Positions 1 to 64,000 of a stretch of DNA of 64,000 bases are shown one piece after another. Each line of letters opens with the position of its first letter. Position 1 is the stretch's first letter. Location: the NCBI RefSeq assembly GCF_011440375.1, contig NZ_JAAOIR010000003.1:186001-250000 (forward strand). The letters run 5' to 3'. This stretch comes from Halorubellus sp. JP-L1 (GTDB lineage Archaea > Halobacteriota > Halobacteria > Halobacteriales > Natrialbaceae). The position numbers and the translations under genes were made by a program. Under the pieces are notes generated by a model, which was not told the origin of the DNA, ran no database searches, and worked only from the letters and a program-made list of their open reading frames with translations.

Positions 1-101
1 TCGGCAAGAACTCGAAGAATCTCATCGGCCGCTTCTATCCGGAAGACTGTGCCATCGCTCGGCGAGGGCACGTCCACGCAGATACTTATACCTCGTCCCA
101 T
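1..101 (-). CDS. N-terminal fragment of a gene running off the left edge
   Basis: Reading leftward from the ATG at 101-99 gives 33 codons that stay open to the window edge, starting MGRGISICVDVPSPSDGT and continuing VFRIEAADEILRVLA. A TATA-like box (CATATTTATATG on this strand) lies at 145-133, about 32-44 bases before the start, so a short leader is likely. The opening resembles haloarchaeal winged-helix proteins that carry a nucleotidyltransferase domain, but only the first residues are visible, so that family link is a guess. Confidence 0.45.
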   Translation of the reverse strand, partial: MGRGISICVDVPSPSDGTVFRIEAADEILRVLA

Positions 102-132
102 GAAATCGGACACTATCCGATACTGTGCAACG

Positions 133-145
133 ACATATAAATATG
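133..145 (-). promoter_or_regulatory. TATA box for the left-edge gene
   Basis: An AT-rich block reads CATATTTATATG on the minus strand within otherwise GC-rich DNA. It lies between the end of the thioredoxin reductase gene and the leftmost start codon, both on the minus strand. Nothing else is recognised between 102 and 265. Confidence 0.5.
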
Positions 146-265
146 GTGCCAAGGGGAAACTCGCTGTTCACCCTCTCCTCGTGAAGGGTGAGCGATACCG
201 CCACGGCGCATCGTCCTCCAGAGCAGTTCTGAAGGGGGACGTGACCTCTGAGGAGATCGTGACCG

Positions 266-1291
266 TCAGGCGGTCGGCGTCGCCGTCGCTTCGGCAGCGT
301 CGCGGTGCGTTTCGAGGTATTCCTCGGCGTCGAGTGCGGCCATGCTGCCGGTTCCGGCGGACGTGATCGCCTGTCGGTACCGGGGGTCGGCGACGTCGCC
401 GGCGGCGAACACGCCGTCGGCGTCCGTCCGCGCTGTCGGCCGACCAGTGTCCTCGGTCTGCGTGAAGACGTAGCCGCTCTCGTCCCGTTCGACGGCAGTC
501 CCTTCGAGGAATCCCGTGTTCGGCGTGTGGCCGACGGCGTAGAACACGCCGCCGACGTCGACCGTCTCTCGTGCGACGTCGACGCCGGACGCGGCCCTCT
601 CCCTGGGGTAGCCCTCGGGATGGGAGACGAGCGTGACGCCGGTGACGCCATCGTCCCGCGAGCCGTGGATGGCGTCGAGTTCCGTGTTCCAGCGGAACTG
701 GACCGACTCGTGCTCGCGAGCGCGGTCGGCCATGATCTCGGATGCGCGAAGTTCCTCGCGACGGTGGACGACCGTCACGGTGTCGGCGAACTTCGCGAGG
801 AAGAGCGCTTCCTCCATCGCGCTGTCGCCGCCGCCGACGACGAGGACGTCGTCGCCGCGGTGGAACGCGCCGTCGCACGTCGCGCACGTCGAGAGTCCGT
901 GCCCCATCAATTCGTCCTCGTTCTCGGCGCCGACCCAGCGTGCGCTCGCGCCGGTCGCGACGATCAGCGCTCGCGTGCGGATCGAGTCGCCGTTCGACAG
1001 CGAGAGCGCTATCGGGTCGTCGTCGAGGACGGCATCGTCGATGCGGCCGTGCTGGAACTCGGCGCCGAACTTCTCGGCTTGCTCTTTTCCCCGTTGGACG
1101 AGGTCCATGCCGCCGACGCCGTCGGGGAACCCGAGGTAGTTCTCGACGTCGGTCGTCAGCGTGAGCTGGCCGCCGGGCTCGTCGCCCTCGAGCACGAGCG
1201 GGTCGAGGTCGGCGCGCGCGGCGTACACAGCGGCCGAGAGGCCAGCGATCCCCGACCCGGCGACGACGAGGTCGCGAACGTCCCCGGTCAT
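266..1291 (-). CDS. trxB: Thioredoxin reductase (FAD/NAD(P)H-dependent)
   Basis: A 341-residue cytoplasmic flavoprotein that would pass electrons from NAD(P)H to thioredoxin. An N-terminal FAD-binding GSGIAG motif lies near residue 12. The redox-active CATC pair is at Cys136/Cys139, followed by the second nucleotide-binding GGGDSAMEEA motif, and the late GDV motif (AAGDVADPRYRQA) closes the FAD site. The length is typical of low-molecular-weight thioredoxin reductases. The start codon follows directly on the stop of the thioredoxin gene, so the two form an operon and are almost certainly redox partners. The Ala- and Thr-rich tail is ordinary for haloarchaea. Confidence 0.93.
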   Translation of the reverse strand: MTGDVRDLVVAGSGIAGLSAAVYAARADLDPLVLEGDEPGGQLTLTTDVENYLGFPDGVGGMDLVQRGKEQAEKFGAEFQHGRIDDAVLDDDPIALSLSNGDSIRTRALIVATGASARWVGAENEDELMGHGLSTCATCDGAFHRGDDVLVVGGGDSAMEEALFLAKFADTVTVVHRREELRASEIMADRAREHESVQFRWNTELDAIHGSRDDGVTGVTLVSHPEGYPRERAASGVDVARETVDVGGVFYAVGHTPNTGFLEGTAVERDESGYVFTQTEDTGRPTARTDADGVFAAGDVADPRYRQAITSAGTGSMAALDAEEYLETHRDAAEATATPTA

Positions 1292-1654
1292 CTACTGGCT
1301 GTAGGATTCGACGAGCGTTCGAAGTTCCTCCTCGCTCTGGAGGCCGACGAGTTCCTCGACCTGGTCGCCGTCGGCGAACAGGACGAGCGTCGGGACGCCA
1401 CGGACGCCGTAGGCCTGCGCGAGTGGCTGGTTGGCGTCGACGTCGACCTTGGCGACGGTCGCGTCGGTGTCCGCGGCGAGCGTCTCGACGACGGGTTCGA
1501 GCATCTGGCAGGGGCCACACCAGTCGGCGTAGAAGTCCACGAGGACGACGTCGTTCTCGGCGACGAGGACGTCGAGTTGTGACTCGCCGTCGACGTGGCG
1601 GGGTTCGTTCGCGGTGGCGGTGCCGGCGTCGGCTGCAGTATCAGTCGTCATCAT
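1292..1654 (-). CDS. trxA: Thioredoxin
   Basis: A 120-residue thioredoxin with the active site WCGPC at Cys46/Cys49 and the cis-proline loop GVPTLVLF. It reduces protein disulfides in the cytoplasm, with the adjoining reductase as its likely partner. The first codons are ATG ATG, and the second ATG could equally be the start. A TATA-like CTCTTAATTGG lies about 25 bases upstream, which predicts a leaderless transcript. The recurrent 20-base element at 1685-1704 sits just beyond that box, placing this operon in the proposed thiol/sulfur regulon. A second thioredoxin with the same active site occurs at 15059-15472. Confidence 0.93.
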   Translation of the reverse strand: MMTTDTAADAGTATANEPRHVDGESQLDVLVAENDVVLVDFYADWCGPCQMLEPVVETLAADTDATVAKVDVDANQPLAQAYGVRGVPTLVLFADGDQVEELVGLQSEEELRTLVESYSQ

Positions 1655-1684
1655 CAGTTCCTACGAACCGGCACCAATTAAGAG

Positions 1685-1704
1685 TTTTGGAGAATATTCA
1701 CAAT
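1685..1704 (-). promoter_or_regulatory. Conserved regulon element, trxA promoter
   Basis: On the coding strand this reads ATTGTGAATATTCTCCAAAA, directly upstream of the TATA-like box at about 1675-1685. It shares ATTGTG at one end and CAAAA at the other with six further promoters in the first 15.5 kb. Position upstream of TATA is more typical of an activator site than of a repressor site. Confidence 0.6.
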
Positions 1705-1828
1705 ACCGCACAACCGAGTTCTGTGACCAGGAACGCGGTCTTCCCACTCGGCCCCCAGGGTCGTGTCTCACCGACCGGAAGTCTTGTAGGGTGCGCACAG
1801 ATGAGTAGAGAAGAGAGAGAAGACGGCG

Positions 1829-2233
1829 TTAGCCTTCGACGGGAGGAGCCGAGGCCTCGGACTGCTCGTACTTGTCCTCGAACTCCTGGATGAGCTGGCC
1901 CATCTTCGCGTACCAGTCGTTGAGCAGTCGCTGCATCTCGTCCGCGATCTGGGACGGGTCCGTCGGCGAGTAGACGTGGTAGTAACCGCCCTGGTCGTAG
2001 TTGATCTGGTCCTTCTCGATGAAGCCGGTCTGGAGCAGGCGCTGGACGGCTCGGTACGCGGTGGAGCGTTCGCGGTCGACTGCCTCGGCGATCTCGTCGA
2101 CGGTCAGCCGTTCGTCCGCCTCGACGAGTGCCTGGAAGCACTCCTTGTCGAGCTCCTTGAGGCCGTGGAAACACTCGAGCAGACCCTCGCAGGCCATGTC
2201 TCGACGGAGCTGTTCGGACATCGAATCGGGCAT
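1829..2233 (-). CDS. Winged-helix regulator with three N-terminal cysteines, TrmB-like
   Basis: A 134-residue DNA-binding protein. Residues about 33-80 form a winged helix (DERLTVDEIAEAVDRERSTAY then RAVQRLLQTGFIEK), followed by a YYHVYSP wing and a C-terminal helix rich in Glu and Gln that may dimerise. Three cysteines, Cys15, Cys21 and Cys32, lie in the helix before the HTH, an arrangement suited to sensing thiols, persulfides or oxidants. TrmB-type thiol-based regulators are known in haloarchaea (OxsR of Haloferax), but I cannot say whether this is an orthologue. Its own promoter carries the shared 20-base element, so autoregulation is likely, and it is the best candidate to control the surrounding sulfur genes. 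The ligand is unknown. Confidence 0.8.
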   Translation of the reverse strand: MPDSMSEQLRRDMACEGLLECFHGLKELDKECFQALVEADERLTVDEIAEAVDRERSTAYRAVQRLLQTGFIEKDQINYDQGGYYHVYSPTDPSQIADEMQRLLNDWYAKMGQLIQEFEDKYEQSEASAPPVEG

Positions 2234-2272
2234 GGTTATCGTCGGTATATTGGCTCCGGGCCATTAAAAGAC

Positions 2273-2292
2273 TTTTGCACAGTCTGCACAAT
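2273..2292 (-). promoter_or_regulatory. Conserved regulon element, regulator promoter
   Basis: On the coding strand this reads ATTGTGCAGACTGTGCAAAA. It is the most symmetric copy: the central 17 bases approach the palindrome TTGnnCAGnCTGnnCAA, as expected for a dimeric winged-helix protein. The TATA box TTTTAATGG (2269-2262) follows immediately, and the start codon of the regulator lies about 30 bases further on. Confidence 0.65.
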
Positions 2293-2345
2293 TTCGCGGT
2301 TGGCGGTAACGGTTTGACTGACAGGCGGTTTGGAGCGACGACGGC

Positions 2346-3416
2346 CTAGTCCGCAGCGGACGCCTGCCGGCGACGCGTCACGCGGAGCGAGGCGATCGTC
2401 GTGTAGAGGATCGCGACGGCGACGACGACTGCCGCGCCGACGACGAGGACCAGACCGAGCGTCTCCAGGGTGGGGCTGCCGACGAAGCTGCCGACCTCGC
2501 CGATGCCGACCGCGATGGCGCCGACCAGTAGCATGCCGCCGAAGTAGCCCTTGATGCCGTCGGAGTCGACGACAGCGGTCGCCGCGGAGCCGACCCGGGC
2601 GCCGAGTGCGCTCCCGAACAGCAGCGGCGCGACGATGCCGAGGTCGACGCCGCCGCCCTGGCCGTAGAGGTAGCTCCCGAGGCCGCCGGAGAAGACGATC
2701 TCGAAGAGGTCCGTCCCGACGGCGACGGGGACCGGGACGCCGATCGCGTACAGCATTGCGGGCATCCGGATGAAGCCGCCACCGACGCCGAGGAAGCCCG
2801 AAAGCAGGCCGGTTGCGAAGGCGACGCTAGTGATGACCCACACGGAGACGCGGACGTCGCCGCGGAGCGTCACCATCGGCGGAATCCGAACCGTCCGCTG
2901 GATCTTCTTCGCGATCTCGGGGATCTCGTACTCGCTGAGGTCCCTGTCGGCTGCCTCGTGGTCCATCCCACCGCCGCCGCCGTCACCGTCGCCGCCTTTC
3001 AGGGCGTCGCGGGTGACCATCGCGCCGACGCCGCCCAGGAGGACGACGTAGGCGACGCTGATGATCCCGCCCGCGAGTCCCAGCGACTGGAGGTAGTAGA
3101 CGCTGGCGCGCCCGGCCTCGATGCCGATGGTGGTCCCGGTGATCATGATCACGCCGAGCTTGTAGTCGACCTGCCCGAGGTCGTGGTGTTTGAGGGTCGC
3201 GATGACGGCCGTCCCGAAGACGAACGCCATCCCGCTCCCGACCGCGACGGGTGCCGGATAGTCGAGCATCAACAGGGCGGGCGTCACGAGGAACGAGCCG
3301 CCCATGCCGAAGAACCCGAAGAGGATGCCGACGACGAGGCCGAATCCGACGAACAGCGCCAGCATCTCGGGGCTCGTCCCAAGGACGTCGAGCACGTTGG
3401 GGAGGTTATCGAGCAT
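2346..3416 (-). CDS. TSUP (TauE/SafE-type) membrane permease
   Basis: A polytopic membrane protein of 356 residues with the duplicated glycine-rich TSUP pattern: GFFGMGGSFLVTPALL near the N terminus and GFLGVGGGFIRMPAML in the second half, joined by a hydrophilic loop rich in Gly and Asp. The family moves sulfite, thiosulfate, sulfonates or sulfide-related anions across the membrane. The start is chosen at ATG 3416-3414 because a perfect GGAGGTGA ribosome-binding site ends five bases before it. An in-frame GTG at 3425 lies inside that site and is not a credible start. The gene overlaps the preceding 54-residue reading frame by 11 bases, so translation is probably coupled. The sulfur genes around it suggest a sulfur anion as substrate. 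Confidence 0.85.
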   Translation of the reverse strand: MLDNLPNVLDVLGTSPEMLALFVGFGLVVGILFGFFGMGGSFLVTPALLMLDYPAPVAVGSGMAFVFGTAVIATLKHHDLGQVDYKLGVIMITGTTIGIEAGRASVYYLQSLGLAGGIISVAYVVLLGGVGAMVTRDALKGGDGDGGGGGMDHEAADRDLSEYEIPEIAKKIQRTVRIPPMVTLRGDVRVSVWVITSVAFATGLLSGFLGVGGGFIRMPAMLYAIGVPVPVAVGTDLFEIVFSGGLGSYLYGQGGGVDLGIVAPLLFGSALGARVGSAATAVVDSDGIKGYFGGMLLVGAIAVGIGEVGSFVGSPTLETLGLVLVVGAAVVVAVAILYTTIASLRVTRRRQASAAD

Positions 3417-3570
3417 CCGATTCACCTCCGATCAGGAACTTCATGAGGTGGGGTCCGAAGAGTCGTTCGAGACCGCCGTAGCCCACGTACAGCACGATGG
3501 CCTCCAGGAGGATCGTGCCGATGAGCAAGGCCGTCTCCGGGTCCCACGTCGGTACCGCTAGTCCTGCCAT
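3406..3570 (-). CDS. Small single-span membrane protein coupled to the TSUP permease
   Basis: This 54-residue frame starts at ATG 3570-3568 (MAGLAVPTWDPETALLIGTI) and ends TAA at 3408-3406. One hydrophobic helix (about residues 14-32, LLIGTILLEAIVLYVGYGG) is followed by a short amphipathic tail containing FGPHLMKFLIGGE. Its end overlaps the permease start and contains that gene's ribosome-binding site. The promoter upstream carries the shared regulon element. It may be an accessory subunit of the permease. No function is known to me. Confidence 0.7.
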   Translation of the reverse strand: MAGLAVPTWDPETALLIGTILLEAIVLYVGYGGLERLFGPHLMKFLIGGESDAR

Positions 3571-3941
3571 CGATTCTCACTCCGATCTTCGAACGCGGAA
3601 ATTCGCTGTTGGCACATTTCTGCTCGGTTCCTCCTATCCCTCTCATGCCTATAACGGTTTTGGGATTACTACACAATACTATATTCGGGTAACCCCCGCG
3701 GGACCACCGATAACCCACTGATAACGTATGGAGCCTGCTCGGCCTCCGACCACCTGTAGTGCGAGTCGAATCCGCCGAGCGCACGCGTCGGGGGACGACT
3801 CCCGAACGAGAGCACGCTCGCGCGCCCAGATCACCACCGAAATCGATCCAGACGTACCAACCGTTCCGGCGAAGTCCACTCATCACCGCGGGGAGTGACC
3901 TGTCGGGAGAAGAAGTCCGCGACGAACGCCGCGGGGGCTCG
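3571..3941. other. Intergenic region with the TSUP operon promoter
   Basis: Apart from the regulon element and TATA box described at 3658-3677, I find no convincing gene. Short open frames here lack haloarchaeal amino acid bias. The left part (3571-3660) is the leader of the small membrane protein, and the right part lies beyond the end of the MFS gene. Confidence 0.5.
3658..3677 (-). promoter_or_regulatory. Conserved regulon element, TSUP operon promoter
   Basis: On the coding strand this reads ATTGTGTAGTAATCCCAAAA, followed at once by the TATA-like CCGTTATAGG (about 3657-3648). The predicted transcript has a leader of about 55 bases before the 54-residue membrane protein. Confidence 0.6.
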
Positions 3942-5231
3942 TCAGTCGTCCGGTGCGACCGTTCCAGGCCCGGACGTCGCGGGCGCAGGCGGCTCGTGCG
4001 TCCCGAACTCGGGATGGGTCTCCTCCATCCAGCCGTACACCACGAGCCCGGAGACGAACATCAGGCCAGCGGTCACGTAGAATGCGGCTTCGGCGTTCAC
4101 GAACTCCATCGAGAGGCCGATCACGACCGCTCCGACCGCGTATCCGGAGTCGCGCCACATCCGATAGACGCCCATGCCGGCCGAGCGCCACGTCGGGTGC
4201 GCCGCGTCGCTGGGGACCGTCATCAGGTTCGGGTACAGGAGCGCCATCCCGAGCCCGGACGTGCCAGCGAGGACGACCCACGGGAGGTAGCTATCGACGA
4301 GCACCATCCCGAGGACGCCGGCTCCCGCCAGGAACATCCCGAGGACGACCGGCGGACGGCGACCGATCCGGTCCGCGAGACCGCCAGTCGCGATCTGGAG
4401 GAAATACATCGCACTGTGGACGCCGACGACGACGCCGACCGCCGCGATGTCCAGGTCCTGGCTGAGTAGATACAGGGGGACGGCGATCCAGAACAGCGTG
4501 TCGACGAAGTTCTCGACGTGCCCCGCTTGCGCAGCGGCGAACAGCGTCCGGTCCCCGTACGTCGCGCGCTTCAGCACTTCGACGAACGGGAGGTTCGCGT
4601 CGTGGTGGTCGTCGTCGCCCTCTGCCTGCGCGTACTGGACGGTCTCCTTGATCAGGAAGACCGAGACGAGCAAGGCCAGCACGACGACGACGGCGAGGAA
4701 GTAGAACGGCTCCGGCCGGAGGCTCCACCGGCTCGCGATGACGCCCGTGATCCAGGCGCCGACGGCGACGCCGGTGTAGCCGAAGGACTCGTCGATGCCG
4801 ACCGCGAGCCCGCGCTGATCGGGACCTGCGAGGTCGATTTTCGCGTTGATTGCCATACTCCAGGTCAGCGCCTGGTTGATCCCCAATAGAACGTTCCCGA
4901 CCGTGATCCAGCCCCAGCTCGGCGCGAAGACGAGGATGATCGGGAGGGGGAGCGCCGTCGCCCACCCGGCGACGAGCACGGGTTTGCGGCCGTACGTCTC
5001 GCCCCACTTGCCGGCGTAGAGGTTGAGGACCGACTTCACGACCCCGAACGAAACGACGAACGACCCGATGACGAGGAACGACTCCACGCCGAGGACGTCC
5101 TCCCCCAGCGCGGGGACGACGGTGCGTTCGGACCCGATGGTCAGCCCGGTCGCGAACACGAGCAGGACGTGCAGCGAGAACTGCCCGACGTGTTCGCGAA
5201 TTCCCTGTTCGAGTTCAGTTGTCGTACTCAT
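3942..5231 (-). CDS. MFS transporter, last gene of the sulfur operon
   Basis: A 429-residue major facilitator with about 12 hydrophobic segments. The loop between helices 2 and 3 carries the family motif as GKWGETYGRKPVLVAGW, and its repeat in the second half is GGLADRIGRRPPVVLGM. The substrate cannot be read from the sequence. It lies 31 bases after the PiT-type gene on the same strand and has no promoter of its own, so it is probably the last gene of the operon that begins with the rhodanese-metallo-beta-lactamase protein. A sulfur compound or an organic sulfonate is a reasonable guess. Confidence 0.75.
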   Translation of the reverse strand: MSTTTELEQGIREHVGQFSLHVLLVFATGLTIGSERTVVPALGEDVLGVESFLVIGSFVVSFGVVKSVLNLYAGKWGETYGRKPVLVAGWATALPLPIILVFAPSWGWITVGNVLLGINQALTWSMAINAKIDLAGPDQRGLAVGIDESFGYTGVAVGAWITGVIASRWSLRPEPFYFLAVVVVLALLVSVFLIKETVQYAQAEGDDDHHDANLPFVEVLKRATYGDRTLFAAAQAGHVENFVDTLFWIAVPLYLLSQDLDIAAVGVVVGVHSAMYFLQIATGGLADRIGRRPPVVLGMFLAGAGVLGMVLVDSYLPWVVLAGTSGLGMALLYPNLMTVPSDAAHPTWRSAGMGVYRMWRDSGYAVGAVVIGLSMEFVNAEAAFYVTAGLMFVSGLVVYGWMEETHPEFGTHEPPAPATSGPGTVAPDD

Positions 5232-5262
5232 TGGTATCGTAGTTCAGTGGTTCATTTGTCGG

Positions 5263-6438
5263 TTACAGGAGGACGAACGCGGCGGCGTACGCGAGCGCGA
5301 ACGACAGGAGGAACGACCCCGCCCACGCCCCCACTGTCACGAGAATCTTTCTGGCATCTATCGCCGCCCGGCCGCCGACCGCGGCGCCGCTCCCGATGAT
5401 GGCGCTGACGACGATCTCGTTGAACGACACGGGGACCCCTAGCAGGACGGCCAGTTGCGCGATCAGGAACGACGGGACGAGCGCCGAGATGGAGCGCCGC
5501 GGGCCGAGCGACGAGTAGTCCTGCGCGAGCGACTTGATCATCCGGGGCGCGCCCGTCCACGAGCCCGCGAGCATCCCGAAGCCACCCCCGACGAGCACGG
5601 CGAACGCCGAAACCATCCCCACCTCGTCGAGCAGGGGGAGCAGCGGCCCGACGGCGAGGCCGACCTGGCTGCCGCCCGCGGAGAACGCCACGAGCGAGCC
5701 GAGCGCGAGCAGTACGCGCCGCAGGCCGCCGCGTTCGTCACGGCTCACGTCCCACCAGACGACCGCCGCGACGGCCAGCGCCGCGAGGCCAGTGACGACG
5801 ACCGCCGACGCGAGTCCGTCGACCGCCAGCGTCCGCTGCGCGAGACCGCGGACGGTTCCCGCCGCGCGCCCCGCGCCGAGAAAGCCGAACTCGACGTTCA
5901 CGAGGACGGCACCGACGAGACCGGCGAGTCCCGGGATACTGTAGCGTTCGGGGACGTCGGACCGCGGAAGGACGCTGGCGATGGCGAACGCGATGCCGCC
6001 GCCGACGAACGGCGTCAGCACCCAGACGGCGGCGATCTGCTGGTACTTCGCCCAGACCGGCGTCCCGCCGAGGGCGAGGCCGACCCCGACGACCGCGCCC
6101 GTGACGGTGAACGCGGTCGCGATCGGATAGCCGGTCGTGATGCCGACTGCCATCAGTCCCGCGCCCAACACGAGCACGAGGATGACGCCGGCGACGGGCA
6201 GGCTGATGCCGCCGACGAGGCCGCTCCCGACGGCTTCCGAGACGTTGCTGCCCTGCGTGACGGCGCCAGCGAACCCGAAGATACCGACGAGGAAGGCGGC
6301 CCGCATCGTTCCGATGGCGTTCGCGCCGACGGCGGGAGCGAACGGCGTCGCGCCGCTCGACCCGGCGCCGATCACCCACGCCATGAACAGGCTGGCGAGC
6401 GCTGCACCGACGAAGAGGGCGAGGAGGGCGGGGTCCAT
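5263..6438 (-). CDS. PiT-family inorganic anion permease
   Basis: A 391-residue membrane protein with the duplicated PiT signature: the first half has GSSGATPFAPAVGANAIGTM, and the second half has MLAGSWTGAPRMIKSLAQDY. PiT proteins carry phosphate, and a bacterial relative (CysP) carries sulfate. The motif usually reads GANDVANAFG in phosphate carriers and is altered here. Its position between YeeE/YedE genes and an MFS gene in a sulfur operon makes sulfate or thiosulfate more likely than phosphate, but this is inference from context. Confidence 0.72.
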   Translation of the reverse strand: MDPALLALFVGAALASLFMAWVIGAGSSGATPFAPAVGANAIGTMRAAFLVGIFGFAGAVTQGSNVSEAVGSGLVGGISLPVAGVILVLVLGAGLMAVGITTGYPIATAFTVTGAVVGVGLALGGTPVWAKYQQIAAVWVLTPFVGGGIAFAIASVLPRSDVPERYSIPGLAGLVGAVLVNVEFGFLGAGRAAGTVRGLAQRTLAVDGLASAVVVTGLAALAVAAVVWWDVSRDERGGLRRVLLALGSLVAFSAGGSQVGLAVGPLLPLLDEVGMVSAFAVLVGGGFGMLAGSWTGAPRMIKSLAQDYSSLGPRRSISALVPSFLIAQLAVLLGVPVSFNEIVVSAIIGSGAAVGGRAAIDARKILVTVGAWAGSFLLSFALAYAAAFVLL

Positions 6439-6449
6439 GGGAACTGAGG

Positions 6450-6908
6450 TCAGTCTGCGCCCGTCGGGGTAGCGTCAGTCGTCTGTGTGCGGCTCCGCCA
6501 GTAGCCCTGGGCGTACGCGCCGAGGAACATCCCGGCGAGCGCCCAGAGGATGGTGACGTTACCGACGCCGAGGCTCGCGTACGCGGCACCGGGGCAGATC
6601 CCGGAGAGCCCCCAGCCGACGCCGAAGACGGCGCCGCCGACGAGGACGTTCCGGTCGAACGGCTTCAGGCGCCGCTCGTAGGGGTCGCCCGTGAGGGGTG
6701 CGGCATCACGGATCCGGGGCAACAGTGCGAACGCGATCCCGGAGACGATCGCGGCGCCGAACATGACGAACGGAAGTCCGAGGTCGTCGAACTGGAGGAA
6801 GTTCAGCACGACCTCCGGCCGCGCCATGTGGCTGAACCCGAGCCCGAACCCGAACACTAGGCCGCCGACGAAGATCAGCGGCTTGAACAGCGGGTGGCGG
6901 TCAGCCAT
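6450..6908 (-). CDS. YeeE/YedE-related membrane protein (DUF6691 type)
   Basis: A 152-residue membrane protein with about four helices. It carries FGFGLGFSHMARPEVVLNFL near the N terminus and VGWGLSGICPGAAYASLG near residue 105, the half-transporter pattern seen in split YeeE/YedE sulfur transport proteins. The single cysteine in the second motif corresponds to the residue thought to handle thiosulfate in fused YeeE proteins. The start codon touches the stop of the preceding YeeE gene, so the two products probably form one transporter. Confidence 0.85.
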   Translation of the reverse strand: MADRHPLFKPLIFVGGLVFGFGLGFSHMARPEVVLNFLQFDDLGLPFVMFGAAIVSGIAFALLPRIRDAAPLTGDPYERRLKPFDRNVLVGGAVFGVGWGLSGICPGAAYASLGVGNVTILWALAGMFLGAYAQGYWRSRTQTTDATPTGAD

Positions 6909-7466
6909 CTAGGGGCTCACCCCGAGTGCGGCGACGACCTGCGCGGTCCCGATGGCTACGGTCAGGAACGTCACGACGCCGACGAGCGACGTCTTCGACG
7001 CCGAGCCGACGCCGCAGACGCCGTGCCCGGACGTACAACCCTTCCCGATGCGGGTCCCGATGCCGACCAGGATGCCGCCGAGGAACAGCCGCCAGGGCTG
7101 GACGTCGGTCGTCCACAGCGTCACGCCGGCGACGTCGTACAGCTGCCCGGTCGTCCCGGGTTCGTACAGCGAACTCGTGACTAGGCCGGACTGGAACGTG
7201 GCCGCGAACGCGAGCCCGCCCAGGACGATGCCGGCCGTGAACACGAGTCGCCAGTCGCGCGAGGCGACGTACTTCTGGAACCGCGACTGGTCGGAGACGT
7301 ACGACAGCGTCGACTCCAGGAACGTGCTCGCGCCGGCTGGAATCCCCGTCCCGACGTAGATGATGACGGTGCCGAGCCCGACGAGCAAGCCACCGATGGC
7401 GTAGCGACTGATCCCGTTCGGGAACAGCTCGGCGGCCATCTGGATCGGTGCTGGATCGAGTACCAT
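6909..7466 (-). CDS. YeeE/YedE-family sulfur transport protein
   Basis: A 185-residue membrane protein with about four hydrophobic segments. The family motif GKGCTSGHGVCGVGSASKTS lies at about residues 144-163, with two cysteines in the proposed thiosulfate or sulfane path. The family imports thiosulfate in bacteria and is often paired with TusA-like proteins. Here the paired half-transporter follows immediately, TusA is divergent about 1.5 kb away, and the upstream gene is a persulfide-dioxygenase-like enzyme. Start at ATG 7466. Confidence 0.87.
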   Translation of the reverse strand: MVLDPAPIQMAAELFPNGISRYAIGGLLVGLGTVIIYVGTGIPAGASTFLESTLSYVSDQSRFQKYVASRDWRLVFTAGIVLGGLAFAATFQSGLVTSSLYEPGTTGQLYDVAGVTLWTTDVQPWRLFLGGILVGIGTRIGKGCTSGHGVCGVGSASKTSLVGVVTFLTVAIGTAQVVAALGVSP

Positions 7467-7474
7467 CGGCGGTC

Positions 7475-8668
7475 TCAGTCACCCGCGAGCGAGTCCTGGC
7501 TGGCTGCGCAGTTGTTCGGCCCGAGTTCGAGCGTGAACGCCTCGTCGTCGTCGACGGCGCTCTGGCCGAGGTTCGTCGCGATGATCTCCTCGTAGTTCGC
7601 CGGTCGCGGCGGCATGTCCGAGAGGATCAGTTCGACGAAGTCCTCCTCGTCCATCGTGAGCGCGTCCATCTCGTCGACGAGCTGGCCGATGGGCGCCGTG
7701 AAGGTGCCGTCGTCGGCGGGCTCGGCGGCGTCGCTGAAGTGCGCGCCACCGATCAGGGTGTCGTCGGGGAGCGCGAGCACGCGTTCCTGGAGGGATTCGT
7801 AGAGCATGCTGGCGGCGTCGGGTGCGCCGTCGTCGCCCTCTTCGAGGTCGGGGCGGGCGACGCTCTCGACGAACAGTCCGTCGCCCGTCGCGAGCAGGCT
7901 GTCGTCGACGAGGTACGAGGTCATCCCGGTCGTGTGCCCGGGCGTGTAGACGGCCTCGATGGTCGCATCGCCGACTTCGAAGGTGTCGCCGTCCGCAGCC
8001 GTGGTCAGTTCGTCGGCGTACGTGACGCCGCGGTCGACGGCCGCCTCGGGAATCACGCCCTCGACGCCTTCCGCGTCGAGGCCGCGCACGCCCGAGATGT
8101 GGTCCGCGTGAACGTGCGTGTCGAGCGCGTACTCGATGTCGACGCCGAGGTCGTCGGCGTCCTCGAGGTAGCGGTCGGTGAACGCACGCAGCGGGTCGAC
8201 GATCGCGGCTTCCCCGTCGTCGTAGAGGAGGTAGCCGAGGCAGCCCGAGGACGGGCGCTGGTACTGGAGGAGCGTGCCGGCGCCGTCGTAGCGCTCGACT
8301 TCGACGGCCTCGTAGATGCTCGCCCAGCCGTTCATGCCGTCCTCGAGGTGGTTCACGTCGTATCCGCGTTCCGCGAGCGTGCCCGCGACGTACTCGCTGG
8401 CGCCGCCCTTCGCACACAGGACGGTCACTTTGCGGTCGTCGGGGATCTGTTCGAGGACGTCGTCGTCGATCTCGTCCTCGAGGAACTCGAAGTACGGGAC
8501 GTTGGTGGACGTGACGTTCTCGCCGTCGATGCGCCATTCATCGTAGTCTGACTGCATGCGTGCGTCGAGGAGCGTGACGTCCTCGCCGGCGTCGATGCTG
8601 TCTTTGAGCGATTCCGGGTCGACGGTTTCCACGTCGACGTCCGGGGTCGGGAAGTCGTCGGCGTTCAT
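7475..8668 (-). CDS. Rhodanese-metallo-beta-lactamase fusion (persulfide dioxygenase/sulfurtransferase-like)
   Basis: A 397-residue cytoplasmic protein. The N-terminal rhodanese domain (about 15-120) has the active-site loop CAKGGAS with Cys85. The metallo-beta-lactamase domain (about 130-340) has THVHADH at residues 184-190, followed by TPGHTTGM and the GDGLF metal ligands, as in ETHE1-type persulfide dioxygenases. Fusions of this order usually have the rhodanese domain at the C terminus, so the N-terminal location is notable. It would oxidise or relay glutathione- or CoA-like persulfides; haloarchaea lack glutathione, so the acceptor is unclear. First gene of a five-gene operon with the YeeE pair, PiT and MFS genes, and its promoter contains a regulon element. 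Confidence 0.88.
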   Translation of the reverse strand: MNADDFPTPDVDVETVDPESLKDSIDAGEDVTLLDARMQSDYDEWRIDGENVTSTNVPYFEFLEDEIDDDVLEQIPDDRKVTVLCAKGGASEYVAGTLAERGYDVNHLEDGMNGWASIYEAVEVERYDGAGTLLQYQRPSSGCLGYLLYDDGEAAIVDPLRAFTDRYLEDADDLGVDIEYALDTHVHADHISGVRGLDAEGVEGVIPEAAVDRGVTYADELTTAADGDTFEVGDATIEAVYTPGHTTGMTSYLVDDSLLATGDGLFVESVARPDLEEGDDGAPDAASMLYESLQERVLALPDDTLIGGAHFSDAAEPADDGTFTAPIGQLVDEMDALTMDEEDFVELILSDMPPRPANYEEIIATNLGQSAVDDDEAFTLELGPNNCAASQDSLAGD

Positions 8669-8706
8669 GTTGTGCAGTCGCTTCTATCGGTCGGACGTAC
8701 AAAAGG

Positions 8707-8726
8707 GTTTGCATAGAAGTTCCAAT
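8707..8726 (-). promoter_or_regulatory. Regulon element, rhodanese-MBL operon promoter
   Basis: On the coding strand this reads ATTGGAACTTCTATGCAAAC, the most divergent copy but with the TATGCAAA end identical to the second thioredoxin promoter. A TTTTGTA TATA-like box follows at about 8704-8698. A further CAGTATTGTTTATG lies immediately upstream (8740-8727) and may be an additional half-site. Confidence 0.5.
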
Positions 8727-8872
8727 CATAAACAATACTGTAGTCCGTTTCTCGCTCGCATCCTCGAATACCGGACGCCAAGTTACTGCGGCCTATCTCT
8801 GTAAGAACGCTCTGTAGGGCAGTTGTTTGTAGTATCTACAAGAACCGACAATCTTTTAATCGGGGAGGGGGT

Positions 8873-8892
8873 ATTGTGCGATAGCTCCAATA
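8873..8892 (+). promoter_or_regulatory. Conserved regulon element, tusA promoter
   Basis: The plus strand reads ATTGTGCGATAGCTCCAATA, very close to the trxA copy. If CCAATACAG at about 8887-8895 is the TATA box, the start codon at 8916 would be leaderless and the spacing would equal that of the other sites. An alternative TATA (CTTTTAATC near 8853) would put the element over the transcription start instead. Confidence 0.55.
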
Positions 8893-8915
8893 CAGACTCA
8901 CGGAGCAGCCAACCA

Positions 8916-9161
8916 ATGAGTTCGAAATACGACATCGCGGAGACGCTCGACGTGAAGGGTGCATCGTGTCCCATGCCAGTGGTGAAGACGAAGACCGCCA
9001 TCGACGACCTCGGCGCCGGCGAGGTCCTCGAAGTGCTCGCCACCGACTCGGGGAGCATGAGCGACATCGACGGCTGGGCGTCGGGGACCGACGGCGTCGA
9101 ACTCCTCGACCAGGAGGAAGGGGACGACGTCTACAAGCACTACGTCCGGAAGACGGAGTAA
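8916..9161 (+). CDS. tusA: TusA-family sulfur carrier protein
   Basis: An 81-residue protein with the TusA signature GASCPMPVVKTKTAI, in which Cys18 of the CPMP motif carries a persulfide. It would accept sulfane sulfur from a rhodanese or DsrE-type donor and pass it on. ATG 8916 is preferred over upstream in-frame codons because homologues begin near this point and the promoter elements lie immediately before it. The DsrE-like gene starts two bases after its stop, a pairing common in sulfur-oxidising and sulfur-trafficking operons. Confidence 0.92.
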   Translation: MSSKYDIAETLDVKGASCPMPVVKTKTAIDDLGAGEVLEVLATDSGSMSDIDGWASGTDGVELLDQEEGDDVYKHYVRKTE

Positions 9162-9163
9162 CG

Positions 9164-9751
9164 ATGAGTACGGATACATCCGACGCCCCGTCCGACGAGG
9201 CACCGTCCGACGACGCGCCCTCGCGTGCGGAGCTGGCCGCGCGCGTCGACGAACTCGAGGACGCGCTCGCCGACGCTACCAACGAGGACGGCACGAAGAA
9301 GATGAGCATCATCGCGACCAAGGGCACCCTCGACATGGCGTACCCGCCGCTCATCCTCGCCAGCACCGCGGCCGCGTTCGGCTACGACGTCACCGTCTTC
9401 CACACGTTCTGGGGGCTGGAAATCCTCCACGAGGAACGCTCGAAGAACCTCAAACTGAGCTCCGTCGGCAACCCCAACATGCCCGTGCCGAACGCCGTCG
9501 CGGCGCTCCCAGGCATGGACCGCGTGACGACGAAGATGATGGAGAAGAAGATCGAGGACAACGACACCGCCTCCATCGAGGAACTGCTCGAGACGAGCCT
9601 CGACATGGGCGTCGAGTTCCAGGCCTGCCAGATGACCATCGACCTCATGGACTACGACGAGAGCGACTTCTACGACGGCGTCACCACCGGCGTCGGCGCG
9701 GCGACCGCCCTCGAGGACATGGCGGACGCCGACATCCAACTCCTCGTCTAA
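9164..9751 (+). CDS. DsrE/F-like sulfur-transfer protein (DsrE2 type)
   Basis: A 195-residue protein. The first 45 residues are a hydrophilic acidic extension with a coiled-coil-like segment (AELAARVDELEDALADAT). The DsrE-like domain then begins at KKMSIIATKGTLDMAYPPLI and includes FHTFWGLEILHE. A cysteine in VEFQACQMTIDLM lies where DsrE-type proteins bind sulfane sulfur. It would hand sulfur to or from the neighbouring TusA. Unlike many bacterial DsrE2 proteins no membrane helices are evident. Start at ATG 9164, two bases after tusA. Confidence 0.88.
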   Translation: MSTDTSDAPSDEAPSDDAPSRAELAARVDELEDALADATNEDGTKKMSIIATKGTLDMAYPPLILASTAAAFGYDVTVFHTFWGLEILHEERSKNLKLSSVGNPNMPVPNAVAALPGMDRVTTKMMEKKIEDNDTASIEELLETSLDMGVEFQACQMTIDLMDYDESDFYDGVTTGVGAATALEDMADADIQLLV

Positions 9752-9758
9752 CCTATCG

Positions 9759-9980
9759 ATGAGCGAACTCGAGAATCCGGTCCCTCGGATCGTCGACGCC
9801 GTCGCCGAGGCCGAAGACGTCGATGCGCTCGCACTCGAGCCGCCGCTGGCGGACGTCGTCGATCCGGACGCGCTCGAATCGCTGCTCGAGGAGACGAGCA
9901 CGTCGACCCTCGAGATCCAGTTCAGGTACCAGGGCCACGACGTCCTCGTCGACGCGAACGGTCTCGTGCAGGTCGACTGA
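9759..9980 (+). CDS. HalOD1 output domain protein
   Basis: A 73-residue protein matching the small haloarchaeal HalOD1 domain: an N-terminal helix (PRIVDAVAEAEDVDALAL), PPLADVVDPDALESLLE, then a beta hairpin FRYQGHDVLVDANGLVQV. The domain is usually a signalling output module found alone or fused to receiver domains, with no known biochemical activity. It follows the DsrE-like gene by seven bases and is probably co-transcribed with tusA, although a functional link is not evident. Confidence 0.82.
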   Translation: MSELENPVPRIVDAVAEAEDVDALALEPPLADVVDPDALESLLEETSTSTLEIQFRYQGHDVLVDANGLVQVD

Positions 9981-10084
9981 GCGAGACTGCTCGGACCGCC
10001 TGGAACTCCGAAGGCGGTGAGTCGCTCCACCGATACTGCCGAACACGGCACGTCTTCTTCCGACCCGGACGCGGCCGTGGGTTC

Positions 10085-10405
10085 CTACGCGGGTGGGTCT
10101 GCGTCGTCGCCGAACCCGCTCCCGTACGACTCGCGGACTTCCGTGACGGTGACCTCGTAGGCGTCGTACCACTCCGTCCACCGTCGCTTCGCTCGCTCGT
10201 GGGTCGCATCCGCGCCGAACGACTCGAGACCGTCCAGTGACTCCCAGTAGTACACGACGAGCACCTCCTCGCTCTCAGCGGCGTGCCACGTCCGCTTGCC
10301 CAGGTAACCGTCCGTGTCCTCGGCAACGACCTGGATCGCGTCGTTTAACTCGTGGAACTCCTCGTCGTACTCGCCCGGATCGAGACGGAACGTGACCAGA
10401 TACAT
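10085..10405 (-). CDS. Dimeric alpha-beta barrel (ABM-like) protein
   Basis: A 106-residue protein beginning MYLVTFRLDPGEYDEEFHEL and ending GDDADPPA. The ferredoxin-like barrel pattern (strand, helix, LGKRTWHAAESEEVLVVYYW, helix, YEVTVTEVRES) matches antibiotic-biosynthesis-monooxygenase-like proteins, which range from heme degradation to structural roles. ATG 10405 is chosen because a T-rich TCTTTTTGA block lies about 27 bases upstream, fitting a leaderless start; an in-frame codon at 10447 would include that box. No function is assigned. Confidence 0.65.
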   Translation of the reverse strand: MYLVTFRLDPGEYDEEFHELNDAIQVVAEDTDGYLGKRTWHAAESEEVLVVYYWESLDGLESFGADATHERAKRRWTEWYDAYEVTVTEVRESYGSGFGDDADPPA

Positions 10406-10569
10406 CGATACCGATGCCTGTGCTCTCGCGGTCAAAAAGACTCCCATCAGAGAACGCGAGATGCATCGCGGACACCTGCCTCAGACAGATCCGTGCGCCT
10501 ACTGAACGGCAGTTTGCTCCGTCTCGGGCCGGACCACACGCATCCGCTACGCTGCGGCGATCGTCGACC

Positions 10570-11841
10570 TCAGCGAGCGCTGTCGCCACGGGCTTCCGTG
10601 AACGCACTGGGCAGACCGACGTACACCAGCGCGTTGTCGACGAGAGCGTCGACGGGAACGTACTCGTCGACGGCGTGGACGGTGTCGGTCCCGAACGCGA
10701 ACTCGACCGTCGGAATCCCGGCGTTCCTGAGCCGCTTCGCGTCGCCGCCGCCGGTCGCACTGCGCCGATATATTCGCCCGCCGGCGACGGACTCCGCGCT
10801 GGAGGCAACGGCCTCGACGAACGGGTCGTCGATCGCCTCCGCGGTGCCGACGCTCCACGACGCGTCAGCGATCGCGATGCCCTCGCAGTCCGCGACGCAG
10901 CGGCGGATGTCCGAGAGGACGTCGGACGTCTGGACGCCTGCGGTCGCCCTGATGTCTATCTCCGCCCGGGCCGACTGCGGGACGCTGTTGATGGCGTCAC
11001 CGCCCGCGATCGTCCCGAGGTTGATCGACGGGGACGCGAACAGTTCGCGGGCCGCCTCGGCACCCATCGTCGGGGCGTAGTACTCGACGGAATCCTCGAT
11101 GATCGGCTCCAGCTCGCGGGGGACCTCGAGGGCGCGCGTCCCGAATCGCTCGCGGAGCGTCCGGACGGCCTCGTAGAGTCGGTCGATGGCGTTCTCACCG
11201 AGCATCGGTCGGGAGCCGTGGGCGGACGCGCCGCTGGCCGCGAGCGTGAGCCAGATGCTCCCGCGGTCGGCGACCGTCACCGAGTGCCGGCCTGCCTCAC
11301 AGGTCGGCTCCCCGATGACGCAGGCGTCAGCTTCGAGCAGGTCGTCGTCGACGAGCGCTGGTAGCCCGGCGTCGCCGCCCACCTCCTCGTCGCTGACGAA
11401 CGCGAACAGCAGGTCGGTCGCCGGGGTCGTCTCGGTTTCGACGAACGCCGTAATCGCGAACAGCATCGCCGCGAGCGGGCCCTTCATGTCCGTCGCGCCG
11501 CGGCCGTACAATCGGTCGTCGACGCGCTCCCCGAGCGGATCGTGCGACCAGGCCGCCGCGTCGTACGGCACCGTGTCGGTGTGGCCGTTGTACAGGATCG
11601 TCTCGTTGCGCTCGCCAGGGAGTCGCACCAGGAGGTTGGGTTTGGCCGGATCGACCGCGACCCGTTCGATTGCGGCGGGGTACGGGTCGAGGTACTGCTC
11701 GATCAGGTCGACGATCTCGCGCGTGTCCCCCGGCGGGTTCGCGGTATCGACTGCCAACAGCGACAGCGTGAGGTCGGCGAGTTCGTCCCGGTGGGTCTCG
11801 ACGTAAGCCGCCGGCGTCTCGCTTTCGGTTGGCGTCGTCAT
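10570..11841 (-). CDS. M20-family metallopeptidase/deacylase (ArgE/DapE-like)
   Basis: A 423-residue zinc hydrolase. The metal and catalytic motifs are in order: YNGHTDTVPYD, GRGATDMKGPLAAM, FVSDEEVGGDAG and VIGEPT, followed by the dimerisation lid (SASGASAHGSRP region) and the late GTDTVHAVDEY histidine. Substrates of the family are N-acylated amino acids or peptides, and the exact one is unclear. Its ATG overlaps the TGA of the CoA-disulfide-reductase-like gene (ATGA), so the two are translated from one message and share the sulfur-regulon promoter. A link to acylated thiols such as N-acetylcysteine derivatives is speculative. Confidence 0.85.
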   Translation of the reverse strand: MTTPTESETPAAYVETHRDELADLTLSLLAVDTANPPGDTREIVDLIEQYLDPYPAAIERVAVDPAKPNLLVRLPGERNETILYNGHTDTVPYDAAAWSHDPLGERVDDRLYGRGATDMKGPLAAMLFAITAFVETETTPATDLLFAFVSDEEVGGDAGLPALVDDDLLEADACVIGEPTCEAGRHSVTVADRGSIWLTLAASGASAHGSRPMLGENAIDRLYEAVRTLRERFGTRALEVPRELEPIIEDSVEYYAPTMGAEAARELFASPSINLGTIAGGDAINSVPQSARAEIDIRATAGVQTSDVLSDIRRCVADCEGIAIADASWSVGTAEAIDDPFVEAVASSAESVAGGRIYRRSATGGGDAKRLRNAGIPTVEFAFGTDTVHAVDEYVPVDALVDNALVYVGLPSAFTEARGDSAR

Positions 11842-13184
11842 TCGAGGCGCCCTTCGAGGACCTTCGCCGCGGTGAGAACCGGGTCCCACACGGGACTGAA
11901 CGGCGGCGCGTAGGCCAGATCGGCGTTCCGTAGTTCGGGCACCGTCATCCCCGCCGTGAGCGCCGTCGCGACCGTATCGATCCGCTTTGCGCCCTCGCGA
12001 CCGACGACAGTCCCGCCCAGCAACCGCCCGGTATCGTGGTCGGCCATCAGCGTGACGGTGAGTTCGTCGCCACCGGGGTAGTAGTGGGCCCGCGAGGGGG
12101 CCGAAATCGTGACCGAGACGGGGTCGAAGTCGGCCTCCCGTGCCTGCTCCTCGTCGACGAGTCCGGTTCGGGCGGCGCCGAGGCCGAACGCCTTGACGAT
12201 CGCGGTCCCGGCGATGCCGCCGACCGGTTCCGGGTCGCCGGCGACGGTCTGGCCGATCGCACGGCCGGCGCGGTTGGCCGTCAGCGCCAGTGGTACGTGG
12301 TCGGGCTCGCCGGTCACGACGTGTCGCGCCTCTGCGCAGTCGCCCGCGGCGTAGACGTTCCCGTGGTTCGTCCGGCCGTACTCGTCGGTCGCGATGGCGC
12401 CGGTCTCGCCGAGTTCGATGCCGGCGTCCGCTGCGAGGTCGGCGTTCGGTTCGACGCCGACGCCGACGATCGCGACGTCGGCGGGCCTGGACTGGTCGTC
12501 GAAGGCGACGCGCTCGACGCGCTCCGCACCGTCGAAGCCCGAGACGGCGGTGTCGAGGTGCAACTGGACGCCCTGCTCGCGGAGGTGGTCCTCGACGACT
12601 TCCGCTACCGCGTCGCCGAACGGCTGGAGGACGTGCGGGAGCATCTCGTAGAGGTGGACGTCGACGCCGCGAGCAGACAGCGCCTCGGCCAGCTCGATCC
12701 CGACGTATCCGCCGCCGACGATCGCCGCGGAGTCGGGCGAGCGCTCGGTGACGTAGTTTTCGATGGCGTCGGCTTCGTCCATGTCGTGGATGGTGAACAC
12801 GCCGTCGAGGTCGAGGCCGTCGAACGGTGGTTCGATCGCGGTCGCCCCGGTCGCGACGAGGAGGTGGTCGTAGGACTGTTCGAACGTCTCGCCGTCGCCC
12901 TCGACGGTGACGGTTCCGGTCTCGGGGTCGATCCCGACGACCTCGTGGCCGGTTCGCAGGTCGACGTCGCGCTCCTCGCGGAACTCCTCGGGCGTTACGG
13001 CGACCAGGTCGTCCAGGTCCTCGACCTCGCCCTTGACGTAGTAGGGCATCCCACAGGCGGCGTAGGACACCCACTCGCCCTTCTCGAAGACGATCACGTC
13101 CATCTCCGGGTTCGCACGCTTGGCCTTGCTCGCGGCGCTCATCCCCGCCGCGTCCCCGCCGACGACCACGAACGTCTCATTCAT
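11838..13184 (-). CDS. CoA-disulfide reductase/NADH oxidase-family flavoprotein
   Basis: A 448-residue pyridine-nucleotide-disulfide oxidoreductase of the single-cysteine group. The FAD motif VVVGGDAAGMSAASKAKR opens the protein, the active-site Cys44 lies in SYAACGMPYYV, and the NAD(P) motif is IVGGGYVGIELAEAL. The C-terminal YAPPFSPVWDP motif, characteristic of CoA-disulfide and CoA-persulfide reductases, supplies the dimer-interface tyrosine. It lacks a fused rhodanese domain, but a separate rhodanese protein is in the same island. It would keep CoA (or a haloarchaeal thiol) reduced or cleave its persulfide. The promoter carries the shared element. First gene of a pair with the M20 hydrolase. 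Confidence 0.88.
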   Translation of the reverse strand: MNETFVVVGGDAAGMSAASKAKRANPEMDVIVFEKGEWVSYAACGMPYYVKGEVEDLDDLVAVTPEEFREERDVDLRTGHEVVGIDPETGTVTVEGDGETFEQSYDHLLVATGATAIEPPFDGLDLDGVFTIHDMDEADAIENYVTERSPDSAAIVGGGYVGIELAEALSARGVDVHLYEMLPHVLQPFGDAVAEVVEDHLREQGVQLHLDTAVSGFDGAERVERVAFDDQSRPADVAIVGVGVEPNADLAADAGIELGETGAIATDEYGRTNHGNVYAAGDCAEARHVVTGEPDHVPLALTANRAGRAIGQTVAGDPEPVGGIAGTAIVKAFGLGAARTGLVDEEQAREADFDPVSVTISAPSRAHYYPGGDELTVTLMADHDTGRLLGGTVVGREGAKRIDTVATALTAGMTVPELRNADLAYAPPFSPVWDPVLTAAKVLEGRLE

Positions 13185-13214
13185 ATCTCGAAATTAGCGG
13201 AGTGGCGCAAAAAG

Positions 13215-13234
13215 TATTTCGCGGATTCCACAAT
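13215..13234 (-). promoter_or_regulatory. Conserved regulon element, CoA-disulfide-reductase promoter
   Basis: On the coding strand this reads ATTGTGGAATCCGCGAAATA, running into the TATA-like AATACTTTTTG (about 13219-13209), with the start codon at 13184. The ATTGTG end is exact and the other end is weaker than in the thioredoxin promoters. Confidence 0.55.
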
Positions 13235-13294
13235 ACTGGGTGGCTTCTGTCAGTGGGTCGTGCGGAGCTCACTCCCCGGCCGATGGTCGCACTG

Positions 13295-13708
13295 TCAACA
13301 CGCCTCGCACCGCCGACGCTGGTAGATCAGGACCCCGGCGAAGAAGACGACGCTCACCGCACCGAGCACCGGCCGTAACGGCTCGACGTACGTCATGAGC
13401 GCCGACGAACTGAACAGCGCCAGCAGCACGGCGTTGCAGATCGGACAGCCGAACGCCAGGACCCCGCCGACGATGCCACCGGCGGCGAACCGGTCGCCGA
13501 TCGATTCGCTGGCCAGCGAGCGCTGGTAGACGAACGCGCCGGCGAAGGCGGCGGTCGCGACGAGGAACAGGTAGTCCGCCGGCGTCCGGGCGACCATCCG
13601 GACGTAGACCGGGTTCGGGAGCAGGCCGGTCACTGCACCGAACAGGACGAAGACCGCGGCGCTCACGCCGAGACTCCGAAGCAGCCGAGTGAACGGGAGC
13701 GACGTCAC
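13295..13708 (-). CDS. Membrane protein with CPIC and C-terminal CEAC cysteine pairs
   Basis: A 137-residue protein with about four hydrophobic segments. It begins at GTG 13708 (MTSLPFTRLLRSLGVSAAVF), preceded by a GGAGG site. One pair, Cys88/Cys91, sits at the start of a helix in FGCPICNAVLL, and a second, Cys134/Cys137, ends the protein (RRRCEAC). GTGA overlap with the upstream gene indicates translational coupling. Two CxxC pairs in a small membrane protein next to a DsbA-like oxidoreductase and a thioredoxin suggest electron relay across the membrane, in the manner of DsbB or VKOR, although it has no recognised similarity to those families that I can see. Metal transport is an alternative. 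Confidence 0.7.
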   Translation of the reverse strand: MTSLPFTRLLRSLGVSAAVFVLFGAVTGLLPNPVYVRMVARTPADYLFLVATAAFAGAFVYQRSLASESIGDRFAAGGIVGGVLAFGCPICNAVLLALFSSSALMTYVEPLRPVLGAVSVVFFAGVLIYQRRRCEAC

Positions 13709-14256
13709 GTCGCGCCTCCGTCGATCGTACACGTTCGCGGGTCGCCCGCTCGGCCGAGGAACAACAGGAGCAGGGCGATGCCACCGACTCTGAGGAGGTT
13801 GCCGTCGAACGGGAGTGCCGCCATCGCGCCGACGAACCCGAGTGCTCCGAGCACGCCCGCGCCACAGCTCGCGCAGCCGGCGGCGAACACGCCGGGGAGG
13901 ACGCCGACGATCGTCGACGCACCGCGACGCCACGCGCGACGGACGAGCGCGATCGCGTTGGTCACCGCGACACCCGTCAGGACGGCGTACGCGGCGACGA
14001 GGACGAGACCGAGTCGACCGGTGCTTAGAGCCACCTCGCGCGTGAGTGCTGTCACCGCGTAGCCGACGTCGGTCGGGTCGTTCGCGAGCACCTGGATCGA
14101 GAACTGCGGGAACGAACTCAACACCAGGACGACGTACGTGAGGACCGTCCCGACGGCGGCCGAAAGCAACCGGGCGTCGGACGTGAGCGGGTACGCGAGC
14201 GCGCCGCGGAGGTCGCGCGCCCAGTCTCGACCGGCGACGACGCGGCTCCCGGTCAC
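13705..14256 (-). CDS. Membrane protein with a CASC pair, DsbA operon
   Basis: A 183-residue protein with about five hydrophobic segments, starting at GTG 14256 that overlaps the TGA of the DsbA-like gene (GTGA). Cys128/Cys131 lie in LPGVFAAGCASCGAGVLGAL at the entry of a helix, and Cys176 lies near the C terminus in DPRTCTIDGG. The motif context resembles that of the following membrane protein, as if both were halves of one thiol-relay system. I do not recognise a named family. The probable partner is the exported DsbA-like protein, or thioredoxin on the inside. Confidence 0.7.
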   Translation of the reverse strand: MTGSRVVAGRDWARDLRGALAYPLTSDARLLSAAVGTVLTYVVLVLSSFPQFSIQVLANDPTDVGYAVTALTREVALSTGRLGLVLVAAYAVLTGVAVTNAIALVRRAWRRGASTIVGVLPGVFAAGCASCGAGVLGALGFVGAMAALPFDGNLLRVGGIALLLLFLGRAGDPRTCTIDGGAT

Positions 14257-14990
14257 GACTGTGACACCTGGTCGATCGCGTCGGCGAAGTTCTCGTAGGG
14301 ATGGGCACCGACGAGTTTTCCAGCTGCGCCGGACTCGCGGTTGTAGACGACGAACCCGGGGGTCCCCCGAATCCCTGCCTCCTGGGCCACGCCGAGATTC
14401 GGGTCCATGCTCTCCCGGATCGAGTCGGCGCGATCCTCGCGACAACTTTCGACCGCAGCGACGTCCACGCCGTCGGTCCGTTCGGTGACCGCCGCGAACG
14501 TCTCGTCGTCGGCCCAGTCCTTGCCGGACTCGGGCTGTTCGTCGTAGACAGCCGAGTGCCAGTTCCAGAACGCAGCGGGATCGCTCTCGGCCACCTGCGA
14601 CCACACGCACCGCCCCCAGACCGCCGCCGGCATCGAGTACTGGCCGATGTTCGGATATGAAAGCGCGACCAGGCGAACGTCGCCGGTGTCGATGTACTCC
14701 CGACCGATCTCGGGGAGCGTCTCCGTCTCGAACTCCTTGCAGAACGGGCACAGGTAGTCGGTCCAGTAGTAGAGGTCCACCTTCGCGTCGCGTTCGCCCG
14801 CGATCGGGCGTCCGGCGAGCTCGATACCGAACCCACCCGTCTCGTCGCTGCTGTGGGAGGTCTCCGGAACGTAGTGCTGCTCGTTCGAGCCAGACTGCGA
14901 CGCGACGTACGCGACGCCACCACCGAACGCGAGCAGACCGCCGCCGGCGAGCAGTGCTCTCCGACGGGTGATATTGTCCCTAGCGTCCAT
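14253..14990 (-). CDS. DsbA-like thiol oxidoreductase, exported
   Basis: A 245-residue protein with a twin-arginine-type signal (ITRRRALLAGGGLLAFGGGV) and a thioredoxin-fold DsbA domain. The active site is CPFC at Cys81/Cys84 (YYWTDYLCPFCKEFE), with the cis-proline loop GTPGFVVYN near residue 215, and two further cysteines lie in GRCVWSQ and ESCRED. It would form or exchange disulfides outside the membrane. ATG 14990 is chosen over longer frames because the signal peptide begins there. The thioredoxin gene 68 bases upstream and two coupled membrane proteins downstream suggest a four-gene thiol-relay operon. Confidence 0.88.
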   Translation of the reverse strand: MDARDNITRRRALLAGGGLLAFGGGVAYVASQSGSNEQHYVPETSHSSDETGGFGIELAGRPIAGERDAKVDLYYWTDYLCPFCKEFETETLPEIGREYIDTGDVRLVALSYPNIGQYSMPAAVWGRCVWSQVAESDPAAFWNWHSAVYDEQPESGKDWADDETFAAVTERTDGVDVAAVESCREDRADSIRESMDPNLGVAQEAGIRGTPGFVVYNRESGAAGKLVGAHPYENFADAIDQVSQS

Positions 14991-15058
14991 CGTTATACAA
15001 TATCGGGGGGTGTCGTCTGTTAGGCGTTGCGGTCTGGAGGAGGGGCGGTCCGGTCGAC

Positions 15059-21767: not shown

Positions 21768-23933
21768 ATGGATATAAACGTCATCGGCGGCGGACCCGGC
21801 GGACTGTACGCGAGCCTCCTGTTGAAGAAGGAGCACCCGGACTGGGACATCACGGTCTACGAGCGCGACCCCGCGGACAACACGTACGGATGGGGGATCG
21901 TGTTCTCGGACAGCACGCTCGGGTCGCTCCGCGAGGCGGACTACAAGACCCACGAACAGATCACGGACAAGTTCGCGATCTGGAACCCGATCGACGTCCA
22001 CTACGGCGGGAAGCGCATCCGCTGTGGCGGACACACGTTCTCCGGACTGATGCGTTCGGACCTGAAGGACATCCTCCGGGAGCGCTGCGCGGAACTCGGC
22101 GTCGAGATGCACTGGGAGCATAACGTCGAGAACCCCGAGGAGTACGCCGAGGACGCGGACCTCCTCATCGGCGCTGACGGCCTCAACAGCACCGTCCGCG
22201 AGACCTACGAAGACCAGTTCAAGCCCCGCGTCAGGATGGGCGACGCGAAGTTCGCGTGGTTCGGGACGGACAAGCCGTTCGACGTGTTCACGTTCATCTT
22301 CCGGGAGAACGAACACGGCCTCTGGCGCATCCACGCGTATCCGGGTCGGAAGAGCACGTTCATCGTCGAGGCGACGGAGGAGACCTGGCAGAACGCGGGC
22401 CTGGACGAGAAGGGCAAGGAGGAGGGGCTGGCGTACTTCGAGGACCTGTTCTCGGATCACCTCGACGGGTACGAGCTCGAGTCGAAGCTCTACAGCTGGC
22501 GGAACTTCCCGATCGTGCAGAACAGGACGTGGTCGCACGACAACGTGGTGCTGATCGGGGACGCCGCGCACACCGCGCACTTCTCGGTCGGTGCGGGGAC
22601 GAAGATGGCGATGGAGGACGCGATCGCGCTCTACGAGGGCTTCGAGGAGTACGGTCCGGACGACGTCGGGGCGTCGGTGCGCTGGTTCGAGAAGGAGCGA
22701 CGGCCGCGCGTCGAGGGCATCCAAGACGCGGCGACGCAGAGTCGGCGGTACTTCGAGAACACGGAGCGGTACATGGACTTGGAGCCCGAGCAGTTCGCGT
22801 TCAACCTCCTCACCCGGAGCGGGAAGATATCCTACGACGAGCTGAAGATCCGCGATTCTGCGTACACTGACGACTACGACCGCTGGTACGCCCAGTACGC
22901 GCAGGGCGGGAACGAGAAGCGGGCGGTGGCGACGCCACCGATGTTCCAGCCGTTCACGATCGGTGACGTGACGGTCCCGAACCGTGCGGTGCTGTCGTCG
23001 AGTCCGAGTTCGGTCGGGTCGAGCGGACGGCCCGCGAGCGGCCAGACGGCGCGGTTCGCCGAACTCGGGAAGCAGGGACCGGGGCTCGTGCTGACCGAGC
23101 CCGTTGCGGTGTCGGCGCGCGGCCGCCTGCATCCGGGCTCGCCCGGTCTCTACGAGGACGGGCACGCCGACGCGTGGGCGGAGGCCGTCGCCGAAGTGAA
23201 CGAGGCGAGCGACGCGAAGACCGGCATCGAGCTGTTCCACGCCGGGCAGCGCGCGGCGACCAGGCCCCGCGAGTACGGCCTCGACCGGCCGCTCGCCGAC
23301 GAGGACTCCTGGGACATCGTTTCGGCGTCGGCGACGCAGTACACGCGCCGGAGCCAGACGCCATCGGCGATGGACGCCGACGACCTGGACGCGGTCCGCG
23401 AGCGGTTCGTCGCCGCGGCCGAGCGCGCCGACGAAGCTGGCTTCGACGTCCTGCAACTGAACCTCGCGCACGGCTACCTGCTGTCGAGCTTCCTCTCGCC
23501 GCTCACGAACGAGCGCGACGACGAGTACGGCGGCGAGGACATCGAGTCCCGGCTCGCGTACCCGCTCGAGGTACTCGACGCCGTCCAGTCAGTGTGGCCG
23601 GACGAGAAGGCGATCACGACGAAGATGCCCGCCACCGACTGGCGTCCCGGCGGGAACAACCTCGGCGACGGGTTCGCCATCGGCAGTCACCTCTCACGGA
23701 ACGGGAGCGACCTGCTGACGGTCGTCGCCGGCCAGACGACGTCGAACGACCGCCCGAAGTTCGACACGGACGTCCTCGCGCGCTACAGCGAGCAGATCCG
23801 GAACGAGCTGGACGTGCCGACGATGACGACGAACTACGTCACGTCCACGGACGACGTCAACACGCAGGTCGGTGCGGGCACTGGCGACCTCTGCCAGTGG
23901 TACCCGCCGAACGTCGACGGCGACCTCCTGTAG
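21768..23933 (+). CDS. Bifunctional FAD hydroxylase/OYE reductase, salicylyl-CoA 5-hydroxylase or anthraniloyl-CoA monooxygenase type
   Basis: A 721-residue two-domain flavoprotein. Residues 1-375 are a class A aromatic hydroxylase: GGGPGGLYASLLLKK FAD motif, DGLNSTVR, and LIGDAAHTAHFSVGAGTKMA. Residues about 385-721 are an Old Yellow Enzyme domain: ELFHAGQRAATRP, LAHGYLLSSFLSPLTNERDD, MPATDWRPGG and VAGQTTS. This order is characteristic of 2-aminobenzoyl-CoA monooxygenase/reductase and salicylyl-CoA 5-hydroxylase, which act on CoA thioesters of aromatic acids. The C terminus is somewhat short compared with bacterial relatives. The two substrates cannot be told apart by eye; RidA nearby favours the amino compound, whereas the NahE-like aldolase 13 kb away favours salicylate. 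Confidence 0.83.
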   Translation: MDINVIGGGPGGLYASLLLKKEHPDWDITVYERDPADNTYGWGIVFSDSTLGSLREADYKTHEQITDKFAIWNPIDVHYGGKRIRCGGHTFSGLMRSDLKDILRERCAELGVEMHWEHNVENPEEYAEDADLLIGADGLNSTVRETYEDQFKPRVRMGDAKFAWFGTDKPFDVFTFIFRENEHGLWRIHAYPGRKSTFIVEATEETWQNAGLDEKGKEEGLAYFEDLFSDHLDGYELESKLYSWRNFPIVQNRTWSHDNVVLIGDAAHTAHFSVGAGTKMAMEDAIALYEGFEEYGPDDVGASVRWFEKERRPRVEGIQDAATQSRRYFENTERYMDLEPEQFAFNLLTRSGKISYDELKIRDSAYTDDYDRWYAQYAQGGNEKRAVATPPMFQPFTIGDVTVPNRAVLSSSPSSVGSSGRPASGQTARFAELGKQGPGLVLTEPVAVSARGRLHPGSPGLYEDGHADAWAEAVAEVNEASDAKTGIELFHAGQRAATRPREYGLDRPLADEDSWDIVSASATQYTRRSQTPSAMDADDLDAVRERFVAAAERADEAGFDVLQLNLAHGYLLSSFLSPLTNERDDEYGGEDIESRLAYPLEVLDAVQSVWPDEKAITTKMPATDWRPGGNNLGDGFAIGSHLSRNGSDLLTVVAGQTTSNDRPKFDTDVLARYSEQIRNELDVPTMTTNYVTSTDDVNTQVGAGTGDLCQWYPPNVDGDLL

Positions 23934-24024
23934 TCGCTCTTCGACGCGCAGCCCGCGGCCGCGGTTCGGTTTCTTCGATCGGTCGCCGTCGAAGCGCGTG
24001 CTTCGCGGCGTGTCGAGGCAGTGG

Positions 24025-25152
24025 TCAGTCGGCGAGGAACTCGATGGCGGCGCCCTGGCCGTAGCCGACGCACTCGGTCGCGAGCCCGCGGTCGACGCCG
24101 CGGCGGTTCATCTCGTGCAGTAGCGTCACCGGGAGTCGTGCGCCCGACGCGCCTAGCGGGTGGCCGATGGCGATGGCGCCGCCGTTGACGTTGAAGCGGT
24201 CGTCGTCGACGCCGAGTTCGCGCTGGCAGTACAGCGTCTGGCTCGCGAACGCCTCGTTCAACTCGACGAGCCCGTAGTCGTCGACGCTGGTGCCAGCCCG
24301 GTCCACGAGGCCACGGACGGCCGGGACGGGCCCGATGCCCATGATCTCGGGGTCGACGCCGACGACCTCGTGCGCGCCGACAGCGCCGAGGACGTCGAGA
24401 CCGTGGTCGTCGGCGAACGCGCGGCTCGTCACCATCACGGCGGCCGCACCGTCGCTGATCTGCGAGGCGTTCCCCGGCGTCACCGTCCCGTCCTCGGCGA
24501 ACACGGTCGGGAGCTCCGCGAGTTTCTCGGCGGTCGTCCCCGGACGCAGTCCCTCGTCTTCCGTGACGGTCTCCTCGCCCGTATCGATGGGAACGATCTC
24601 GTCCTCGAACCGGCCCTCCCTGGTCGCGTCGACGGCTCGCTGCTGGCTGCGCGCCGCGTACTCGTCCTGGGCCTCGCGCGAGACGTCGAAGCGTTCGGCG
24701 ACGGCCTCGGCGGTGTTCCCCATGCGGAACGACTCGACGTCGTACCGCTCGACGAGCGCGGGGATCTCGCTCACGTCGTTCGCGCGCTCGACGCGCGTCA
24801 TGCTCTCCACGCCACCGGCGATCACGCACTCGCGCTGGCCGGCGCGAACGGCGTCGGCGGCACTCATGATCGCTTGCGCCGAGGACGCGCACTGCCGGTC
24901 GATGGTCGACGCCGGAACCGTCTCGCCGAGGTCGCTCGTCAGCGCGACGATGCGCGCGAGGTTGTTCCCCTGCTCGCCTTCCTGCTTCACGCACCCCCAG
25001 AGGAGGTCGTCGACGTGCTCGCCCGTGAGGCCCGTCTCGGCGAGCATCGCGTCGACGAGCTGCCTCGAGAGCTCCTCGCTCCGGACGTCCGCGTACACGC
25101 CGCCCTCTTTGCCCTGCGGGGTCCGAACCGCTTGCACGACTACTGGTTCCAT
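24025..25152 (-). CDS. Thiolase (acetyl-CoA acyltransferase)
   Basis: A 375-residue thiolase. Nucleophile Cys88 lies in TIDRQCASSAQAIMSAA, the histidine loop is NVNGGAIAIGHPLGASGAR, and the C-terminal cysteine lies in LATECVGYGQGAAIEF, where most thiolases have CIGGGQG. It would cleave a 3-oxoacyl-CoA, probably the last step of ring-opened aromatic acids or fatty acids. A TATA-like GTTTACG lies about 27 bases before ATG 25152. It is divergent from the acyl-CoA dehydrogenase and convergent with the hydroxylase gene. Confidence 0.92.
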   Translation of the reverse strand: MEPVVVQAVRTPQGKEGGVYADVRSEELSRQLVDAMLAETGLTGEHVDDLLWGCVKQEGEQGNNLARIVALTSDLGETVPASTIDRQCASSAQAIMSAADAVRAGQRECVIAGGVESMTRVERANDVSEIPALVERYDVESFRMGNTAEAVAERFDVSREAQDEYAARSQQRAVDATREGRFEDEIVPIDTGEETVTEDEGLRPGTTAEKLAELPTVFAEDGTVTPGNASQISDGAAAVMVTSRAFADDHGLDVLGAVGAHEVVGVDPEIMGIGPVPAVRGLVDRAGTSVDDYGLVELNEAFASQTLYCQRELGVDDDRFNVNGGAIAIGHPLGASGARLPVTLLHEMNRRGVDRGLATECVGYGQGAAIEFLAD

Positions 25153-25302
25153 AACTCACGTCAGGTGCGTCATGGACGTAAACGCCGGGGGTCGCGGCGG
25201 GGGATGCGGTCGATGGCTCGACACCGTCGCGGTCGACGCCGCTACCCGCTCGGGCGCAGTCGCGGGAGCAATCGTTAAGTCCGCAGTATCCGACGTTCGA
25301 CT

Positions 25303-26439
25303 GTGATAACCGAATTCGAGCTGACGGCCGAACACCAGGCCCAGCGCGAGGCCGTGCGCGAGTTCGTCGAGTCGACGGTCGAACCGGTCGTCGACGAGCA
25401 CGAGACGGCGGGCGAGTTCCCGGAAGCGCTCGTCCGGCAACTCGGCGACGAGGGGTATAGCGGCGTGCCGTACCCCGAGGAGTACGGCGGCGCCGGCCTC
25501 GACTACCGTTCGTTCGCGATCACGAACGAGGAGCTCTCGCGGGGCTGGAAGCTGCTGGCGGGCGCGGTGAACGTCATCGCGTCGCTCGTCGGTTACCCGA
25601 TCTACACGGAGGGCGACGAGTGGCAGCGCGAGCAGTGGCTCCAGAAGGCCTGCACGGGCGAGTGGATCGTCTCGCTCGGGATGACCGAACCGGACGCGGG
25701 GAGCGACGCCGCCTCCATCTCGACGACCGCCGAACGCGACGGCGACGACCTCCTCATCAATGGGCACAAGGTCTGGATGACGAACGGGCACGTCGCGGAC
25801 TTCATGCTCCTCGTCACGAAGACCGAGGACGGCCTGACGCTCGTCGGCGTTCCCGAGCCCCGCGAGCGCGACGGCGTCGAGTACGTCAGGAACATCCCGT
25901 GCATGGAGGGCGACGCCGCCATCGAGAGCGAGGTGAAGTTCCACGACGTCAGGGTCCCCGCGGAGAACGTCGTCGGAACTTCGGGCAAGGGACTACGGTA
26001 CGTCCTCGAGGGCCTGGACATCGGCCGCATCGGGACGGCGGCGCAGGGCGTCGGCGTCGCGCAGGCGTCGCTCGACGCGAGCAAGGAGTTCGCGGACGAA
26101 CGCGAGCAGTTCGGGCAACCCATCCGCGAGTTCCAGGGCGTCGGGTTCAAGCTCGCGGACATGGCGATGGACGTCGAGGCGTCCCGGCTCCTCACGCTGT
26201 CGGCGGCCGACCAACGCGACCGCGGCGAACGCGTCACGCAGGAGGCGGCGATGGCGAAGGCGTACGCGACCGACGCCGCGATGGAGATCGCGACCGAGGC
26301 CGTCCAGATCCACGGCTCCCGTGGGTACTCGACGGACTACCCCGTCGAGCGACACATGCGGGTCGCGAAGGGGATGCAGATCTACGAGGGCACGAACGAG
26401 ATCAACCGCCTCGTCGTCAGCCAGCGCCTTTACGAGTGA
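25303..26439 (+). CDS. Acyl-CoA dehydrogenase
   Basis: A 378-residue FAD enzyme introducing an alpha-beta double bond into an acyl-CoA. Motifs: MTEPDAGSDAASI for FAD binding, INGHKVWMTNG, QFGQPIREFQGVGFKLADM, IHGSRGYSTDYPVERHMR, and the catalytic Glu362 in QIYEGTNEINR. It starts at GTG 25303, with a TTAAGT box about 25 bases upstream. It may serve the aromatic route or dearomatised ring acyl-CoA oxidation. Confidence 0.92.
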   Translation: MITEFELTAEHQAQREAVREFVESTVEPVVDEHETAGEFPEALVRQLGDEGYSGVPYPEEYGGAGLDYRSFAITNEELSRGWKLLAGAVNVIASLVGYPIYTEGDEWQREQWLQKACTGEWIVSLGMTEPDAGSDAASISTTAERDGDDLLINGHKVWMTNGHVADFMLLVTKTEDGLTLVGVPEPRERDGVEYVRNIPCMEGDAAIESEVKFHDVRVPAENVVGTSGKGLRYVLEGLDIGRIGTAAQGVGVAQASLDASKEFADEREQFGQPIREFQGVGFKLADMAMDVEASRLLTLSAADQRDRGERVTQEAAMAKAYATDAAMEIATEAVQIHGSRGYSTDYPVERHMRVAKGMQIYEGTNEINRLVVSQRLYE

Positions 26440-26583
26440 CGGACTCGTGGGTTCCTCGCAGGAGGACTGGGACGCCGAGGTCGAACGCCGCGCTCGTCAG
26501 AGCCGACGCGGTGCACGAGGCGTGCCCGTGACCGGCCAGGACAGCCGGTGACTTGAATACGTCCACCGCGAAACTCGCCTCTC

Positions 26584-27867
26584 GTGAACGCGAACGATCG
26601 CTCGATCGTCTCGCTCGTGACGATCGCTCACGCCATGGTCCACACGTACGAACTGTCGATCCCGATCCTGGTGCCGATCTGGCTCGCGGAGTTCTCCGTC
26701 ATCGACGTCGGGGTCGCTCAGTTCCCCGTCAATCCGGCGACCGTCGGGACGCTGGTCGCGGTCGGGTACGGACTGTTCGGACTCGGTGCGCTGCCCAGCG
26801 GCGTCCTGGTCGACAGGGTCTCCGCTCGCTTCCTCATCACGGTCGGTCTCCTCGGCATGGGCGCGTCGTTCCTGCTCCTGTCGGTGTCGCCGTCGCCGGT
26901 CGTCATCGGCCTCGCCCTCGCCGTGTGGGGCGTCTCCGCGAGCGTCTATCACCCCTCGGGCCTGTCGCTGATCAGTCGCGGCGTCGAGAAGCGCGGCAGC
27001 GCCTTCGCCTACCACGGGATGGCGGGGAACATCGGCATCTCCCTGGGTCCGCTGGTCACGATCGTCCTCCTCCTCTTCCTCGACTGGCGCGTCGTCGTCG
27101 GCCTGTTGACGATTCCCGCGGTCGTGGCCGCCGTCTACGCGCTCCGGGTCGACATCGACGAGCGCGCCGCGGTGGTCGACGGCGGTGGCGACGCCGACGC
27201 GCACGCCGGGAGCGCCGTCTCGTCGCTCGGCGACTTCCTCTCCAGCTCGCGCGTGCTCTTCGCGAGCCTCTTCGCCGTCGTGTTCGCCGTCACGTTCTTC
27301 TCGGGGCTCTACTACCGCGGGGTCCTGACGTTCCTCCCGGAGTTGCTCCGCGACGTCCCGGCACTCGCGCCGGTCGAGTTCGGCGGTCGAACGTTCGAAC
27401 CCGGCGACTACCTCTACGTCGGACTGCTGATGGTCGGCGTCCTCGGGCAGTACGTCGCCGGGAAGCTGACGGACAGCTACCGCCCCGAGTACGGCATCAC
27501 GTTCGGGTTCGGTGCGCTGGCGGTCGTCGCCCTCCTCTTCGTCCCCGCGTCGGCGATCGGGCTGCCCGCGCTCCTCGTCGTGTCCGCACTCCTGGGCTTC
27601 TTCCTGTTCGCCGTGCAGCCGTTCTACCAGGCCACCGTCGCCGAGTTCACGCCCCCCGGCAAGCGCGGGCTGTCCTACGGGTTCACCTACCTCGGCGTGT
27701 TCGGCGTCGGCGCGCTCGGCGCCGTCATCGCGGGGACGCTCCTGACGTACTTCTCCGTCGAGCAATTGTTCCTCGTCCTCGCCGCGCTCGGCGTCGGGGC
27801 GTCAGCCCTCGGTTCCTACCTGGTGTCGGCGGGCACGGGGCGAGGCGACCCCGACGGTGCGACGTGA
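26584..27867 (+). CDS. MFS transporter, Fsr-like
   Basis: A 427-residue permease with 12 predicted helices. The early HAMVHTYELSIPILVPIWL, the motif VYHPSGLSLISR and the following AYHGMAGNIGISLGPL are typical of the fosmidomycin-resistance-like MFS branch; the last part carries LGVFGVGALGAVIAGTLL. The substrate is unknown; within a catabolic cluster, uptake or efflux of an aromatic acid is possible. The GTG start at 26584 follows an AT-rich CTTGAATACG block by about 30 bases. Confidence 0.82.
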   Translation: MNANDRSIVSLVTIAHAMVHTYELSIPILVPIWLAEFSVIDVGVAQFPVNPATVGTLVAVGYGLFGLGALPSGVLVDRVSARFLITVGLLGMGASFLLLSVSPSPVVIGLALAVWGVSASVYHPSGLSLISRGVEKRGSAFAYHGMAGNIGISLGPLVTIVLLLFLDWRVVVGLLTIPAVVAAVYALRVDIDERAAVVDGGGDADAHAGSAVSSLGDFLSSSRVLFASLFAVVFAVTFFSGLYYRGVLTFLPELLRDVPALAPVEFGGRTFEPGDYLYVGLLMVGVLGQYVAGKLTDSYRPEYGITFGFGALAVVALLFVPASAIGLPALLVVSALLGFFLFAVQPFYQATVAEFTPPGKRGLSYGFTYLGVFGVGALGAVIAGTLLTYFSVEQLFLVLAALGVGASALGSYLVSAGTGRGDPDGAT

Positions 27868-27930
27868 CTGCGAACCCCCGACAGACGTGACTGTGAAATC
27901 CCGGCAGACGTGACTGTGGACTCTCGTCAG
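27862..27930. repeat. Three tandem copies of a 23-base unit
   Basis: Copies begin at 27862, 27885 and 27908, each opening ACGTGACTG and ending near CGRCAG. The first copy contains the stop codon of the MFS gene. The spacing is exact, so slippage or regulatory duplication is likely. Function is unknown. Confidence 0.75.
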
Positions 27931-27983
27931 GCTCGAAAAACCGGGACGCCAACGGTGTCACGAACCGAGACCGCGAAACGCGC

Positions 27984-28973
27984 TTAGACGCCGCCTTCGC
28001 CGTCGAGCACGTCCTTGATGCCTTCCTCGATGCGGGGCGGATTCGGGAGGTAGAAGTCCTCCATCGCGAGCATCGGCATCGGGACGTCGAACCCCGTGAT
28101 GCGGCCGACGGGCGCCTCGAGGTGCATGAGCGCGCCCTCGTTGATCGTCGCGACGAGCTCCGCCGCGAACCCGCCCGTCTTCGCGGCCTCGTGGACGATC
28201 GCGGCGCGCCCGGTCTTGCGGACGGACTCGAGGACGGTCTCCCTGTCGAGCGGCGAGATCGAGCGGAGGTCGATCACCTCGATGGAGACGTCGCGCTCCT
28301 CCTCGAGGGTCTCGGCGGCCGCGAGCGTGTCCGGCATCGTCGCGCCCCACGAGATCACCGTAATGTCCTCGCCCTCGGTGCGGACCGCGGCCTCGCCGAT
28401 CGGGACGGTGTGTTCGCCCTCCGGCACCTCGTCGCGGAACGACCGATAGAGGCGCTTCGGTTCGAGGACGAGTACCGGATCGGGGTCCCTGATCGCGCTC
28501 AGGAGGAGTCCCTTCGTGTCCGCGGGCGTACTGGGGACGACGACCTGGAGCCCGGGAATGTGTGCGTACGCGGCCTCCAGGCTCTCGGAGTGGTGTTCGA
28601 GCGCGCGAACGCCGCCGCCGTAGGGCGCTCGGATCACCATCGGCGCGGTCAGCTCGCCGCGCGTCCGCCAGCGGATCCGGCTCGCCATCGACACGAGCTG
28701 GTTGAACGCCGGCGGGATGAACCCCGAGAACTGGATCTCGGCGACCGGCCGGTACCCACGCATCGCCAGCCCGACCGCGGACCCGGCGATCGCGATCTCC
28801 GTGATCGGCGTGTCCAGCACGCGCTCGCCGCCGTACTCGTCCTTGAGGCCCTCGGTCGCGCGGAAGACGCCGCCCTGCTGGGCGACGTCCTCGCCGTACA
28901 CCACGACGTGGTCGTCGTCGGCCATCGCGACGCGCAGCGCGTCGTTGACGGCCTCGACGAGAGTTGCGTTCAT
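27984..28973 (-). CDS. 2-oxoacid dehydrogenase E1 component, beta subunit
   Basis: A 329-residue transketolase-like protein: YGEDVAQQGGVFRATEGLKD, LDTPITEIAIAGSAVGLAMR, GYRPVAEIQFSGFIPPAFNQ, and SESLEAAYAHIPGLQVVVPS, ending in a typical C-terminal domain with VIDLRSISPLDRETVL. With the alpha subunit it decarboxylates branched-chain or aromatic 2-oxoacids using thiamine diphosphate. Start at ATG 28973, seven bases after the alpha subunit. E2 and E3 genes are not in the window. Confidence 0.92.
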   Translation of the reverse strand: MNATLVEAVNDALRVAMADDDHVVVYGEDVAQQGGVFRATEGLKDEYGGERVLDTPITEIAIAGSAVGLAMRGYRPVAEIQFSGFIPPAFNQLVSMASRIRWRTRGELTAPMVIRAPYGGGVRALEHHSESLEAAYAHIPGLQVVVPSTPADTKGLLLSAIRDPDPVLVLEPKRLYRSFRDEVPEGEHTVPIGEAAVRTEGEDITVISWGATMPDTLAAAETLEEERDVSIEVIDLRSISPLDRETVLESVRKTGRAAIVHEAAKTGGFAAELVATINEGALMHLEAPVGRITGFDVPMPMLAMEDFYLPNPPRIEEGIKDVLDGEGGV

Positions 28974-28980
28974 GACGCGA

Positions 28981-30156
28981 TCACCCCTTGGGCCGGTGCT
29001 CGATGTAGTCGTAGGCGTCCGGTCGCGCCTCCAGGAACGACTCGAAGTCCTTGAGCTGGCGCTCGAGCTCCGGCGGCAGGTCGTCGTAGAGGTACTCGAA
29101 CATCTCCGAGACGTCCCGCTTCTCGAAGGCGTCCGCCGCCGCCTTCGCCTCGTCGAACTGCTCGTTCGCTTCCTCGCGGATCGCGGCCGGGTCGATGTCG
29201 TCCCAGACGCCGCGCTGCTGGAGGAACGACTCGAACCGACCAACGGGCTCTCGGTCCTCCCACCAGTCGACTTCCGCCTGGTCCCGGTAGCGCGACGGGT
29301 CGTCGTTCGTCGTGTGCGCGTCCAGGCGGTACGTGACGGCCTCTACGATGGTCGGGTTCCCGTCGGCGACGTGCTCGCGCGCCGTCTTCACGGCGTCGTA
29401 GACCGCGAGGACGTCGTTCCCGTCGACGCGGATGCCGTCGATCCCCCACGCGATCCCCTTCTGGGCGACCGACTTCGCGCGCGTCTGTTGCTCGAACGAC
29501 GCCGAGATCGAGTAGCCGTTGTTCGGACAGAACAGGAGCGCGGGCGCGTCGACGACGCTCCCGAAGTTCACGCCAGCCTGGTACTCACCCGTGCTCGGGT
29601 GGCCGTCGCCGTGGTAGAGCGCGGCGATCGCGTCGTCGTCGTCGAGCCGCATCCCCCACGCGAACCCGACGCCGACCGGGATGTGCGTCCCGATCGCGAT
29701 CGCGGGCGGGAACGTGTTGTTCGCCGCCTGCTTGTTGGCGTCCTCGACGCCGCGCCAGTAGAGCAGGAGGTCCCGCAGCGGCATCCCCTGGATGAGTTCC
29801 GCTGCGCCCTCGCGGCCGTACGGGAACAGCCAGTCGTCGTCCTCGAGCGCGAACGCGCATCCGACGACGCTCGCCTCCTGGCCGCGCACGGACGCGTACG
29901 TCCCCATCTCGCCGCGACGCTGGAGCTTCACCATCCGGTCGTCGACGACTTGCTGGAGCACCATCCAGCGATAGAGGTCGATCAGCTCCTCGTCGCCGAT
30001 GGCGGGTACCTGGCTCTCGTCGTAGCTCCCGTCCGCGTCGACGATCTGGTACCGTGGCGGCGTCCGCTCGGGTTCGCTGATCGTGCACTCGGCGAGCGAC
30101 TCGCTCGCTGCGCCGAGGTACGCCGGCCCTTCATCGAGTTGACTCACGTTCGTCAC
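28981..30156 (-). CDS. 2-oxoacid dehydrogenase E1 component, alpha subunit
   Basis: A 391-residue protein with the thiamine-diphosphate motif beginning GDGHPSTGEYQAGVNFGSV and ending FCPNNGYSIS, plus RGEMGTYASVRGQEASVVG and the phosphorylation-loop-like YRLDAHTTNDDPSRYR. It forms the E1 heterotetramer with the following beta subunit and would feed acyl-CoA production. Two GTG codons (30156 and 30147) are possible starts; the first is chosen. Divergent from the MaoC-like gene. The E1 pair is more like branched-chain 2-oxoacid dehydrogenase than pyruvate dehydrogenase. Confidence 0.9.
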   Translation of the reverse strand: MTNVSQLDEGPAYLGAASESLAECTISEPERTPPRYQIVDADGSYDESQVPAIGDEELIDLYRWMVLQQVVDDRMVKLQRRGEMGTYASVRGQEASVVGCAFALEDDDWLFPYGREGAAELIQGMPLRDLLLYWRGVEDANKQAANNTFPPAIAIGTHIPVGVGFAWGMRLDDDDAIAALYHGDGHPSTGEYQAGVNFGSVVDAPALLFCPNNGYSISASFEQQTRAKSVAQKGIAWGIDGIRVDGNDVLAVYDAVKTAREHVADGNPTIVEAVTYRLDAHTTNDDPSRYRDQAEVDWWEDREPVGRFESFLQQRGVWDDIDPAAIREEANEQFDEAKAAADAFEKRDVSEMFEYLYDDLPPELERQLKDFESFLEARPDAYDYIEHRPKG

Positions 30157-30323
30157 CCATTATCACATGGTACCAGTCTCAGTACCCTATTGAGACTTGG
30201 GGTCCCGACGTGGACGGGTCGTTCGTTCGACGGGGCGTCGTCTCGGCGGGACTCGTCCGTCGGGTCCCGGCCGAACGCGTGCGTGGATACGCTTTACTAC
30301 CCGCCTGCTCTATGGACGGTCGC

Positions 30324-30764
30324 ATGACAGGGCAGTACTACGAGGACCTGACGGTCGGCGAGACGCACGACGCCGGACCGCGGACCGTGACCGACGAGGA
30401 GATCATCGAGTTCGCCGAGAAGTACGACCCGCAATCGTTCCACGTCGACCGCGAGGCGGCGGACGCCAGCATGTTCGGCGGGCTCGCCGCGAGCGGCTGG
30501 CACACCGCATCGGTGGCGATGCGTTTGCTCGTGGACGGCTACTTCGAGGACGTCGAGATCGGTGGCGCGCTCGGCGTCGACGACCTCCGGTGGCGCAAGC
30601 CCGTGTACGCGGGCGACGAACTCAGCATCACCGTCACCGTCGCGGACAAGGAGATCTGGGACGACGACCGCGGCCGCGTCGAGTTCGACCTCGAAGCCTA
30701 CAACCAGGACGACGTCCTCGTCCACTCCCGCACCGAACTCGTGCTCGTCTTCCGCGAGGACTGA
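30324..30764 (+). CDS. MaoC-like hot-dog-fold hydratase
   Basis: A 146-residue protein with the hydratase motif YDPQSFHVDREAADASMFGG followed by LAASGWHTASVAMRLL, as in R-specific enoyl-CoA hydratases. It would hydrate an enoyl-CoA or act on a related acyl thioester. ATG 30324 is chosen because a CTTTACTA box lies about 29 bases upstream; ATG 30312 is an alternative. The chain is short and consists of a single hot dog, so it probably works as a dimer. Confidence 0.87.
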   Translation: MTGQYYEDLTVGETHDAGPRTVTDEEIIEFAEKYDPQSFHVDREAADASMFGGLAASGWHTASVAMRLLVDGYFEDVEIGGALGVDDLRWRKPVYAGDELSITVTVADKEIWDDDRGRVEFDLEAYNQDDVLVHSRTELVLVFRED

Positions 30765-30916
30765 GGAGCCAGACGTTCCCGGCCGCTATTTCGTCGGACT
30801 CCGATGGGCACCGAGACCTAATTCTCCGACGAGCGGGCTCGATGCGGCGTCATCACCACGATGGGGCGTTCGAAACCGCCGCAATTGATAAGTAATATCC
30901 GTTTGAATCGAGTTCC

Positions 30917-32395
30917 ATGTCATCAAGTACCGATGGCAGTGAGTTAGTCCGCGAACTGAACTGGGTGCACAGTGCCGCCGTCATCGTCGGCACGATGCTG
31001 GGGGCGGGCATCTTCGTCGTGACCGCCCAGGCGGCAGGCATCATGGGGCCTGCCGTCCCGATCGGGTTCCTCCTGGGAATCCCCATCATCGTCACCACGG
31101 CGCTGGTATACTCCGTGTACATGTCGAGTCCGCTCGGCGAACACCCGGGCGGGGCCTACGTCCACATCTCGCGGACGTGGGATTCGCTGTACGCAGGATA
31201 CATCTTCATGTGGCTGAAGTGGGTGTCGTTCATCGGCGCGCTCGCCGTCCTCTCCATCGGATTCGGCGAAGCGATGCACTACTTCGACGCCTTCACGTTC
31301 CTGTCGGTCACGAACTGGGCGATATTCTGGGTGACCGTCTTCTTCCTACTGAACCTGTCCGGCGTCGACCTGTTCGGCAACGTCCAGGCGATACTCACCG
31401 TGATACTGGTGGTCATCCTCCTCGCGCTCGCGCTTCCCGGGCTACTGTTCGTCGACCCGGCGAACTTCAGTCCGCTATTCCCGCAGGAACTGTACGGCGA
31501 CGGATTCGTCCAGCCCGTCCTCCAGGGGACGGCCGCGTTGATGTTCTCCTACATCGGCTTCGAGGCGCTCGCCCAGACCGCCGGCGAGACGGAGAACCCC
31601 CGGGAGACGCTCCCGAAGGTGTTCGGGTACTCCACCGTGTTCGTCGGCGTCCTGTACATGCTCGTCGCGATCGTCGTCCTCGGGGCCATGCCGTGGTCCG
31701 AAGTCGCCGAATCGAGCACGCCCCTGACGGCCGCGGCGTCGACGTACTTCCCGCTCGGGACCGCGGCCATCGTCTCCTTCGGGAGCATGCTCGCGTACGC
31801 GACGAGCCTCAACTCGACGTTCATGGTGCCGAGCCGCATCCTGTACAGCTTCGGCGAGGACCGCATCGTCCCGGAGTTCCTCACGCACGTCAACGACCGA
31901 TTCCACACGCCCGACGTCGGACTCGCCATCACGTGGCTGCTCGCCGTGTTCGTGCTCCTCACGTCGACGTTCAACTTCGCGCTCCTCATCGCGCTCGCCG
32001 CGCTCTTCATGATGTACACCGCGCACTCGCTGTCCGCGCTCGCGATGCCGTTCGTCAACCCCGACCTCTACGAGCAGTGCGACCTCCAGTTCAAGCCGGC
32101 GATCCTCAGCGCGATCGCCATCGTGAGCGCGGTCACGATGGGCATCTTCGCCTGGCAGACGCTCTCGCTGAACTCGCTGGGACCCGCCGTCTCGACGGTG
32201 CTGAACGGTGACGTCGTCGGCGGTCTCACCTCCAGTCCCGCGCTCCTCATCATCGTCTGGGGGGTCGTCGGGTCGATCATCTTCTTCGGGTACCGGGCGT
32301 ACCTCCGCTCGGAGGGCGTCGACACCAGCGAGATGAAGGAGCTCCACGAGCACGACCACGAGGAGATCGAGTCGAAGCTCGGGACCGAGGACTGA
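30917..32395 (+). CDS. APC-family amino acid permease
   Basis: A 492-residue membrane protein with 12 predicted helices. The first helix has VIVGTMLGAGIFVVTAQAAG, helix 6 has LMFSYIGFEALAQTAGETEN followed by PRETLPKVFGYS, all as in amino acid/polyamine/organocation carriers. The C-terminal tail is acidic with histidines (KELHEHDHEEIESK). Substrate unknown. A TAAGTAATA box about 25 bases before ATG 30917 suggests a leaderless transcript. The threonine-synthase-like gene follows after 33 bases, so amino acid import and conversion may be coupled. Confidence 0.87.
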   Translation: MSSSTDGSELVRELNWVHSAAVIVGTMLGAGIFVVTAQAAGIMGPAVPIGFLLGIPIIVTTALVYSVYMSSPLGEHPGGAYVHISRTWDSLYAGYIFMWLKWVSFIGALAVLSIGFGEAMHYFDAFTFLSVTNWAIFWVTVFFLLNLSGVDLFGNVQAILTVILVVILLALALPGLLFVDPANFSPLFPQELYGDGFVQPVLQGTAALMFSYIGFEALAQTAGETENPRETLPKVFGYSTVFVGVLYMLVAIVVLGAMPWSEVAESSTPLTAAASTYFPLGTAAIVSFGSMLAYATSLNSTFMVPSRILYSFGEDRIVPEFLTHVNDRFHTPDVGLAITWLLAVFVLLTSTFNFALLIALAALFMMYTAHSLSALAMPFVNPDLYEQCDLQFKPAILSAIAIVSAVTMGIFAWQTLSLNSLGPAVSTVLNGDVVGGLTSSPALLIIVWGVVGSIIFFGYRAYLRSEGVDTSEMKELHEHDHEEIESKLGTED

Positions 32396-32428
32396 CCGAC
32401 TCCGTCCGTCGTCTTTCGCGTTCACCAC

Positions 32429-33640
32429 ATGCGCCTCCGCTGTTCGGACTGCGCCGCCGAGTACGCGCCCACGACGTCGTTCCAGTGCCGAGAGTGCGGC
32501 GGAATTCTGGCGGCGACGTACGACGGACCGCTCGACGCCGACCGCATCGCCGACGGCGAGACGCTGTTCGAGAAGTACGGGAATCGCTTGCCCTCCCGCG
32601 GGACCGCCGCTGGCGACGAGGGAGCGACGCCGCTCCTCCGGGCCGACGCGCTCGCCGACGTACTCGGCGTCGAGGCGACGGTATACCTCAAGGACGAGCG
32701 CCGGAACCCGACGGGGAGCTTCAAGGACCGCGCGCTCGCACCGGCGATATCGCTCGCGAGCGAGTCCGGGGCGGAGGGCGTCGTCACGGCGTCGACGGGA
32801 AACGCCGCCGCGGCGTGCGCCCGGTACGCCGCTCGCGCGGGCCTCGACTGCTACGTGCTCGTCGAGGAAACGGCGCCGGCGAAGAAGCTGCTCGAACCCC
32901 GCGCCTACGGGGCGAACGTGGTGCGCGTCGAGGACCTGTTCGCCGGTGGCGAAGCCGCGCTCGCCGACCTGCTCCGCGACGTCGCCGACGGGCTTGACGC
33001 GTACCTCGCGTTCGCGTACCAGCCGTTCAACGCCGTGCTCGCCGAGGGCGTCAAGACCGTCTCGTACGAGGTCGCCGAGAACCTCGCGTTCGACGTCCCG
33101 GACGTCGTCGTCACCGCCACGGGCGGCGGCGACAACCTCGCCGCGCAGTACCGCGGTTACCGCGAACTACGGGCGGCCGGATTGACGTCCCGCGTCCCCC
33201 GGATGGTGGGCGCGCAGGCGGCGGGTGCGGCACCGCTGGCGACGGCCGTCGACGCGGACGCGGACTCGCCCGTCGACGTCGAGGAACCCGCCACGGTCGC
33301 CTCGGGCATCGCCGCGCCGTTCGCCGGACAGCACGGGCTGGACGCGATCCGCGACAGCGACGGCACGGCAATCGGGGTCGGCGACGACGCGCTCGTGGAC
33401 GCCGTCACAACGACGTCCGAGACGACGGGCGTCTGGCCGGAGCCGGCGAGCGCGACGGTCGTCCCCGCGCTCGAACGGCTCGCCGACCGCGGCGCTGTGT
33501 CGGCGGACGACGTCGTCGTCCTCACGATCACGGGGAGCGGACACAAGCACACAGAGCCGGTGGAAGCGCGGCTGGAGGACGTCCCAACGGCCGCTCGCGA
33601 CGCCGCGGCAGTCGCCGGCGCGTTCGCGGCAGAGCGCTGA
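32429..33640 (+). CDS. Threonine synthase-like PLP enzyme with zinc ribbon
   Basis: A 403-residue fold-type II PLP enzyme. An N-terminal zinc ribbon (CSDC and CREC) precedes the catalytic domain; the PLP lysine is in NPTGSFKDRAL, and the phosphate loop is TASTGNAAAACARYA. The GGGDNLAAQYRG loop is also as in threonine synthase. The family includes threonine synthases and paralogues with other beta-elimination or replacement activities. Next to an amino acid permease rather than homoserine genes, a catabolic or alternate role is possible. Confidence 0.85.
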   Translation: MRLRCSDCAAEYAPTTSFQCRECGGILAATYDGPLDADRIADGETLFEKYGNRLPSRGTAAGDEGATPLLRADALADVLGVEATVYLKDERRNPTGSFKDRALAPAISLASESGAEGVVTASTGNAAAACARYAARAGLDCYVLVEETAPAKKLLEPRAYGANVVRVEDLFAGGEAALADLLRDVADGLDAYLAFAYQPFNAVLAEGVKTVSYEVAENLAFDVPDVVVTATGGGDNLAAQYRGYRELRAAGLTSRVPRMVGAQAAGAAPLATAVDADADSPVDVEEPATVASGIAAPFAGQHGLDAIRDSDGTAIGVGDDALVDAVTTTSETTGVWPEPASATVVPALERLADRGAVSADDVVVLTITGSGHKHTEPVEARLEDVPTAARDAAAVAGAFAAER

Positions 33641-33719
33641 CGCTCGCGGCTTTCTCGATGCGGCCGACGTGGCCCGCGACGTTCCTTCGAATCGCTCCCC
33701 TGGAGGGCGCTGCTCGCGC

Positions 33720-34883
33720 TCAGCGCTGCGCGAGGAACGACTCGATGCGGTCGAACCCCGCCGCGAGCGTCTCCTGGTCCGTCGCGTAACTGAGCCGCAG
33801 GTAGCCCTCGCCGGCGTCGCCGAAGGCGGTGCCCGGCGTGACCGAGACGCCCTCCTCCTCTAACAGCCGGAGGGCGACGTCCATCGAACTCCCCTCCAGC
33901 GACGAGACGTTGCAGAACAGGTAGAACGCGCCCTCCGGCGCGACCGGGTCGATCGCGGGCAACTCGGCCGTCCGGTCGAGCGCGTACGCGCGGCGGTCCC
34001 GGTACGCGTCCACCATCTCCTCGAAGGGTTCCTGCGGTCCGGTGAGCGCGGCCAGTCCGGCGTGCTGGGCGACGCTCGACGAGCACAGCGAGAGCCGCTG
34101 CCTGATCACGTGCGCCGCGTCGACGACGTCCTCCGGGCCGGCGAGCCACCCGAGGCGCCAACCGGTCATCGCGTATCCCTTCGAGAACGAGTTCACGGAG
34201 AGCACCCACTCGGGGTCGCCGAGCGCGGCCGCGCTCGTGCGCGTCCCCTCGTAGGTCAGTCGCTCGTACACCTCGTCGGCGACGAGGTACGCCTCGTGGT
34301 CCGCGGCGGCCTCGGCGACCGCGCGGACGCTCTCCTCGTCGTAGACGCGTCCGGTGGGGTTCGTCGGGCGACAGAGAACGACCGCGGCGGTGTCGTCCGA
34401 GATGCGTTCGATCACGGCGTCCGCGTCGAGGTCGAACCCGTCCTCGGGCGAGAGCGGGACGCGAACGGGTTCGCCGCCGGCCAGCTCGACCTGGGCGGCG
34501 TAGTTCGTCCACTCGGGAGTTGGAAGAACGACCTCCGATCCCGGGTCGACGACCGAGAGCAGGGCGAGCGCGAGCGCCTCGATGCCGCCGTTCGTCACGA
34601 TGACGCCGTCGGCGTCGACGGGGACGCCGTTGTCGGTGCGGGCCTTCTCGGCGATGGCGGCGCGCAGCTCCGTCATCCCGTACGTCGACGTGTAGTGGGT
34701 CGCACCGCCCTTCGCGGCCTCCGCGGCCGCCTCGACGACGTGGACGGGCGTGTCGAAGTGCGGTTCGCCGATTTCGAGGCGCACGACGTCGTCGATCGCC
34801 TGCGCGCGTTCGAACATCACTCGTATCTCGGACCCGGTCTCCTGCGAGGCCCGAGAAGAGAGCCGCGACTCGGTGTCGGTCAT
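33720..34883 (-). CDS. Class I aminotransferase
   Basis: A 387-residue fold-type I PLP enzyme. It has VIVTNGGIEALALALL, CRPTNPTGRVYDEESV, VADEVYERLTYEG, the lysine in SVNSFSKGYAMTGWRLGW, and the C-terminal arginine in GYLRLSYATDQE. It resembles archaeal aspartate/aromatic aminotransferases. The amino donor and acceptor cannot be read. Divergent from the aldolase-like gene by 87 bases, so the two may be co-regulated. Confidence 0.9.
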   Translation of the reverse strand: MTDTESRLSSRASQETGSEIRVMFERAQAIDDVVRLEIGEPHFDTPVHVVEAAAEAAKGGATHYTSTYGMTELRAAIAEKARTDNGVPVDADGVIVTNGGIEALALALLSVVDPGSEVVLPTPEWTNYAAQVELAGGEPVRVPLSPEDGFDLDADAVIERISDDTAAVVLCRPTNPTGRVYDEESVRAVAEAAADHEAYLVADEVYERLTYEGTRTSAAALGDPEWVLSVNSFSKGYAMTGWRLGWLAGPEDVVDAAHVIRQRLSLCSSSVAQHAGLAALTGPQEPFEEMVDAYRDRRAYALDRTAELPAIDPVAPEGAFYLFCNVSSLEGSSMDVALRLLEEEGVSVTPGTAFGDAGEGYLRLSYATDQETLAAGFDRIESFLAQR

Positions 34884-34970
34884 ACGCTAACGTGTACGAA
34901 AGGTACCGTAAACGTATCGCCCGGGCCTCCCGGCGTAAGACTTACCGTTCGTCCCTCAGTCCGTTTTTCC

Positions 34971-35966
34971 ATGAGTCTCCGTCTCACGGTAGAAGACGTA
35001 TCCGGCGTGTTCGCAATCGTGCCGACTCCAGCGACGCCCGACGCGAACGACCCCGACGCGACGGACACCGTCGACGTCGACGAGACCCGCCGGGCGATCC
35101 GAGCGCTCGAGGACGCGGGCGTCGACGCGGTGATGCTGAACGGAACGTCCGGCGAGGCGTTCGCGCTCACGCCCGACGAGTGGCGGACGTTCACCGAGAC
35201 GGCGGCCGACGCCGCCGACGAAATGCACGTCCTCGCCGGCCCGACGACGCTCAACACGCGAACGACGATCGAGCGCGCCGAGTTCGCCCGCGACGTCGGC
35301 TGTTCGGGCCTCCTCCTGGGCCGTCCGATGTGGAACGAACTGTCGCCCGACGCGACCGTCAACTTCTACGAGGAGGTCGCCGACGCCGTCCCCGAACTCG
35401 GCATAGTCGCCTACGACAACCCGGGCGCGTTCAAGCGCAAGATCACCTCCTGGGACCGCCTCGCGGAGATCGAGAACTTCGTCGGCACGAAGGCCGTCGG
35501 CCTCGGCCCGGCGTACTGGGAGACCATCCGCCAGATTCGCGCGGCCGACGGCGACATGCGCGTCCTCCAGATGGACGCGTACCTCCCCGCGGCGCGCTCC
35601 TGGCACAGCGACCTCCCCCTCGTCTGCTGGTCCTCGAGCGCGTCCTGCGGGCCCTCGCCCGTGCTGGCGATGATGGACGCACTCGAGGCCGGGGCGTACG
35701 AGCGAGCGTTCGACCTCTCCGAGCGGATGGCGTGGTCGTTCGAGACGTTCTTCCCGAACGGCGACATGGCCGCGTTCGGCCGCCACACGCCCGCCATCGT
35801 GAAGGCACGGATGCGCGAAGCCGGGTTCCTGGACCCCGGTCCGGTCCGGCCGCCGAACCCGATGACGCCCGAGTCGTACCTGGACGGCGGTCGGGAGTCG
35901 GGGCGTCGCTGGAAGGAGGTCGTCGCAGCGGTTGAAGAGACGGACGACGCTGCCGCGACTCGATAG
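34971..35966 (+). CDS. DapA-superfamily hydratase-aldolase, NahE-like
   Basis: A 331-residue class I aldolase of the dihydrodipicolinate synthase superfamily. The Schiff-base lysine is Lys174 in NFVGTKAVGLG and the catalytic tyrosine is Tyr148 in IVAYDNPGAFK. The combination GRPMWNELSP, VADAVPELGIVAYDNPGAFK, CWSSSASCGPSP, FFPNGDMAAF and GPVRPPNPMTPESYL matches the pattern I know from trans-o-hydroxybenzylidenepyruvate hydratase-aldolases, which release pyruvate and an aromatic aldehyde. It is longer than DapA itself by a C-terminal extension typical of that group. A TATA-like GACTTACCG lies about 29 bases before ATG 34971. The aldehyde dehydrogenase gene is next, converging. Confidence 0.75.
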   Translation: MSLRLTVEDVSGVFAIVPTPATPDANDPDATDTVDVDETRRAIRALEDAGVDAVMLNGTSGEAFALTPDEWRTFTETAADAADEMHVLAGPTTLNTRTTIERAEFARDVGCSGLLLGRPMWNELSPDATVNFYEEVADAVPELGIVAYDNPGAFKRKITSWDRLAEIENFVGTKAVGLGPAYWETIRQIRAADGDMRVLQMDAYLPAARSWHSDLPLVCWSSSASCGPSPVLAMMDALEAGAYERAFDLSERMAWSFETFFPNGDMAAFGRHTPAIVKARMREAGFLDPGPVRPPNPMTPESYLDGGRESGRRWKEVVAAVEETDDAAATR

Positions 35967-35995
35967 CGCCGGTCCGCTACTGCCCGTCGAACGCG

Positions 35996-37483
35996 TCAGT
36001 AGTCGCCCGCGAACGGGTCCCTGACGTCGCCGGCGAGGTCGAACCAGACGCTCTTCGTCTGATAGTACTCCTCGAGTCCTTCGGGGCCGGCCTCCCGGCC
36101 GATGCCGCTGTCCTTGAATCCGCCGAAGGGGACGTTCGGGGCGACGAGACGGTACTGGTTTACCCATACCGTCCCGGCGTCGATGGCGTCGACCATCCGG
36201 TGGGCTTGCCGCATGTCCTCGGTCCAGACGCCCGCCGCGAGCCCGAAGTCCACGTCGTTGGCGAGCCGCGTCGCGTCCGCCTCGTCCTCGAAGGGGATGA
36301 CGGCGGCGACGGGGCCGAAGATCTCCTCCTGTGCGACCCGCATGTCGCTCTCCACGTCGGTCAGTATCGTCGGTTCGATGAAGCACTCGCCCGGTGCGCC
36401 CTCGGGCATCCCGCCGCCGTAGGCGAGCGTCGCGCCCGATTCGACGCCGAGGTCGACGTACTCCTCCACCGTCTCCCACTGCTCCCGGAACGCCATCGGC
36501 CCGACGTCCGTCTCCGGGTCCATCGGGTCGCCCACCTCGACGCCCTGGAGGCGCTCGACGAGCTCCGCGACGAACTCGTCGTGGACGCGCTCGTGGACGA
36601 GCACGCGGGACCCCGCCATACACACCTGTCCCGTCGACGCGAAGATGCCCTTCATCACGCCGTTGATGGCGTTCTCGAGGTCGGCGCTCGGGAAGACGAC
36701 GTTCGGGCTCTTCCCGCCGAGTTCGACGGAGACCGCGGAGAGATTCCGCCCGGCCTCGGCCGCGATCTCGCGGCCGGTGGCGGTGCTGCCGGTGAACGCC
36801 ACCTTGTCGACGTCGTCGTGCCCGACGAGCGCGCTCCCCGCCTCGGTCCCGTAACCCGGAACGACATCGTAGATTCCGTCCGGGAGCGAGGTCTCCTCGG
36901 CGACCAATTCCGCGAAGCGCAGCGCGCTCACCGGCGTCTGCTCGCTGGGTTTGTGGACGAACGCGTTCCCGGCCGCGAGCGCGGGCGCCAGCTTCCAGAC
37001 GGAGAGCAAGAGCGGTGCGTTCCAGGGCGTAACTGCGCCGACGACGCCGTACGGCTCCCGCTTGGTGTAGCAGAACATCTCCTCCTTCGTGCCGTCGACG
37101 GGATTGATGCGGCCGCTCCCGGCCTGCTCGCAGAGCCGCCCGAAATACCGGAGGTACTCGACGACGTGGCCGAGTTGCCCCTTCGTCTCTGCGAAGATGC
37201 GCCCGTTCTGCCTGGTCTCGAGCTCGGCGAGCTCCTCGACGTTGTCCGCGACCGCGTCGGCTATCTCGTTCAGGAGAGTGCGGCGTCGACTCTGCGTGAA
37301 CTCGCCCCACGCCTCGCTCTCGAAGGCGTTCCTGGCCGCTCGGACCGCACGGTCGACGTCCGTCGCCGTGCCTCGGGGGACGTGCGCCCAGACCTCGCCG
37401 TCGTACGGGTCGGTGACCGAGATGGTGTCGTCGCCGTCGGACGCCTGGAACTCGCCGTCGATGTGGAGATCGTACTCCCTCAT
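35996..37483 (-). CDS. Aldehyde dehydrogenase (NAD(P)-dependent)
   Basis: A 495-residue ALDH. Nucleophile Cys288 is in FASTGQVCMAGSR, the general base Glu254 is in VELGGKSPN, and the cofactor site is FTGSTATGREIA. PWNAPLLLSVWKLAPALAAG and QEEIFGPVAAVIPF are also standard. Adjacent to the NahE-like aldolase, the natural reading is oxidation of the aromatic aldehyde to its acid (salicylaldehyde-dehydrogenase-like), but ALDH substrates cannot be read from sequence. TATA-like GGTTTAATC lies about 30 bases before ATG 37483. Confidence 0.92.
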   Translation of the reverse strand: MREYDLHIDGEFQASDGDDTISVTDPYDGEVWAHVPRGTATDVDRAVRAARNAFESEAWGEFTQSRRRTLLNEIADAVADNVEELAELETRQNGRIFAETKGQLGHVVEYLRYFGRLCEQAGSGRINPVDGTKEEMFCYTKREPYGVVGAVTPWNAPLLLSVWKLAPALAAGNAFVHKPSEQTPVSALRFAELVAEETSLPDGIYDVVPGYGTEAGSALVGHDDVDKVAFTGSTATGREIAAEAGRNLSAVSVELGGKSPNVVFPSADLENAINGVMKGIFASTGQVCMAGSRVLVHERVHDEFVAELVERLQGVEVGDPMDPETDVGPMAFREQWETVEEYVDLGVESGATLAYGGGMPEGAPGECFIEPTILTDVESDMRVAQEEIFGPVAAVIPFEDEADATRLANDVDFGLAAGVWTEDMRQAHRMVDAIDAGTVWVNQYRLVAPNVPFGGFKDSGIGREAGPEGLEEYYQTKSVWFDLAGDVRDPFAGDY

Positions 37484-37595
37484 GTCGTGCGCTCACCGTC
37501 GCAAGCCAGCCGATTAAACCTTCTTCCGGAGCGGCCGCCCCGGCGTCGGCGGCGCGGGGAGTAACTTGATATCACCTCCGCGAGACGGACTCTCC

Positions 37596-38744
37596 ATGGC
37601 CGTGTCAGTAAGCGACTGGCGAGACGAGATTCCGGCGATCAGCGAGTACGACCGCATCCACCTCAACAACTGTTCGGCGTCCCCGCTCCCGGAACGCGGC
37701 CGCGAGGCCCGCCGGGAGTGCGAGCGCGTCTGGATGGAGGAACCGAACCCGTGGGAGACCTGGCTCGCGAAGGTGAACGAGTCGAAGGAGCGCTTCGCGT
37801 CGCTCATCAACGCCGACCCCTCCCAGATCGCGGTCCTCTCCTGCGCGACGCAGGCGCTCGCACAGGTCGCGAGCGCCCTCGACTACGACGACCGCGACGA
37901 GGTGGTCGTCAGCGACCTGGAGTTCCCGACCGTCCCGCAGTTCTGGTACGCGCAGGAGCGAAAGCGTGGAGCTCGCCTCCGCGTCGCCGAGTCCGAGGAC
38001 GGCCTCCGAGTCTCAGCCGACGCGTACGCGGACGCCATGTCAGACCGGACGAGCCTCGTCTGCACCGCGCACGCCTACTCGTTCACGGGCGGACTAATGG
38101 ACCCGAAGGCGGTCGCCGACGAGGTCCACGACCGCGGCGGGTACCTCTTCCTCGACGCGTACCAGTCGATCGGCGTCGTTCCCATCGACGTCGAGGAACA
38201 GGACATCGACATGCTGACCGCGGGAACCCTGAAGTTCCTCATGGGCGGCCCGGGAATCGCGTTCCTCTACGTCGACGACGACGTCGCGGCCGAACTCGAA
38301 CCCGCGAACATGGGCTGGTTCAGCGTCGACGACATCTTCGGGTTCGAGACCGAAGAGCCCGAGTACGCGCCCGGCGCCCGGCGCTTCGAGATGGGGACGC
38401 CGCCGGCCCCGAACGCCTACCAGGCCAGCGCAGGCATGAGCATCATCCAGGAGGTCGGCACGGAGACGATCCGCGAGCGCGTCCTCGAACGCACCGCCCA
38501 GCTCATCGAGGGCGCCATCGACCGGGGCTTCTCGGTCCGCACCCCGCTCAAGGACGCCCACCGCGGCGGCGTCGTCAACGTCCAGGTCCAGTCGCCCGAG
38601 ACCGCCGCGCAGCGGCTGATGGACGACGGCATCTGCATCAGCACGCGCGCCGGCGGCGTCCGCTTCTCCCCGCACTTCTACACGACCGAGGCCGACGTCG
38701 ACACCGCCCTCGACGCGCTCGCCGAGCACGCGACGCCACCCTGA
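37596..38744 (+). CDS. Class V aminotransferase-like PLP enzyme
   Basis: A 382-residue fold-type I PLP protein. It begins with the class V pattern IHLNNCSASPLPERGREA, the PLP aspartate lies in YLFLDAYQSIGVVPID and the lysine in MLTAGTLKFLMGGPG. The C-terminal RFSPHFYTTEADVDTAL binds substrate carboxylate. It resembles selenocysteine lyase/cysteine desulfurase-like and kynureninase-like proteins, but no catalytic cysteine loop is evident, so desulfurase activity is unlikely. ATG 37596 is chosen because a TAACTTGAT box lies about 28 bases upstream. Confidence 0.85.
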   Translation: MAVSVSDWRDEIPAISEYDRIHLNNCSASPLPERGREARRECERVWMEEPNPWETWLAKVNESKERFASLINADPSQIAVLSCATQALAQVASALDYDDRDEVVVSDLEFPTVPQFWYAQERKRGARLRVAESEDGLRVSADAYADAMSDRTSLVCTAHAYSFTGGLMDPKAVADEVHDRGGYLFLDAYQSIGVVPIDVEEQDIDMLTAGTLKFLMGGPGIAFLYVDDDVAAELEPANMGWFSVDDIFGFETEEPEYAPGARRFEMGTPPAPNAYQASAGMSIIQEVGTETIRERVLERTAQLIEGAIDRGFSVRTPLKDAHRGGVVNVQVQSPETAAQRLMDDGICISTRAGGVRFSPHFYTTEADVDTALDALAEHATPP

Positions 38745-38952
38745 CTACCCACGCATCAGGTCGACAGACCCGGTGAATCCACCGGCGACGTCTAAGTCGT
38801 AGTCGACCATAGCGTACTGAACGCGTCGGAGGCCAACTGATCGAGATTCACCACCAGCGAAACGTCGGATATGAGACCGGCATCGGCTTCGTAGGAGGAA
38901 CTGGTGTCGACAGTCGAAAATGGTTTGCCCCCTCGTCGTGCAGACGTACTGG

Positions 38953-39423
38953 ATGCTAGAGACGAACCAACCGGCCCCGGAGTTCGCACTCCCGAACCAC
39001 GACGGCGAGACGGTACGGCTATCGGACTTCGACGGCGAACGCGTCGTCCTATACTTCTACCCGAAGGCGGGAACGAGCGGCTGTACCATCGAGGCGAACG
39101 ACTTCAGTGACTCCTGGGAAGCGTTTCGGGAGCGCGACGTTCAGGTCCTCGGCGTCTCGACCGACTCCGTCGACGACATCGCAGCGTTCAGAGACGACCA
39201 AGAGATACCGTTCCCCTTGCTGAGCGACGAAGACGGATCGGTGGCACGACGCTACGAGACGTTCGGAACACCGGACGTCGACGGTGAAACAGTCGAAATA
39301 GCGTTCCGGAATACTTACGTAATCGATCCCGACGGCGAGATCGAAGCCGTCTACGAAGGCGTCTCTCCAGAAGGCCACGCAAAGGAGCTCCTGGACGACA
39401 TAGACGAACTTCGAGACGAGTGA
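38953..39423 (+). CDS. Peroxiredoxin (BCP/PrxQ type, 1-Cys)
   Basis: A 156-residue thiol peroxidase. Peroxidatic Cys44 lies in YPKAGTSGCTIEAND. The resolving cysteine usually five residues later is replaced, so it is a 1-Cys form reliant on an external thiol such as thioredoxin. PEFALPNHDGETVRLSDF opens the protein. ATG 38953 matches family starts; an in-frame ATG at 38920 would add an atypical extension. It reduces peroxides in the cytoplasm. No copy of the sulfur-regulon element is seen upstream. Confidence 0.9.
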   Translation: MLETNQPAPEFALPNHDGETVRLSDFDGERVVLYFYPKAGTSGCTIEANDFSDSWEAFRERDVQVLGVSTDSVDDIAAFRDDQEIPFPLLSDEDGSVARRYETFGTPDVDGETVEIAFRNTYVIDPDGEIEAVYEGVSPEGHAKELLDDIDELRDE

Positions 39424-39496
39424 GACGCGCGCTGCCCGCGGTACCAGCGTCTCGTTCCCTAATTATATTATTCGCGTCCTCGATAGTTCACGACAT

Positions 39497-40060
39497 ATGA
39501 CTGGACCAGACGAACTCGACGTCCCGGACTTTGAAGCGTTCCTCCCGCAGGAAGCGTACAAGATCCGGGCCAGAGACGTAGACGGTATCGACCTCTACGA
39601 GGACGCGGAGGACGTCGACGACGTCGGAGAGGCCGACGAGTCGCCACCGGACTTCACGTCGCACGTCTTCCGGTCGAACGACTTCAACATCTCCTACATG
39701 GAGAGCGAACCGGGTGGCACGATAGACTGGCACACTCACACCCCCCACATGTACCAGATCAACGTGCCGATCGCCGGTCGCGTCGAGATATCGTACGAAG
39801 ACGAAGACGGCGAGATTCACACCGTCGAAGCAGGACCCGAGGAGATGGTCTATCTGCCGCCGGGCGCGAAGAACAAGGTGACGGCCATCGGTGACGAGCA
39901 ACTCAGACTGTACGTCGTCTACCGACAGATCGTCGTCCCCCAGATCGAGGAGATGGTCGGAATCGCGGACCAGCACGCGCGCACCAACCCCGGACTCGAG
40001 ATAGATACCCTCAGAGGCATCATTCATTCAATCCAGGACCACGCCGTCGACGAGTTCTAG
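39497..40060 (+). CDS. Cupin-domain protein
   Basis: A 187-residue single-domain cupin with the metal motif GGTIDWHTHTPHMYQINVPI (two or three histidines and a glutamine instead of the usual glutamate) and a second motif around MVYLPPGAKNKV. It may be an aromatic-ring dioxygenase relative or a sugar- or regulator-type cupin; the second motif lacks the usual histidine, so dioxygenase activity is uncertain. A CTAATTATATTATT promoter block lies about 30 bases before ATG 39497. Confidence 0.75.
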   Translation: MTGPDELDVPDFEAFLPQEAYKIRARDVDGIDLYEDAEDVDDVGEADESPPDFTSHVFRSNDFNISYMESEPGGTIDWHTHTPHMYQINVPIAGRVEISYEDEDGEIHTVEAGPEEMVYLPPGAKNKVTAIGDEQLRLYVVYRQIVVPQIEEMVGIADQHARTNPGLEIDTLRGIIHSIQDHAVDEF

Positions 40061-40146
40061 GACCGACCGTCCACGTTCCAGGTCGGCGAGCCTCCACCGT
40101 TCTGCCGGACTCGGATGTGCATGGAGACGATGCCGCGCGAACCCGC

Positions 40147-40947
40147 TCAGGCGTCGTCGGTCCACCGGAGCAGTCGGCCGCGGAGCAGCCGGAACAGGCG
40201 GTCGGAGACGAGTCCGATGACGGCGACGGTGATGACGGCGGCGATGGTGGTCGCGGTCTGGAAGAACCGGACGGACTCGGTGAGCATCTGTCCGAGGCCG
40301 CCGCCGGCCGTGACCATCTCCGCGACGACGACGACGACGAACGAGAGGAACAGCGCGATCTGGACGCCGTTGAAGATAGAGGGGAGTGCGGCGGGGAGGA
40401 CGACCTCTCTGGCCACGCCGACCCGGGAGACGCCCATAGAGCGCGCCGACCAGACGAGCTCTCGCTTGATGCCGCGCGCACCGTCGTACGTCGCGATGAC
40501 GATCGGGAACACCGCCGAGGTCACCGCGAGCGCGACAGCCGGGACGTTCCCGAACCCGAACCAGAGGACGTAGACGGGGACGAGCGTCACCTTCGGGATG
40601 GGAAAGCCCAGCGAGATGATCGGGTCGAAGAACCACCCGACGACCGTCGACTGTGCCATCGCGAGCCCGAGCGCGACGCCGATCACGATCGCGATCAGGA
40701 ACGCGAGGAACGCGCGGCCCGCCGTGAGCGCGGCGAGTTCCAGCAGCGACCCGGTGCTGACGAGGTCGACGAGCGTCTCGGCGACGACGTACGTGTGCGG
40801 GAGCGACTGCGAGGGGACGAGTTCGAACGTCGCGATGACTTCCCAGACGACGACGAGACCCACGATCGGTTTCAGGTAGTCGATCGTCGACCCGACGGAA
40901 TCGCCGATGGACTCGCCGACGGTGGCCGTGCCCTGCGAGCCGCTCAT
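40147..40947 (-). CDS. ABC importer permease (SsuC/TauC/ThiX type), second
   Basis: A 266-residue permease with six predicted helices and the EAA-type loop ARSMGVSRVGVAREVVLPAA, which contacts the ATPase. Its ATG overlaps the stop of the upstream permease (ATGA), so the two are coupled and may form a heterodimer. With the divergent ATPase and the binding protein downstream it makes an importer for nitrate/sulfonate/thiamine-precursor-like compounds. Confidence 0.88.
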   Translation of the reverse strand: MSGSQGTATVGESIGDSVGSTIDYLKPIVGLVVVWEVIATFELVPSQSLPHTYVVAETLVDLVSTGSLLELAALTAGRAFLAFLIAIVIGVALGLAMAQSTVVGWFFDPIISLGFPIPKVTLVPVYVLWFGFGNVPAVALAVTSAVFPIVIATYDGARGIKRELVWSARSMGVSRVGVAREVVLPAALPSIFNGVQIALFLSFVVVVVAEMVTAGGGLGQMLTESVRFFQTATTIAAVITVAVIGLVSDRLFRLLRGRLLRWTDDA

Positions 40948-41765
40948 ATTCCGGTCACCCCGCGTTCGCTCCAGGACAGGAGGCGACTGGCGACCAGCAA
41001 GTAGAGGCGGTCGATGCCGGCGACCAGGAACGCGATCCAGGAGACGACCGCGAACACCTTCGAGTACTGGCCGAACTGTCCGTAGTCGGTGACGAGGACG
41101 CCCAATCCGGTCTGGGCGAGGATCATCTCCGAGGAGACGATGATGACGAACGAGAAGATCAGGCCGATCCGGACGCCCGTCATGATCGTCGGCACCGCCG
41201 CCGGGAACACCACCTCGTACACCTCTTCGAGTCGACTGACGCCCATGGAGCGCGCCGACCAGATGAGCTCGCGTTCGACGGTGTCCGCGCCGTTGAACGA
41301 CGAGAGGAGGATGGGGAGGAACGAGCCGATGACGGCGAGCGTGATCCGGGAGGCGTTCCCGATGCCGAGCCAGAAGATCACGAGGGGGATGAGTGGCGAC
41401 TTCGGGACGGGGTACGTGAGGGAGACGATGGGTTCGAGCGTCCGCCTGATGCGGTCGTTGCGCGCCATCGCGAGCCCCATCGGCACTGCCAGTATCGTCG
41501 CGATGACGATGCCGGCGAACCCGCGGAACAGGGTGTCCGTCGCGTGGCCGTGGAACTCCGGGCTCGACCCGAGGACGACGATCTGTTCCGCCGTCGCGGA
41601 GAACGGCGGCAGTATCGCGGCGGGCACGAGCCGTCCGGACGCGAGCTCCCAGAGCCCGAGCATCACGCCGATCGGGACGAGTTTGCTGAGCCAGCGCAGT
41701 AGCAACCAGCGGTCGTAGACGTCCCCGACGCGCTGTCGGAACGTCGATCGATGCGTTCCCGCCAT
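40944..41765 (-). CDS. ABC importer permease (SsuC/TauC/ThiX type), first
   Basis: A 273-residue permease with six predicted helices and the same EAA loop (ARSMGVSRLEEVYEVVFPAA). It shares the pattern YPVPKSPLIPLVIFWLGIG with SsuC-type proteins. Two non-identical permeases are unusual for this family, which normally forms homodimers. It is divergent from the ATPase gene; a GGTATAAATC block near 41837-41846 lies in the shared promoter. Confidence 0.88.
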   Translation of the reverse strand: MAGTHRSTFRQRVGDVYDRWLLLRWLSKLVPIGVMLGLWELASGRLVPAAILPPFSATAEQIVVLGSSPEFHGHATDTLFRGFAGIVIATILAVPMGLAMARNDRIRRTLEPIVSLTYPVPKSPLIPLVIFWLGIGNASRITLAVIGSFLPILLSSFNGADTVERELIWSARSMGVSRLEEVYEVVFPAAVPTIMTGVRIGLIFSFVIIVSSEMILAQTGLGVLVTDYGQFGQYSKVFAVVSWIAFLVAGIDRLYLLVASRLLSWSERGVTGI

Positions 41766-41898
41766 TATTCGTCGATTCGCTCGTGAGTCTTGGTCCCGTA
41801 CGTCATTCCCGTTGAGGGAGACAAACCGACACTGCGGTATAAATCTTTTCTGCCGAGAGTAACGCTTTTACGCGAGACTGCCATCGGTGAGCGCATAG

Positions 41899-42672
41899 AT
41901 GTCCATAATCGCGCTTGACGACGTCACGCACATCTACGGGTCCGGCGAAGAGAGCGTGACGGCGATCGAGGGCCTGTCGCTGACGATCGACGACGACGAG
42001 TTCGTCTCGGTGATCGGACCGAGCGGCTGCGGGAAGAGCACGCTCCTCTACATCGTCGGTGGGTTCATCGAGTCGACGCATGGGACGGTATCGGTCGACG
42101 GCGTTCCCGTCGAGGGACCGGGGACTGACCGCGGCGTCATCTTCCAGGAGTACGCCTTGTACCCGTGGAAGACGGTCATGGAGAACGTGACGTTCGGCCT
42201 CCGGCACGCGAGCCCGGAGACCGAGGACGTCGAGGCGCGTGCGAGGACGTTCATCGAGCGCGTCGGGCTCGGCGGCTTCGAGGACAAGTACCCGAAGGAG
42301 CTCTCGGGCGGGATGAAGCAACGCGTCGCCATCGCACGGACGCTCGCGTACGACCCCGAGGTGCTGTTGCTCGACGAGCCGTTCGGGGCGCTCGACGCGC
42401 AGACGAAGGAGGTGCTCCAGGAGGACCTCCTGGAACTCTGCCGGGAGACGAACAAGACCGTCCTGTTCATCACGCACGACATCGAGGAGGCCGTCTACCT
42501 CTCCGATCGCGTCGTGACGATGACCGCCCATCCCGGGGAGAAGAAGACGGAGTTCGCGGTCGACCTCGACCGCAGCGGGTCCCGCGACGAGGTGTTCGCG
42601 ACGGACGAGTTCGTCGACGTCGCGAAGCGGGCGCGCACCGCGGTGCGGGAGGAGATGGTCCTCAACCGGTAG
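41899..42672 (+). CDS. ABC importer ATPase (SsuB/TauB type)
   Basis: A 257-residue ATPase with Walker A GPSGCGKSTLL, Q-loop FQEYALYPWKTV, signature LSGGMKQRVAIA, Walker B VLLLDEPFGALD and switch THDIEEAVYLSDR. It energises the two divergent permeases. A CTTTTACG block about 30 bases upstream of ATG 41899 is the probable promoter. The substrate class is nitrate/sulfonate/bicarbonate-like, not resolvable from the ATPase. Confidence 0.92.
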   Translation: MSIIALDDVTHIYGSGEESVTAIEGLSLTIDDDEFVSVIGPSGCGKSTLLYIVGGFIESTHGTVSVDGVPVEGPGTDRGVIFQEYALYPWKTVMENVTFGLRHASPETEDVEARARTFIERVGLGGFEDKYPKELSGGMKQRVAIARTLAYDPEVLLLDEPFGALDAQTKEVLQEDLLELCRETNKTVLFITHDIEEAVYLSDRVVTMTAHPGEKKTEFAVDLDRSGSRDEVFATDEFVDVAKRARTAVREEMVLNR

Positions 42673-42808
42673 CGCCGACGTGAGCCCGAGAGTTCTCATG
42701 GGAGGCTCACCGCGGAGGCCGTCGTGACGCCCGCGGCTGGGCAGCGGCCGATCCCAGAGATGCGGCGACACAAAGTCTTATGTACCTCTCTCGCAGTTTG
42801 TAGTGGTA

Positions 42809-43957
42809 ATGCCTGACAGGGCTTCATCACGGCCGAGTAGGCGCACGTTCCTTCGAGTAGCTGGTACCGCTGGCGTCGTCGGGGCTGCCGGTTGCCTCAA
42901 TGGTGGCAACGGCGGCGACGGCGGCGACGGTGGCGACGGCGACGGCGGTGGCGGGGACGGCGGGGACGGTGGAGATGGCGGTGGCGGGGACGGCGGAGAC
43001 GGCGGCGAGACGCCGACGATCCGCTACGCGAGCATCTCCGGCGCGGAACTGAACGACCTGATGGCGATGTTCCACAAGTCCTCGCACATCCCGGAGAACG
43101 TCTTCGAGCAGAACGGCGAGGCCTACGAATTCGAGCTGGTGGACGTCCAGAGCACGCCCGTCGTCGTCAGCACGCTCGGCGCGAAGGAGGCCGACGCGGG
43201 CCTGCTCGCGTACTCGTCGGTGGCGAACGCCATCCAGCAGGGAACGATCTCGTCCGGCCCGAGCATCGTCGCTCCGCTCACGTACGACGGACCGCGATAC
43301 GCGGACACGTACAATTCGGTCAGCGGGTCGGACGTCACGGAGATCGCAGACATCGAAGGTGGCTCCCTCGGCGTGAACGGCATCGGGTCCGCGATCGACA
43401 TCGCCGCACGCGTCGTCTTCACTCGCAACGACATCAGTCTCAGTAACGTCAACTTCCGCGAGGTGTCCTTCGGTGCGATGCCGTCGACGCTCAGCGAGGG
43501 GCGCGTCGACGTCGGGACGTTCATCCAGCCGTTCTACGAGATGAACCGGGACGACGTCCAGACCGTCTTCGACACGACCGACGCGTTCGGGTCGTTCCTG
43601 AAGATCTTCCTCACCGTCCGGAACGAGTTCCTGGACGCGAACGAGGACGCGGTCCGCGCGTGGCTCGACGACTTCTGGAAGGGCATCCAGTGGTGGATCG
43701 ACGACGCGAACAGCGAGCAGCGACTCGACATCGCGGAGGAAGTCGTCGGCCTCCCGAGGCCCGTCCTCGAGGAACTCGTCCAGACCGAGAAGGGGTACTA
43801 TCACGGCGAGGACGGACTCCGCATCAACCCCGAGTGGCTCCAGAAGCCCGTCGACGGGATGGCGGAGGTCGGGTTCCTCGACTCGGAGATCGATATGGGC
43901 GAGTACGTCGACAACTCCTACCTCCCCGAGGACGCGAACCAGGAGCCGGACATCTGA
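42809..43957 (+). CDS. Tat-exported lipoprotein binding protein of the ABC importer
   Basis: A 382-residue binding protein with twin-arginine signal RRTFLRVAGTAGVVGAAGC; Cys29 is the lipid attachment point. A linker of about 38 residues made almost entirely of Gly and Asp (GGDGGDGGDG pattern) follows, then an NMT1/ThiY/SsuA-like domain (PTIRYASISGAELNDLMAMF). ATG 42809 is chosen because AGTCTTATG lies about 30 bases upstream. Together with the ATPase and permeases it imports a small organic or sulfur-containing compound. Confidence 0.87.
   Translation: MPDRASSRPSRRTFLRVAGTAGVVGAAGCLNGGNGGDGGDGGDGDGGGGDGGDGGDGGGGDGGDGGETPTIRYASISGAELNDLMAMFHKSSHIPENVFEQNGEAYEFELVDVQSTPVVVSTLGAKEADAGLLAYSSVANAIQQGTISSGPSIVAPLTYDGPRYADTYNSVSGSDVTEIADIEGGSLGVNGIGSAIDIAARVVFTRNDISLSNVNFREVSFGAMPSTLSEGRVDVGTFIQPFYEMNRDDVQTVFDTTDAFGSFLKIFLTVRNEFLDANEDAVRAWLDDFWKGIQWWIDDANSEQRLDIAEEVVGLPRPVLEELVQTEKGYYHGEDGLRINPEWLQKPVDGMAEVGFLDSEIDMGEYVDNSYLPEDANQEPDI
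42897..43010 (+). repeat. Gly-Asp coding repeat in the lipoprotein linker
   Basis: The DNA is a run of near-identical GGCGGCGAC/GGTGGCGAC triplet groups coding for Gly and Asp. Such linkers are frequent in haloarchaeal lipoproteins and are prone to slippage, so their length probably varies between strains. Confidence 0.7.
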
Positions 43958-43999
43958 CGTCGGGCGCGACGGAGACCGACTGGGCGTGATCGTCTCACG

Positions 44000-44096
44000 A
44001 ACCAGGAACGGGAACCCGAGCTGGGAAGGAAACGAGAACGGGCACTGGACTGGGAACAGGAACTGGACTGGGAACGTGATTGGGAACGGGACTGCC
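44000..44096. repeat. Short direct repeats rich in GGGAAC
   Basis: The 14-base unit ACTGGACTGGGAAC occurs at 44044-44057 and 44062-44075 (18-base period), within a longer purine-rich stretch containing many GGGAAC and GGAAC copies. It lies between the binding protein and the SLC13-type gene. No gene or terminator is evident. Confidence 0.6.
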
Positions 44097-44138
44097 GGCT
44101 CCTTCGAGTTCCACGTCGAGCCGACGTGACGCACGACA

Positions 44139-45536
44139 ATGCATCTACGCGCTCGCTGGCTTCGCCGCGAATCGTTGCCGTGGCTGTCGGTACCGGTCGG
44201 TGTCCTCGCGGCGATCGCGATACTGACGGCCGCACCGGTCGACGACGCGACCGCAACGATGCTCGCCATCACGGTGTTCTGCATCGTCCTCTGGGTAGCG
44301 ACGCCGGTGCCGCCGTCGTTCACCGGCATCGTCTGCATCGGTCTCGTCGGGGTGACGTTCTCCACCGACCTCGCGTTGACGGGGTTCCAGTCGGCGACGA
44401 TGTGGCTCGTCGTCTTCGGACTCCTGCTGGGTGAAGCGGCCAGGGAGAGCGGTCTCGCTGCGTGGGGCGGTGCCCAGATCAGGACGCTCGCCTGGCCTGC
44501 CGAGACGGACGCGCTCGCCGCTCGCGTGGCGTACGGTCGACTCCTCGTCGTCTCGTGTGCGGCGGCGCTCGCCTTCGCGCTCCTCGTCCCGTCCGCGCTC
44601 GTCCGCATCCTCACGCTCGCGCCGATCGTGGCGAAGCTCGGGGAGGCGTTCGACGACGACCGCGCGCGGATCGGGATCTTCCTCGGCCCGCTGCTCGTGA
44701 CGTTCTACGCCGCTCCCGGCATCTTCACCGCCGGGTTGCCGAACATCATCACGACCGGGATCGCGGAGTCGCTCGGCTCGACGACCGCGTCATGGACGAC
44801 CTGGACGCTCCAGATGTTCCCGGTGATGGGCTTCGGGCGCGCTGTCGTCGTAACGGCGGTCGTCTACCTCAAGTTCCGCCCCGGCGACGCCGCCGACGTC
44901 AGCGTCCCGTCCGGGCGGAGCGCGCTCCGGGGGTCGGAACGACGGATGCTCGCGTTCTTGCTCGTCGGCGTCCTCCTCTGGACGACGGACGCCGTCCACG
45001 GCCTGCATCCGTTCTTCGGCGCGCTCGTCGTCGTCCTCCTCGCGCTCCTCCCCGGCGTCGGCGTCGTCACGTTCGACGACCTCGCGGACACGGACTTCTC
45101 GATCATCTTCTTCCTCGGCGCCGTCTTCGCCATCGGCGCCGGCCTCTCCGAGACGGGATTCGCCGCGAGCGCGGCGGAGTCGCTCCTGACGCTGATCCCG
45201 ACGGGCGCACCCCTCTGGCTGGTCCTCGTCCTCGTGTTCGCCGCCACCATCGCGCTCACGTTCCTCATGGAGGGACTGGCCGTCGCGTCCGTCCTGACGC
45301 CCGTGCTCGTCTCGTTCGCCCAGCGCAGCGGCCTCCCGGTCGACCCACTCCTGATGATCGAGTCCGTCGCCCTCAGCACGTTCTTCTTCCCGTACCAGAC
45401 CGTCATCTTCGTCGCCATCCTGGGCGAGGGCGTCGTCGACGCCGTCACGCTCGTCAAGACCGCCACCTGGGTCTCGATACTCGCGACGCTCCTCCTCCTC
45501 CCGCTCCAGATCGGCCTGTTCGTCCTCCTCTACTGA
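44139..45536 (+). CDS. SLC13/DASS-family anion:sodium symporter
   Basis: A 465-residue membrane protein with about 11 helices. The helical hairpin with GLPNIITTGIAESLG and the second hairpin (LMEGLAVASVLTPVL) correspond to the SLC13 substrate loops, although the usual SNT motifs are altered to PNI and EGL. Members carry dicarboxylates, sulfate or citrate. The substrate is unknown. ATG 44139. Confidence 0.78.
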   Translation: MHLRARWLRRESLPWLSVPVGVLAAIAILTAAPVDDATATMLAITVFCIVLWVATPVPPSFTGIVCIGLVGVTFSTDLALTGFQSATMWLVVFGLLLGEAARESGLAAWGGAQIRTLAWPAETDALAARVAYGRLLVVSCAAALAFALLVPSALVRILTLAPIVAKLGEAFDDDRARIGIFLGPLLVTFYAAPGIFTAGLPNIITTGIAESLGSTTASWTTWTLQMFPVMGFGRAVVVTAVVYLKFRPGDAADVSVPSGRSALRGSERRMLAFLLVGVLLWTTDAVHGLHPFFGALVVVLLALLPGVGVVTFDDLADTDFSIIFFLGAVFAIGAGLSETGFAASAAESLLTLIPTGAPLWLVLVLVFAATIALTFLMEGLAVASVLTPVLVSFAQRSGLPVDPLLMIESVALSTFFFPYQTVIFVAILGEGVVDAVTLVKTATWVSILATLLLLPLQIGLFVLLY

Positions 45537-45569
45537 GCTCGAAGCGAGAAAGAGTCGGCCAGCTGGGCG

Positions 45570-46724
45570 TCAGTCGAAGTCGAACAGTTCGGCCGCGGTC
45601 TGCATGTCCTTGTCCCCGCGACCGGAGAGGTTGACGAGGATGGTGTCGTGCTCGCCGTCCTCGGCGAGCTGGAGTGCGCGCGCGACGCCGTGACTGGACT
45701 CGAGCGCCGGGATGATGCCCTCGGTCTCGCTGAGCTCTCGGAACGCGGCCAGCGCTTCCTCGTCGGTGACGCCGGTGTACTCGCAGCGGCCGACGGCGCG
45801 GAACATCGCGTGCTCTGGGCCGACGCCGGGGTAGTCGAGGCCGGCGGAGACCGAGTGCACGTCGACGTCGTCGTCGATGACGCGCGTCTTCATGCCGTGG
45901 ATGACGTCGTCCTTGCCCTCGGCGAGCGGGGCGGCGTGGCGCTTCGACCCCCCGCCCTCGCCGCCGCCCTCGGCGCCGTAGAAGTCGACGTCGTCGTCCC
46001 GGAACGCGTGGAACAGCCCGATGGCGTTCGAGCCGCCGCCGACGCACGCGACCGCTGCGTCCGGGAGCCCGCCGGTTCGTTCGCGGAACTGCTCGCGGGC
46101 TTCGGTGCCGATGACGCTCTGGAAGTCCCGCACCATCCGCGGGAACGGGTCGGGGCCGACGACGCTCCCGACGAGGTAGTGGGTGTCCTCGACGTTCCCC
46201 GCGAAGTCCTCCAGGGCGGCGTCGACGGCGTCCCCGAGGCCCTGGCCGCCGCGCGTGACCTCGTTGACTTCGGCGCCCATGAGGCGCATGCGGAAGACGT
46301 TCATCTTCTGGCGCTCGACGTCCTTCTTCCCCATGTAGATCTCGGTGTCGAGGTCGAACAGCGCGCCGACCATTGCGGTGGCAGTCCCGTGCTGGCCGGC
46401 GCCGGTCTCGGCGATCAGGCGCTTCTTCCCGGCTTTCTTCGCGAGTAGCGCCTGTCCGAGGCAGTTGTTGATCTTGTGTGCGCCCCCGTGGAGGAGGTCC
46501 TCTCGCTTGAGGTATATCTCGGCGTCGTACGGGTCGCTCAGGTTCGCGGCGTGATACACCGGTGTCGGTCGTCCGGCGTACTCCTCGAGGTGGCGTCGGA
46601 AGTCCGCCTGGAACGCCTCCGACTGGCCGATGTCGTCGTACGCGGCGGCGAGCTGTTCGAGCGGTTCCTCGAGCGGTTCCGGGACGTGCCGACCGCCGTA
46701 TCCCTCGAAATCACCTTGTGACAT
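45570..46724 (-). CDS. trpB: Tryptophan synthase beta chain
   Basis: A 384-residue PLP enzyme joining indole and serine. The PLP lysine is in LLHGGAHKINNCLGQALLAK, with AETGAGQHGTATAM and the phosphate loop VGGGSNAIGLF; it belongs to the TrpB1 type, which normally pairs with TrpA. Here it stands alone, with no trpA, trpC or trpD nearby. The start is set at ATG 46724 since an upstream TTG extension would cross the leaderless spacing from the TTTTATTTGG box (46761-46752). Confidence 0.93.
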   Translation of the reverse strand: MSQGDFEGYGGRHVPEPLEEPLEQLAAAYDDIGQSEAFQADFRRHLEEYAGRPTPVYHAANLSDPYDAEIYLKREDLLHGGAHKINNCLGQALLAKKAGKKRLIAETGAGQHGTATAMVGALFDLDTEIYMGKKDVERQKMNVFRMRLMGAEVNEVTRGGQGLGDAVDAALEDFAGNVEDTHYLVGSVVGPDPFPRMVRDFQSVIGTEAREQFRERTGGLPDAAVACVGGGSNAIGLFHAFRDDDVDFYGAEGGGEGGGSKRHAAPLAEGKDDVIHGMKTRVIDDDVDVHSVSAGLDYPGVGPEHAMFRAVGRCEYTGVTDEEALAAFRELSETEGIIPALESSHGVARALQLAEDGEHDTILVNLSGRGDKDMQTAAELFDFD

Positions 46725-47129
46725 GTGCACATTGGACAACTACGGTCGGCCAAATAAAACTACGTCCCGGAATCGGCGTCGAAGACGCCGCTACCGGCCG
46801 TTCTGGAACAGTCCCGCCCATCATAGTTCGGATCGAGTAACTATCGTTCGGATTTGGGCTTCGTTGCGGAATCACGAACGACGGTGTGGGTTTCGCACGA
46901 CAGCTGTTGCGTTTCGCGCGACAGATTTGCGTTCCACGCGAGGGCTTGCGTTCCGTGCGACAGCATTGCGTTCCGTGCGACGCCTTTGCGTTTCGCGCGC
47001 CAGCGCGGTTTCGGCGGGACGACGCCCCCGCTCGCTCACCCGTTCGACCGGTGGTTTCTTGCTGGTCGTTCGCATACCGAACACCATGCCATTCGGTCGC
47101 AGACTCCGGTGCGCCGGGAGGGGGGCGCG
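46725..47129. other. Intergenic region with trpB promoter and a 20-base repeat array
   Basis: The left part holds the TATA box of trpB (46752-46761). The right part (46887-47005) is a tandem repeat described separately. No gene is recognised; the open frame crossing the repeats only reflects the repeat sequence. Confidence 0.6.
46887..47005. repeat. About six tandem copies of a 20-base unit
   Basis: Units of the form TTGCGTTTCGCGCGACAGAT begin at about 46887, 46907, 46927, 46946, 46966 and 46986, so the period is 20 with one 19. Copies differ at several positions (CGCACGACAG, CGCGCGACAG, CCACGCGAGG, CCGTGCGACA). It lies between trpB and the amidohydrolase. Spacing near two helical turns could suit a regulator array, or it is a minisatellite. 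Confidence 0.75.
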
Positions 47130-48770
47130 ATGACCGTCGCGGACGACCTCCTCCAGCATCACCCGGAGACGATCCTCTACGGCGGGACGATCAGGACGGT
47201 CGACGAGGCCGACAGCGTCGCGGAGGCGGTCGCGATCCGCGACGGTCGATTCCTCGCGGTCGGCGACACCGACGAGGTACGCGACCTCGCCGGCCCAGAG
47301 ACCGACGAACGCGACCTCGACGGCCGCACGGTGATCCCTGGCCTGATCGACTCGCACCTCCACCTCCGGCAGGTCGGGATGGACCTCGACCGGGTGACGC
47401 TCTTCGACGCGCGACGCATCGCGGACGTCCTCGACGCCGTCGAGGCCGAAGCGTCGTCGCTCCCCGACGGCGAGTGGGTGCTCGGCGGCTGGGGCTGGCA
47501 CGAGAGCCAGCTCGACGAGGAACGGCTCCCGACCCGGTCCGAACTCGACGAGGTCGCGCCGGACAACCCCGTGTTCGTTCCGCGGGGCGCGCACGTCGCC
47601 GTGGTGAACACCGCCGCGATGGAACTGGCGGGCATCGACGACGACCGCGCCGACCCCGACGGCGGGACCATCGTCCGGAACCCCGACACGGGCAAACCCA
47701 ACGGCGTCTTCCTCGAGAACGCACGGACGGAACTCCTGGAGCCGGTGCTGCCCGAGCGCGGCGTCGACGAGTACGTCGCCGACGTCGAGCGCGCGATGGA
47801 CGAACTGAACTCGCGGGGCGTCACGGCCGCGATGGAACCCGGCCTGGAGCGCGAGGAACTCCGGGCGTTCCAGCGCGTCGCCGTCGACGGCGACCCGACG
47901 GTCCGGACCAACATGTACGTCCGCGTGTACGAACCGGACGACGTCCGCGACGCGGGGAGTTACTTCCACACCGGCTTCGGGAACGAGATGCTGAAGGTCG
48001 GCGGCGTGAAGTACATGCTCGACGGCGGCGTCGAGGGAGCGCGACTCTCCGACCCGTACCGCGTCGTCGACGAGGTCCAGGAGCAGGAGGACTACCACGG
48101 GCACTTCCTCCTCCCTGAAGGCGGCGAGGACGCGCTCTTCGAGGTGTTCGAGCTCGCCGCCGAGCGCGACCACCAGGTCCAGACGCACGTCGTCGGCGAC
48201 GCAGCGATCGAACTCCTGGTCGACGCGTACGAGGCCGCCGACGAGGTCCGCGACATCGAACCGCTCCGGTGGACGGCGATGCACGTCTTCCTCCCCACGG
48301 ACGACCAGATCGCGCGCATGAAGGACCTCGGCGTCCTCCCGACCGTCCAGAACCACTCGACGTACCTCGGGCGGAACATGGAGCTCCTCTGGGGCGAGGA
48401 GCGCGCCGCAGAGGCCATCCCCATCCGCACGCTCCTCGACGCGGGGCTGACCGTCGGCGGCGGCACCGACGCGCCCGTCGTCCCCTGGTTCCCCTTCGAG
48501 TCGATCTGGTGGATGGTGACGCGGAACACCGTCACCGCGGGCACGCTCGGCCCGGAGGAGGCCATCGAGCCCGAGGAGGCGCTGCGCCTCTGGACGCGCG
48601 ACGCCGCGTACACGATGCACTGGGAGGACGAGATCGGCTCCATCGAGCCCGGTAAACGCGCTGACTTGGCCGTCCTGGACCGCGACGTGGTGACCTGCGA
48701 CCCAGAGGCGATCCGCGATACCGAGGTCGAACTCACGATGGTCGGCGGCGACGTCGTGCACGACGCCTGA
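47130..48770 (+). CDS. Amidohydrolase family protein (YtcJ-like)
   Basis: A 546-residue metal-dependent hydrolase: GGTIRTVDEADSVAEAVAIR start, metal motif VIPGLIDSHLHLRQVG, HVVGDAAIELLVDAY and the C-terminal GGGTDAPVVPWFPFESIWWM and EPGKRADLAVLDRD. The family removes amide or formyl groups from small compounds. ATG 47130 follows a purine-rich ribosome-binding stretch (GGGAGGGGGG). It lies upstream of the HyuA/HyuB genes, so it could act on related imides or ureides. Confidence 0.85.
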   Translation: MTVADDLLQHHPETILYGGTIRTVDEADSVAEAVAIRDGRFLAVGDTDEVRDLAGPETDERDLDGRTVIPGLIDSHLHLRQVGMDLDRVTLFDARRIADVLDAVEAEASSLPDGEWVLGGWGWHESQLDEERLPTRSELDEVAPDNPVFVPRGAHVAVVNTAAMELAGIDDDRADPDGGTIVRNPDTGKPNGVFLENARTELLEPVLPERGVDEYVADVERAMDELNSRGVTAAMEPGLEREELRAFQRVAVDGDPTVRTNMYVRVYEPDDVRDAGSYFHTGFGNEMLKVGGVKYMLDGGVEGARLSDPYRVVDEVQEQEDYHGHFLLPEGGEDALFEVFELAAERDHQVQTHVVGDAAIELLVDAYEAADEVRDIEPLRWTAMHVFLPTDDQIARMKDLGVLPTVQNHSTYLGRNMELLWGEERAAEAIPIRTLLDAGLTVGGGTDAPVVPWFPFESIWWMVTRNTVTAGTLGPEEAIEPEEALRLWTRDAAYTMHWEDEIGSIEPGKRADLAVLDRDVVTCDPEAIRDTEVELTMVGGDVVHDA

Positions 48771-48933
48771 CCGTCGTCGGCGAGTAGTCGCTGCCCTTCG
48801 TTCGTCGTCGCACAGCTGTTCGTTGCGGTCATTCCCATTGGAGACGGAACCGGCCGCTGGACCGGTCTCGTCCGCGTTTCCCGGGATGCCGAGGGGCAAA
48901 CTTAGAAGTAGGACGTTTGCGATGTGTCACTAC

Positions 48934-51036
48934 ATGACGTATGTGATTGGTGTCGACACAGGCGGGACGTTCACCGATACGGTGGTCGTCGACGAGAGCG
49001 GATCGCGGGTGACGGGGAAGGCCGAGACGACGCCCGACGACCCGACGACCGGGATCGTGGACTCGCTCACCGACGCGACCAGGGAACTCGACCGGGACCT
49101 GGCGGGGATGCTCGGCGACGCGGACGTCCTCTTCCACGGGACGACGCTCACGACGAACACCGTCCTCGAACGGACGGGGAGCGACGTCGGCCTCCTCACG
49201 ACGCAGGGACATCGGGACGCGCTCCACGTCGGCCGGACGACCACGCGAACGACCGGCCTCAGCGAGTACGAGATGCAGCACTACGCCTCCCAGAGCAAGC
49301 CCGACCCGATCGTCCCGAAGCAACGGATCAGGGAACTCGACGAGCGCATCGACTACAAGGGCGCCGAGATCGTCGAATTCGACGACGAACAGGCCCGCGA
49401 AGCCGTCCGCGACCTGGCAGCGGACGTCGACAGCCTCGCGGTGAACCTCCTGTGGAGCTTCGAGAACCCGAGCCACGAGCAGCGCGTCGCCGAGATCGTC
49501 GAGGAAGAGGCCCCCGATACCCCAACCTACCTCTCTCACGAGGTGACCGCGCGCCTCGGCGAGTACGAGCGCGGTGCGACCACCGCGGTCAACGCGTACA
49601 CCGCGCCCGTCCTCGAGGCGTACGTCGACGACCTCGTCGACGAACTCGGCGCGGCGGGCCTGGACGCCCCGATCTACCTCATGAAGAGCACGGGCGGCGC
49701 GATGCCGCTCGGGGACGCGTCGACGGAGGCCGTGGCGACCATCATGTCCGGCCCGACCGGAGGCGTCATCGGCTCGCAGTTCCTCGGCGACGAGATCGGG
49801 ACGGAGAACCTCATCTGTACGGACGTCGGCGGGACGAGCTTCGACGTCGGGCTCGTCATCGACGGCGAGATCCAGACGCGCCCGACGACCTCGGTCCACC
49901 AGTACACGCTCTACCAGCTGTCCGTCGACGTCGACTCGATCGGGAGCGGCGGCGGTTCCGTCGCGTGGATCGACGACGGCGGTGCGCTCCGCGTCGGCCC
50001 GGACTCAGCGGGCGCGGACCCGGGTCCGGCGTGCTACGGACTCGGCGGGGAGCGGCCGACCGTGACCGACGCCGACCTCCTCCTGGGCTACATCAGCCCC
50101 GAGTACTTCCTCGGTGGTCGCCGCGACCTCGACGTCGACGCCGCGGAGGCAGCGATGCGAGAGCACGTCGCCGACCCGCTCGACATGAGCGTCGAGGAGG
50201 CCGCGGCGGGCGTCTTCGAGATCGTCAACGGCGCCATGGCGGACCTGCTCCGCCAGATGACCATCGAACGCGGCCACGACCCGCGGGAGTTCTCCGTGCT
50301 CGCCTACGGCGGCGCTGGCCCGCTGCACGCGTCGTTCTACGCGGACGAGCTCGACGCCGAGTCCGTCGTCGTCCCGCTCGGCGACACCGCCTCCGTGTTC
50401 TCCGCGTTCGGCATCGCGTCCTCGGACCTCAACTGGGTCGAGGAGGTGTCGAACCCCGGCGTCGCACCGTTCGACCCCGACGATCTCGTCGGCACGTTCG
50501 ACGACCTCGAGGCGACCATCCGGGAGAGCCTCGACGAGCAGGGCGTCGACGACGCGGACGTCTCCGTGTCGCGCGAGGTCGACCTCCGGTACCAGGGCCA
50601 GGTCCACCAGGTCTCCGTCGACGTCCCGACCGGCGACCTCGCAGAGAGCGACCTCGAGGCCCTCCTCGAGCGGTGGGAATCGAAGTACGAGTCGCTGTAC
50701 GGCAGCGGGTCGACGTACGCCGACGCGGACGTCGAACTCGTCAACCAGCGCGTGCTCGCGAGCGCGTCGACGACCGACCCCAGCCTCGCCCCCGGCGACG
50801 TCGACGAACGAGCGGACGCCGACCGACAGGACGCCCAGGTCGGGACGCGCGACGTCTACTGGCCGGAGCCCTCGACGTTCGTCGAGACGGACATCTACGA
50901 CGGCGAGCGCATCGCTCCTGACATGGAGATCGCCGGCCCGGCCATCGTCCAGCTCCCCGACACCACCGTCACGATCCGACCGCACCAGCGAGCGGACGTC
51001 GACGACTACCGGAACATCGTCATCACGGAGGCCTAA
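48934..51036 (+). CDS. HyuA-type hydantoinase/oxoprolinase or ketone carboxylase subunit
   Basis: A 700-residue ATP-dependent subunit: GVDTGGTFTDTVVVDESG at the N terminus, FHGTTLTTNTVLERTG, LICTDVGGTSFDVGLVIDGE and IGSGGGSVAWID. The family includes N-methylhydantoinase, 5-oxoprolinase and acetone/acetophenone carboxylase. ATG 48934 is chosen since an AAACTTAG block about 30 bases upstream fits leaderless transcription; ATG 48922 is an alternative. HyuB follows four bases after its stop and a zinc-ribbon protein follows that, which tilts the reading toward a carboxylase-like complex. Confidence 0.88.
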   Translation: MTYVIGVDTGGTFTDTVVVDESGSRVTGKAETTPDDPTTGIVDSLTDATRELDRDLAGMLGDADVLFHGTTLTTNTVLERTGSDVGLLTTQGHRDALHVGRTTTRTTGLSEYEMQHYASQSKPDPIVPKQRIRELDERIDYKGAEIVEFDDEQAREAVRDLAADVDSLAVNLLWSFENPSHEQRVAEIVEEEAPDTPTYLSHEVTARLGEYERGATTAVNAYTAPVLEAYVDDLVDELGAAGLDAPIYLMKSTGGAMPLGDASTEAVATIMSGPTGGVIGSQFLGDEIGTENLICTDVGGTSFDVGLVIDGEIQTRPTTSVHQYTLYQLSVDVDSIGSGGGSVAWIDDGGALRVGPDSAGADPGPACYGLGGERPTVTDADLLLGYISPEYFLGGRRDLDVDAAEAAMREHVADPLDMSVEEAAAGVFEIVNGAMADLLRQMTIERGHDPREFSVLAYGGAGPLHASFYADELDAESVVVPLGDTASVFSAFGIASSDLNWVEEVSNPGVAPFDPDDLVGTFDDLEATIRESLDEQGVDDADVSVSREVDLRYQGQVHQVSVDVPTGDLAESDLEALLERWESKYESLYGSGSTYADADVELVNQRVLASASTTDPSLAPGDVDERADADRQDAQVGTRDVYWPEPSTFVETDIYDGERIAPDMEIAGPAIVQLPDTTVTIRPHQRADVDDYRNIVITEA

Positions 51037-51040
51037 AGAG

Positions 51041-52993
51041 ATGTCACAGATCCCAGGCGCGGACAAGTACACGGCGGAGGTATCGCTCGACGACGACGAG
51101 GTCGCAGACGACGTCTCGTTCCACGAGGTCCCCGAGGACTTCGAGCTCGACAAGGTGACGTTCGAGATCCTCCGGCATCGACTCGGACAGATCAACGACG
51201 AGCAGGGAACGACGCTGAAGAAGGTCAGCGGGTCGCCGATCGTCACCGACGCGTACGACTTCAACGTCACCATCGGCGACGAGCGCGGCGAGACGGTGAG
51301 CTTCGGGCCGTACGTGATGTACCACGCGAGCGTCACCGACCTCATCGTCCGGTGGATCCTCAAGCACCGCTCGGAGAACCCCGGCATCGAGGAGGGCGAC
51401 ATGTTCATCTGTAACGACCCCTGGATCGGCGCGGTTCACCAGAACGACACGGTCGTCCTCGCGCCCGTCTTCCACGAGGGCGAGATCTTCTCGTGGGTGA
51501 GCTCGACGCTTCACCAGGTCGACGTGGGCGGGAACGAGATCGGGAGCTTCGCCATCGAGGACGACGACGCGTGGGCCGAAGCCGAGCCCGTGCCGCCGAC
51601 GAAGCTCGTCGAGGGCGGCGACATGCGGGCGGACGTCGAGGACCTGTTCCTCCGGAAGTCCCGCGCGGCGCCGAACGTCGGGATGGACCTCCGCTCGCAG
51701 ATCGCGGGGAACAACGTCGCCATCGACCGCATCCACTCGCTCGTCGAGGACTACGGCGCGGACACGGTGAAGGCCGTGATGCGGGAGACGATGGACTACG
51801 CCGAGGAGAGCCTCCGGAGTCGCCTCCGGGACCTCCCCGACGGCGTCTGGCGGCACGTCGGCTACCAGGACGTCGCGAAGGCCGGCGACCGGAGCGTCTA
51901 CGAGACGAGCCTCGCCGTCGAGAAGCGCGACGACGAACTCGTCTTCAAGGTCGACGGCGACGCGCCGGCGGGCGTCATCAACACGACGTACGCCGGCCTC
52001 CGCGGCGGGCTGGTCGCGCCGATGCTCCCGATGCTCTGTCACGACATGCCGTGGGCGCTCGGCGGCATCTATCGCGCGATGGAGATCGAGACCGCCGACA
52101 ACATCATGGTGAACGCCGCCTATCCGGCCGGAACGGGGATGGCAGCGGTCGCCGGGACGTGGCATACCGTCAACGTCGCCACGCAGTGCATCTCGAAGAT
52201 GCTGTCCGCGAGCGAGGAGCAGGAGGAGCACCTCGTCGCGGGCTCGTCGGGGTCGTGGGTGACGATGAACGTCATGGGGATGAATCAGTACGACGAGTTC
52301 TTCGTCACTCAGTTCATGGACCCGATGGCCGGCGGCTGGGGCGCTCGCAGCCACTCCGACGGCATCAACACCGCGGGCATCTTCGCGGCCCCCGGCGGCG
52401 CGGCGACGAACGTCGAGTCGAACGAGCTCGCGTTCCCGATGCTCTACCTCTACCGGAAGGAGGAGACGGACTCGGCGGGCGCCGGGACGTTCCGCGGCGG
52501 CGCGACCGCGAGCATGTGCTACGTCCCCCACGACACCGAGGGCATGGAGCACCTCGGGTCGACGTTCGGCATGGCGATCCCGACCAGTCAGGGCATCAAC
52601 GGCGGTCATCCCGCGAACACGGCCCGGTACGAGATGCTGCGCGACTCGAACGTTCGGGACATCTTCGCGGACGGGTCGATTCCGAGCGACCGAACGGATG
52701 TCGACGGGGACCTCGAGGTGCTGCCGCCGAAGTACAAGACGATGCAGGGCCCCGACGACGTCTACTTCAGCATCTGGCAGGGTGGTGGCGGCTACGGCGA
52801 CCCGATCGAGCGCGAGCCCGAGCGAGTGGCGGCAGACGTCCGCCAAGAGTACGTCTCCCGCGAGGAAGCCCGGCGCACGTACGGCGTCGTCGTCGACGAC
52901 GACGGCACCGTCGACGAGGCTGCCACGGACGAGCGCCGCGAGGATATACGGAACGAGCGACTGACCGCGGAGAAGTGGGGTGAGGGCGAATGA
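51041..52993 (+). CDS. HyuB-type subunit
   Basis: A 650-residue partner of HyuA: FEILRHRLGQINDEQGTTLK, VSFGPYVMYHASVTDLIVRW, MFICNDPWIGAVHQNDTVVL, GGWGARSHSDGINTAGIF and near the end WQGGGGYGDPIEREPERVAA. The pattern is common to HyuB and the ketone carboxylases. The start at ATG 51041 follows GGAGG. It ends overlapping the next gene (ATGA). Confidence 0.88.
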   Translation: MSQIPGADKYTAEVSLDDDEVADDVSFHEVPEDFELDKVTFEILRHRLGQINDEQGTTLKKVSGSPIVTDAYDFNVTIGDERGETVSFGPYVMYHASVTDLIVRWILKHRSENPGIEEGDMFICNDPWIGAVHQNDTVVLAPVFHEGEIFSWVSSTLHQVDVGGNEIGSFAIEDDDAWAEAEPVPPTKLVEGGDMRADVEDLFLRKSRAAPNVGMDLRSQIAGNNVAIDRIHSLVEDYGADTVKAVMRETMDYAEESLRSRLRDLPDGVWRHVGYQDVAKAGDRSVYETSLAVEKRDDELVFKVDGDAPAGVINTTYAGLRGGLVAPMLPMLCHDMPWALGGIYRAMEIETADNIMVNAAYPAGTGMAAVAGTWHTVNVATQCISKMLSASEEQEEHLVAGSSGSWVTMNVMGMNQYDEFFVTQFMDPMAGGWGARSHSDGINTAGIFAAPGGAATNVESNELAFPMLYLYRKEETDSAGAGTFRGGATASMCYVPHDTEGMEHLGSTFGMAIPTSQGINGGHPANTARYEMLRDSNVRDIFADGSIPSDRTDVDGDLEVLPPKYKTMQGPDDVYFSIWQGGGGYGDPIEREPERVAADVRQEYVSREEARRTYGVVVDDDGTVDEAATDERREDIRNERLTAEKWGEGE

Positions 52994-53274
52994 GGCAGAT
53001 GGACCTCCACCTGGCAGTCGACGACGGCCGCGTCGTCTGCCGCTCGTGCGGCGAAGACGTCTGTGCAGCGGACGAGAACTACAAGCTGCACGCGCTCTGC
53101 GACCGGAAGCCGCTCACGGAAGCCGGCCCCCTCATCAACGACCCGTCTGAGTACGTCGACGACGAGATGGAGTTCCGCCAGTTCTACTGCCCCGGCTGCG
53201 GGACCTTGCTGGAGAACGAAGTGATCGAGGCCGACCACGAACCCGTCCACGACAAACAGCTCTACGAGAGCTGA
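52990..53274 (+). CDS. Zinc-ribbon small subunit, acetone carboxylase gamma-like
   Basis: A 94-residue protein with CRSCGEDVC, a further cysteine in HALCDRK, and CPGCGTLL near residue 68, forming one or two zinc sites. The tail ENEVIEADHEPVHDKQLYES is typical of acetone/acetophenone carboxylase small subunits, which accompany HyuA- and HyuB-like chains. The four-base ATGA overlap with HyuB indicates a stoichiometric complex. It is shorter than the known gamma subunits. Confidence 0.75.
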   Translation: MRQMDLHLAVDDGRVVCRSCGEDVCAADENYKLHALCDRKPLTEAGPLINDPSEYVDDEMEFRQFYCPGCGTLLENEVIEADHEPVHDKQLYES

Positions 53275-53354
53275 GCGCCCTGGAACGCTTCCTCCTTCGT
53301 CTCGGACGCGACCGTCGGGGACCGTCACTCGAAAAACACGTAACTCGGTGAACG

Positions 53355-54164
53355 TCACTCGGGGAACACGTCACGCACGCCGGCGACGCACCGCTCGAGC
53401 AACTCCGGGTACTCGTCGGGCTCGTACTGCTCGGTGAACAGTTCGACCTCGTACCACCCGTCGTAGCCAGCGGCCTCGACGGCGGCCAGGAGGTCGGTCA
53501 ACGGCGCCTCGCCCTCGCCCGGAACGGCCCGGTCGCGAGGCTGGTCGCTCGGATGCCGCCAGTCGGCGACGTGAACCGCGGCGATGTCGTCGCCAGCGCG
53601 CTCGATGCCGTCGAACACCTCGGGGTCCCACCACGTGTTCCACGTGTCGTACATGACGCCGGCGCCGTCGACGCCGTCGACGAGCGAGAGCGCCTGGGAG
53701 AGCGTCACGACCGACGAGAACCGCGTCGCGTCGACCGGGTGGAGCGGCTCGAGTGCCAGTTCCACGCCCGCCTCCCGAGCTATAGGTGCGAGACGCTCGA
53801 GCGCCTCGCGGACGAGTTCGTCGCCCGCCGCCGCGCTGACCCCGAGTCGGGGGCCCGCGAGCACCATCAGGACGGGTGCGCCGAGCGTCGCGGCGTCCTC
53901 GATCGCCGCCTCGGCGTCGGCCACGGCCTCGTCGAACTCGTCGGCGTCCGTGAACCCACCGGCGAAGACGAGCGAACAGACGTCGAGGCCCGCGTCGTCG
54001 ATCAGCGAGGCCGCCTCGGTCGGGTCGCCGTCGTACGCGGCCAGCTTGTCGCGCCAGACGCCGATCCCCTCCACGCCGTCGGTCTCGCCGTACGCTTCGA
54101 CGTCCGCCTCGAACCCCCACTCCGCGGTCGTGATCTCGCTGATTGCGATCCGCCGGTCGGTCAT
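53355..54164 (-). CDS. Sugar phosphate isomerase/epimerase-like TIM barrel
   Basis: A 269-residue protein of the AP endonuclease 2/xylose isomerase fold: GVELALEPLHPVDATRFSSV, VMYDTWNTWWDPEVFDGIER, HVADWRHPSDQPRDRAVPGE and DGWYEVELFTEQY give the metal-binding Glu, Asp, His and Glu. The sugar or cyclitol substrate is unknown. The ATG overlaps the stop of the preceding phytoene-desaturase-like gene (ATGA). Confidence 0.85.
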   Translation of the reverse strand: MTDRRIAISEITTAEWGFEADVEAYGETDGVEGIGVWRDKLAAYDGDPTEAASLIDDAGLDVCSLVFAGGFTDADEFDEAVADAEAAIEDAATLGAPVLMVLAGPRLGVSAAAGDELVREALERLAPIAREAGVELALEPLHPVDATRFSSVVTLSQALSLVDGVDGAGVMYDTWNTWWDPEVFDGIERAGDDIAAVHVADWRHPSDQPRDRAVPGEGEAPLTDLLAAVEAAGYDGWYEVELFTEQYEPDEYPELLERCVAGVRDVFPE

Positions 54165-55804
54165 CGTCGATCCCCGAACTGCGAGCTCGCGAGTGACGCC
54201 ACCCGGTCTTTGACCTGGTCGACCCGCGTCTCCTCGGTAGTGAGCGACTGCGCGGCGTGATATCCCGAGATCGCGTTGACGCCCGCGCCCGGCCAGGTCG
54301 CCGCGCCGACCATGTAGAGGTCCTCGATCGGCGTCTCGTAGTTCCCCCAGTCGGCGAAGGGCCGCCACAGGAAGTTCTGTCGGACGTGGTGGCTCCCGGC
54401 GACGCTGTCGCCACCGACGAGGTTCGGGTTCGACGCTTCCAGGTCCGCTGGCGTGAACACGGTTCGGTCGAGGATCGCGTCCTCGATGCCGGGTGCGTAC
54501 TCCGCGAGCTTCGCTATCACGCGGTCCGCGTACGGCTCGCTCGCGGCTTCCCAGGACGTCGCGTCGATCTCGCCCGCCGCGTCGCCCTCGATCTCGCTCG
54601 GGAGCGCTCGCACCTGCACCCAGAGGACGTGTTCGTCGTTCGGGGTCCGCGACGGGTCGACCGCGGTCGTCTGTCCGACGACGAGCAGCGGGGACTCGGG
54701 GAGCTGGCCGTTGACCGCGTCGGTGTACGTCTCCGCCATGTCCTCGACGTACGGGCCGACGTGGACGTACGCGAACTCCTCGACGCCGTCGGCGTCCCAG
54801 TCCGGACGCTCGGAGAGCGCGAGGTGGACCATCATCGTCCCCGGGCCGTAGCTGTACTCCTCGATCTGGTCGGCGACGGCGGGCGGGACGTCGCGGTCGG
54901 GGACGAGGTCCTCGAACAGCACCGTCGGCGTGAGGTTCGCGACGACGGCGTCACGTGCCCTGTAGCGATCCCCGGAGGCGAGTTCGACGCCGACCGCACG
55001 CCCGCGGTCGACGAGGACTCGAGACACTTCGGCGTTCGTCCGTACCTCGCCTCCCGAGTTCTCACAGACGCCAGCGAGTGCCTCAACGAGGTTCGACGCG
55101 CCGCCCTCGACGACGTTGATGCCGACCTCCATGTCGGTGAACGTCTCCAGGAACGGGAACATCGCGCCACCGGAGACGTCCGGCCCGAAGTCGAGGTGCA
55201 TCCCCCACGGCGCGAGCAGCGCCTTCGCCTCCGCCGACGAGAAGTACGCGTCGCCCAGTTCGCGCGTGGAACTACTCACGATCTGGAGGAGGTCCAGCAC
55301 GCCCTGGAACCCGATCTCGCGCGAGGCCGACAGCAGCTGGCGGGCCGCGCCGAGCGGCGTCAGCGGCGTCGCGTACAGGGGGAGCAGCGTCCGCTCGAAC
55401 CGCCCGAACTCCCCGTATAGCTCCTGCCAGCCGGCCGCGTCGTCGGGGTCGTGGGACTCGAGTTCGGCGAGCGTCTCCTGCTCGTCCTGGTAGACGCGGA
55501 GCGCGGACGCGTCCGGGAACACGCTACAGTACGGCTTCGCGGAGTGCGCGAACGACAGCCCCTCGGCCTCGAGTTCCGACTGGAGGTCCTCCCAGACCGG
55601 CGATCCGAGGAACAGGTTCATGTTCGTCGCGTAGGCGTCGTGCACGAACCCGTCCCGCGTGAGTTCCGCACTCCGGACCGCCCCGCCGACCTCGTCGTTC
55701 CGTTCGAGGACGAGCGGTTCCAGGCCCGCACGTGCCAGATACGTCGCACAGACGAGGCCGTTGTGGCCGGCACCGACGACGATGGCGTCGTATCGCTCAG
55801 TCAT
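54161..55804 (-). CDS. Phytoene desaturase-like FAD oxidoreductase
   Basis: A 547-residue FAD protein with the dinucleotide motif DAIVVGAGHNGLVCATYLAR, LERNDEVGGAVRSAELTRDG and the C-terminal GAATWPGAGVNAISGYHAAQ. It belongs to the CrtI-like/PYROXD2-like group of amine or polyene oxidoreductases. It is not next to carotenoid genes, and the partner isomerase-like gene suggests small polar substrates instead. Start at ATG 55804. Confidence 0.85.
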   Translation of the reverse strand: MTERYDAIVVGAGHNGLVCATYLARAGLEPLVLERNDEVGGAVRSAELTRDGFVHDAYATNMNLFLGSPVWEDLQSELEAEGLSFAHSAKPYCSVFPDASALRVYQDEQETLAELESHDPDDAAGWQELYGEFGRFERTLLPLYATPLTPLGAARQLLSASREIGFQGVLDLLQIVSSSTRELGDAYFSSAEAKALLAPWGMHLDFGPDVSGGAMFPFLETFTDMEVGINVVEGGASNLVEALAGVCENSGGEVRTNAEVSRVLVDRGRAVGVELASGDRYRARDAVVANLTPTVLFEDLVPDRDVPPAVADQIEEYSYGPGTMMVHLALSERPDWDADGVEEFAYVHVGPYVEDMAETYTDAVNGQLPESPLLVVGQTTAVDPSRTPNDEHVLWVQVRALPSEIEGDAAGEIDATSWEAASEPYADRVIAKLAEYAPGIEDAILDRTVFTPADLEASNPNLVGGDSVAGSHHVRQNFLWRPFADWGNYETPIEDLYMVGAATWPGAGVNAISGYHAAQSLTTEETRVDQVKDRVASLASSQFGDRR

Positions 55805-55941
55805 GCGCGATCGCTACGGCGACGAAACCAGCGTTGTCGTACGAGAACATTACACAGGAAAGTGCCGGTCGAACCCTGATAAAATCTCGCCCGGACTGGC
55901 CCCCTGGACGGCTCAGCGCGCGCGATGCGAGTAGTCTCTCC

Positions 55942-57606
55942 TCACTCCGTTCGCTTTCGCTCCGTCCGTTCTCGCTCGCGCTCGCGGAGCGTCGAGCGCT
56001 TGATCTTCCCCGTCTCCGTGCTCGGGAGTTCGTCCACGTACTCGACCGCTCGCGGGTACTTGTACGGCGCGACGCGCTCCTTGACGTGCTCCTGGAGCGA
56101 CTCGGTGAGGTCGTCGCTCGGGTCGTGGCCGTCGGCGAGGACGACGAACGCCTTCACGATCTTCCCCCGGACGTCGTCCGGGCTGCCGACGACCGCGCTC
56201 TGGTAGACCTCCTCGCGCTCCTGCAGGACGTCCTCGACCTCCGGGCCGGGGACGTTGTAGCCGCTCGTGATGATGAGGTCGCCGCGTCGCGACTTGTACT
56301 CGAACCGGCCGTCCTCGCGGTGGACGAAGATGTCACCTGGGCTACTCCAGCCGTCGGTGACCGTCTCGCGTTGCTTGTCGGGCCGATCCCAGTACGTGAT
56401 GCCGGTCGGGCCGCGAACCTGGAGCAGGCCCGCCTCGCCCCGCGGGAGTTCCTCGCCCGTGTCGGGGTCGACCACGCGACACTCGTAGCCCGGTACTGGG
56501 TAGCCGGTCGCGGTCGGGTCCATCTCGTCGGAGAGCCGGTGACTGATGAAGATGTGGAGCATCTCCGTCGTCCCGATCCCGTCGCTCAACTCGATCCCCA
56601 GCTGCTCTCTGGCCTTCTCGTACGTGCTCGGCGGCAGCGGCTCGCCGGCGCTGACGCCCATTCGGAGCGAGGAGAGGTCGTACACGTCGGAGAGCTGTTC
56701 CTCGCCCGCCATCATCTGGTTGTACGCCGTCGGCGGCGACGCCATCAGCGTGACGTCGTACTCGTCGATCCCCTCCAGGAGCGAGTCGGGATCCGGGTCC
56801 TGGATGATGAGCGTGCTCGCACCGAACCGGAACGGGAACGCGACGAGGAACCCGTACCCGAACGTGAACGCGAGCGGCGCGTTGCTCGTGAAGACGTCCT
56901 CGGGCCGGGGCTCGAGGCAGTAGTTCGCGTAGCCGTCGGCGATCGCGAGCATCTGTCGGTGCGTGTGGAGCGTCCCCTTCTGCTTCCCGGTGGTCCCGCT
57001 CGTGTACGCCAGGAGGACGGCGTCGTCCCGTTTGGTGTCGTGCGCGGAGAGCGAATCGTCGGCCGCCTCGGTCAGGTCGTCGTAGTCGTGCTGGTCGTGA
57101 TCGACGTCGTTCCGGCCCAGGACGACGATGTCCTCCAGGTGGTCGATGTCGCGCTCGTCCCGCGCCTCGAGGACCTCCTCGAGCAGGTCGTCGTAGACGA
57201 CCGCCGTCGTCGCCCCAGAGTCCTCGACGACGTACCCGATCTCCGACGCCCGGAGGAGCTTCATCGACGGCACCGGGACCGCGCCGATCTTCTGGGCGGC
57301 CAGCACCGAGACGACGTACTCCGGTCGGTTCGGGAACCGGACGAACACCCGTTCGCCGGGCTCGACGCCCAGGTCGAGTAGGACGTTCCCCACGCGGTTC
57401 ACGCGCCGCTGGAGGTCGGCGTACGTGATCGACTCGCCCTCGAAGTAGATCGCGACGTCGTCCCCTCGTCCCGATTCCACGTGTTTGCCGACCATCTCCA
57501 CCGCGGCGTTGAGCTCCTCCGGATAGTGCAGTTCCGGTAGCGAGTGAAAGAGATCCGGTCGGTTTGCTTCGTCTGGCAGAACCCCCTCGTCTATCTGCTC
57601 CTGCAT
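55942..57606 (-). CDS. Acyl-CoA synthetase, benzoate/2-aminobenzoate-CoA ligase type
   Basis: A 554-residue AMP-forming ligase. The ATP loop is LLAYTSGTTGKQKGTLHTHR, the adenine motif is SDGIGTTEMLHIFISH, GDIFVHREDGRFEYKSRRGD and the C-terminal STETGKIKRSTL carry the hinge and catalytic lysine. Sequence near residues 90-145 (VPSMKLLRASEIGYVVEDSG) recalls benzoate- and 2-aminobenzoate-CoA ligases. It would activate an aromatic acid to its CoA thioester for the hydroxylase in region 2. A TATA-like ATACTATTAAC lies about 28 bases before ATG 57606. The Liv-type importer is adjacent. Confidence 0.88.
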   Translation of the reverse strand: MQEQIDEGVLPDEANRPDLFHSLPELHYPEELNAAVEMVGKHVESGRGDDVAIYFEGESITYADLQRRVNRVGNVLLDLGVEPGERVFVRFPNRPEYVVSVLAAQKIGAVPVPSMKLLRASEIGYVVEDSGATTAVVYDDLLEEVLEARDERDIDHLEDIVVLGRNDVDHDQHDYDDLTEAADDSLSAHDTKRDDAVLLAYTSGTTGKQKGTLHTHRQMLAIADGYANYCLEPRPEDVFTSNAPLAFTFGYGFLVAFPFRFGASTLIIQDPDPDSLLEGIDEYDVTLMASPPTAYNQMMAGEEQLSDVYDLSSLRMGVSAGEPLPPSTYEKAREQLGIELSDGIGTTEMLHIFISHRLSDEMDPTATGYPVPGYECRVVDPDTGEELPRGEAGLLQVRGPTGITYWDRPDKQRETVTDGWSSPGDIFVHREDGRFEYKSRRGDLIITSGYNVPGPEVEDVLQEREEVYQSAVVGSPDDVRGKIVKAFVVLADGHDPSDDLTESLQEHVKERVAPYKYPRAVEYVDELPSTETGKIKRSTLRERERERTERKRTE

Positions 57607-57744
57607 GATGTTCCCATGCCCTGCCAGCGTTAATAGTATTTTGTTCACACGTACCACGACCGTCATCGATGCACCCGGGCGTGATCCAGATCCACCGCTC
57701 GACAGGACTCCATAGAGGAGCGAACGCGAGAAAGCCGTCGGCGA

Positions 57745-58791
57745 CTACGTCTCCGGGTCGCTATCGGTGTCGCTATCGCGCGACCGCAGGGACTGGACGC
57801 GGTCGCTGTCCCACGCGGCGCGAGTCTTCGGGACGATGCCCTCCCGGAAGTACACGAACAGCACGATGAGGAGACCGCCGAGGACGGCCGTCCGCCACTG
57901 GCCGGTGTCCTGGAGGAGTTCGTTGATGACGATGATCACGCCGGCGCCGAGGAACGGCCCGACGATCGTCCGCATGCCGCCGAGGACGAGCATGATCAGG
58001 ACGATGACGTCGACCGACTGGAACGAGAACATGGTCGGGAGCAGGTAGCCCTCGGACTGCGCGTACAGCGGCCCGACCAGCCCGATGATCGTCGCGGCGA
58101 CGACGCCGGCGACGACCTTGTACCTGATGACGTTGATTCCGGCGGCTTCGGACGCGATCTCGTCCTGGCGGATCGCCGTGAACGCCAGGCCGTACTTCGA
58201 GTTCCGCATCCACCAGTACCCCACGAGGACGACCGAGAGGAACACGAACAGGAGGTAGTACGTCACGAGGCGGCCGCTCACGCCGAGCGCCTCCACGACC
58301 ATCGGGAGTTCGAGACCGCTGAACGACGTCCCCGTGCTGCCGCCCGTGAGGTCTCGCGCGCCGACGAAGATCTCGGACAGCGCCATCTGGATGCTCAACG
58401 TGAGGATGGCGATGACGATGACCGTCATCCGTCGGCGAGCCGCGACGTAGCTCACGAGCAACCCGATGAATCCGGCGACGATCCCTGCGGCCGGGTAGAA
58501 CAGCCACGGCGAGACGCCGACCGTGTCGGACAGGAGCGCGGTCGAGTACGCGCCCATGCCGGCCAGCGCGCCGACGAACAGGAACAGCTGGTTCGTGTGT
58601 CCGAACACGATGTTCAACGCGAGCGCGAGCGACGCGAACACGAGCAACCGGACGAGGAGGTTCGCGAGGTACGTCACGGTCATGTCGAAGGCGAACGGCA
58701 GCACGGCGAGGAACGTCAGGATGACCGCGACCGTCTTCAATTCGCTAGCGCCGCCACGGGCGTACTCGTCGTGGGCAGTCGTGTCACTCAT
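57745..58791 (-). CDS. livM: Branched-chain-amino-acid-type ABC permease (LivM)
   Basis: A 348-residue permease with about nine helices. Typical LivM motifs are ALNIVFGHTNQLFLFVGALA (with NQ replacing the usual TGQ), FTAIRQDEIASEAAGINVIR and GGMRTIVGPFLGAGVIIVIN. Its ATG overlaps the stop of LivH. The paired transport system may carry aromatic carboxylates rather than amino acids, because a ligase lies immediately downstream on the same strand. Confidence 0.9.
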   Translation of the reverse strand: MSDTTAHDEYARGGASELKTVAVILTFLAVLPFAFDMTVTYLANLLVRLLVFASLALALNIVFGHTNQLFLFVGALAGMGAYSTALLSDTVGVSPWLFYPAAGIVAGFIGLLVSYVAARRRMTVIVIAILTLSIQMALSEIFVGARDLTGGSTGTSFSGLELPMVVEALGVSGRLVTYYLLFVFLSVVLVGYWWMRNSKYGLAFTAIRQDEIASEAAGINVIRYKVVAGVVAATIIGLVGPLYAQSEGYLLPTMFSFQSVDVIVLIMLVLGGMRTIVGPFLGAGVIIVINELLQDTGQWRTAVLGGLLIVLFVYFREGIVPKTRAAWDSDRVQSLRSRDSDTDSDPET

Positions 58792-59645
58792 GATATCTCC
58801 TCCGGGCGAGCGATCAGCACTGCGACCGCGACCGAGAACAGGATCACGCTCGAGAAGTACGTCCCGATGTAGTAGTTCGCGTACGTGACGACGAACCCGA
58901 GCAGGATGCCGGCGACGACCGTCCCCCGGATGTCGCGGACGCCACCGACGATGGAGACGATGATGCCGAAGATCGTGATTTCGAACGCGGACGAGACGGA
59001 GAGCGTCGACTGGATGCTCCAGAGGATCCCGGCGACGGCCGCCAGGACGGCGCTCAGGACGAATATCAGCGTCCGGATCTTCCGGGGGTTGATGCCGCAG
59101 AGCAATGCACCGGTCTCGTCCTGGAAGACGGTACGAGTGGCCTTCCCGAGGTACGTCCGCCGCAGGAACAGGAACAGACCGAGCAAGAGCACTCCCGCGA
59201 CGGCGATGATGAACAGCGACGAACTCCGAATTCTGATCCCAGCGACGTTAATCAGGTTGCCGTCGAAGGGGATCGCGTACGTCTGTGGATAGTAGACGTA
59301 GAGGATGCCGCTCAGCAGGATCTCGAGGCCGAGCGTCGTGAAGATACCGAGCGTGACGCGTTCCTCGCCCGTGGACCGGTAGACGCTCGTGAGGAGCGTC
59401 CGGTCGACGACCACGCTCAGGACCCCGACGCCTGCGACGCCGACGAGCGCTGCCAGTAGCGGGTGCGCGACTGTGGGCAGGACGACGACGCCGGCGATGA
59501 CCGCGATGACCGCGAACACGCCGAGCGCGAGATTGAGGACGCTCCCCAGCCCGAACACGAGCGTGATCCCGGCGCCGAGCAACGCGTACAGCATCCCTCG
59601 TGCGAACCCGTCTATCGTGATCTCCAGTAGTGTCGAAATTGCCAT
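58788..59645 (-). CDS. livH: Branched-chain-amino-acid-type ABC permease (LivH)
   Basis: A 285-residue permease with about eight helices: FARGMLYALLGAGITLVFGL and LNLALGVFAVIAVIAG at the start, then FLRRTYLGKATRTVFQDETG and FGIIVSIVGGVRDIRGTVVA. ATG 59645 is chosen because the upstream part to 59687 is not typical. It forms the membrane channel with LivM. A TTAAAATTT block at 59701-59710 is the probable promoter. Confidence 0.88.
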   Translation of the reverse strand: MAISTLLEITIDGFARGMLYALLGAGITLVFGLGSVLNLALGVFAVIAVIAGVVVLPTVAHPLLAALVGVAGVGVLSVVVDRTLLTSVYRSTGEERVTLGIFTTLGLEILLSGILYVYYPQTYAIPFDGNLINVAGIRIRSSSLFIIAVAGVLLLGLFLFLRRTYLGKATRTVFQDETGALLCGINPRKIRTLIFVLSAVLAAVAGILWSIQSTLSVSSAFEITIFGIIVSIVGGVRDIRGTVVAGILLGFVVTYANYYIGTYFSSVILFSVAVAVLIARPEEIS

Positions 59646-59899
59646 CGATTGCCTCGCTACCCTGATGGGCCGTGCTTCCCTAATCATGAGAGGTCTCGGT
59701 CTTAAAATTTCCCCCCAGGGGAGGCGTCGTGGCGGACACCAGCGCGACGGATCGTCTCTAGCGTGATGGGCTGGCGCCGGCGCGACGGGTCGTCACCGGC
59801 ACCAGCCGGTCGCGCTCGCCTCCCGGTCGCCACCGCCGTCGAGTGGACGAGACCGATTCCGGGGAAAGCTATAAATCGAAAAAGGACGATTCGCAACCA

Positions 59900-60622
59900 A
59901 TGCTCGAGGTCTCCGGCCTGCGGAAGTCCTTCGGTGGGCTCACTGCGGTCGACGACGTGTCATTCGACATCGAGACTGGAGAGATCGTGGGCCTCATCGG
60001 CCCCAACGGCGCCGGGAAGACGACGCTGTTCAACACGATCACCGGCGTCCTCAAACCGGACCACGGGGAGGTGATGCTCGGGTCGACCACGCTCACCGGG
60101 CGACGACCGAACGAGATCTGTCACGAGGGCGTCGTGCGGACGTTCCAGGTCGTGCGGACGTTCGACGAGTCCACGGTGTTCGAGAACGTGCTGACGGGCG
60201 CGGTGTTCGGCTCCGGCGAGAAGCGCTCTCGGGACGAAGCGGCGGATCTCGCGCACCGCTACATCTCGTTCGTCGGGATGGAGGACAAGGCGTACACCGA
60301 GGCGAGCGAACTGACGATCGCCGACAGGAAGCACGTCGAACTCGCGCGCGGCCTCGCGTGCGAACCTCGACTGATGATGCTCGACGAGATCGGGTCGGGG
60401 CTGACGCCGGCGGAACTCGACGACCTGACCGAGACCATCGAACGGATCCGCGACGAACTCGGCGTCTCCGTGTTCTGGATCGAGCACGTGATGGACGCGA
60501 TCTTCGGGAGCACCGACCGCGTCCTCGTCCTCAACAGCGGACAGCTCATCGCGGAGGGAACGCCCGCGGAGGTACAGAACGACGACGTCGTCGCAGAGGC
60601 CTACCTGGGTGGTGTCACGTGA
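59900..60622 (+). CDS. livG: ABC ATPase LivG
   Basis: A 240-residue ATPase with Walker A GLIGPNGAGKTTLFN, FQVVRTFDESTVFENV, the signature region TIADRKHVELARGLACEPR, Walker B LMMLDEIGSGL and WIEHVMDAIFG. The classic LSGG is replaced by LTIADRK, an unusual divergence of the signature, though such changes occur in Liv-type ATPases. A CTATAAATCG box about 27 bases before ATG 59900 indicates leaderless transcription. Divergent from the permease genes. Confidence 0.9.
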   Translation: MLEVSGLRKSFGGLTAVDDVSFDIETGEIVGLIGPNGAGKTTLFNTITGVLKPDHGEVMLGSTTLTGRRPNEICHEGVVRTFQVVRTFDESTVFENVLTGAVFGSGEKRSRDEAADLAHRYISFVGMEDKAYTEASELTIADRKHVELARGLACEPRLMMLDEIGSGLTPAELDDLTETIERIRDELGVSVFWIEHVMDAIFGSTDRVLVLNSGQLIAEGTPAEVQNDDVVAEAYLGGVT

Positions 60623-61317
60623 TCCACGTCGACGGCATCGACGTCTCCTACGACGAACTCCAGGTGCTCTGGGACGTCTCGATGGACATCACCGACGACG
60701 ACCGCATCGTCGCCATCGTCGGCCCGAATGGCGCCGGGAAGACGACGCTCCTGAAGACGATGTCCGGACTACTCGCGGTCGACGACGGCCGCGTCGAGCT
60801 GTTCGGGCGCGACACGGCGGGACTCTCACCGAACGAGATCGTCGACCTGGGATTCGTTCACGTCCCCGAATCGAGGAACCTGTTCAACGAACTGACCGTG
60901 GCGGAGAACCTGGAGATGGGCGCGTACCTCCACCGCGACGAGTACGAGGAGACGATCGAGGAAGTGTACGACCTGTTCCCCGTCCTCGAGGAGCGACGGT
61001 CGCAGGACGCGGGCACGCTGAGCGGTGGCGAGCAACAGATGCTCGCGATCGGCCGCGGGTTGATGGCGCAGCCGAAGGTACTCGCGCTCGACGAACTCTC
61101 CGTCGGCCTCGCACCGAAACTCGCACGGCGCGTGTTCGAGAAGGTCGAAGCCATCAGCGAGGACGTGACGGTGGTTTTGACCGAACAGCACGTGCACGAG
61201 GCGCTCGAGCTAGCGGACCGGGCGTACCTCCTGGAGAACGGTCGCGTCGCCGCGCAGGACTCCGCGGCGGCGCTCCTGGAGAGCGAGCGGATCAAGGAGT
61301 CGTACCTTCACGGCTGA
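60619..61317 (+). CDS. livF: ABC ATPase LivF
   Basis: A 232-residue ATPase: IDVSYDELQVLWDVSMDITD, Walker A GPNGAGKTTLLK, the signature TLSGGEQQMLAIGRGLMAQP, Walker B LALDELSVGLAP and the switch TEQHVHEAL. It starts at GTG 60619 overlapping the LivG stop (GTGA). It completes the pair of ATPases for the importer. Confidence 0.92.
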   Translation: MIHVDGIDVSYDELQVLWDVSMDITDDDRIVAIVGPNGAGKTTLLKTMSGLLAVDDGRVELFGRDTAGLSPNEIVDLGFVHVPESRNLFNELTVAENLEMGAYLHRDEYEETIEEVYDLFPVLEERRSQDAGTLSGGEQQMLAIGRGLMAQPKVLALDELSVGLAPKLARRVFEKVEAISEDVTVVLTEQHVHEALELADRAYLLENGRVAAQDSAAALLESERIKESYLHG

Positions 61318-61348
61318 CTGAGAATCGGACCGGAACGATACCGGGAGC

Positions 61349-62617
61349 CTACCAGTCGTCTTCGAGGTAGGGTTCGACGATGTCGCCGCTCAGGGGTTCG
61401 CTCCGGTGGTACTCGACGAGACTGTAGTCGCCGTCCGGATAGTGGTCCGGGCCGCCGGTCTCGAACGTACTGAACATCGTCACGACGTCGTCGATCTCCC
61501 CGTACTCGGTGTACTTGAGCGGTGCCGCGAGGATGGTGTCGAGTTCGATGTTCCGAATCTCAGTCGCGATCGCTTCGGGGTCGGCTTCGCCCGCGTTCTC
61601 GATCGCGGTCGTGATCAACTCGCCCGCCACGTACCCGAGTCCGACGTGGGTGTCCATGCGTTCGCCCGTGTCTTCGGCGTAGCTCGAGGCGAGATCGTTG
61701 AAATCGTCGCTGTACGGGTCCACGATGTGGATGTGCCCGAACGTCTCGGCGTTCTCCGCGCCCAGGCCGCCGAAGAGGACCGACGGCGGGAAGCCAGCGC
61801 CCGTCGTGATCTCGGGGTCCAGGTCGAGTTCGCGCAGCTGGTTGTGGATGGGGATCTGGCCGGGGGGATTCCCGGACGCGATCATCATCTCGAGGTCGTC
61901 GGGCATGTCCCGGAGCTGCGAGCTGAAGTCGCTCTCGCCGAGCGGGACGACGGACTTCGTGAGGTCGATGTCGTCGGGCATGCGCTCGTCGATCTGATCG
62001 TTCACGGACTGCCCCCACGCGTAGTCGGCCATGATGGCGCCGACCTTCTCGAACCCCTTCTCCGCGATGAGGTCCACTTGGTTCTGGATGTCCATCATCG
62101 CCGTGAGGCTCCCGACGCGGAACGTGTACCGCGAGCTCTTCCGGAGTGCCTCGTGGCTGCCGGCCATGTGGAAGACGATGGGGACTTCCATCTCTTCGGC
62201 CGTCTGTGCCGTTCGGATGCCGAGGTCGCTCGACACCGGCCCTGTCAGCGCAACGGCGCCGTCCTGTTCCACGAAGTTTCGGAAGAGCGAATCACCCTCC
62301 GAGGGGTTGCTCTCCGTGTCCGCTTCGACGATCTCGAGCTCTCTATCCAGGACGCCGCCGTCGGCGTTGACCTCGTCGATCGCGTACTGGAGTCCCGCGG
62401 AGTGGGCCGCCCCCCATGGGGCGAAGTTCCCCGAGAGCGGCTGTAGCGACCCGATCGTGATCGGGCCGTCGTCGCCACCGCCGCCGCCGAGCGAGCTGCC
62501 GATGCAGCCCGCGAGCAGTCCGAGACTCGATCCGCCGGCCGCCTGGAGCAGCCGTCGCCGTCTGGGTGAGCTGGTACCGGAATCCGAATACCCGTCACTC
62601 TGATTGTCGCGTGCCAT
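61349..62617 (-). CDS. Liv-type lipoprotein binding protein
   Basis: A 422-residue extracellular receptor. The signal SPRRRRLLQAAGGSSLGLLA leads to Cys38 of AGC, then a short Gly-Asp linker. The mature domain has the periplasmic-binding-protein type 1 pattern: PITIGSLQPLSGNFAPWGAA, LQYAIDEVNADGGVLDRELE, ALTGPVSSDLGIRTAQTAEE and VGAIMADYAWGQS. Related proteins bind aliphatic amides, amino acids or aromatic acids. A TATA-like TTTTTATCC box lies about 27 bases before ATG 62617. It converges with LivF. Confidence 0.9.
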   Translation of the reverse strand: MARDNQSDGYSDSGTSSPRRRRLLQAAGGSSLGLLAGCIGSSLGGGGGDDGPITIGSLQPLSGNFAPWGAAHSAGLQYAIDEVNADGGVLDRELEIVEADTESNPSEGDSLFRNFVEQDGAVALTGPVSSDLGIRTAQTAEEMEVPIVFHMAGSHEALRKSSRYTFRVGSLTAMMDIQNQVDLIAEKGFEKVGAIMADYAWGQSVNDQIDERMPDDIDLTKSVVPLGESDFSSQLRDMPDDLEMMIASGNPPGQIPIHNQLRELDLDPEITTGAGFPPSVLFGGLGAENAETFGHIHIVDPYSDDFNDLASSYAEDTGERMDTHVGLGYVAGELITTAIENAGEADPEAIATEIRNIELDTILAAPLKYTEYGEIDDVVTMFSTFETGGPDHYPDGDYSLVEYHRSEPLSGDIVEPYLEDDW

Positions 62618-63040
62618 CAAATAACACAATCTACGATTATGGATAAAAACGTTCCGGCGAGATGCGAGGTCGGTTTCGCCGAAAGATCGACCCAGAGCGC
62701 GCAAAGTGGACCGGAATATCAACCCGAACGAGCCCCACATCTTGGTTCGTTCGCGTCTTCTCCCCACGAGACCGACGCCCGACGAGCGACGAGACCATCG
62801 CATCCGACGTCTCCTCCAACGTCGTCGACTCATAACTCCCGCCCCGATTGACCACCTCGAAATATTAACTATGTATCTATAACCCGCAGCTTACATATTC
62901 GCCGTTACGCAGGGGAACCAGGTGAACGACCGAGGTGGTTTCCGAGACGAATCGACCGCGGGTCGATCCGGGCATCGAGATGGTCACGAACTCGAGGACG
63001 CGATAGGTGGAGTCCAGCCGAACCGCCCGTCGTACCGTCG
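62618..63040. other. Intergenic region, possible gene remnant on the minus strand
   Basis: The left end holds the promoter of the binding protein. Between 62877 and about 63010 the minus strand encodes a protein-like tail (LEFVTISMPGSTRGRFVSET to RNGEYVSCGL and stop) without a plausible start, which could be the end of a decayed gene. AT-rich sequence at 62861-62905 follows it. Confidence 0.3.
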
Positions 63041-63368
63041 CTATCTCTCGTGGCCGGTCCCGTGAACGGGATGGATTACCGCTCTCTCCTCCGGCAGGAG
63101 CGCGAGGCCGCCGCACTGGACGATGTCGTCGGTCTCGACCACCTCGGAGACGGAGAAGCGGTCACGGGCGACGCTGCTACCGTCGACGGGTTCGATGCGT
63201 TCGTCGACGAGCGACGCGTCGAACGCGCGCGAACGACCCGACGCTCGTCTCGTCCTGCCAGTCGACGACGAGCGTCACGTCGTCCGAGTCGTGGTCGTAA
63301 CCTCGAACACTCACGATCCGCAGCGAATCGCCGACCTCTTCGAACTGGAATCCTCTTTTCGAGCCCAT
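63041..63368 (-). pseudogene. Small gene of unknown function interrupted by a frameshift
   Basis: From ATG 63368 the reading MGSKRGFQFEEVGDSLRIVS and VTLVVDWQDETSVGSF looks like a real acidic haloarchaeal protein, but the frame then turns arginine-rich and stops at 63177. Shifting frame near 63225-63235 (a GCGCGC run) restores AFDASLVDERIEPVDGSSVA and VVETDDIVQCGGLALLPEER, ending at 63043-63041. The length is 109 codons plus one base. A TATATTTATAG box about 27-36 bases before the ATG supports expression. It is either a decayed gene or a sequencing slip. Family unknown. Confidence 0.5.
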
Positions 63369-63393
63369 GTTCGTCACCGCGCCCCATAACTAT

Positions 63394-63404
63394 AACTATA
63401 AATA
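63394..63404 (-). promoter_or_regulatory. TATA box for the frameshifted gene
   Basis: The minus strand reads TATATTTATAG in an otherwise GC-rich context, at leaderless distance from ATG 63368. The wider AT-rich stretch (63387-63418) could also serve rightward transcription toward the MFS gene. Confidence 0.5.
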
Positions 63405-63546
63405 TACTGTTATTATAGGGGTTGTATGCGAACTCTGTCTACTTCGAGCAGATGCTTCGCTGCCGGTCGTCCCGGTTGGAGGCCGGACCTAAACAGCCCG
63501 CGAGAAGGAACGTTACGCTGGCGTGTCGACTCGTCTCTCTCGATCC

Positions 63547-64000
63547 GTGAAGGACAATGCTTTCAGTTGGCGAACCCGATACGAGGACGTGACCGCGGAG
63601 TCGTCGGAGCAACCGGACAGTCGTCGTAGCTGGCTCGTCGCAGGTGTTGGCGCGTTCGCGATGGTGTTCACCTTCGGTACGACCATCTCGTACGGCATCC
63701 TCCGCGAGCCGTTCAGCGCCGCGTTCGACGTCGCGCCGATCGAACTCTCCAGCGCGTTCGCGCTCATGCTGTTCGCGTTCTTCATCGGCTCCGGGCTCGT
63801 CGGCGTCTTCGGCGTCCGGTTCCCGGCTAGAGGAGTGCTGTTGGTGTGTACGGTCGTCACTGGTGTATTGGCTCCCTCCCTGTACTTCGTGGACTCGATC
63901 GTCGGACTGGCGGTCGTCTTCGTCGCCCTCGGCGTCGCACTCGGGACCGTCGTCGTGATGGTAGCCTCGGTCGTGCCACGGTGGTTCGAGACCCGTCGGG
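63547..64000 (+). CDS. MFS transporter, N-terminal part, runs off the right edge
   Basis: From GTG 63547 the frame is open to the end: about 35 hydrophilic residues, then helix 1 (WLVAGVGAFAMVFTFGTTIS), ILREPFSAAFDVAPIELSSA, three more helices and VPRWFETRR at the edge. The last motif and the spacing match the OFA/monocarboxylate-transporter branch of the MFS. The start is uncertain; GTG 63589 and ATG 63661 are in frame, the latter inside helix 1. The substrate is probably a monocarboxylic acid. Confidence 0.65.
   Translation, partial: MKDNAFSWRTRYEDVTAESSEQPDSRRSWLVAGVGAFAMVFTFGTTISYGILREPFSAAFDVAPIELSSAFALMLFAFFIGSGLVGVFGVRFPARGVLLVCTVVTGVLAPSLYFVDSIVGLAVVFVALGVALGTVVVMVASVVPRWFETRR

Follow-up and report, generated by a model that had tools for sequence, protein, structure and literature searches.

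In the archaeon Halorubellus sp. JP-L1, a 64,000-nucleotide stretch of DNA, referred to below as the window, appears to carry genes of an anthranilate CoA-thioester pathway in which a luciferase-like (LLM) oxidoreductase performs the ring reduction in place of the dead old-yellow-enzyme (OYE) half of a two-domain hydroxylase, a reading to which we assign a probability of about 0.6. Related bacterial pathways, based on a 2-aminobenzoyl-CoA monooxygenase/reductase (ACMR), have been described in Azoarcus evansii (PMC4539516) and in Arthrobacter Rue61a pAL1 (PMC3534580). In the bacterial enzymes, it is presumably the fused OYE half that converts the dearomatised intermediate into 2-amino-5-oxocyclohex-1-ene-carbonyl-CoA (PMC3534580; PMC4539516), and 5-hydroxyanthraniloyl-CoA is a reported by-product of bacterial ACMR under NADH limitation (PMC3534580).

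The hydroxylase gene (21768-23933, + strand), found in one copy in the genome, is a single ORF of 721 aa encoding a putative anthraniloyl-CoA 5-hydroxylase, in which residues 1 to about 380 form an FAD hydroxylase and residues 392 to about 712, within the same chain, a degenerate OYE barrel. The protein aligns with positions 1-715 of the 768 of the NCBIfam model NF006101, "bifunctional salicylyl-CoA 5-hydroxylase/oxidoreductase" (E 1.2e-240), and its score of 800.8 bits lies below the curated cut-off of 1078, which none of the 391 haloarchaeal genomes reached. The Pfam domains FAD_binding_3 and Oxidored_FMN were both recognized, and the AlphaFold model is well folded (pLDDT 90.5), its N-terminal half resembling VioD and its C-terminal half class-III OYEs. 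The FAD motifs are intact and conserved (GGGPGG at 7-12, ADG at 136-138 and GDAAH at 264-268). The ORF, the family and domain matches and the fold comparison bear out the initial annotation in describing a fusion of an FAD hydroxylase with an OYE fold; the OYE label suits the fold but does not hold at the active site, where the FMN motifs are gone. The accompanying view that this is an ordinary fusion of the bacterial type found no support, given the degenerate, pseudo-reductase character of the OYE half and a score short of the NF006101 cut-off. The database name probably spans proteins with differing substrates and some that have no working reductase.

The degeneration of the OYE half is extensive, as nearly every FMN-binding residue and the C-terminal phosphate-site segment have been lost. 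In the numbering of the class-III OYE YqjM, the bacterial homologues with an intact OYE keep P24 (11/13), M25 (12/13) and H164 (12/13), while Y28, Q102, H167, Y169 and R215 are each present in all 13; Q102, Y169, R215 and R308 are also named in the title of PDB 8x0j. In the 721-aa protein, P24-M25-C26..Y28 is replaced by S411-S412-P413..S415, Q102 by E488, H164 by N565 and R215 by K619, whereas H568 and Y570 correspond to the retained H167 and Y169. An OYE reductase domain with an intact FMN site, a feature of ACMR and of NF006101, was not found in this protein. R215 was retained in 13/13 bacteria versus 0/15 proteins of the haloarchaeal group A defined below, 0/9 of groups B and C and 0/2 of the LLM-bearing MAGs. 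H167 and Y169 are kept in 15/15 group A proteins, so that some function in the OYE pocket is possible. All haloarchaeal chains stop no more than about 16 residues past the DLC/DLV of strand 8, and the GR phosphate site and the last helices are absent from their OYE halves. The ratio of divergence between the OYE and the FAD half was 1.45 in group A, 1.75 in groups B and C and 0.83 in bacteria with an intact OYE. Truncation by a frameshift or an assembly error was considered and ruled out, because all haloarchaeal and other degenerate homologues end near the same place. In addition, short or partial OYE remnants were observed in actinobacterial FAD hydroxylases of about 500-640 aa (L078-L137), which in the loci examined often adjoin genes for AMP ligases and cupin/FAH proteins. 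Loss of the OYE half thus seems to have happened on more than one occasion.

Directly upstream of the hydroxylase lies the LLM gene (20882-21745, + strand; start set by orthologue alignment), which stops 22 bp before the hydroxylase start and encodes a probably F420H2-dependent oxidoreductase, our proposed stand-in ring reductase. This gene and a benzoate-CoA-ligase-family gene (55942-57666, - strand) extend the gene list of the initial annotation. The two-domain match was detected in 20 of the 391 genomes of the class Halobacteria, namely 10 of group A (including that of JP-L1), the outlier G389, five of group B and four of group C; among named plasmid records, those of Haladaptatus and Halomicrococcus were added to group A, while Halostagnicola falls in B and Natrinema in C. 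An LLM orthologue (E <= 1e-60) is present in 10/391 genomes of the class, exactly those with a group A hydroxylase, and is always directly upstream of it, with gaps of -4 to 28 bp in the group A loci measured. The Fisher value of this co-occurrence is 5e-20 with kinship ignored, and the number of independent events behind the association is small, since degenerate OYE and LLM occur together mostly in a single clade made up of group A and two MAGs. In the two bacterial MAGs, L064 and L065, the LLM gene directly precedes a degenerate-OYE homologue at a distance of 23-50 bp, after which come SDR and enoyl-CoA hydratase (ECH) genes, as well as RidA in L064. No LLM gene was found near the hydroxylase in groups B and C or at any intact-OYE bacterial homologue in the set. 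G389, an 82% complete MAG, carries a hydroxylase relative and neither LLM nor the kynureninase gene kynU, and in Chloroflexi L076 an LLM of 47% identity lies 5.6 kb from the hydroxylase homologue. A phylum-level search starting from genome G391 gave a strong LLM match in only 1/345 genomes, plus one weak match. The nearest LLM homologues on other plasmids are 34-44% identical, and two Streptomyces loci examined gave no clue to the reaction, their surroundings being unrelated, e.g., a type II polyketide cluster.

The phylogeny, built from the FAD domain only and without the authentic A. evansii and Streptomyces WA46 sequences, places all haloarchaeal proteins in one clade (99/94), sister to the bacterial proteins L064 and L065 (100/99). 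The neighbouring branch (82/76) contains intact-OYE bacterial enzymes from pAL1, Rhodococcus, Azospirillum, Caballeronia, Sterolibacterium and Myxococcota. Three gene patterns emerged: an intact OYE accompanied by beta-oxidation genes but by no LLM; a degenerate OYE with beta-oxidation genes and LLM; and a degenerate or short OYE with a ligase, often cupin/FAH genes, and no LLM. These patterns are expected if the LLM replaces ring reduction and if gentisate-type hydroxylation needs none. Exceptions are Cupriavidus L148, where cupin and FAH genes accompany an intact OYE, actinobacteria such as pAL1, which combine an intact OYE with a small cupin, FAH and RidA, and also G389, with its missing genes, and L076, with its distant LLM.

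The F420 biosynthesis gene cofD was found over the cut-off in all 20 two-domain haloarchaea, in both LLM-bearing MAG genomes and in L076, and judged by this gene the carriers of the LLM make F420; it is absent from 8/9 searched genomes with an intact-OYE homologue, the exception being the actinobacterium L083. The Natronosalvus cluster contains cofH and npdG, related to F420 synthesis and reduction (L138:10078-11442 and 19007-19675), the sole such case among the annotated loci.

All neighbours named in the initial annotation were recovered between 17517 and 26439: an enoyl-CoA hydratase/isomerase family gene (ECH, 17517-18290, -), an IclR-family regulator, probably of this cluster (18600-19355, +), a hydroxyacyl-CoA dehydrogenase-like SDR suited to beta-oxidation-type steps (19458-20225, +), a RidA-family enamine/imine deaminase (20304-20711, +) directly before the LLM gene, a thiolase (acetyl-CoA C-acyltransferase; 24025-25152, -; TIGR01930, 447.9 bits, over the cut-off) and an acyl-CoA dehydrogenase (ACD, 25303-26439, +). 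Further genes of the window are an MFS transporter (26584-27867, +), possibly responsible for acid uptake, and a MaoC-like hydratase (30312-30764, +); a MaoC gene likewise belongs to the compact Natronococcus and Haladaptatus clusters. The benzoate-CoA ligase family enzyme (TIGR02262, over the cut-off) is a candidate anthranilate-CoA ligase, next to which lies a branched-chain-amino-acid-type ABC transporter with two permeases, two ATPases and a substrate-binding protein (57745-62617); a transporter of this type also adjoins the hydroxylase in Natronococcus CG52. The combination of a CoA ligase with ECH, SDR, ACD and RidA genes, a feature of ACMR, is present.

The ligase and the tryptophan-related genes point to anthranilate as the substrate. 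The window ligase shares 69% identity with its counterpart in the Natronococcus cluster, 42% with that of pAL1 and 30% with those of groups B and C. In pAL1, ARUE_113p00220 has a measured anthranilate-CoA ligase activity (PMC3534580); judging by gene order, it is probably the gene that immediately precedes the hydroxylase in NC_009453. Indoleamine 2,3-dioxygenase (IDO) occurs in 18/391 genomes of the class, in 10/10 of group A versus 8/381 others, and in 0/10 of the remaining two-domain haloarchaea. Kynureninase is more widespread (175/391) and is found in 10/10 group A genomes versus 1/10 other two-domain haloarchaea; the Fisher values for both genes ignore kinship. In the genome of JP-L1, kynU, a hydrolase/esterase gene and IDO lie together on another contig, C2 (G000:C2:432850-436576), so that with the ligase 33 kb from the hydroxylase there is no single operon, which counts against the proposed reading. 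The ligase lies close to the hydroxylase in Natronococcus and Haladaptatus: cluster genes of Natronococcus CG52 are accompanied by a CoA synthetase, TrpB, an alpha/beta hydrolase, kynureninase and IDO, and the Haladaptatus salinisoli cluster comprises benzoate-CoA ligase, LLM, hydroxylase, RidA, ACD, MaoC, SDR, ECH, TrpB and kynU-hydrolase-IDO. In the 18 haloarchaeal genomes with IDO, this gene was usually seen beside kynureninase and an esterase; eight of them have no LLM-hydroxylase pair.

The archaeal CoA-thioester anthranilate route put forward in the initial annotation is thus well supported by the genome context, the ligase family, the RidA/SDR/ECH/ACD genes and the constant presence of kynureninase and IDO in group A. 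Its salicylate/gentisate alternative is disfavoured for the 721-aa protein; a conversion of salicylyl-CoA to gentisyl-CoA with no reductive step is in our view very unlikely. This reading draws on the name of NF006101 and on the related group C, whose member Natrinema salinisoli carries genes for a gentisate-dioxygenase-like protein and an FAH hydrolase, with a 2,3-dihydroxybenzoyl-adenylate-synthase-like gene next to them. This gene set probably represents a salicylyl-CoA to gentisate route, so the salicylate alternative fits that subgroup better. However, no gentisate dioxygenase is annotated beside the hydroxylase in the annotated group A loci, queries with the Natrinema cupin and FAH gave no match in the window or in group A loci, and group A has IDO, kynU, RidA and a pAL1-type ligase, which B and C mostly do not. 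Salicylate was accordingly rejected as the group A substrate, and anthraniloyl-CoA is favoured over salicylyl-CoA. In groups B and C (L054-L057, L144, L145, L049-L053) we observed the same hydroxylase family with an AMP ligase, a sodium:solute symporter and IclR, and no LLM.

In the pathway that we propose, anthranilate would derive mainly from tryptophan via IDO and kynureninase, and the benzoate-CoA-ligase-family enzyme would convert it to anthraniloyl-CoA, which the FAD half of the 721-aa protein would hydroxylate at C5. The adjacent LLM, most likely with F420H2, would then reduce the dearomatised product in place of the OYE half, the pseudo-OYE barrel being possibly retained as a scaffold or docking part. 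Finally, RidA would remove the enamine nitrogen, and ECH, SDR, ACD and thiolase would open and degrade the ring. We infer every one of these catalytic steps, as well as F420 as the LLM cofactor and a contact of the LLM with the hydroxylase. Whether an F420H2-dependent LLM has replaced the cofactor-less reductase half, giving a two-protein, F420-driven dearomatising system in haloarchaea and a few F420-making bacteria with the dead barrel as an LLM docking platform or substrate channel, is a question on which we see roughly even odds.

The fold of the LLM is consistent with more than one cofactor. Its model (pLDDT 87.4) gave VIA Z values of 26.6-26.0 for Adf, FGD and Mer and 25.9 for luciferase, so that the F420 and FMN kinds of fold are tied, and the protein scored 126.5 bits against TIGR03619, the model of F420-dependent LLM enzymes, below the curated cut-off of 166.9. 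An anthraniloyl-CoA pathway could also operate with an FMNH2/O2-dependent LLM that resembles RutA and has RidA in the part of RutC; it would then serve a later step at the ring or a C-N bond, and the ring would not be reduced. The best Foldseek matches by E-value, the FMN-dependent MsuD and SfnG, agree with this, as do the tie with luciferases and the position of RidA directly before the LLM gene. We nevertheless consider it unlikely, given that no flavin reductase was recognized among the cluster genes scanned, that RidA also accompanies bacterial homologues that have no LLM, and that the carriers make F420, one of them having cofH and npdG in the cluster. It is also conceivable that the OYE half, though altered, continues to work as a reductase with another cofactor (F420 or FAD) in a remodelled pocket, and that the LLM acts elsewhere. 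The invariance of H568 and Y570 in group A, the new invariant residues P413, P445, T688 and Y690 of its OYE half and the well-folded model speak for such remodelling, which we regard as improbable because Q102, R215 and the phosphate site are gone, the OYE half diverges faster than the FAD half and the linkage to the LLM is strict.

Compared with ACMR, the haloarchaeal system shares the two-domain combination of FAD hydroxylase and OYE fold (724 columns aligned with the pAL1 protein show 41% identity), a CoA ligase of the same subfamily and RidA, ECH, SDR and ACD genes nearby, but it is archaeal, has lost the OYE FMN site and C-terminus, has gained an LLM gene and would be fed by IDO rather than by TDO or quinaldine. 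We suggest that it works like an ACMR split over two proteins; we do not claim that it is an ACMR, because a working OYE reductase domain is a defining feature of these enzymes and none was found on testing. Salicylyl-CoA 5-hydroxylase is an enzyme of the sdg pathway of Streptomyces. It belongs to the same FAD hydroxylase family, and there are also actinobacterial relatives with degenerate or short OYE parts beside ligase, cupin and FAH genes, whereas no gentisate dioxygenase/FAH set was seen here and the cut-off of its model was missed. The LLM resembles the F420-dependent enzymes Adf, Mer and FGD in fold, and all of its carriers make F420, but the identity is only about 20% and flavin LLMs are equally close in fold. 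A full-text search of open-licence papers returned no description of an LLM/pseudo-OYE anthranilate system, and anthraniloyl-CoA and F420 appeared together in only one paper, on an unrelated subject. If the proposed pathway is true, it would take an archaeon from tryptophan through anthranilate to central metabolism, give F420 a part in the aerobic breakdown of aromatic compounds and amount to a rewiring of a pathway known from bacteria. It would also clearly illustrate how a catalytic domain can die within a fusion protein while a separate protein takes over its function.

Other genes of the window were also noted. A full-length TrpB is present in the catabolic cluster of several haloarchaea, including its compact versions (the paralogue at 45570-46724, -, in the window; L140:24751-25905; L142:20172-21344), and may feed indole and serine into the tryptophan route or perform another PLP reaction. 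A 2-oxoacid dehydrogenase E1 beta/alpha pair (27984-30156, -), near which no E2 or E3 gene was seen, also adjoins the clusters of Natronosalvus and Haladaptatus pallidirubidus. Finally, two large ORFs and a small one at 48922-53274 resemble a hydantoinase/oxoprolinase pair with an acetone-carboxylase-gamma gene, and the same combination is annotated near the cluster of Natronosalvus (L138:19799-24115).

Follow-up and report, generated by a model that had tools for sequence, protein, structure and literature searches.

The window, a 64,000-nucleotide stretch of the Halorubellus sp. JP-L1 genome, belongs to a 369-kb contig; the genome totals 3.76 Mb and is 99.8% complete. Its 67% G+C content and acidic proteins are of haloarchaeal composition, and its relatives were likewise haloarchaeal. 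An aldolase gene and an aldehyde dehydrogenase (ALDH) gene converge tail to tail within it, 29 bp apart, and therefore do not form one operon. A class I aminotransferase gene diverges from the aldolase gene with 87 bp between them and is not in one operon with it either, which counts against the explanation preferred below. The features of the window are collected in Table 1.

Table 1. Genes and gene groups of the window, in order of position.
Feature	Position	Strand	Basis
Anthranilate-type module: enoyl-CoA hydratase-like, IclR, SDR, RidA, LLM, 2-aminobenzoyl-CoA monooxygenase/reductase type, thiolase, acyl-CoA dehydrogenase	17517..26439	.	profiles
Two-domain flavoenzyme, 2-aminobenzoyl-CoA monooxygenase/reductase type	21768..23933	+	FAD_binding_3 + Oxidored_FMN
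2-oxoacid dehydrogenase E1 beta-like	27984..28973	-	start inferred from sequence; named by position adjoining E1 alpha; syntenic in both relatives
2-oxoacid dehydrogenase E1 alpha	28981..30156	-	profile search; syntenic in both relatives
APC-type amino acid permease-like membrane protein	30917..32395	+	assigned by eye; syntenic in G029
PALP / threonine synthase-like PLP enzyme	32429..33640	+	profile search; syntenic in G029
Class I aminotransferase (aspartate/aromatic type)	33720..34883	-	profile and PDB matches, synteny
NahE/PhdJ-family class I aldolase (hydratase-aldolase fold), GTSGE subtype	34971..35966	+	PF00701, PDB sequence search, phylogeny, predicted model
Aldehyde dehydrogenase	35996..37483	-	PF00171
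Class V aminotransferase-fold enzyme, weak KYNU_C	37596..38744	+	profile search
Peroxiredoxin (BCP)-like	38920..39423	+	assigned by eye; syntenic in G029 and QS_4_66_20
Cupin protein	39497..40060	+	synteny; close orthologs only with this NahE clade
Tryptophan synthase beta	45573..46739	-	TIGR00263, 535 bits, cut-off 392
Hydantoinase A, B and acetone-carboxylase-gamma-like genes	48823..53274	+	profiles; adjoin 2-aminobenzoyl-CoA-type module in G112
Benzoate-CoA-ligase-family AMP ligase	55942..57666	-	TIGR02262, 378 bits, cut-off 375

Identity and distribution of the aldolase

The aldolase gene encodes 331 residues with a PF00701 (DHDPS) domain in profile searches, and its start codon position is common to its two closest relatives. 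In a phmmer comparison with PDB sequences, PhdJ (6dan) was the top match (E = 4.5e-70) and NahE (9frt and 6dao) followed at approximately 1e-58, whereas the best DapA reached 2e-14. The TIGR00674 model for DapA (4-hydroxy-tetrahydrodipicolinate synthase) gave 71 bits, below its curated cut-off of 206. An AlphaFold model based on 27 aligned relatives had a mean pLDDT of 93.7, and its top 13 Foldseek matches were all PhdJ or NahE (TM 0.91-0.93), compared to approximately 0.76 for the next matches, NAL and DapA. The TIGR00674 score and both rankings rule out a DapA or sugar-acid aldolase identity. The protein is a NahE/PhdJ-family hydratase-aldolase, as the sequence-only reading had proposed. The motifs quoted in that reading proved to be group-specific, with G[RV]PMW present in 42 of 43 family members and Y.N..AFK in 39 of 43, and both missing from the two readable DapA-superfamily outsiders. 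No second NahE-like gene was found in the genome, where two further matches were both distant.

Over its whole length the protein resembles PhdJ of the phenanthrene pathway (PDB 6dan/6daq; TM 0.93, 39% identity), with which it shares GRPMW, YDNPGAFK, and the Schiff-base lysine and tyrosine. It also resembles NahE of the naphthalene pathway (PDB 6dao/8do5/9frt; TM 0.91-0.92, 36% identity), including the catalytic residues. Lys174, Tyr148, Trp121, Asn150, and Trp220 were invariant in the alignment of all 43 relatives. The GXXGE motif, the Schiff-base lysine, and the catalytic tyrosine are named as family features in PMC10150532. Unlike PhdJ and NahE, the window aldolase carries GTSGE (residues 58-62; GTFGE in PhdJ), which fits the GXXGE pattern, together with other clade-specific substitutions. 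Ser60 at the third position was limited to the window clade, the other 40 relatives having Phe (30) or Leu (10), a regularity of these relatives rather than a published criterion. S60, F64, A65, L205, and P274 were clade-specific at otherwise conserved positions, and H272-T273-P274 was also altered, H272 and T273 being common to a few other relatives. S60, F64, A65, L205, and H272-P274 may line the pocket.

NahE-like genes were rare in haloarchaea: a search within the family found them in 5 of 125 genomes, and one across the class in 5 of 391. An alignment-based scan of genome contigs also returned matches; a single-protein scan gave none. The window aldolase forms a three-member clade (support 100/100) with those of genome G029 (73% identity) and the MAG QS_4_66_20 (G408; 76%), a clade resting on three genomes of which one is an 88%-complete MAG. 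A separate haloarchaeal group (support 92/87) comprised Halopenitus malekzadehii, Natrinema gelatinilyticum, and Halostagnicola sp. A56. The AU test did not reject a common origin for the haloarchaeal NahE-like genes as a whole (p = 0.217), nor was one shown. That the NahE family occurs in haloarchaea is already known, nahE having been reported in Halopenitus malekzadehii and Halobellus rufus, and other nahE roles were suspected in some non-degraders (PMC10150532). A dioxygenase-free NahE subclade with its partner genes was not found in the literature searched. It was noted that the NahE-like match of another haloarchaeon (G040:C91:57038-58054) has one TGA within the matched stretch.

Dioxygenases and syntenic neighbours

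The sequence-only reading had found no ring-hydroxylating dioxygenase (RHD) in the window, and this observation extends to the whole genome, in which a PF00848 (RHD alpha) profile search gave no match while control genomes including Haloferax volcanii were positive. G029 and QS_4_66_20, which carry the closest relatives of the window aldolase, also gave no match. In contrast, one or two matches were found in each of the four remaining haloarchaea whose genomes hold a NahE-like gene, there of the GTFGE type (Fisher exact test over seven genomes that are not phylogenetically independent; p = 0.029). An RHD lay within approximately 10 kb of the NahE-like gene in three of these four. The Halopenitus and Natrinema genes (46-51% identity) have an ALDH gene nearby, convergent in Halopenitus; unlike the window aldolase, they keep GTFGE and lie within approximately 5-10 kb of RHD alpha and beta genes and near VOC dioxygenase and SDR genes. 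Known plasmid pathway copies of the aldolase gene keep similar company to these loci. On pDTG1, NahE adjoins nahC and the genes for naphthalene dioxygenase and the isomerase; the window aldolase has none of these nearby. No NahC-, NahD- (HCCA isomerase), or LigB-like gene was found in the window or at the loci of its two clade relatives; VOC-family proteins are encoded elsewhere in the window's genome, which might also hold oxygenases of a distant or unusual kind.

Two further observations concern NahE-like genes outside the window clade. In Halopenitus malekzadehii, Natrinema gelatinilyticum, and G040, the RHD, VOC dioxygenase, and NahE-like genes together form candidate archaeal aromatic dioxygenase pathways. 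The NahE-like genes of Sphaerochaeta, Coprothermobacter, and Paradesulfitobacterium (L040, L058, L029; approximately 8.7-12.4 kb) have a transporter-like gene downstream, confirmed as BenE family in L040, and no dioxygenase nearby, and perhaps serve another non-PAH role.

The neighbours common to the window, G029, and QS_4_66_20 were the aminotransferase, cupin, peroxiredoxin-like, E1 alpha and beta, class V enzyme, and hydantoinase-type genes and ABC transporters, to which the window and G029 add the ALDH, PALP enzyme, and permease. In QS_4_66_20 the aminotransferase gene stands immediately before the aldolase gene in the same orientation; in G029 an M20 peptidase-family gene separates the two. 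Of 381 haloarchaea, just 2 had close orthologs of the aminotransferase and cupin, and both carry the window NahE clade (QS_4_66_20 apparently lying outside this sample), with the class V enzyme being more widespread. The ALDH that was said to adjoin the aldolase does so, and an ALDH 68% identical to it converges with NahE in G029 too. No ALDH was found near the aldolase gene in QS_4_66_20, a point against the preferred explanation.

The aminotransferase had aspartate and aromatic aminotransferases as its best PDB matches. The azomycin route (RohP/RohR/RohQ) employs an arginine oxidase and an aldolase. An azomycin-type analogy, suggested by a match of the aminotransferase to GntC in NCBIfam, was dropped, ordinary aspartate/aromatic aminotransferases being closer and 8fft reaching only E = 6e-25, and the literature searches made found no support for it. 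The class V enzyme was rejected as a kynureninase at approximately 31% identity to the true kynureninase of the genome; its homologues elsewhere accompany FAD-oxidoreductase and RidA-like genes.

Anthranilate-type module and kynurenine genes

The sequence-only reading had suggested that a ligase at 55.9 kb and a CoA hydroxylase at 21.8 kb could continue a route from salicylate. The hydroxylase is a 721-residue flavoenzyme with FAD_binding_3 fused to Oxidored_FMN, which we take to be the layout of 2-aminobenzoyl-CoA monooxygenase/reductase. Its nearest NCBIfam model, NF006101 (salicylyl-CoA 5-hydroxylase/oxidoreductase), gave 801 bits against a cut-off of 1078. Searches found the flavoenzyme at full length in both other genomes of the clade, so that with the window's own copy all three have it. 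It was also present in G112, the genome of another haloarchaeon, and at full length in none of four RHD-type haloarchaea. The surrounding module is collinear in G112 (76-85% identity), which conserves the run together with hydantoinase A, B, and gamma genes at 76-88%, and G112 was not among the genomes with a match in the family-level search for NahE-like genes. The link between the aldolase and the module is a loose one, because the module occurs without NahE in G112 and lies approximately 270 kb from NahE in G029.

A cluster in G029 (L151:259-12225) holds a CoA ligase 67% identical to that of the window, a TrpB 84% identical to the window's, a canonical kynureninase, IDO, LLM, and a 2-aminobenzoyl-CoA monooxygenase/reductase-type enzyme. 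On contig C2 of the window's own genome (approximately 432.8-436.6 kb; L149:6806-10586), an IDO-family protein and a canonical kynureninase that scores above its profile cut-off flank an alpha/beta hydrolase. This locus is a haloarchaeal gene set for the conversion of tryptophan to anthranilate. TDO was not found in the genome, in which IDO, kynureninase, and an aromatic CoA ligase make up a kynurenine/anthranilate degradation set. It was also noted that TrpE, TrpF, and TrpD genes adjoin a 2-aminobenzoyl-CoA-type flavoenzyme, LLM, and class V enzyme in QS_4_66_20 (L130:7560-15651).

The ligase and the "CoA hydroxylase" most likely handle anthranilate rather than salicylate, because the flavoenzyme clusters in relatives with CoA ligase, TrpB, IDO, kynureninase, or Trp genes. 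The continuation from salicylate gives way to a 2-aminobenzoyl-CoA type of module, mostly present in G112. In Arthrobacter Rue61a, anthranilate degradation has been described as a scheme that combines an anthranilate-CoA ligase with 2-aminobenzoyl-CoA monooxygenase/reductase (PMC3534580). Like that route, the window has genes for the two-domain flavoenzyme, CoA ligase, RidA, thiolase, and acyl-CoA dehydrogenase; unlike it, the set is found in an archaeon and its link to an aldolase is putative.

Possible substrates of the aldolase

We give about an even chance to the explanation that this aldolase of a distinct haloarchaeal subclade acts on a 2-oxo acid derived by transamination, giving pyruvate and an aldehyde, rather than on a PAH ring-cleavage product. 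Cleavage of an amino-acid-derived compound is probable because the genome contains no ring-attacking dioxygenases and the gene travels with an aminotransferase. By homology, Lys174 would form a Schiff base with the C2 carbonyl of a 4-aryl-2-oxobut-3-enoate or a 4-hydroxy-4-substituted-2-oxobutanoate. Together with Tyr148 it would then carry out retro-aldol cleavage to pyruvate and the aldehyde, a chemistry that is proposed on top of the observed fold, lineage, and residues. The substrate is most likely a 2-oxo acid that the linked aminotransferase forms from an amino acid, as gene linkage and the lack of dioxygenases suggest, and the convergent ALDH could oxidise the released aldehyde. As a speculative candidate, 2-aminobenzaldehyde would yield anthranilate for the module in the window.

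The sequence-only reading had placed the aldolase in a lower PAH or naphthalene-type route, in which o-hydroxybenzylidenepyruvate is converted to salicylaldehyde, then by the ALDH to salicylate, and further to salicylyl-CoA. Family membership and fold agree with such a route, as does the convergent NahE-ALDH pair also seen near RHD genes in Halopenitus. However, the three clade genomes lack a PF00848 oxygenase, their NahE loci lack NahC-, NahD-, and LigB-like genes, the Phe or Leu of GTxGE is replaced by Ser, the partners are aminotransferase, cupin, and E1 genes, and the ALDH is no more than 31% identical to NahF. A PAH-pathway role is not supported, and we regard this route as very unlikely; it would survive through a non-Rieske upper pathway or the uptake of ring-cleavage products from neighbours. 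Nor did any finding favour the cinnamate-type alternative raised in that reading. A small-molecule aldolase is also rather unlikely, acting on a 4-hydroxy-2-oxo acid whose source is a non-aromatic amino acid (such as 4-hydroxy-2-oxoglutarate from 4-hydroxyglutamate), with the ALDH acting either on its product or at another step. NAL/DapA-type enzymes presumably have a hydroxyl residue at the site matching the Ser of GTSGE, and the aminotransferase's PDB matches and the nearby permease-like gene also agree with it, but Trp121, Trp220, and other aryl-specific family residues are kept and hydroxyproline genes were not identified.

In a further alternative, reduction and transamination of a kynurenine-type amino acid would give 4-(2-aminophenyl)-4-hydroxy-2-oxobutanoate, to be split by the aldolase into pyruvate and 2-aminobenzaldehyde, with the ALDH delivering anthranilate to the CoA ligase and the 2-aminobenzoyl-CoA monooxygenase/reductase. 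Its intermediate would be the 2-amino analogue of that in NahE crystals (8do5 entry title), and the anthranilate-type module in the same window, the IDO, kynureninase, and TrpB of the genome, and the linked aminotransferase are consistent with it. We nonetheless hold it improbable, as the kynureninase already yields anthranilate directly, an enzyme for the keto reduction was not identified, and the modules are separable in G112 and G029. A dioxygenase-free NahE branch in haloarchaeal tryptophan/kynurenine-type catabolism might split an aminotransferase-made 4-(2-aminophenyl)-2-oxo acid into pyruvate and 2-aminobenzaldehyde, anthranilate entering the 2-aminobenzoyl-CoA route by an undescribed path; we consider this a long shot.

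It has been proposed to recognise PAH degraders by their hydratase-aldolase genes, used as biomarkers (PMC10150532). The window clade is a clear case in which such a marker would flag as a degrader a genome that has no ring-hydroxylating dioxygenase at all, and it offers a simple discriminator in the GTSGE motif and the aminotransferase and cupin partners. In archaea the clade points to a putative aldolase function, and in haloarchaea to a gene set leading from kynurenine to 2-aminobenzoyl-CoA.

It was also noted that NitT/TauT-like and branched-chain-type ABC transporter genes (window 40147-43957 and 57745-62833) flank the catabolic genes, several being syntenic in relatives. Prephenate dehydratase-like genes (L115:8681-9544 and L020:2801-3613; 49% identical) lie near both islands.
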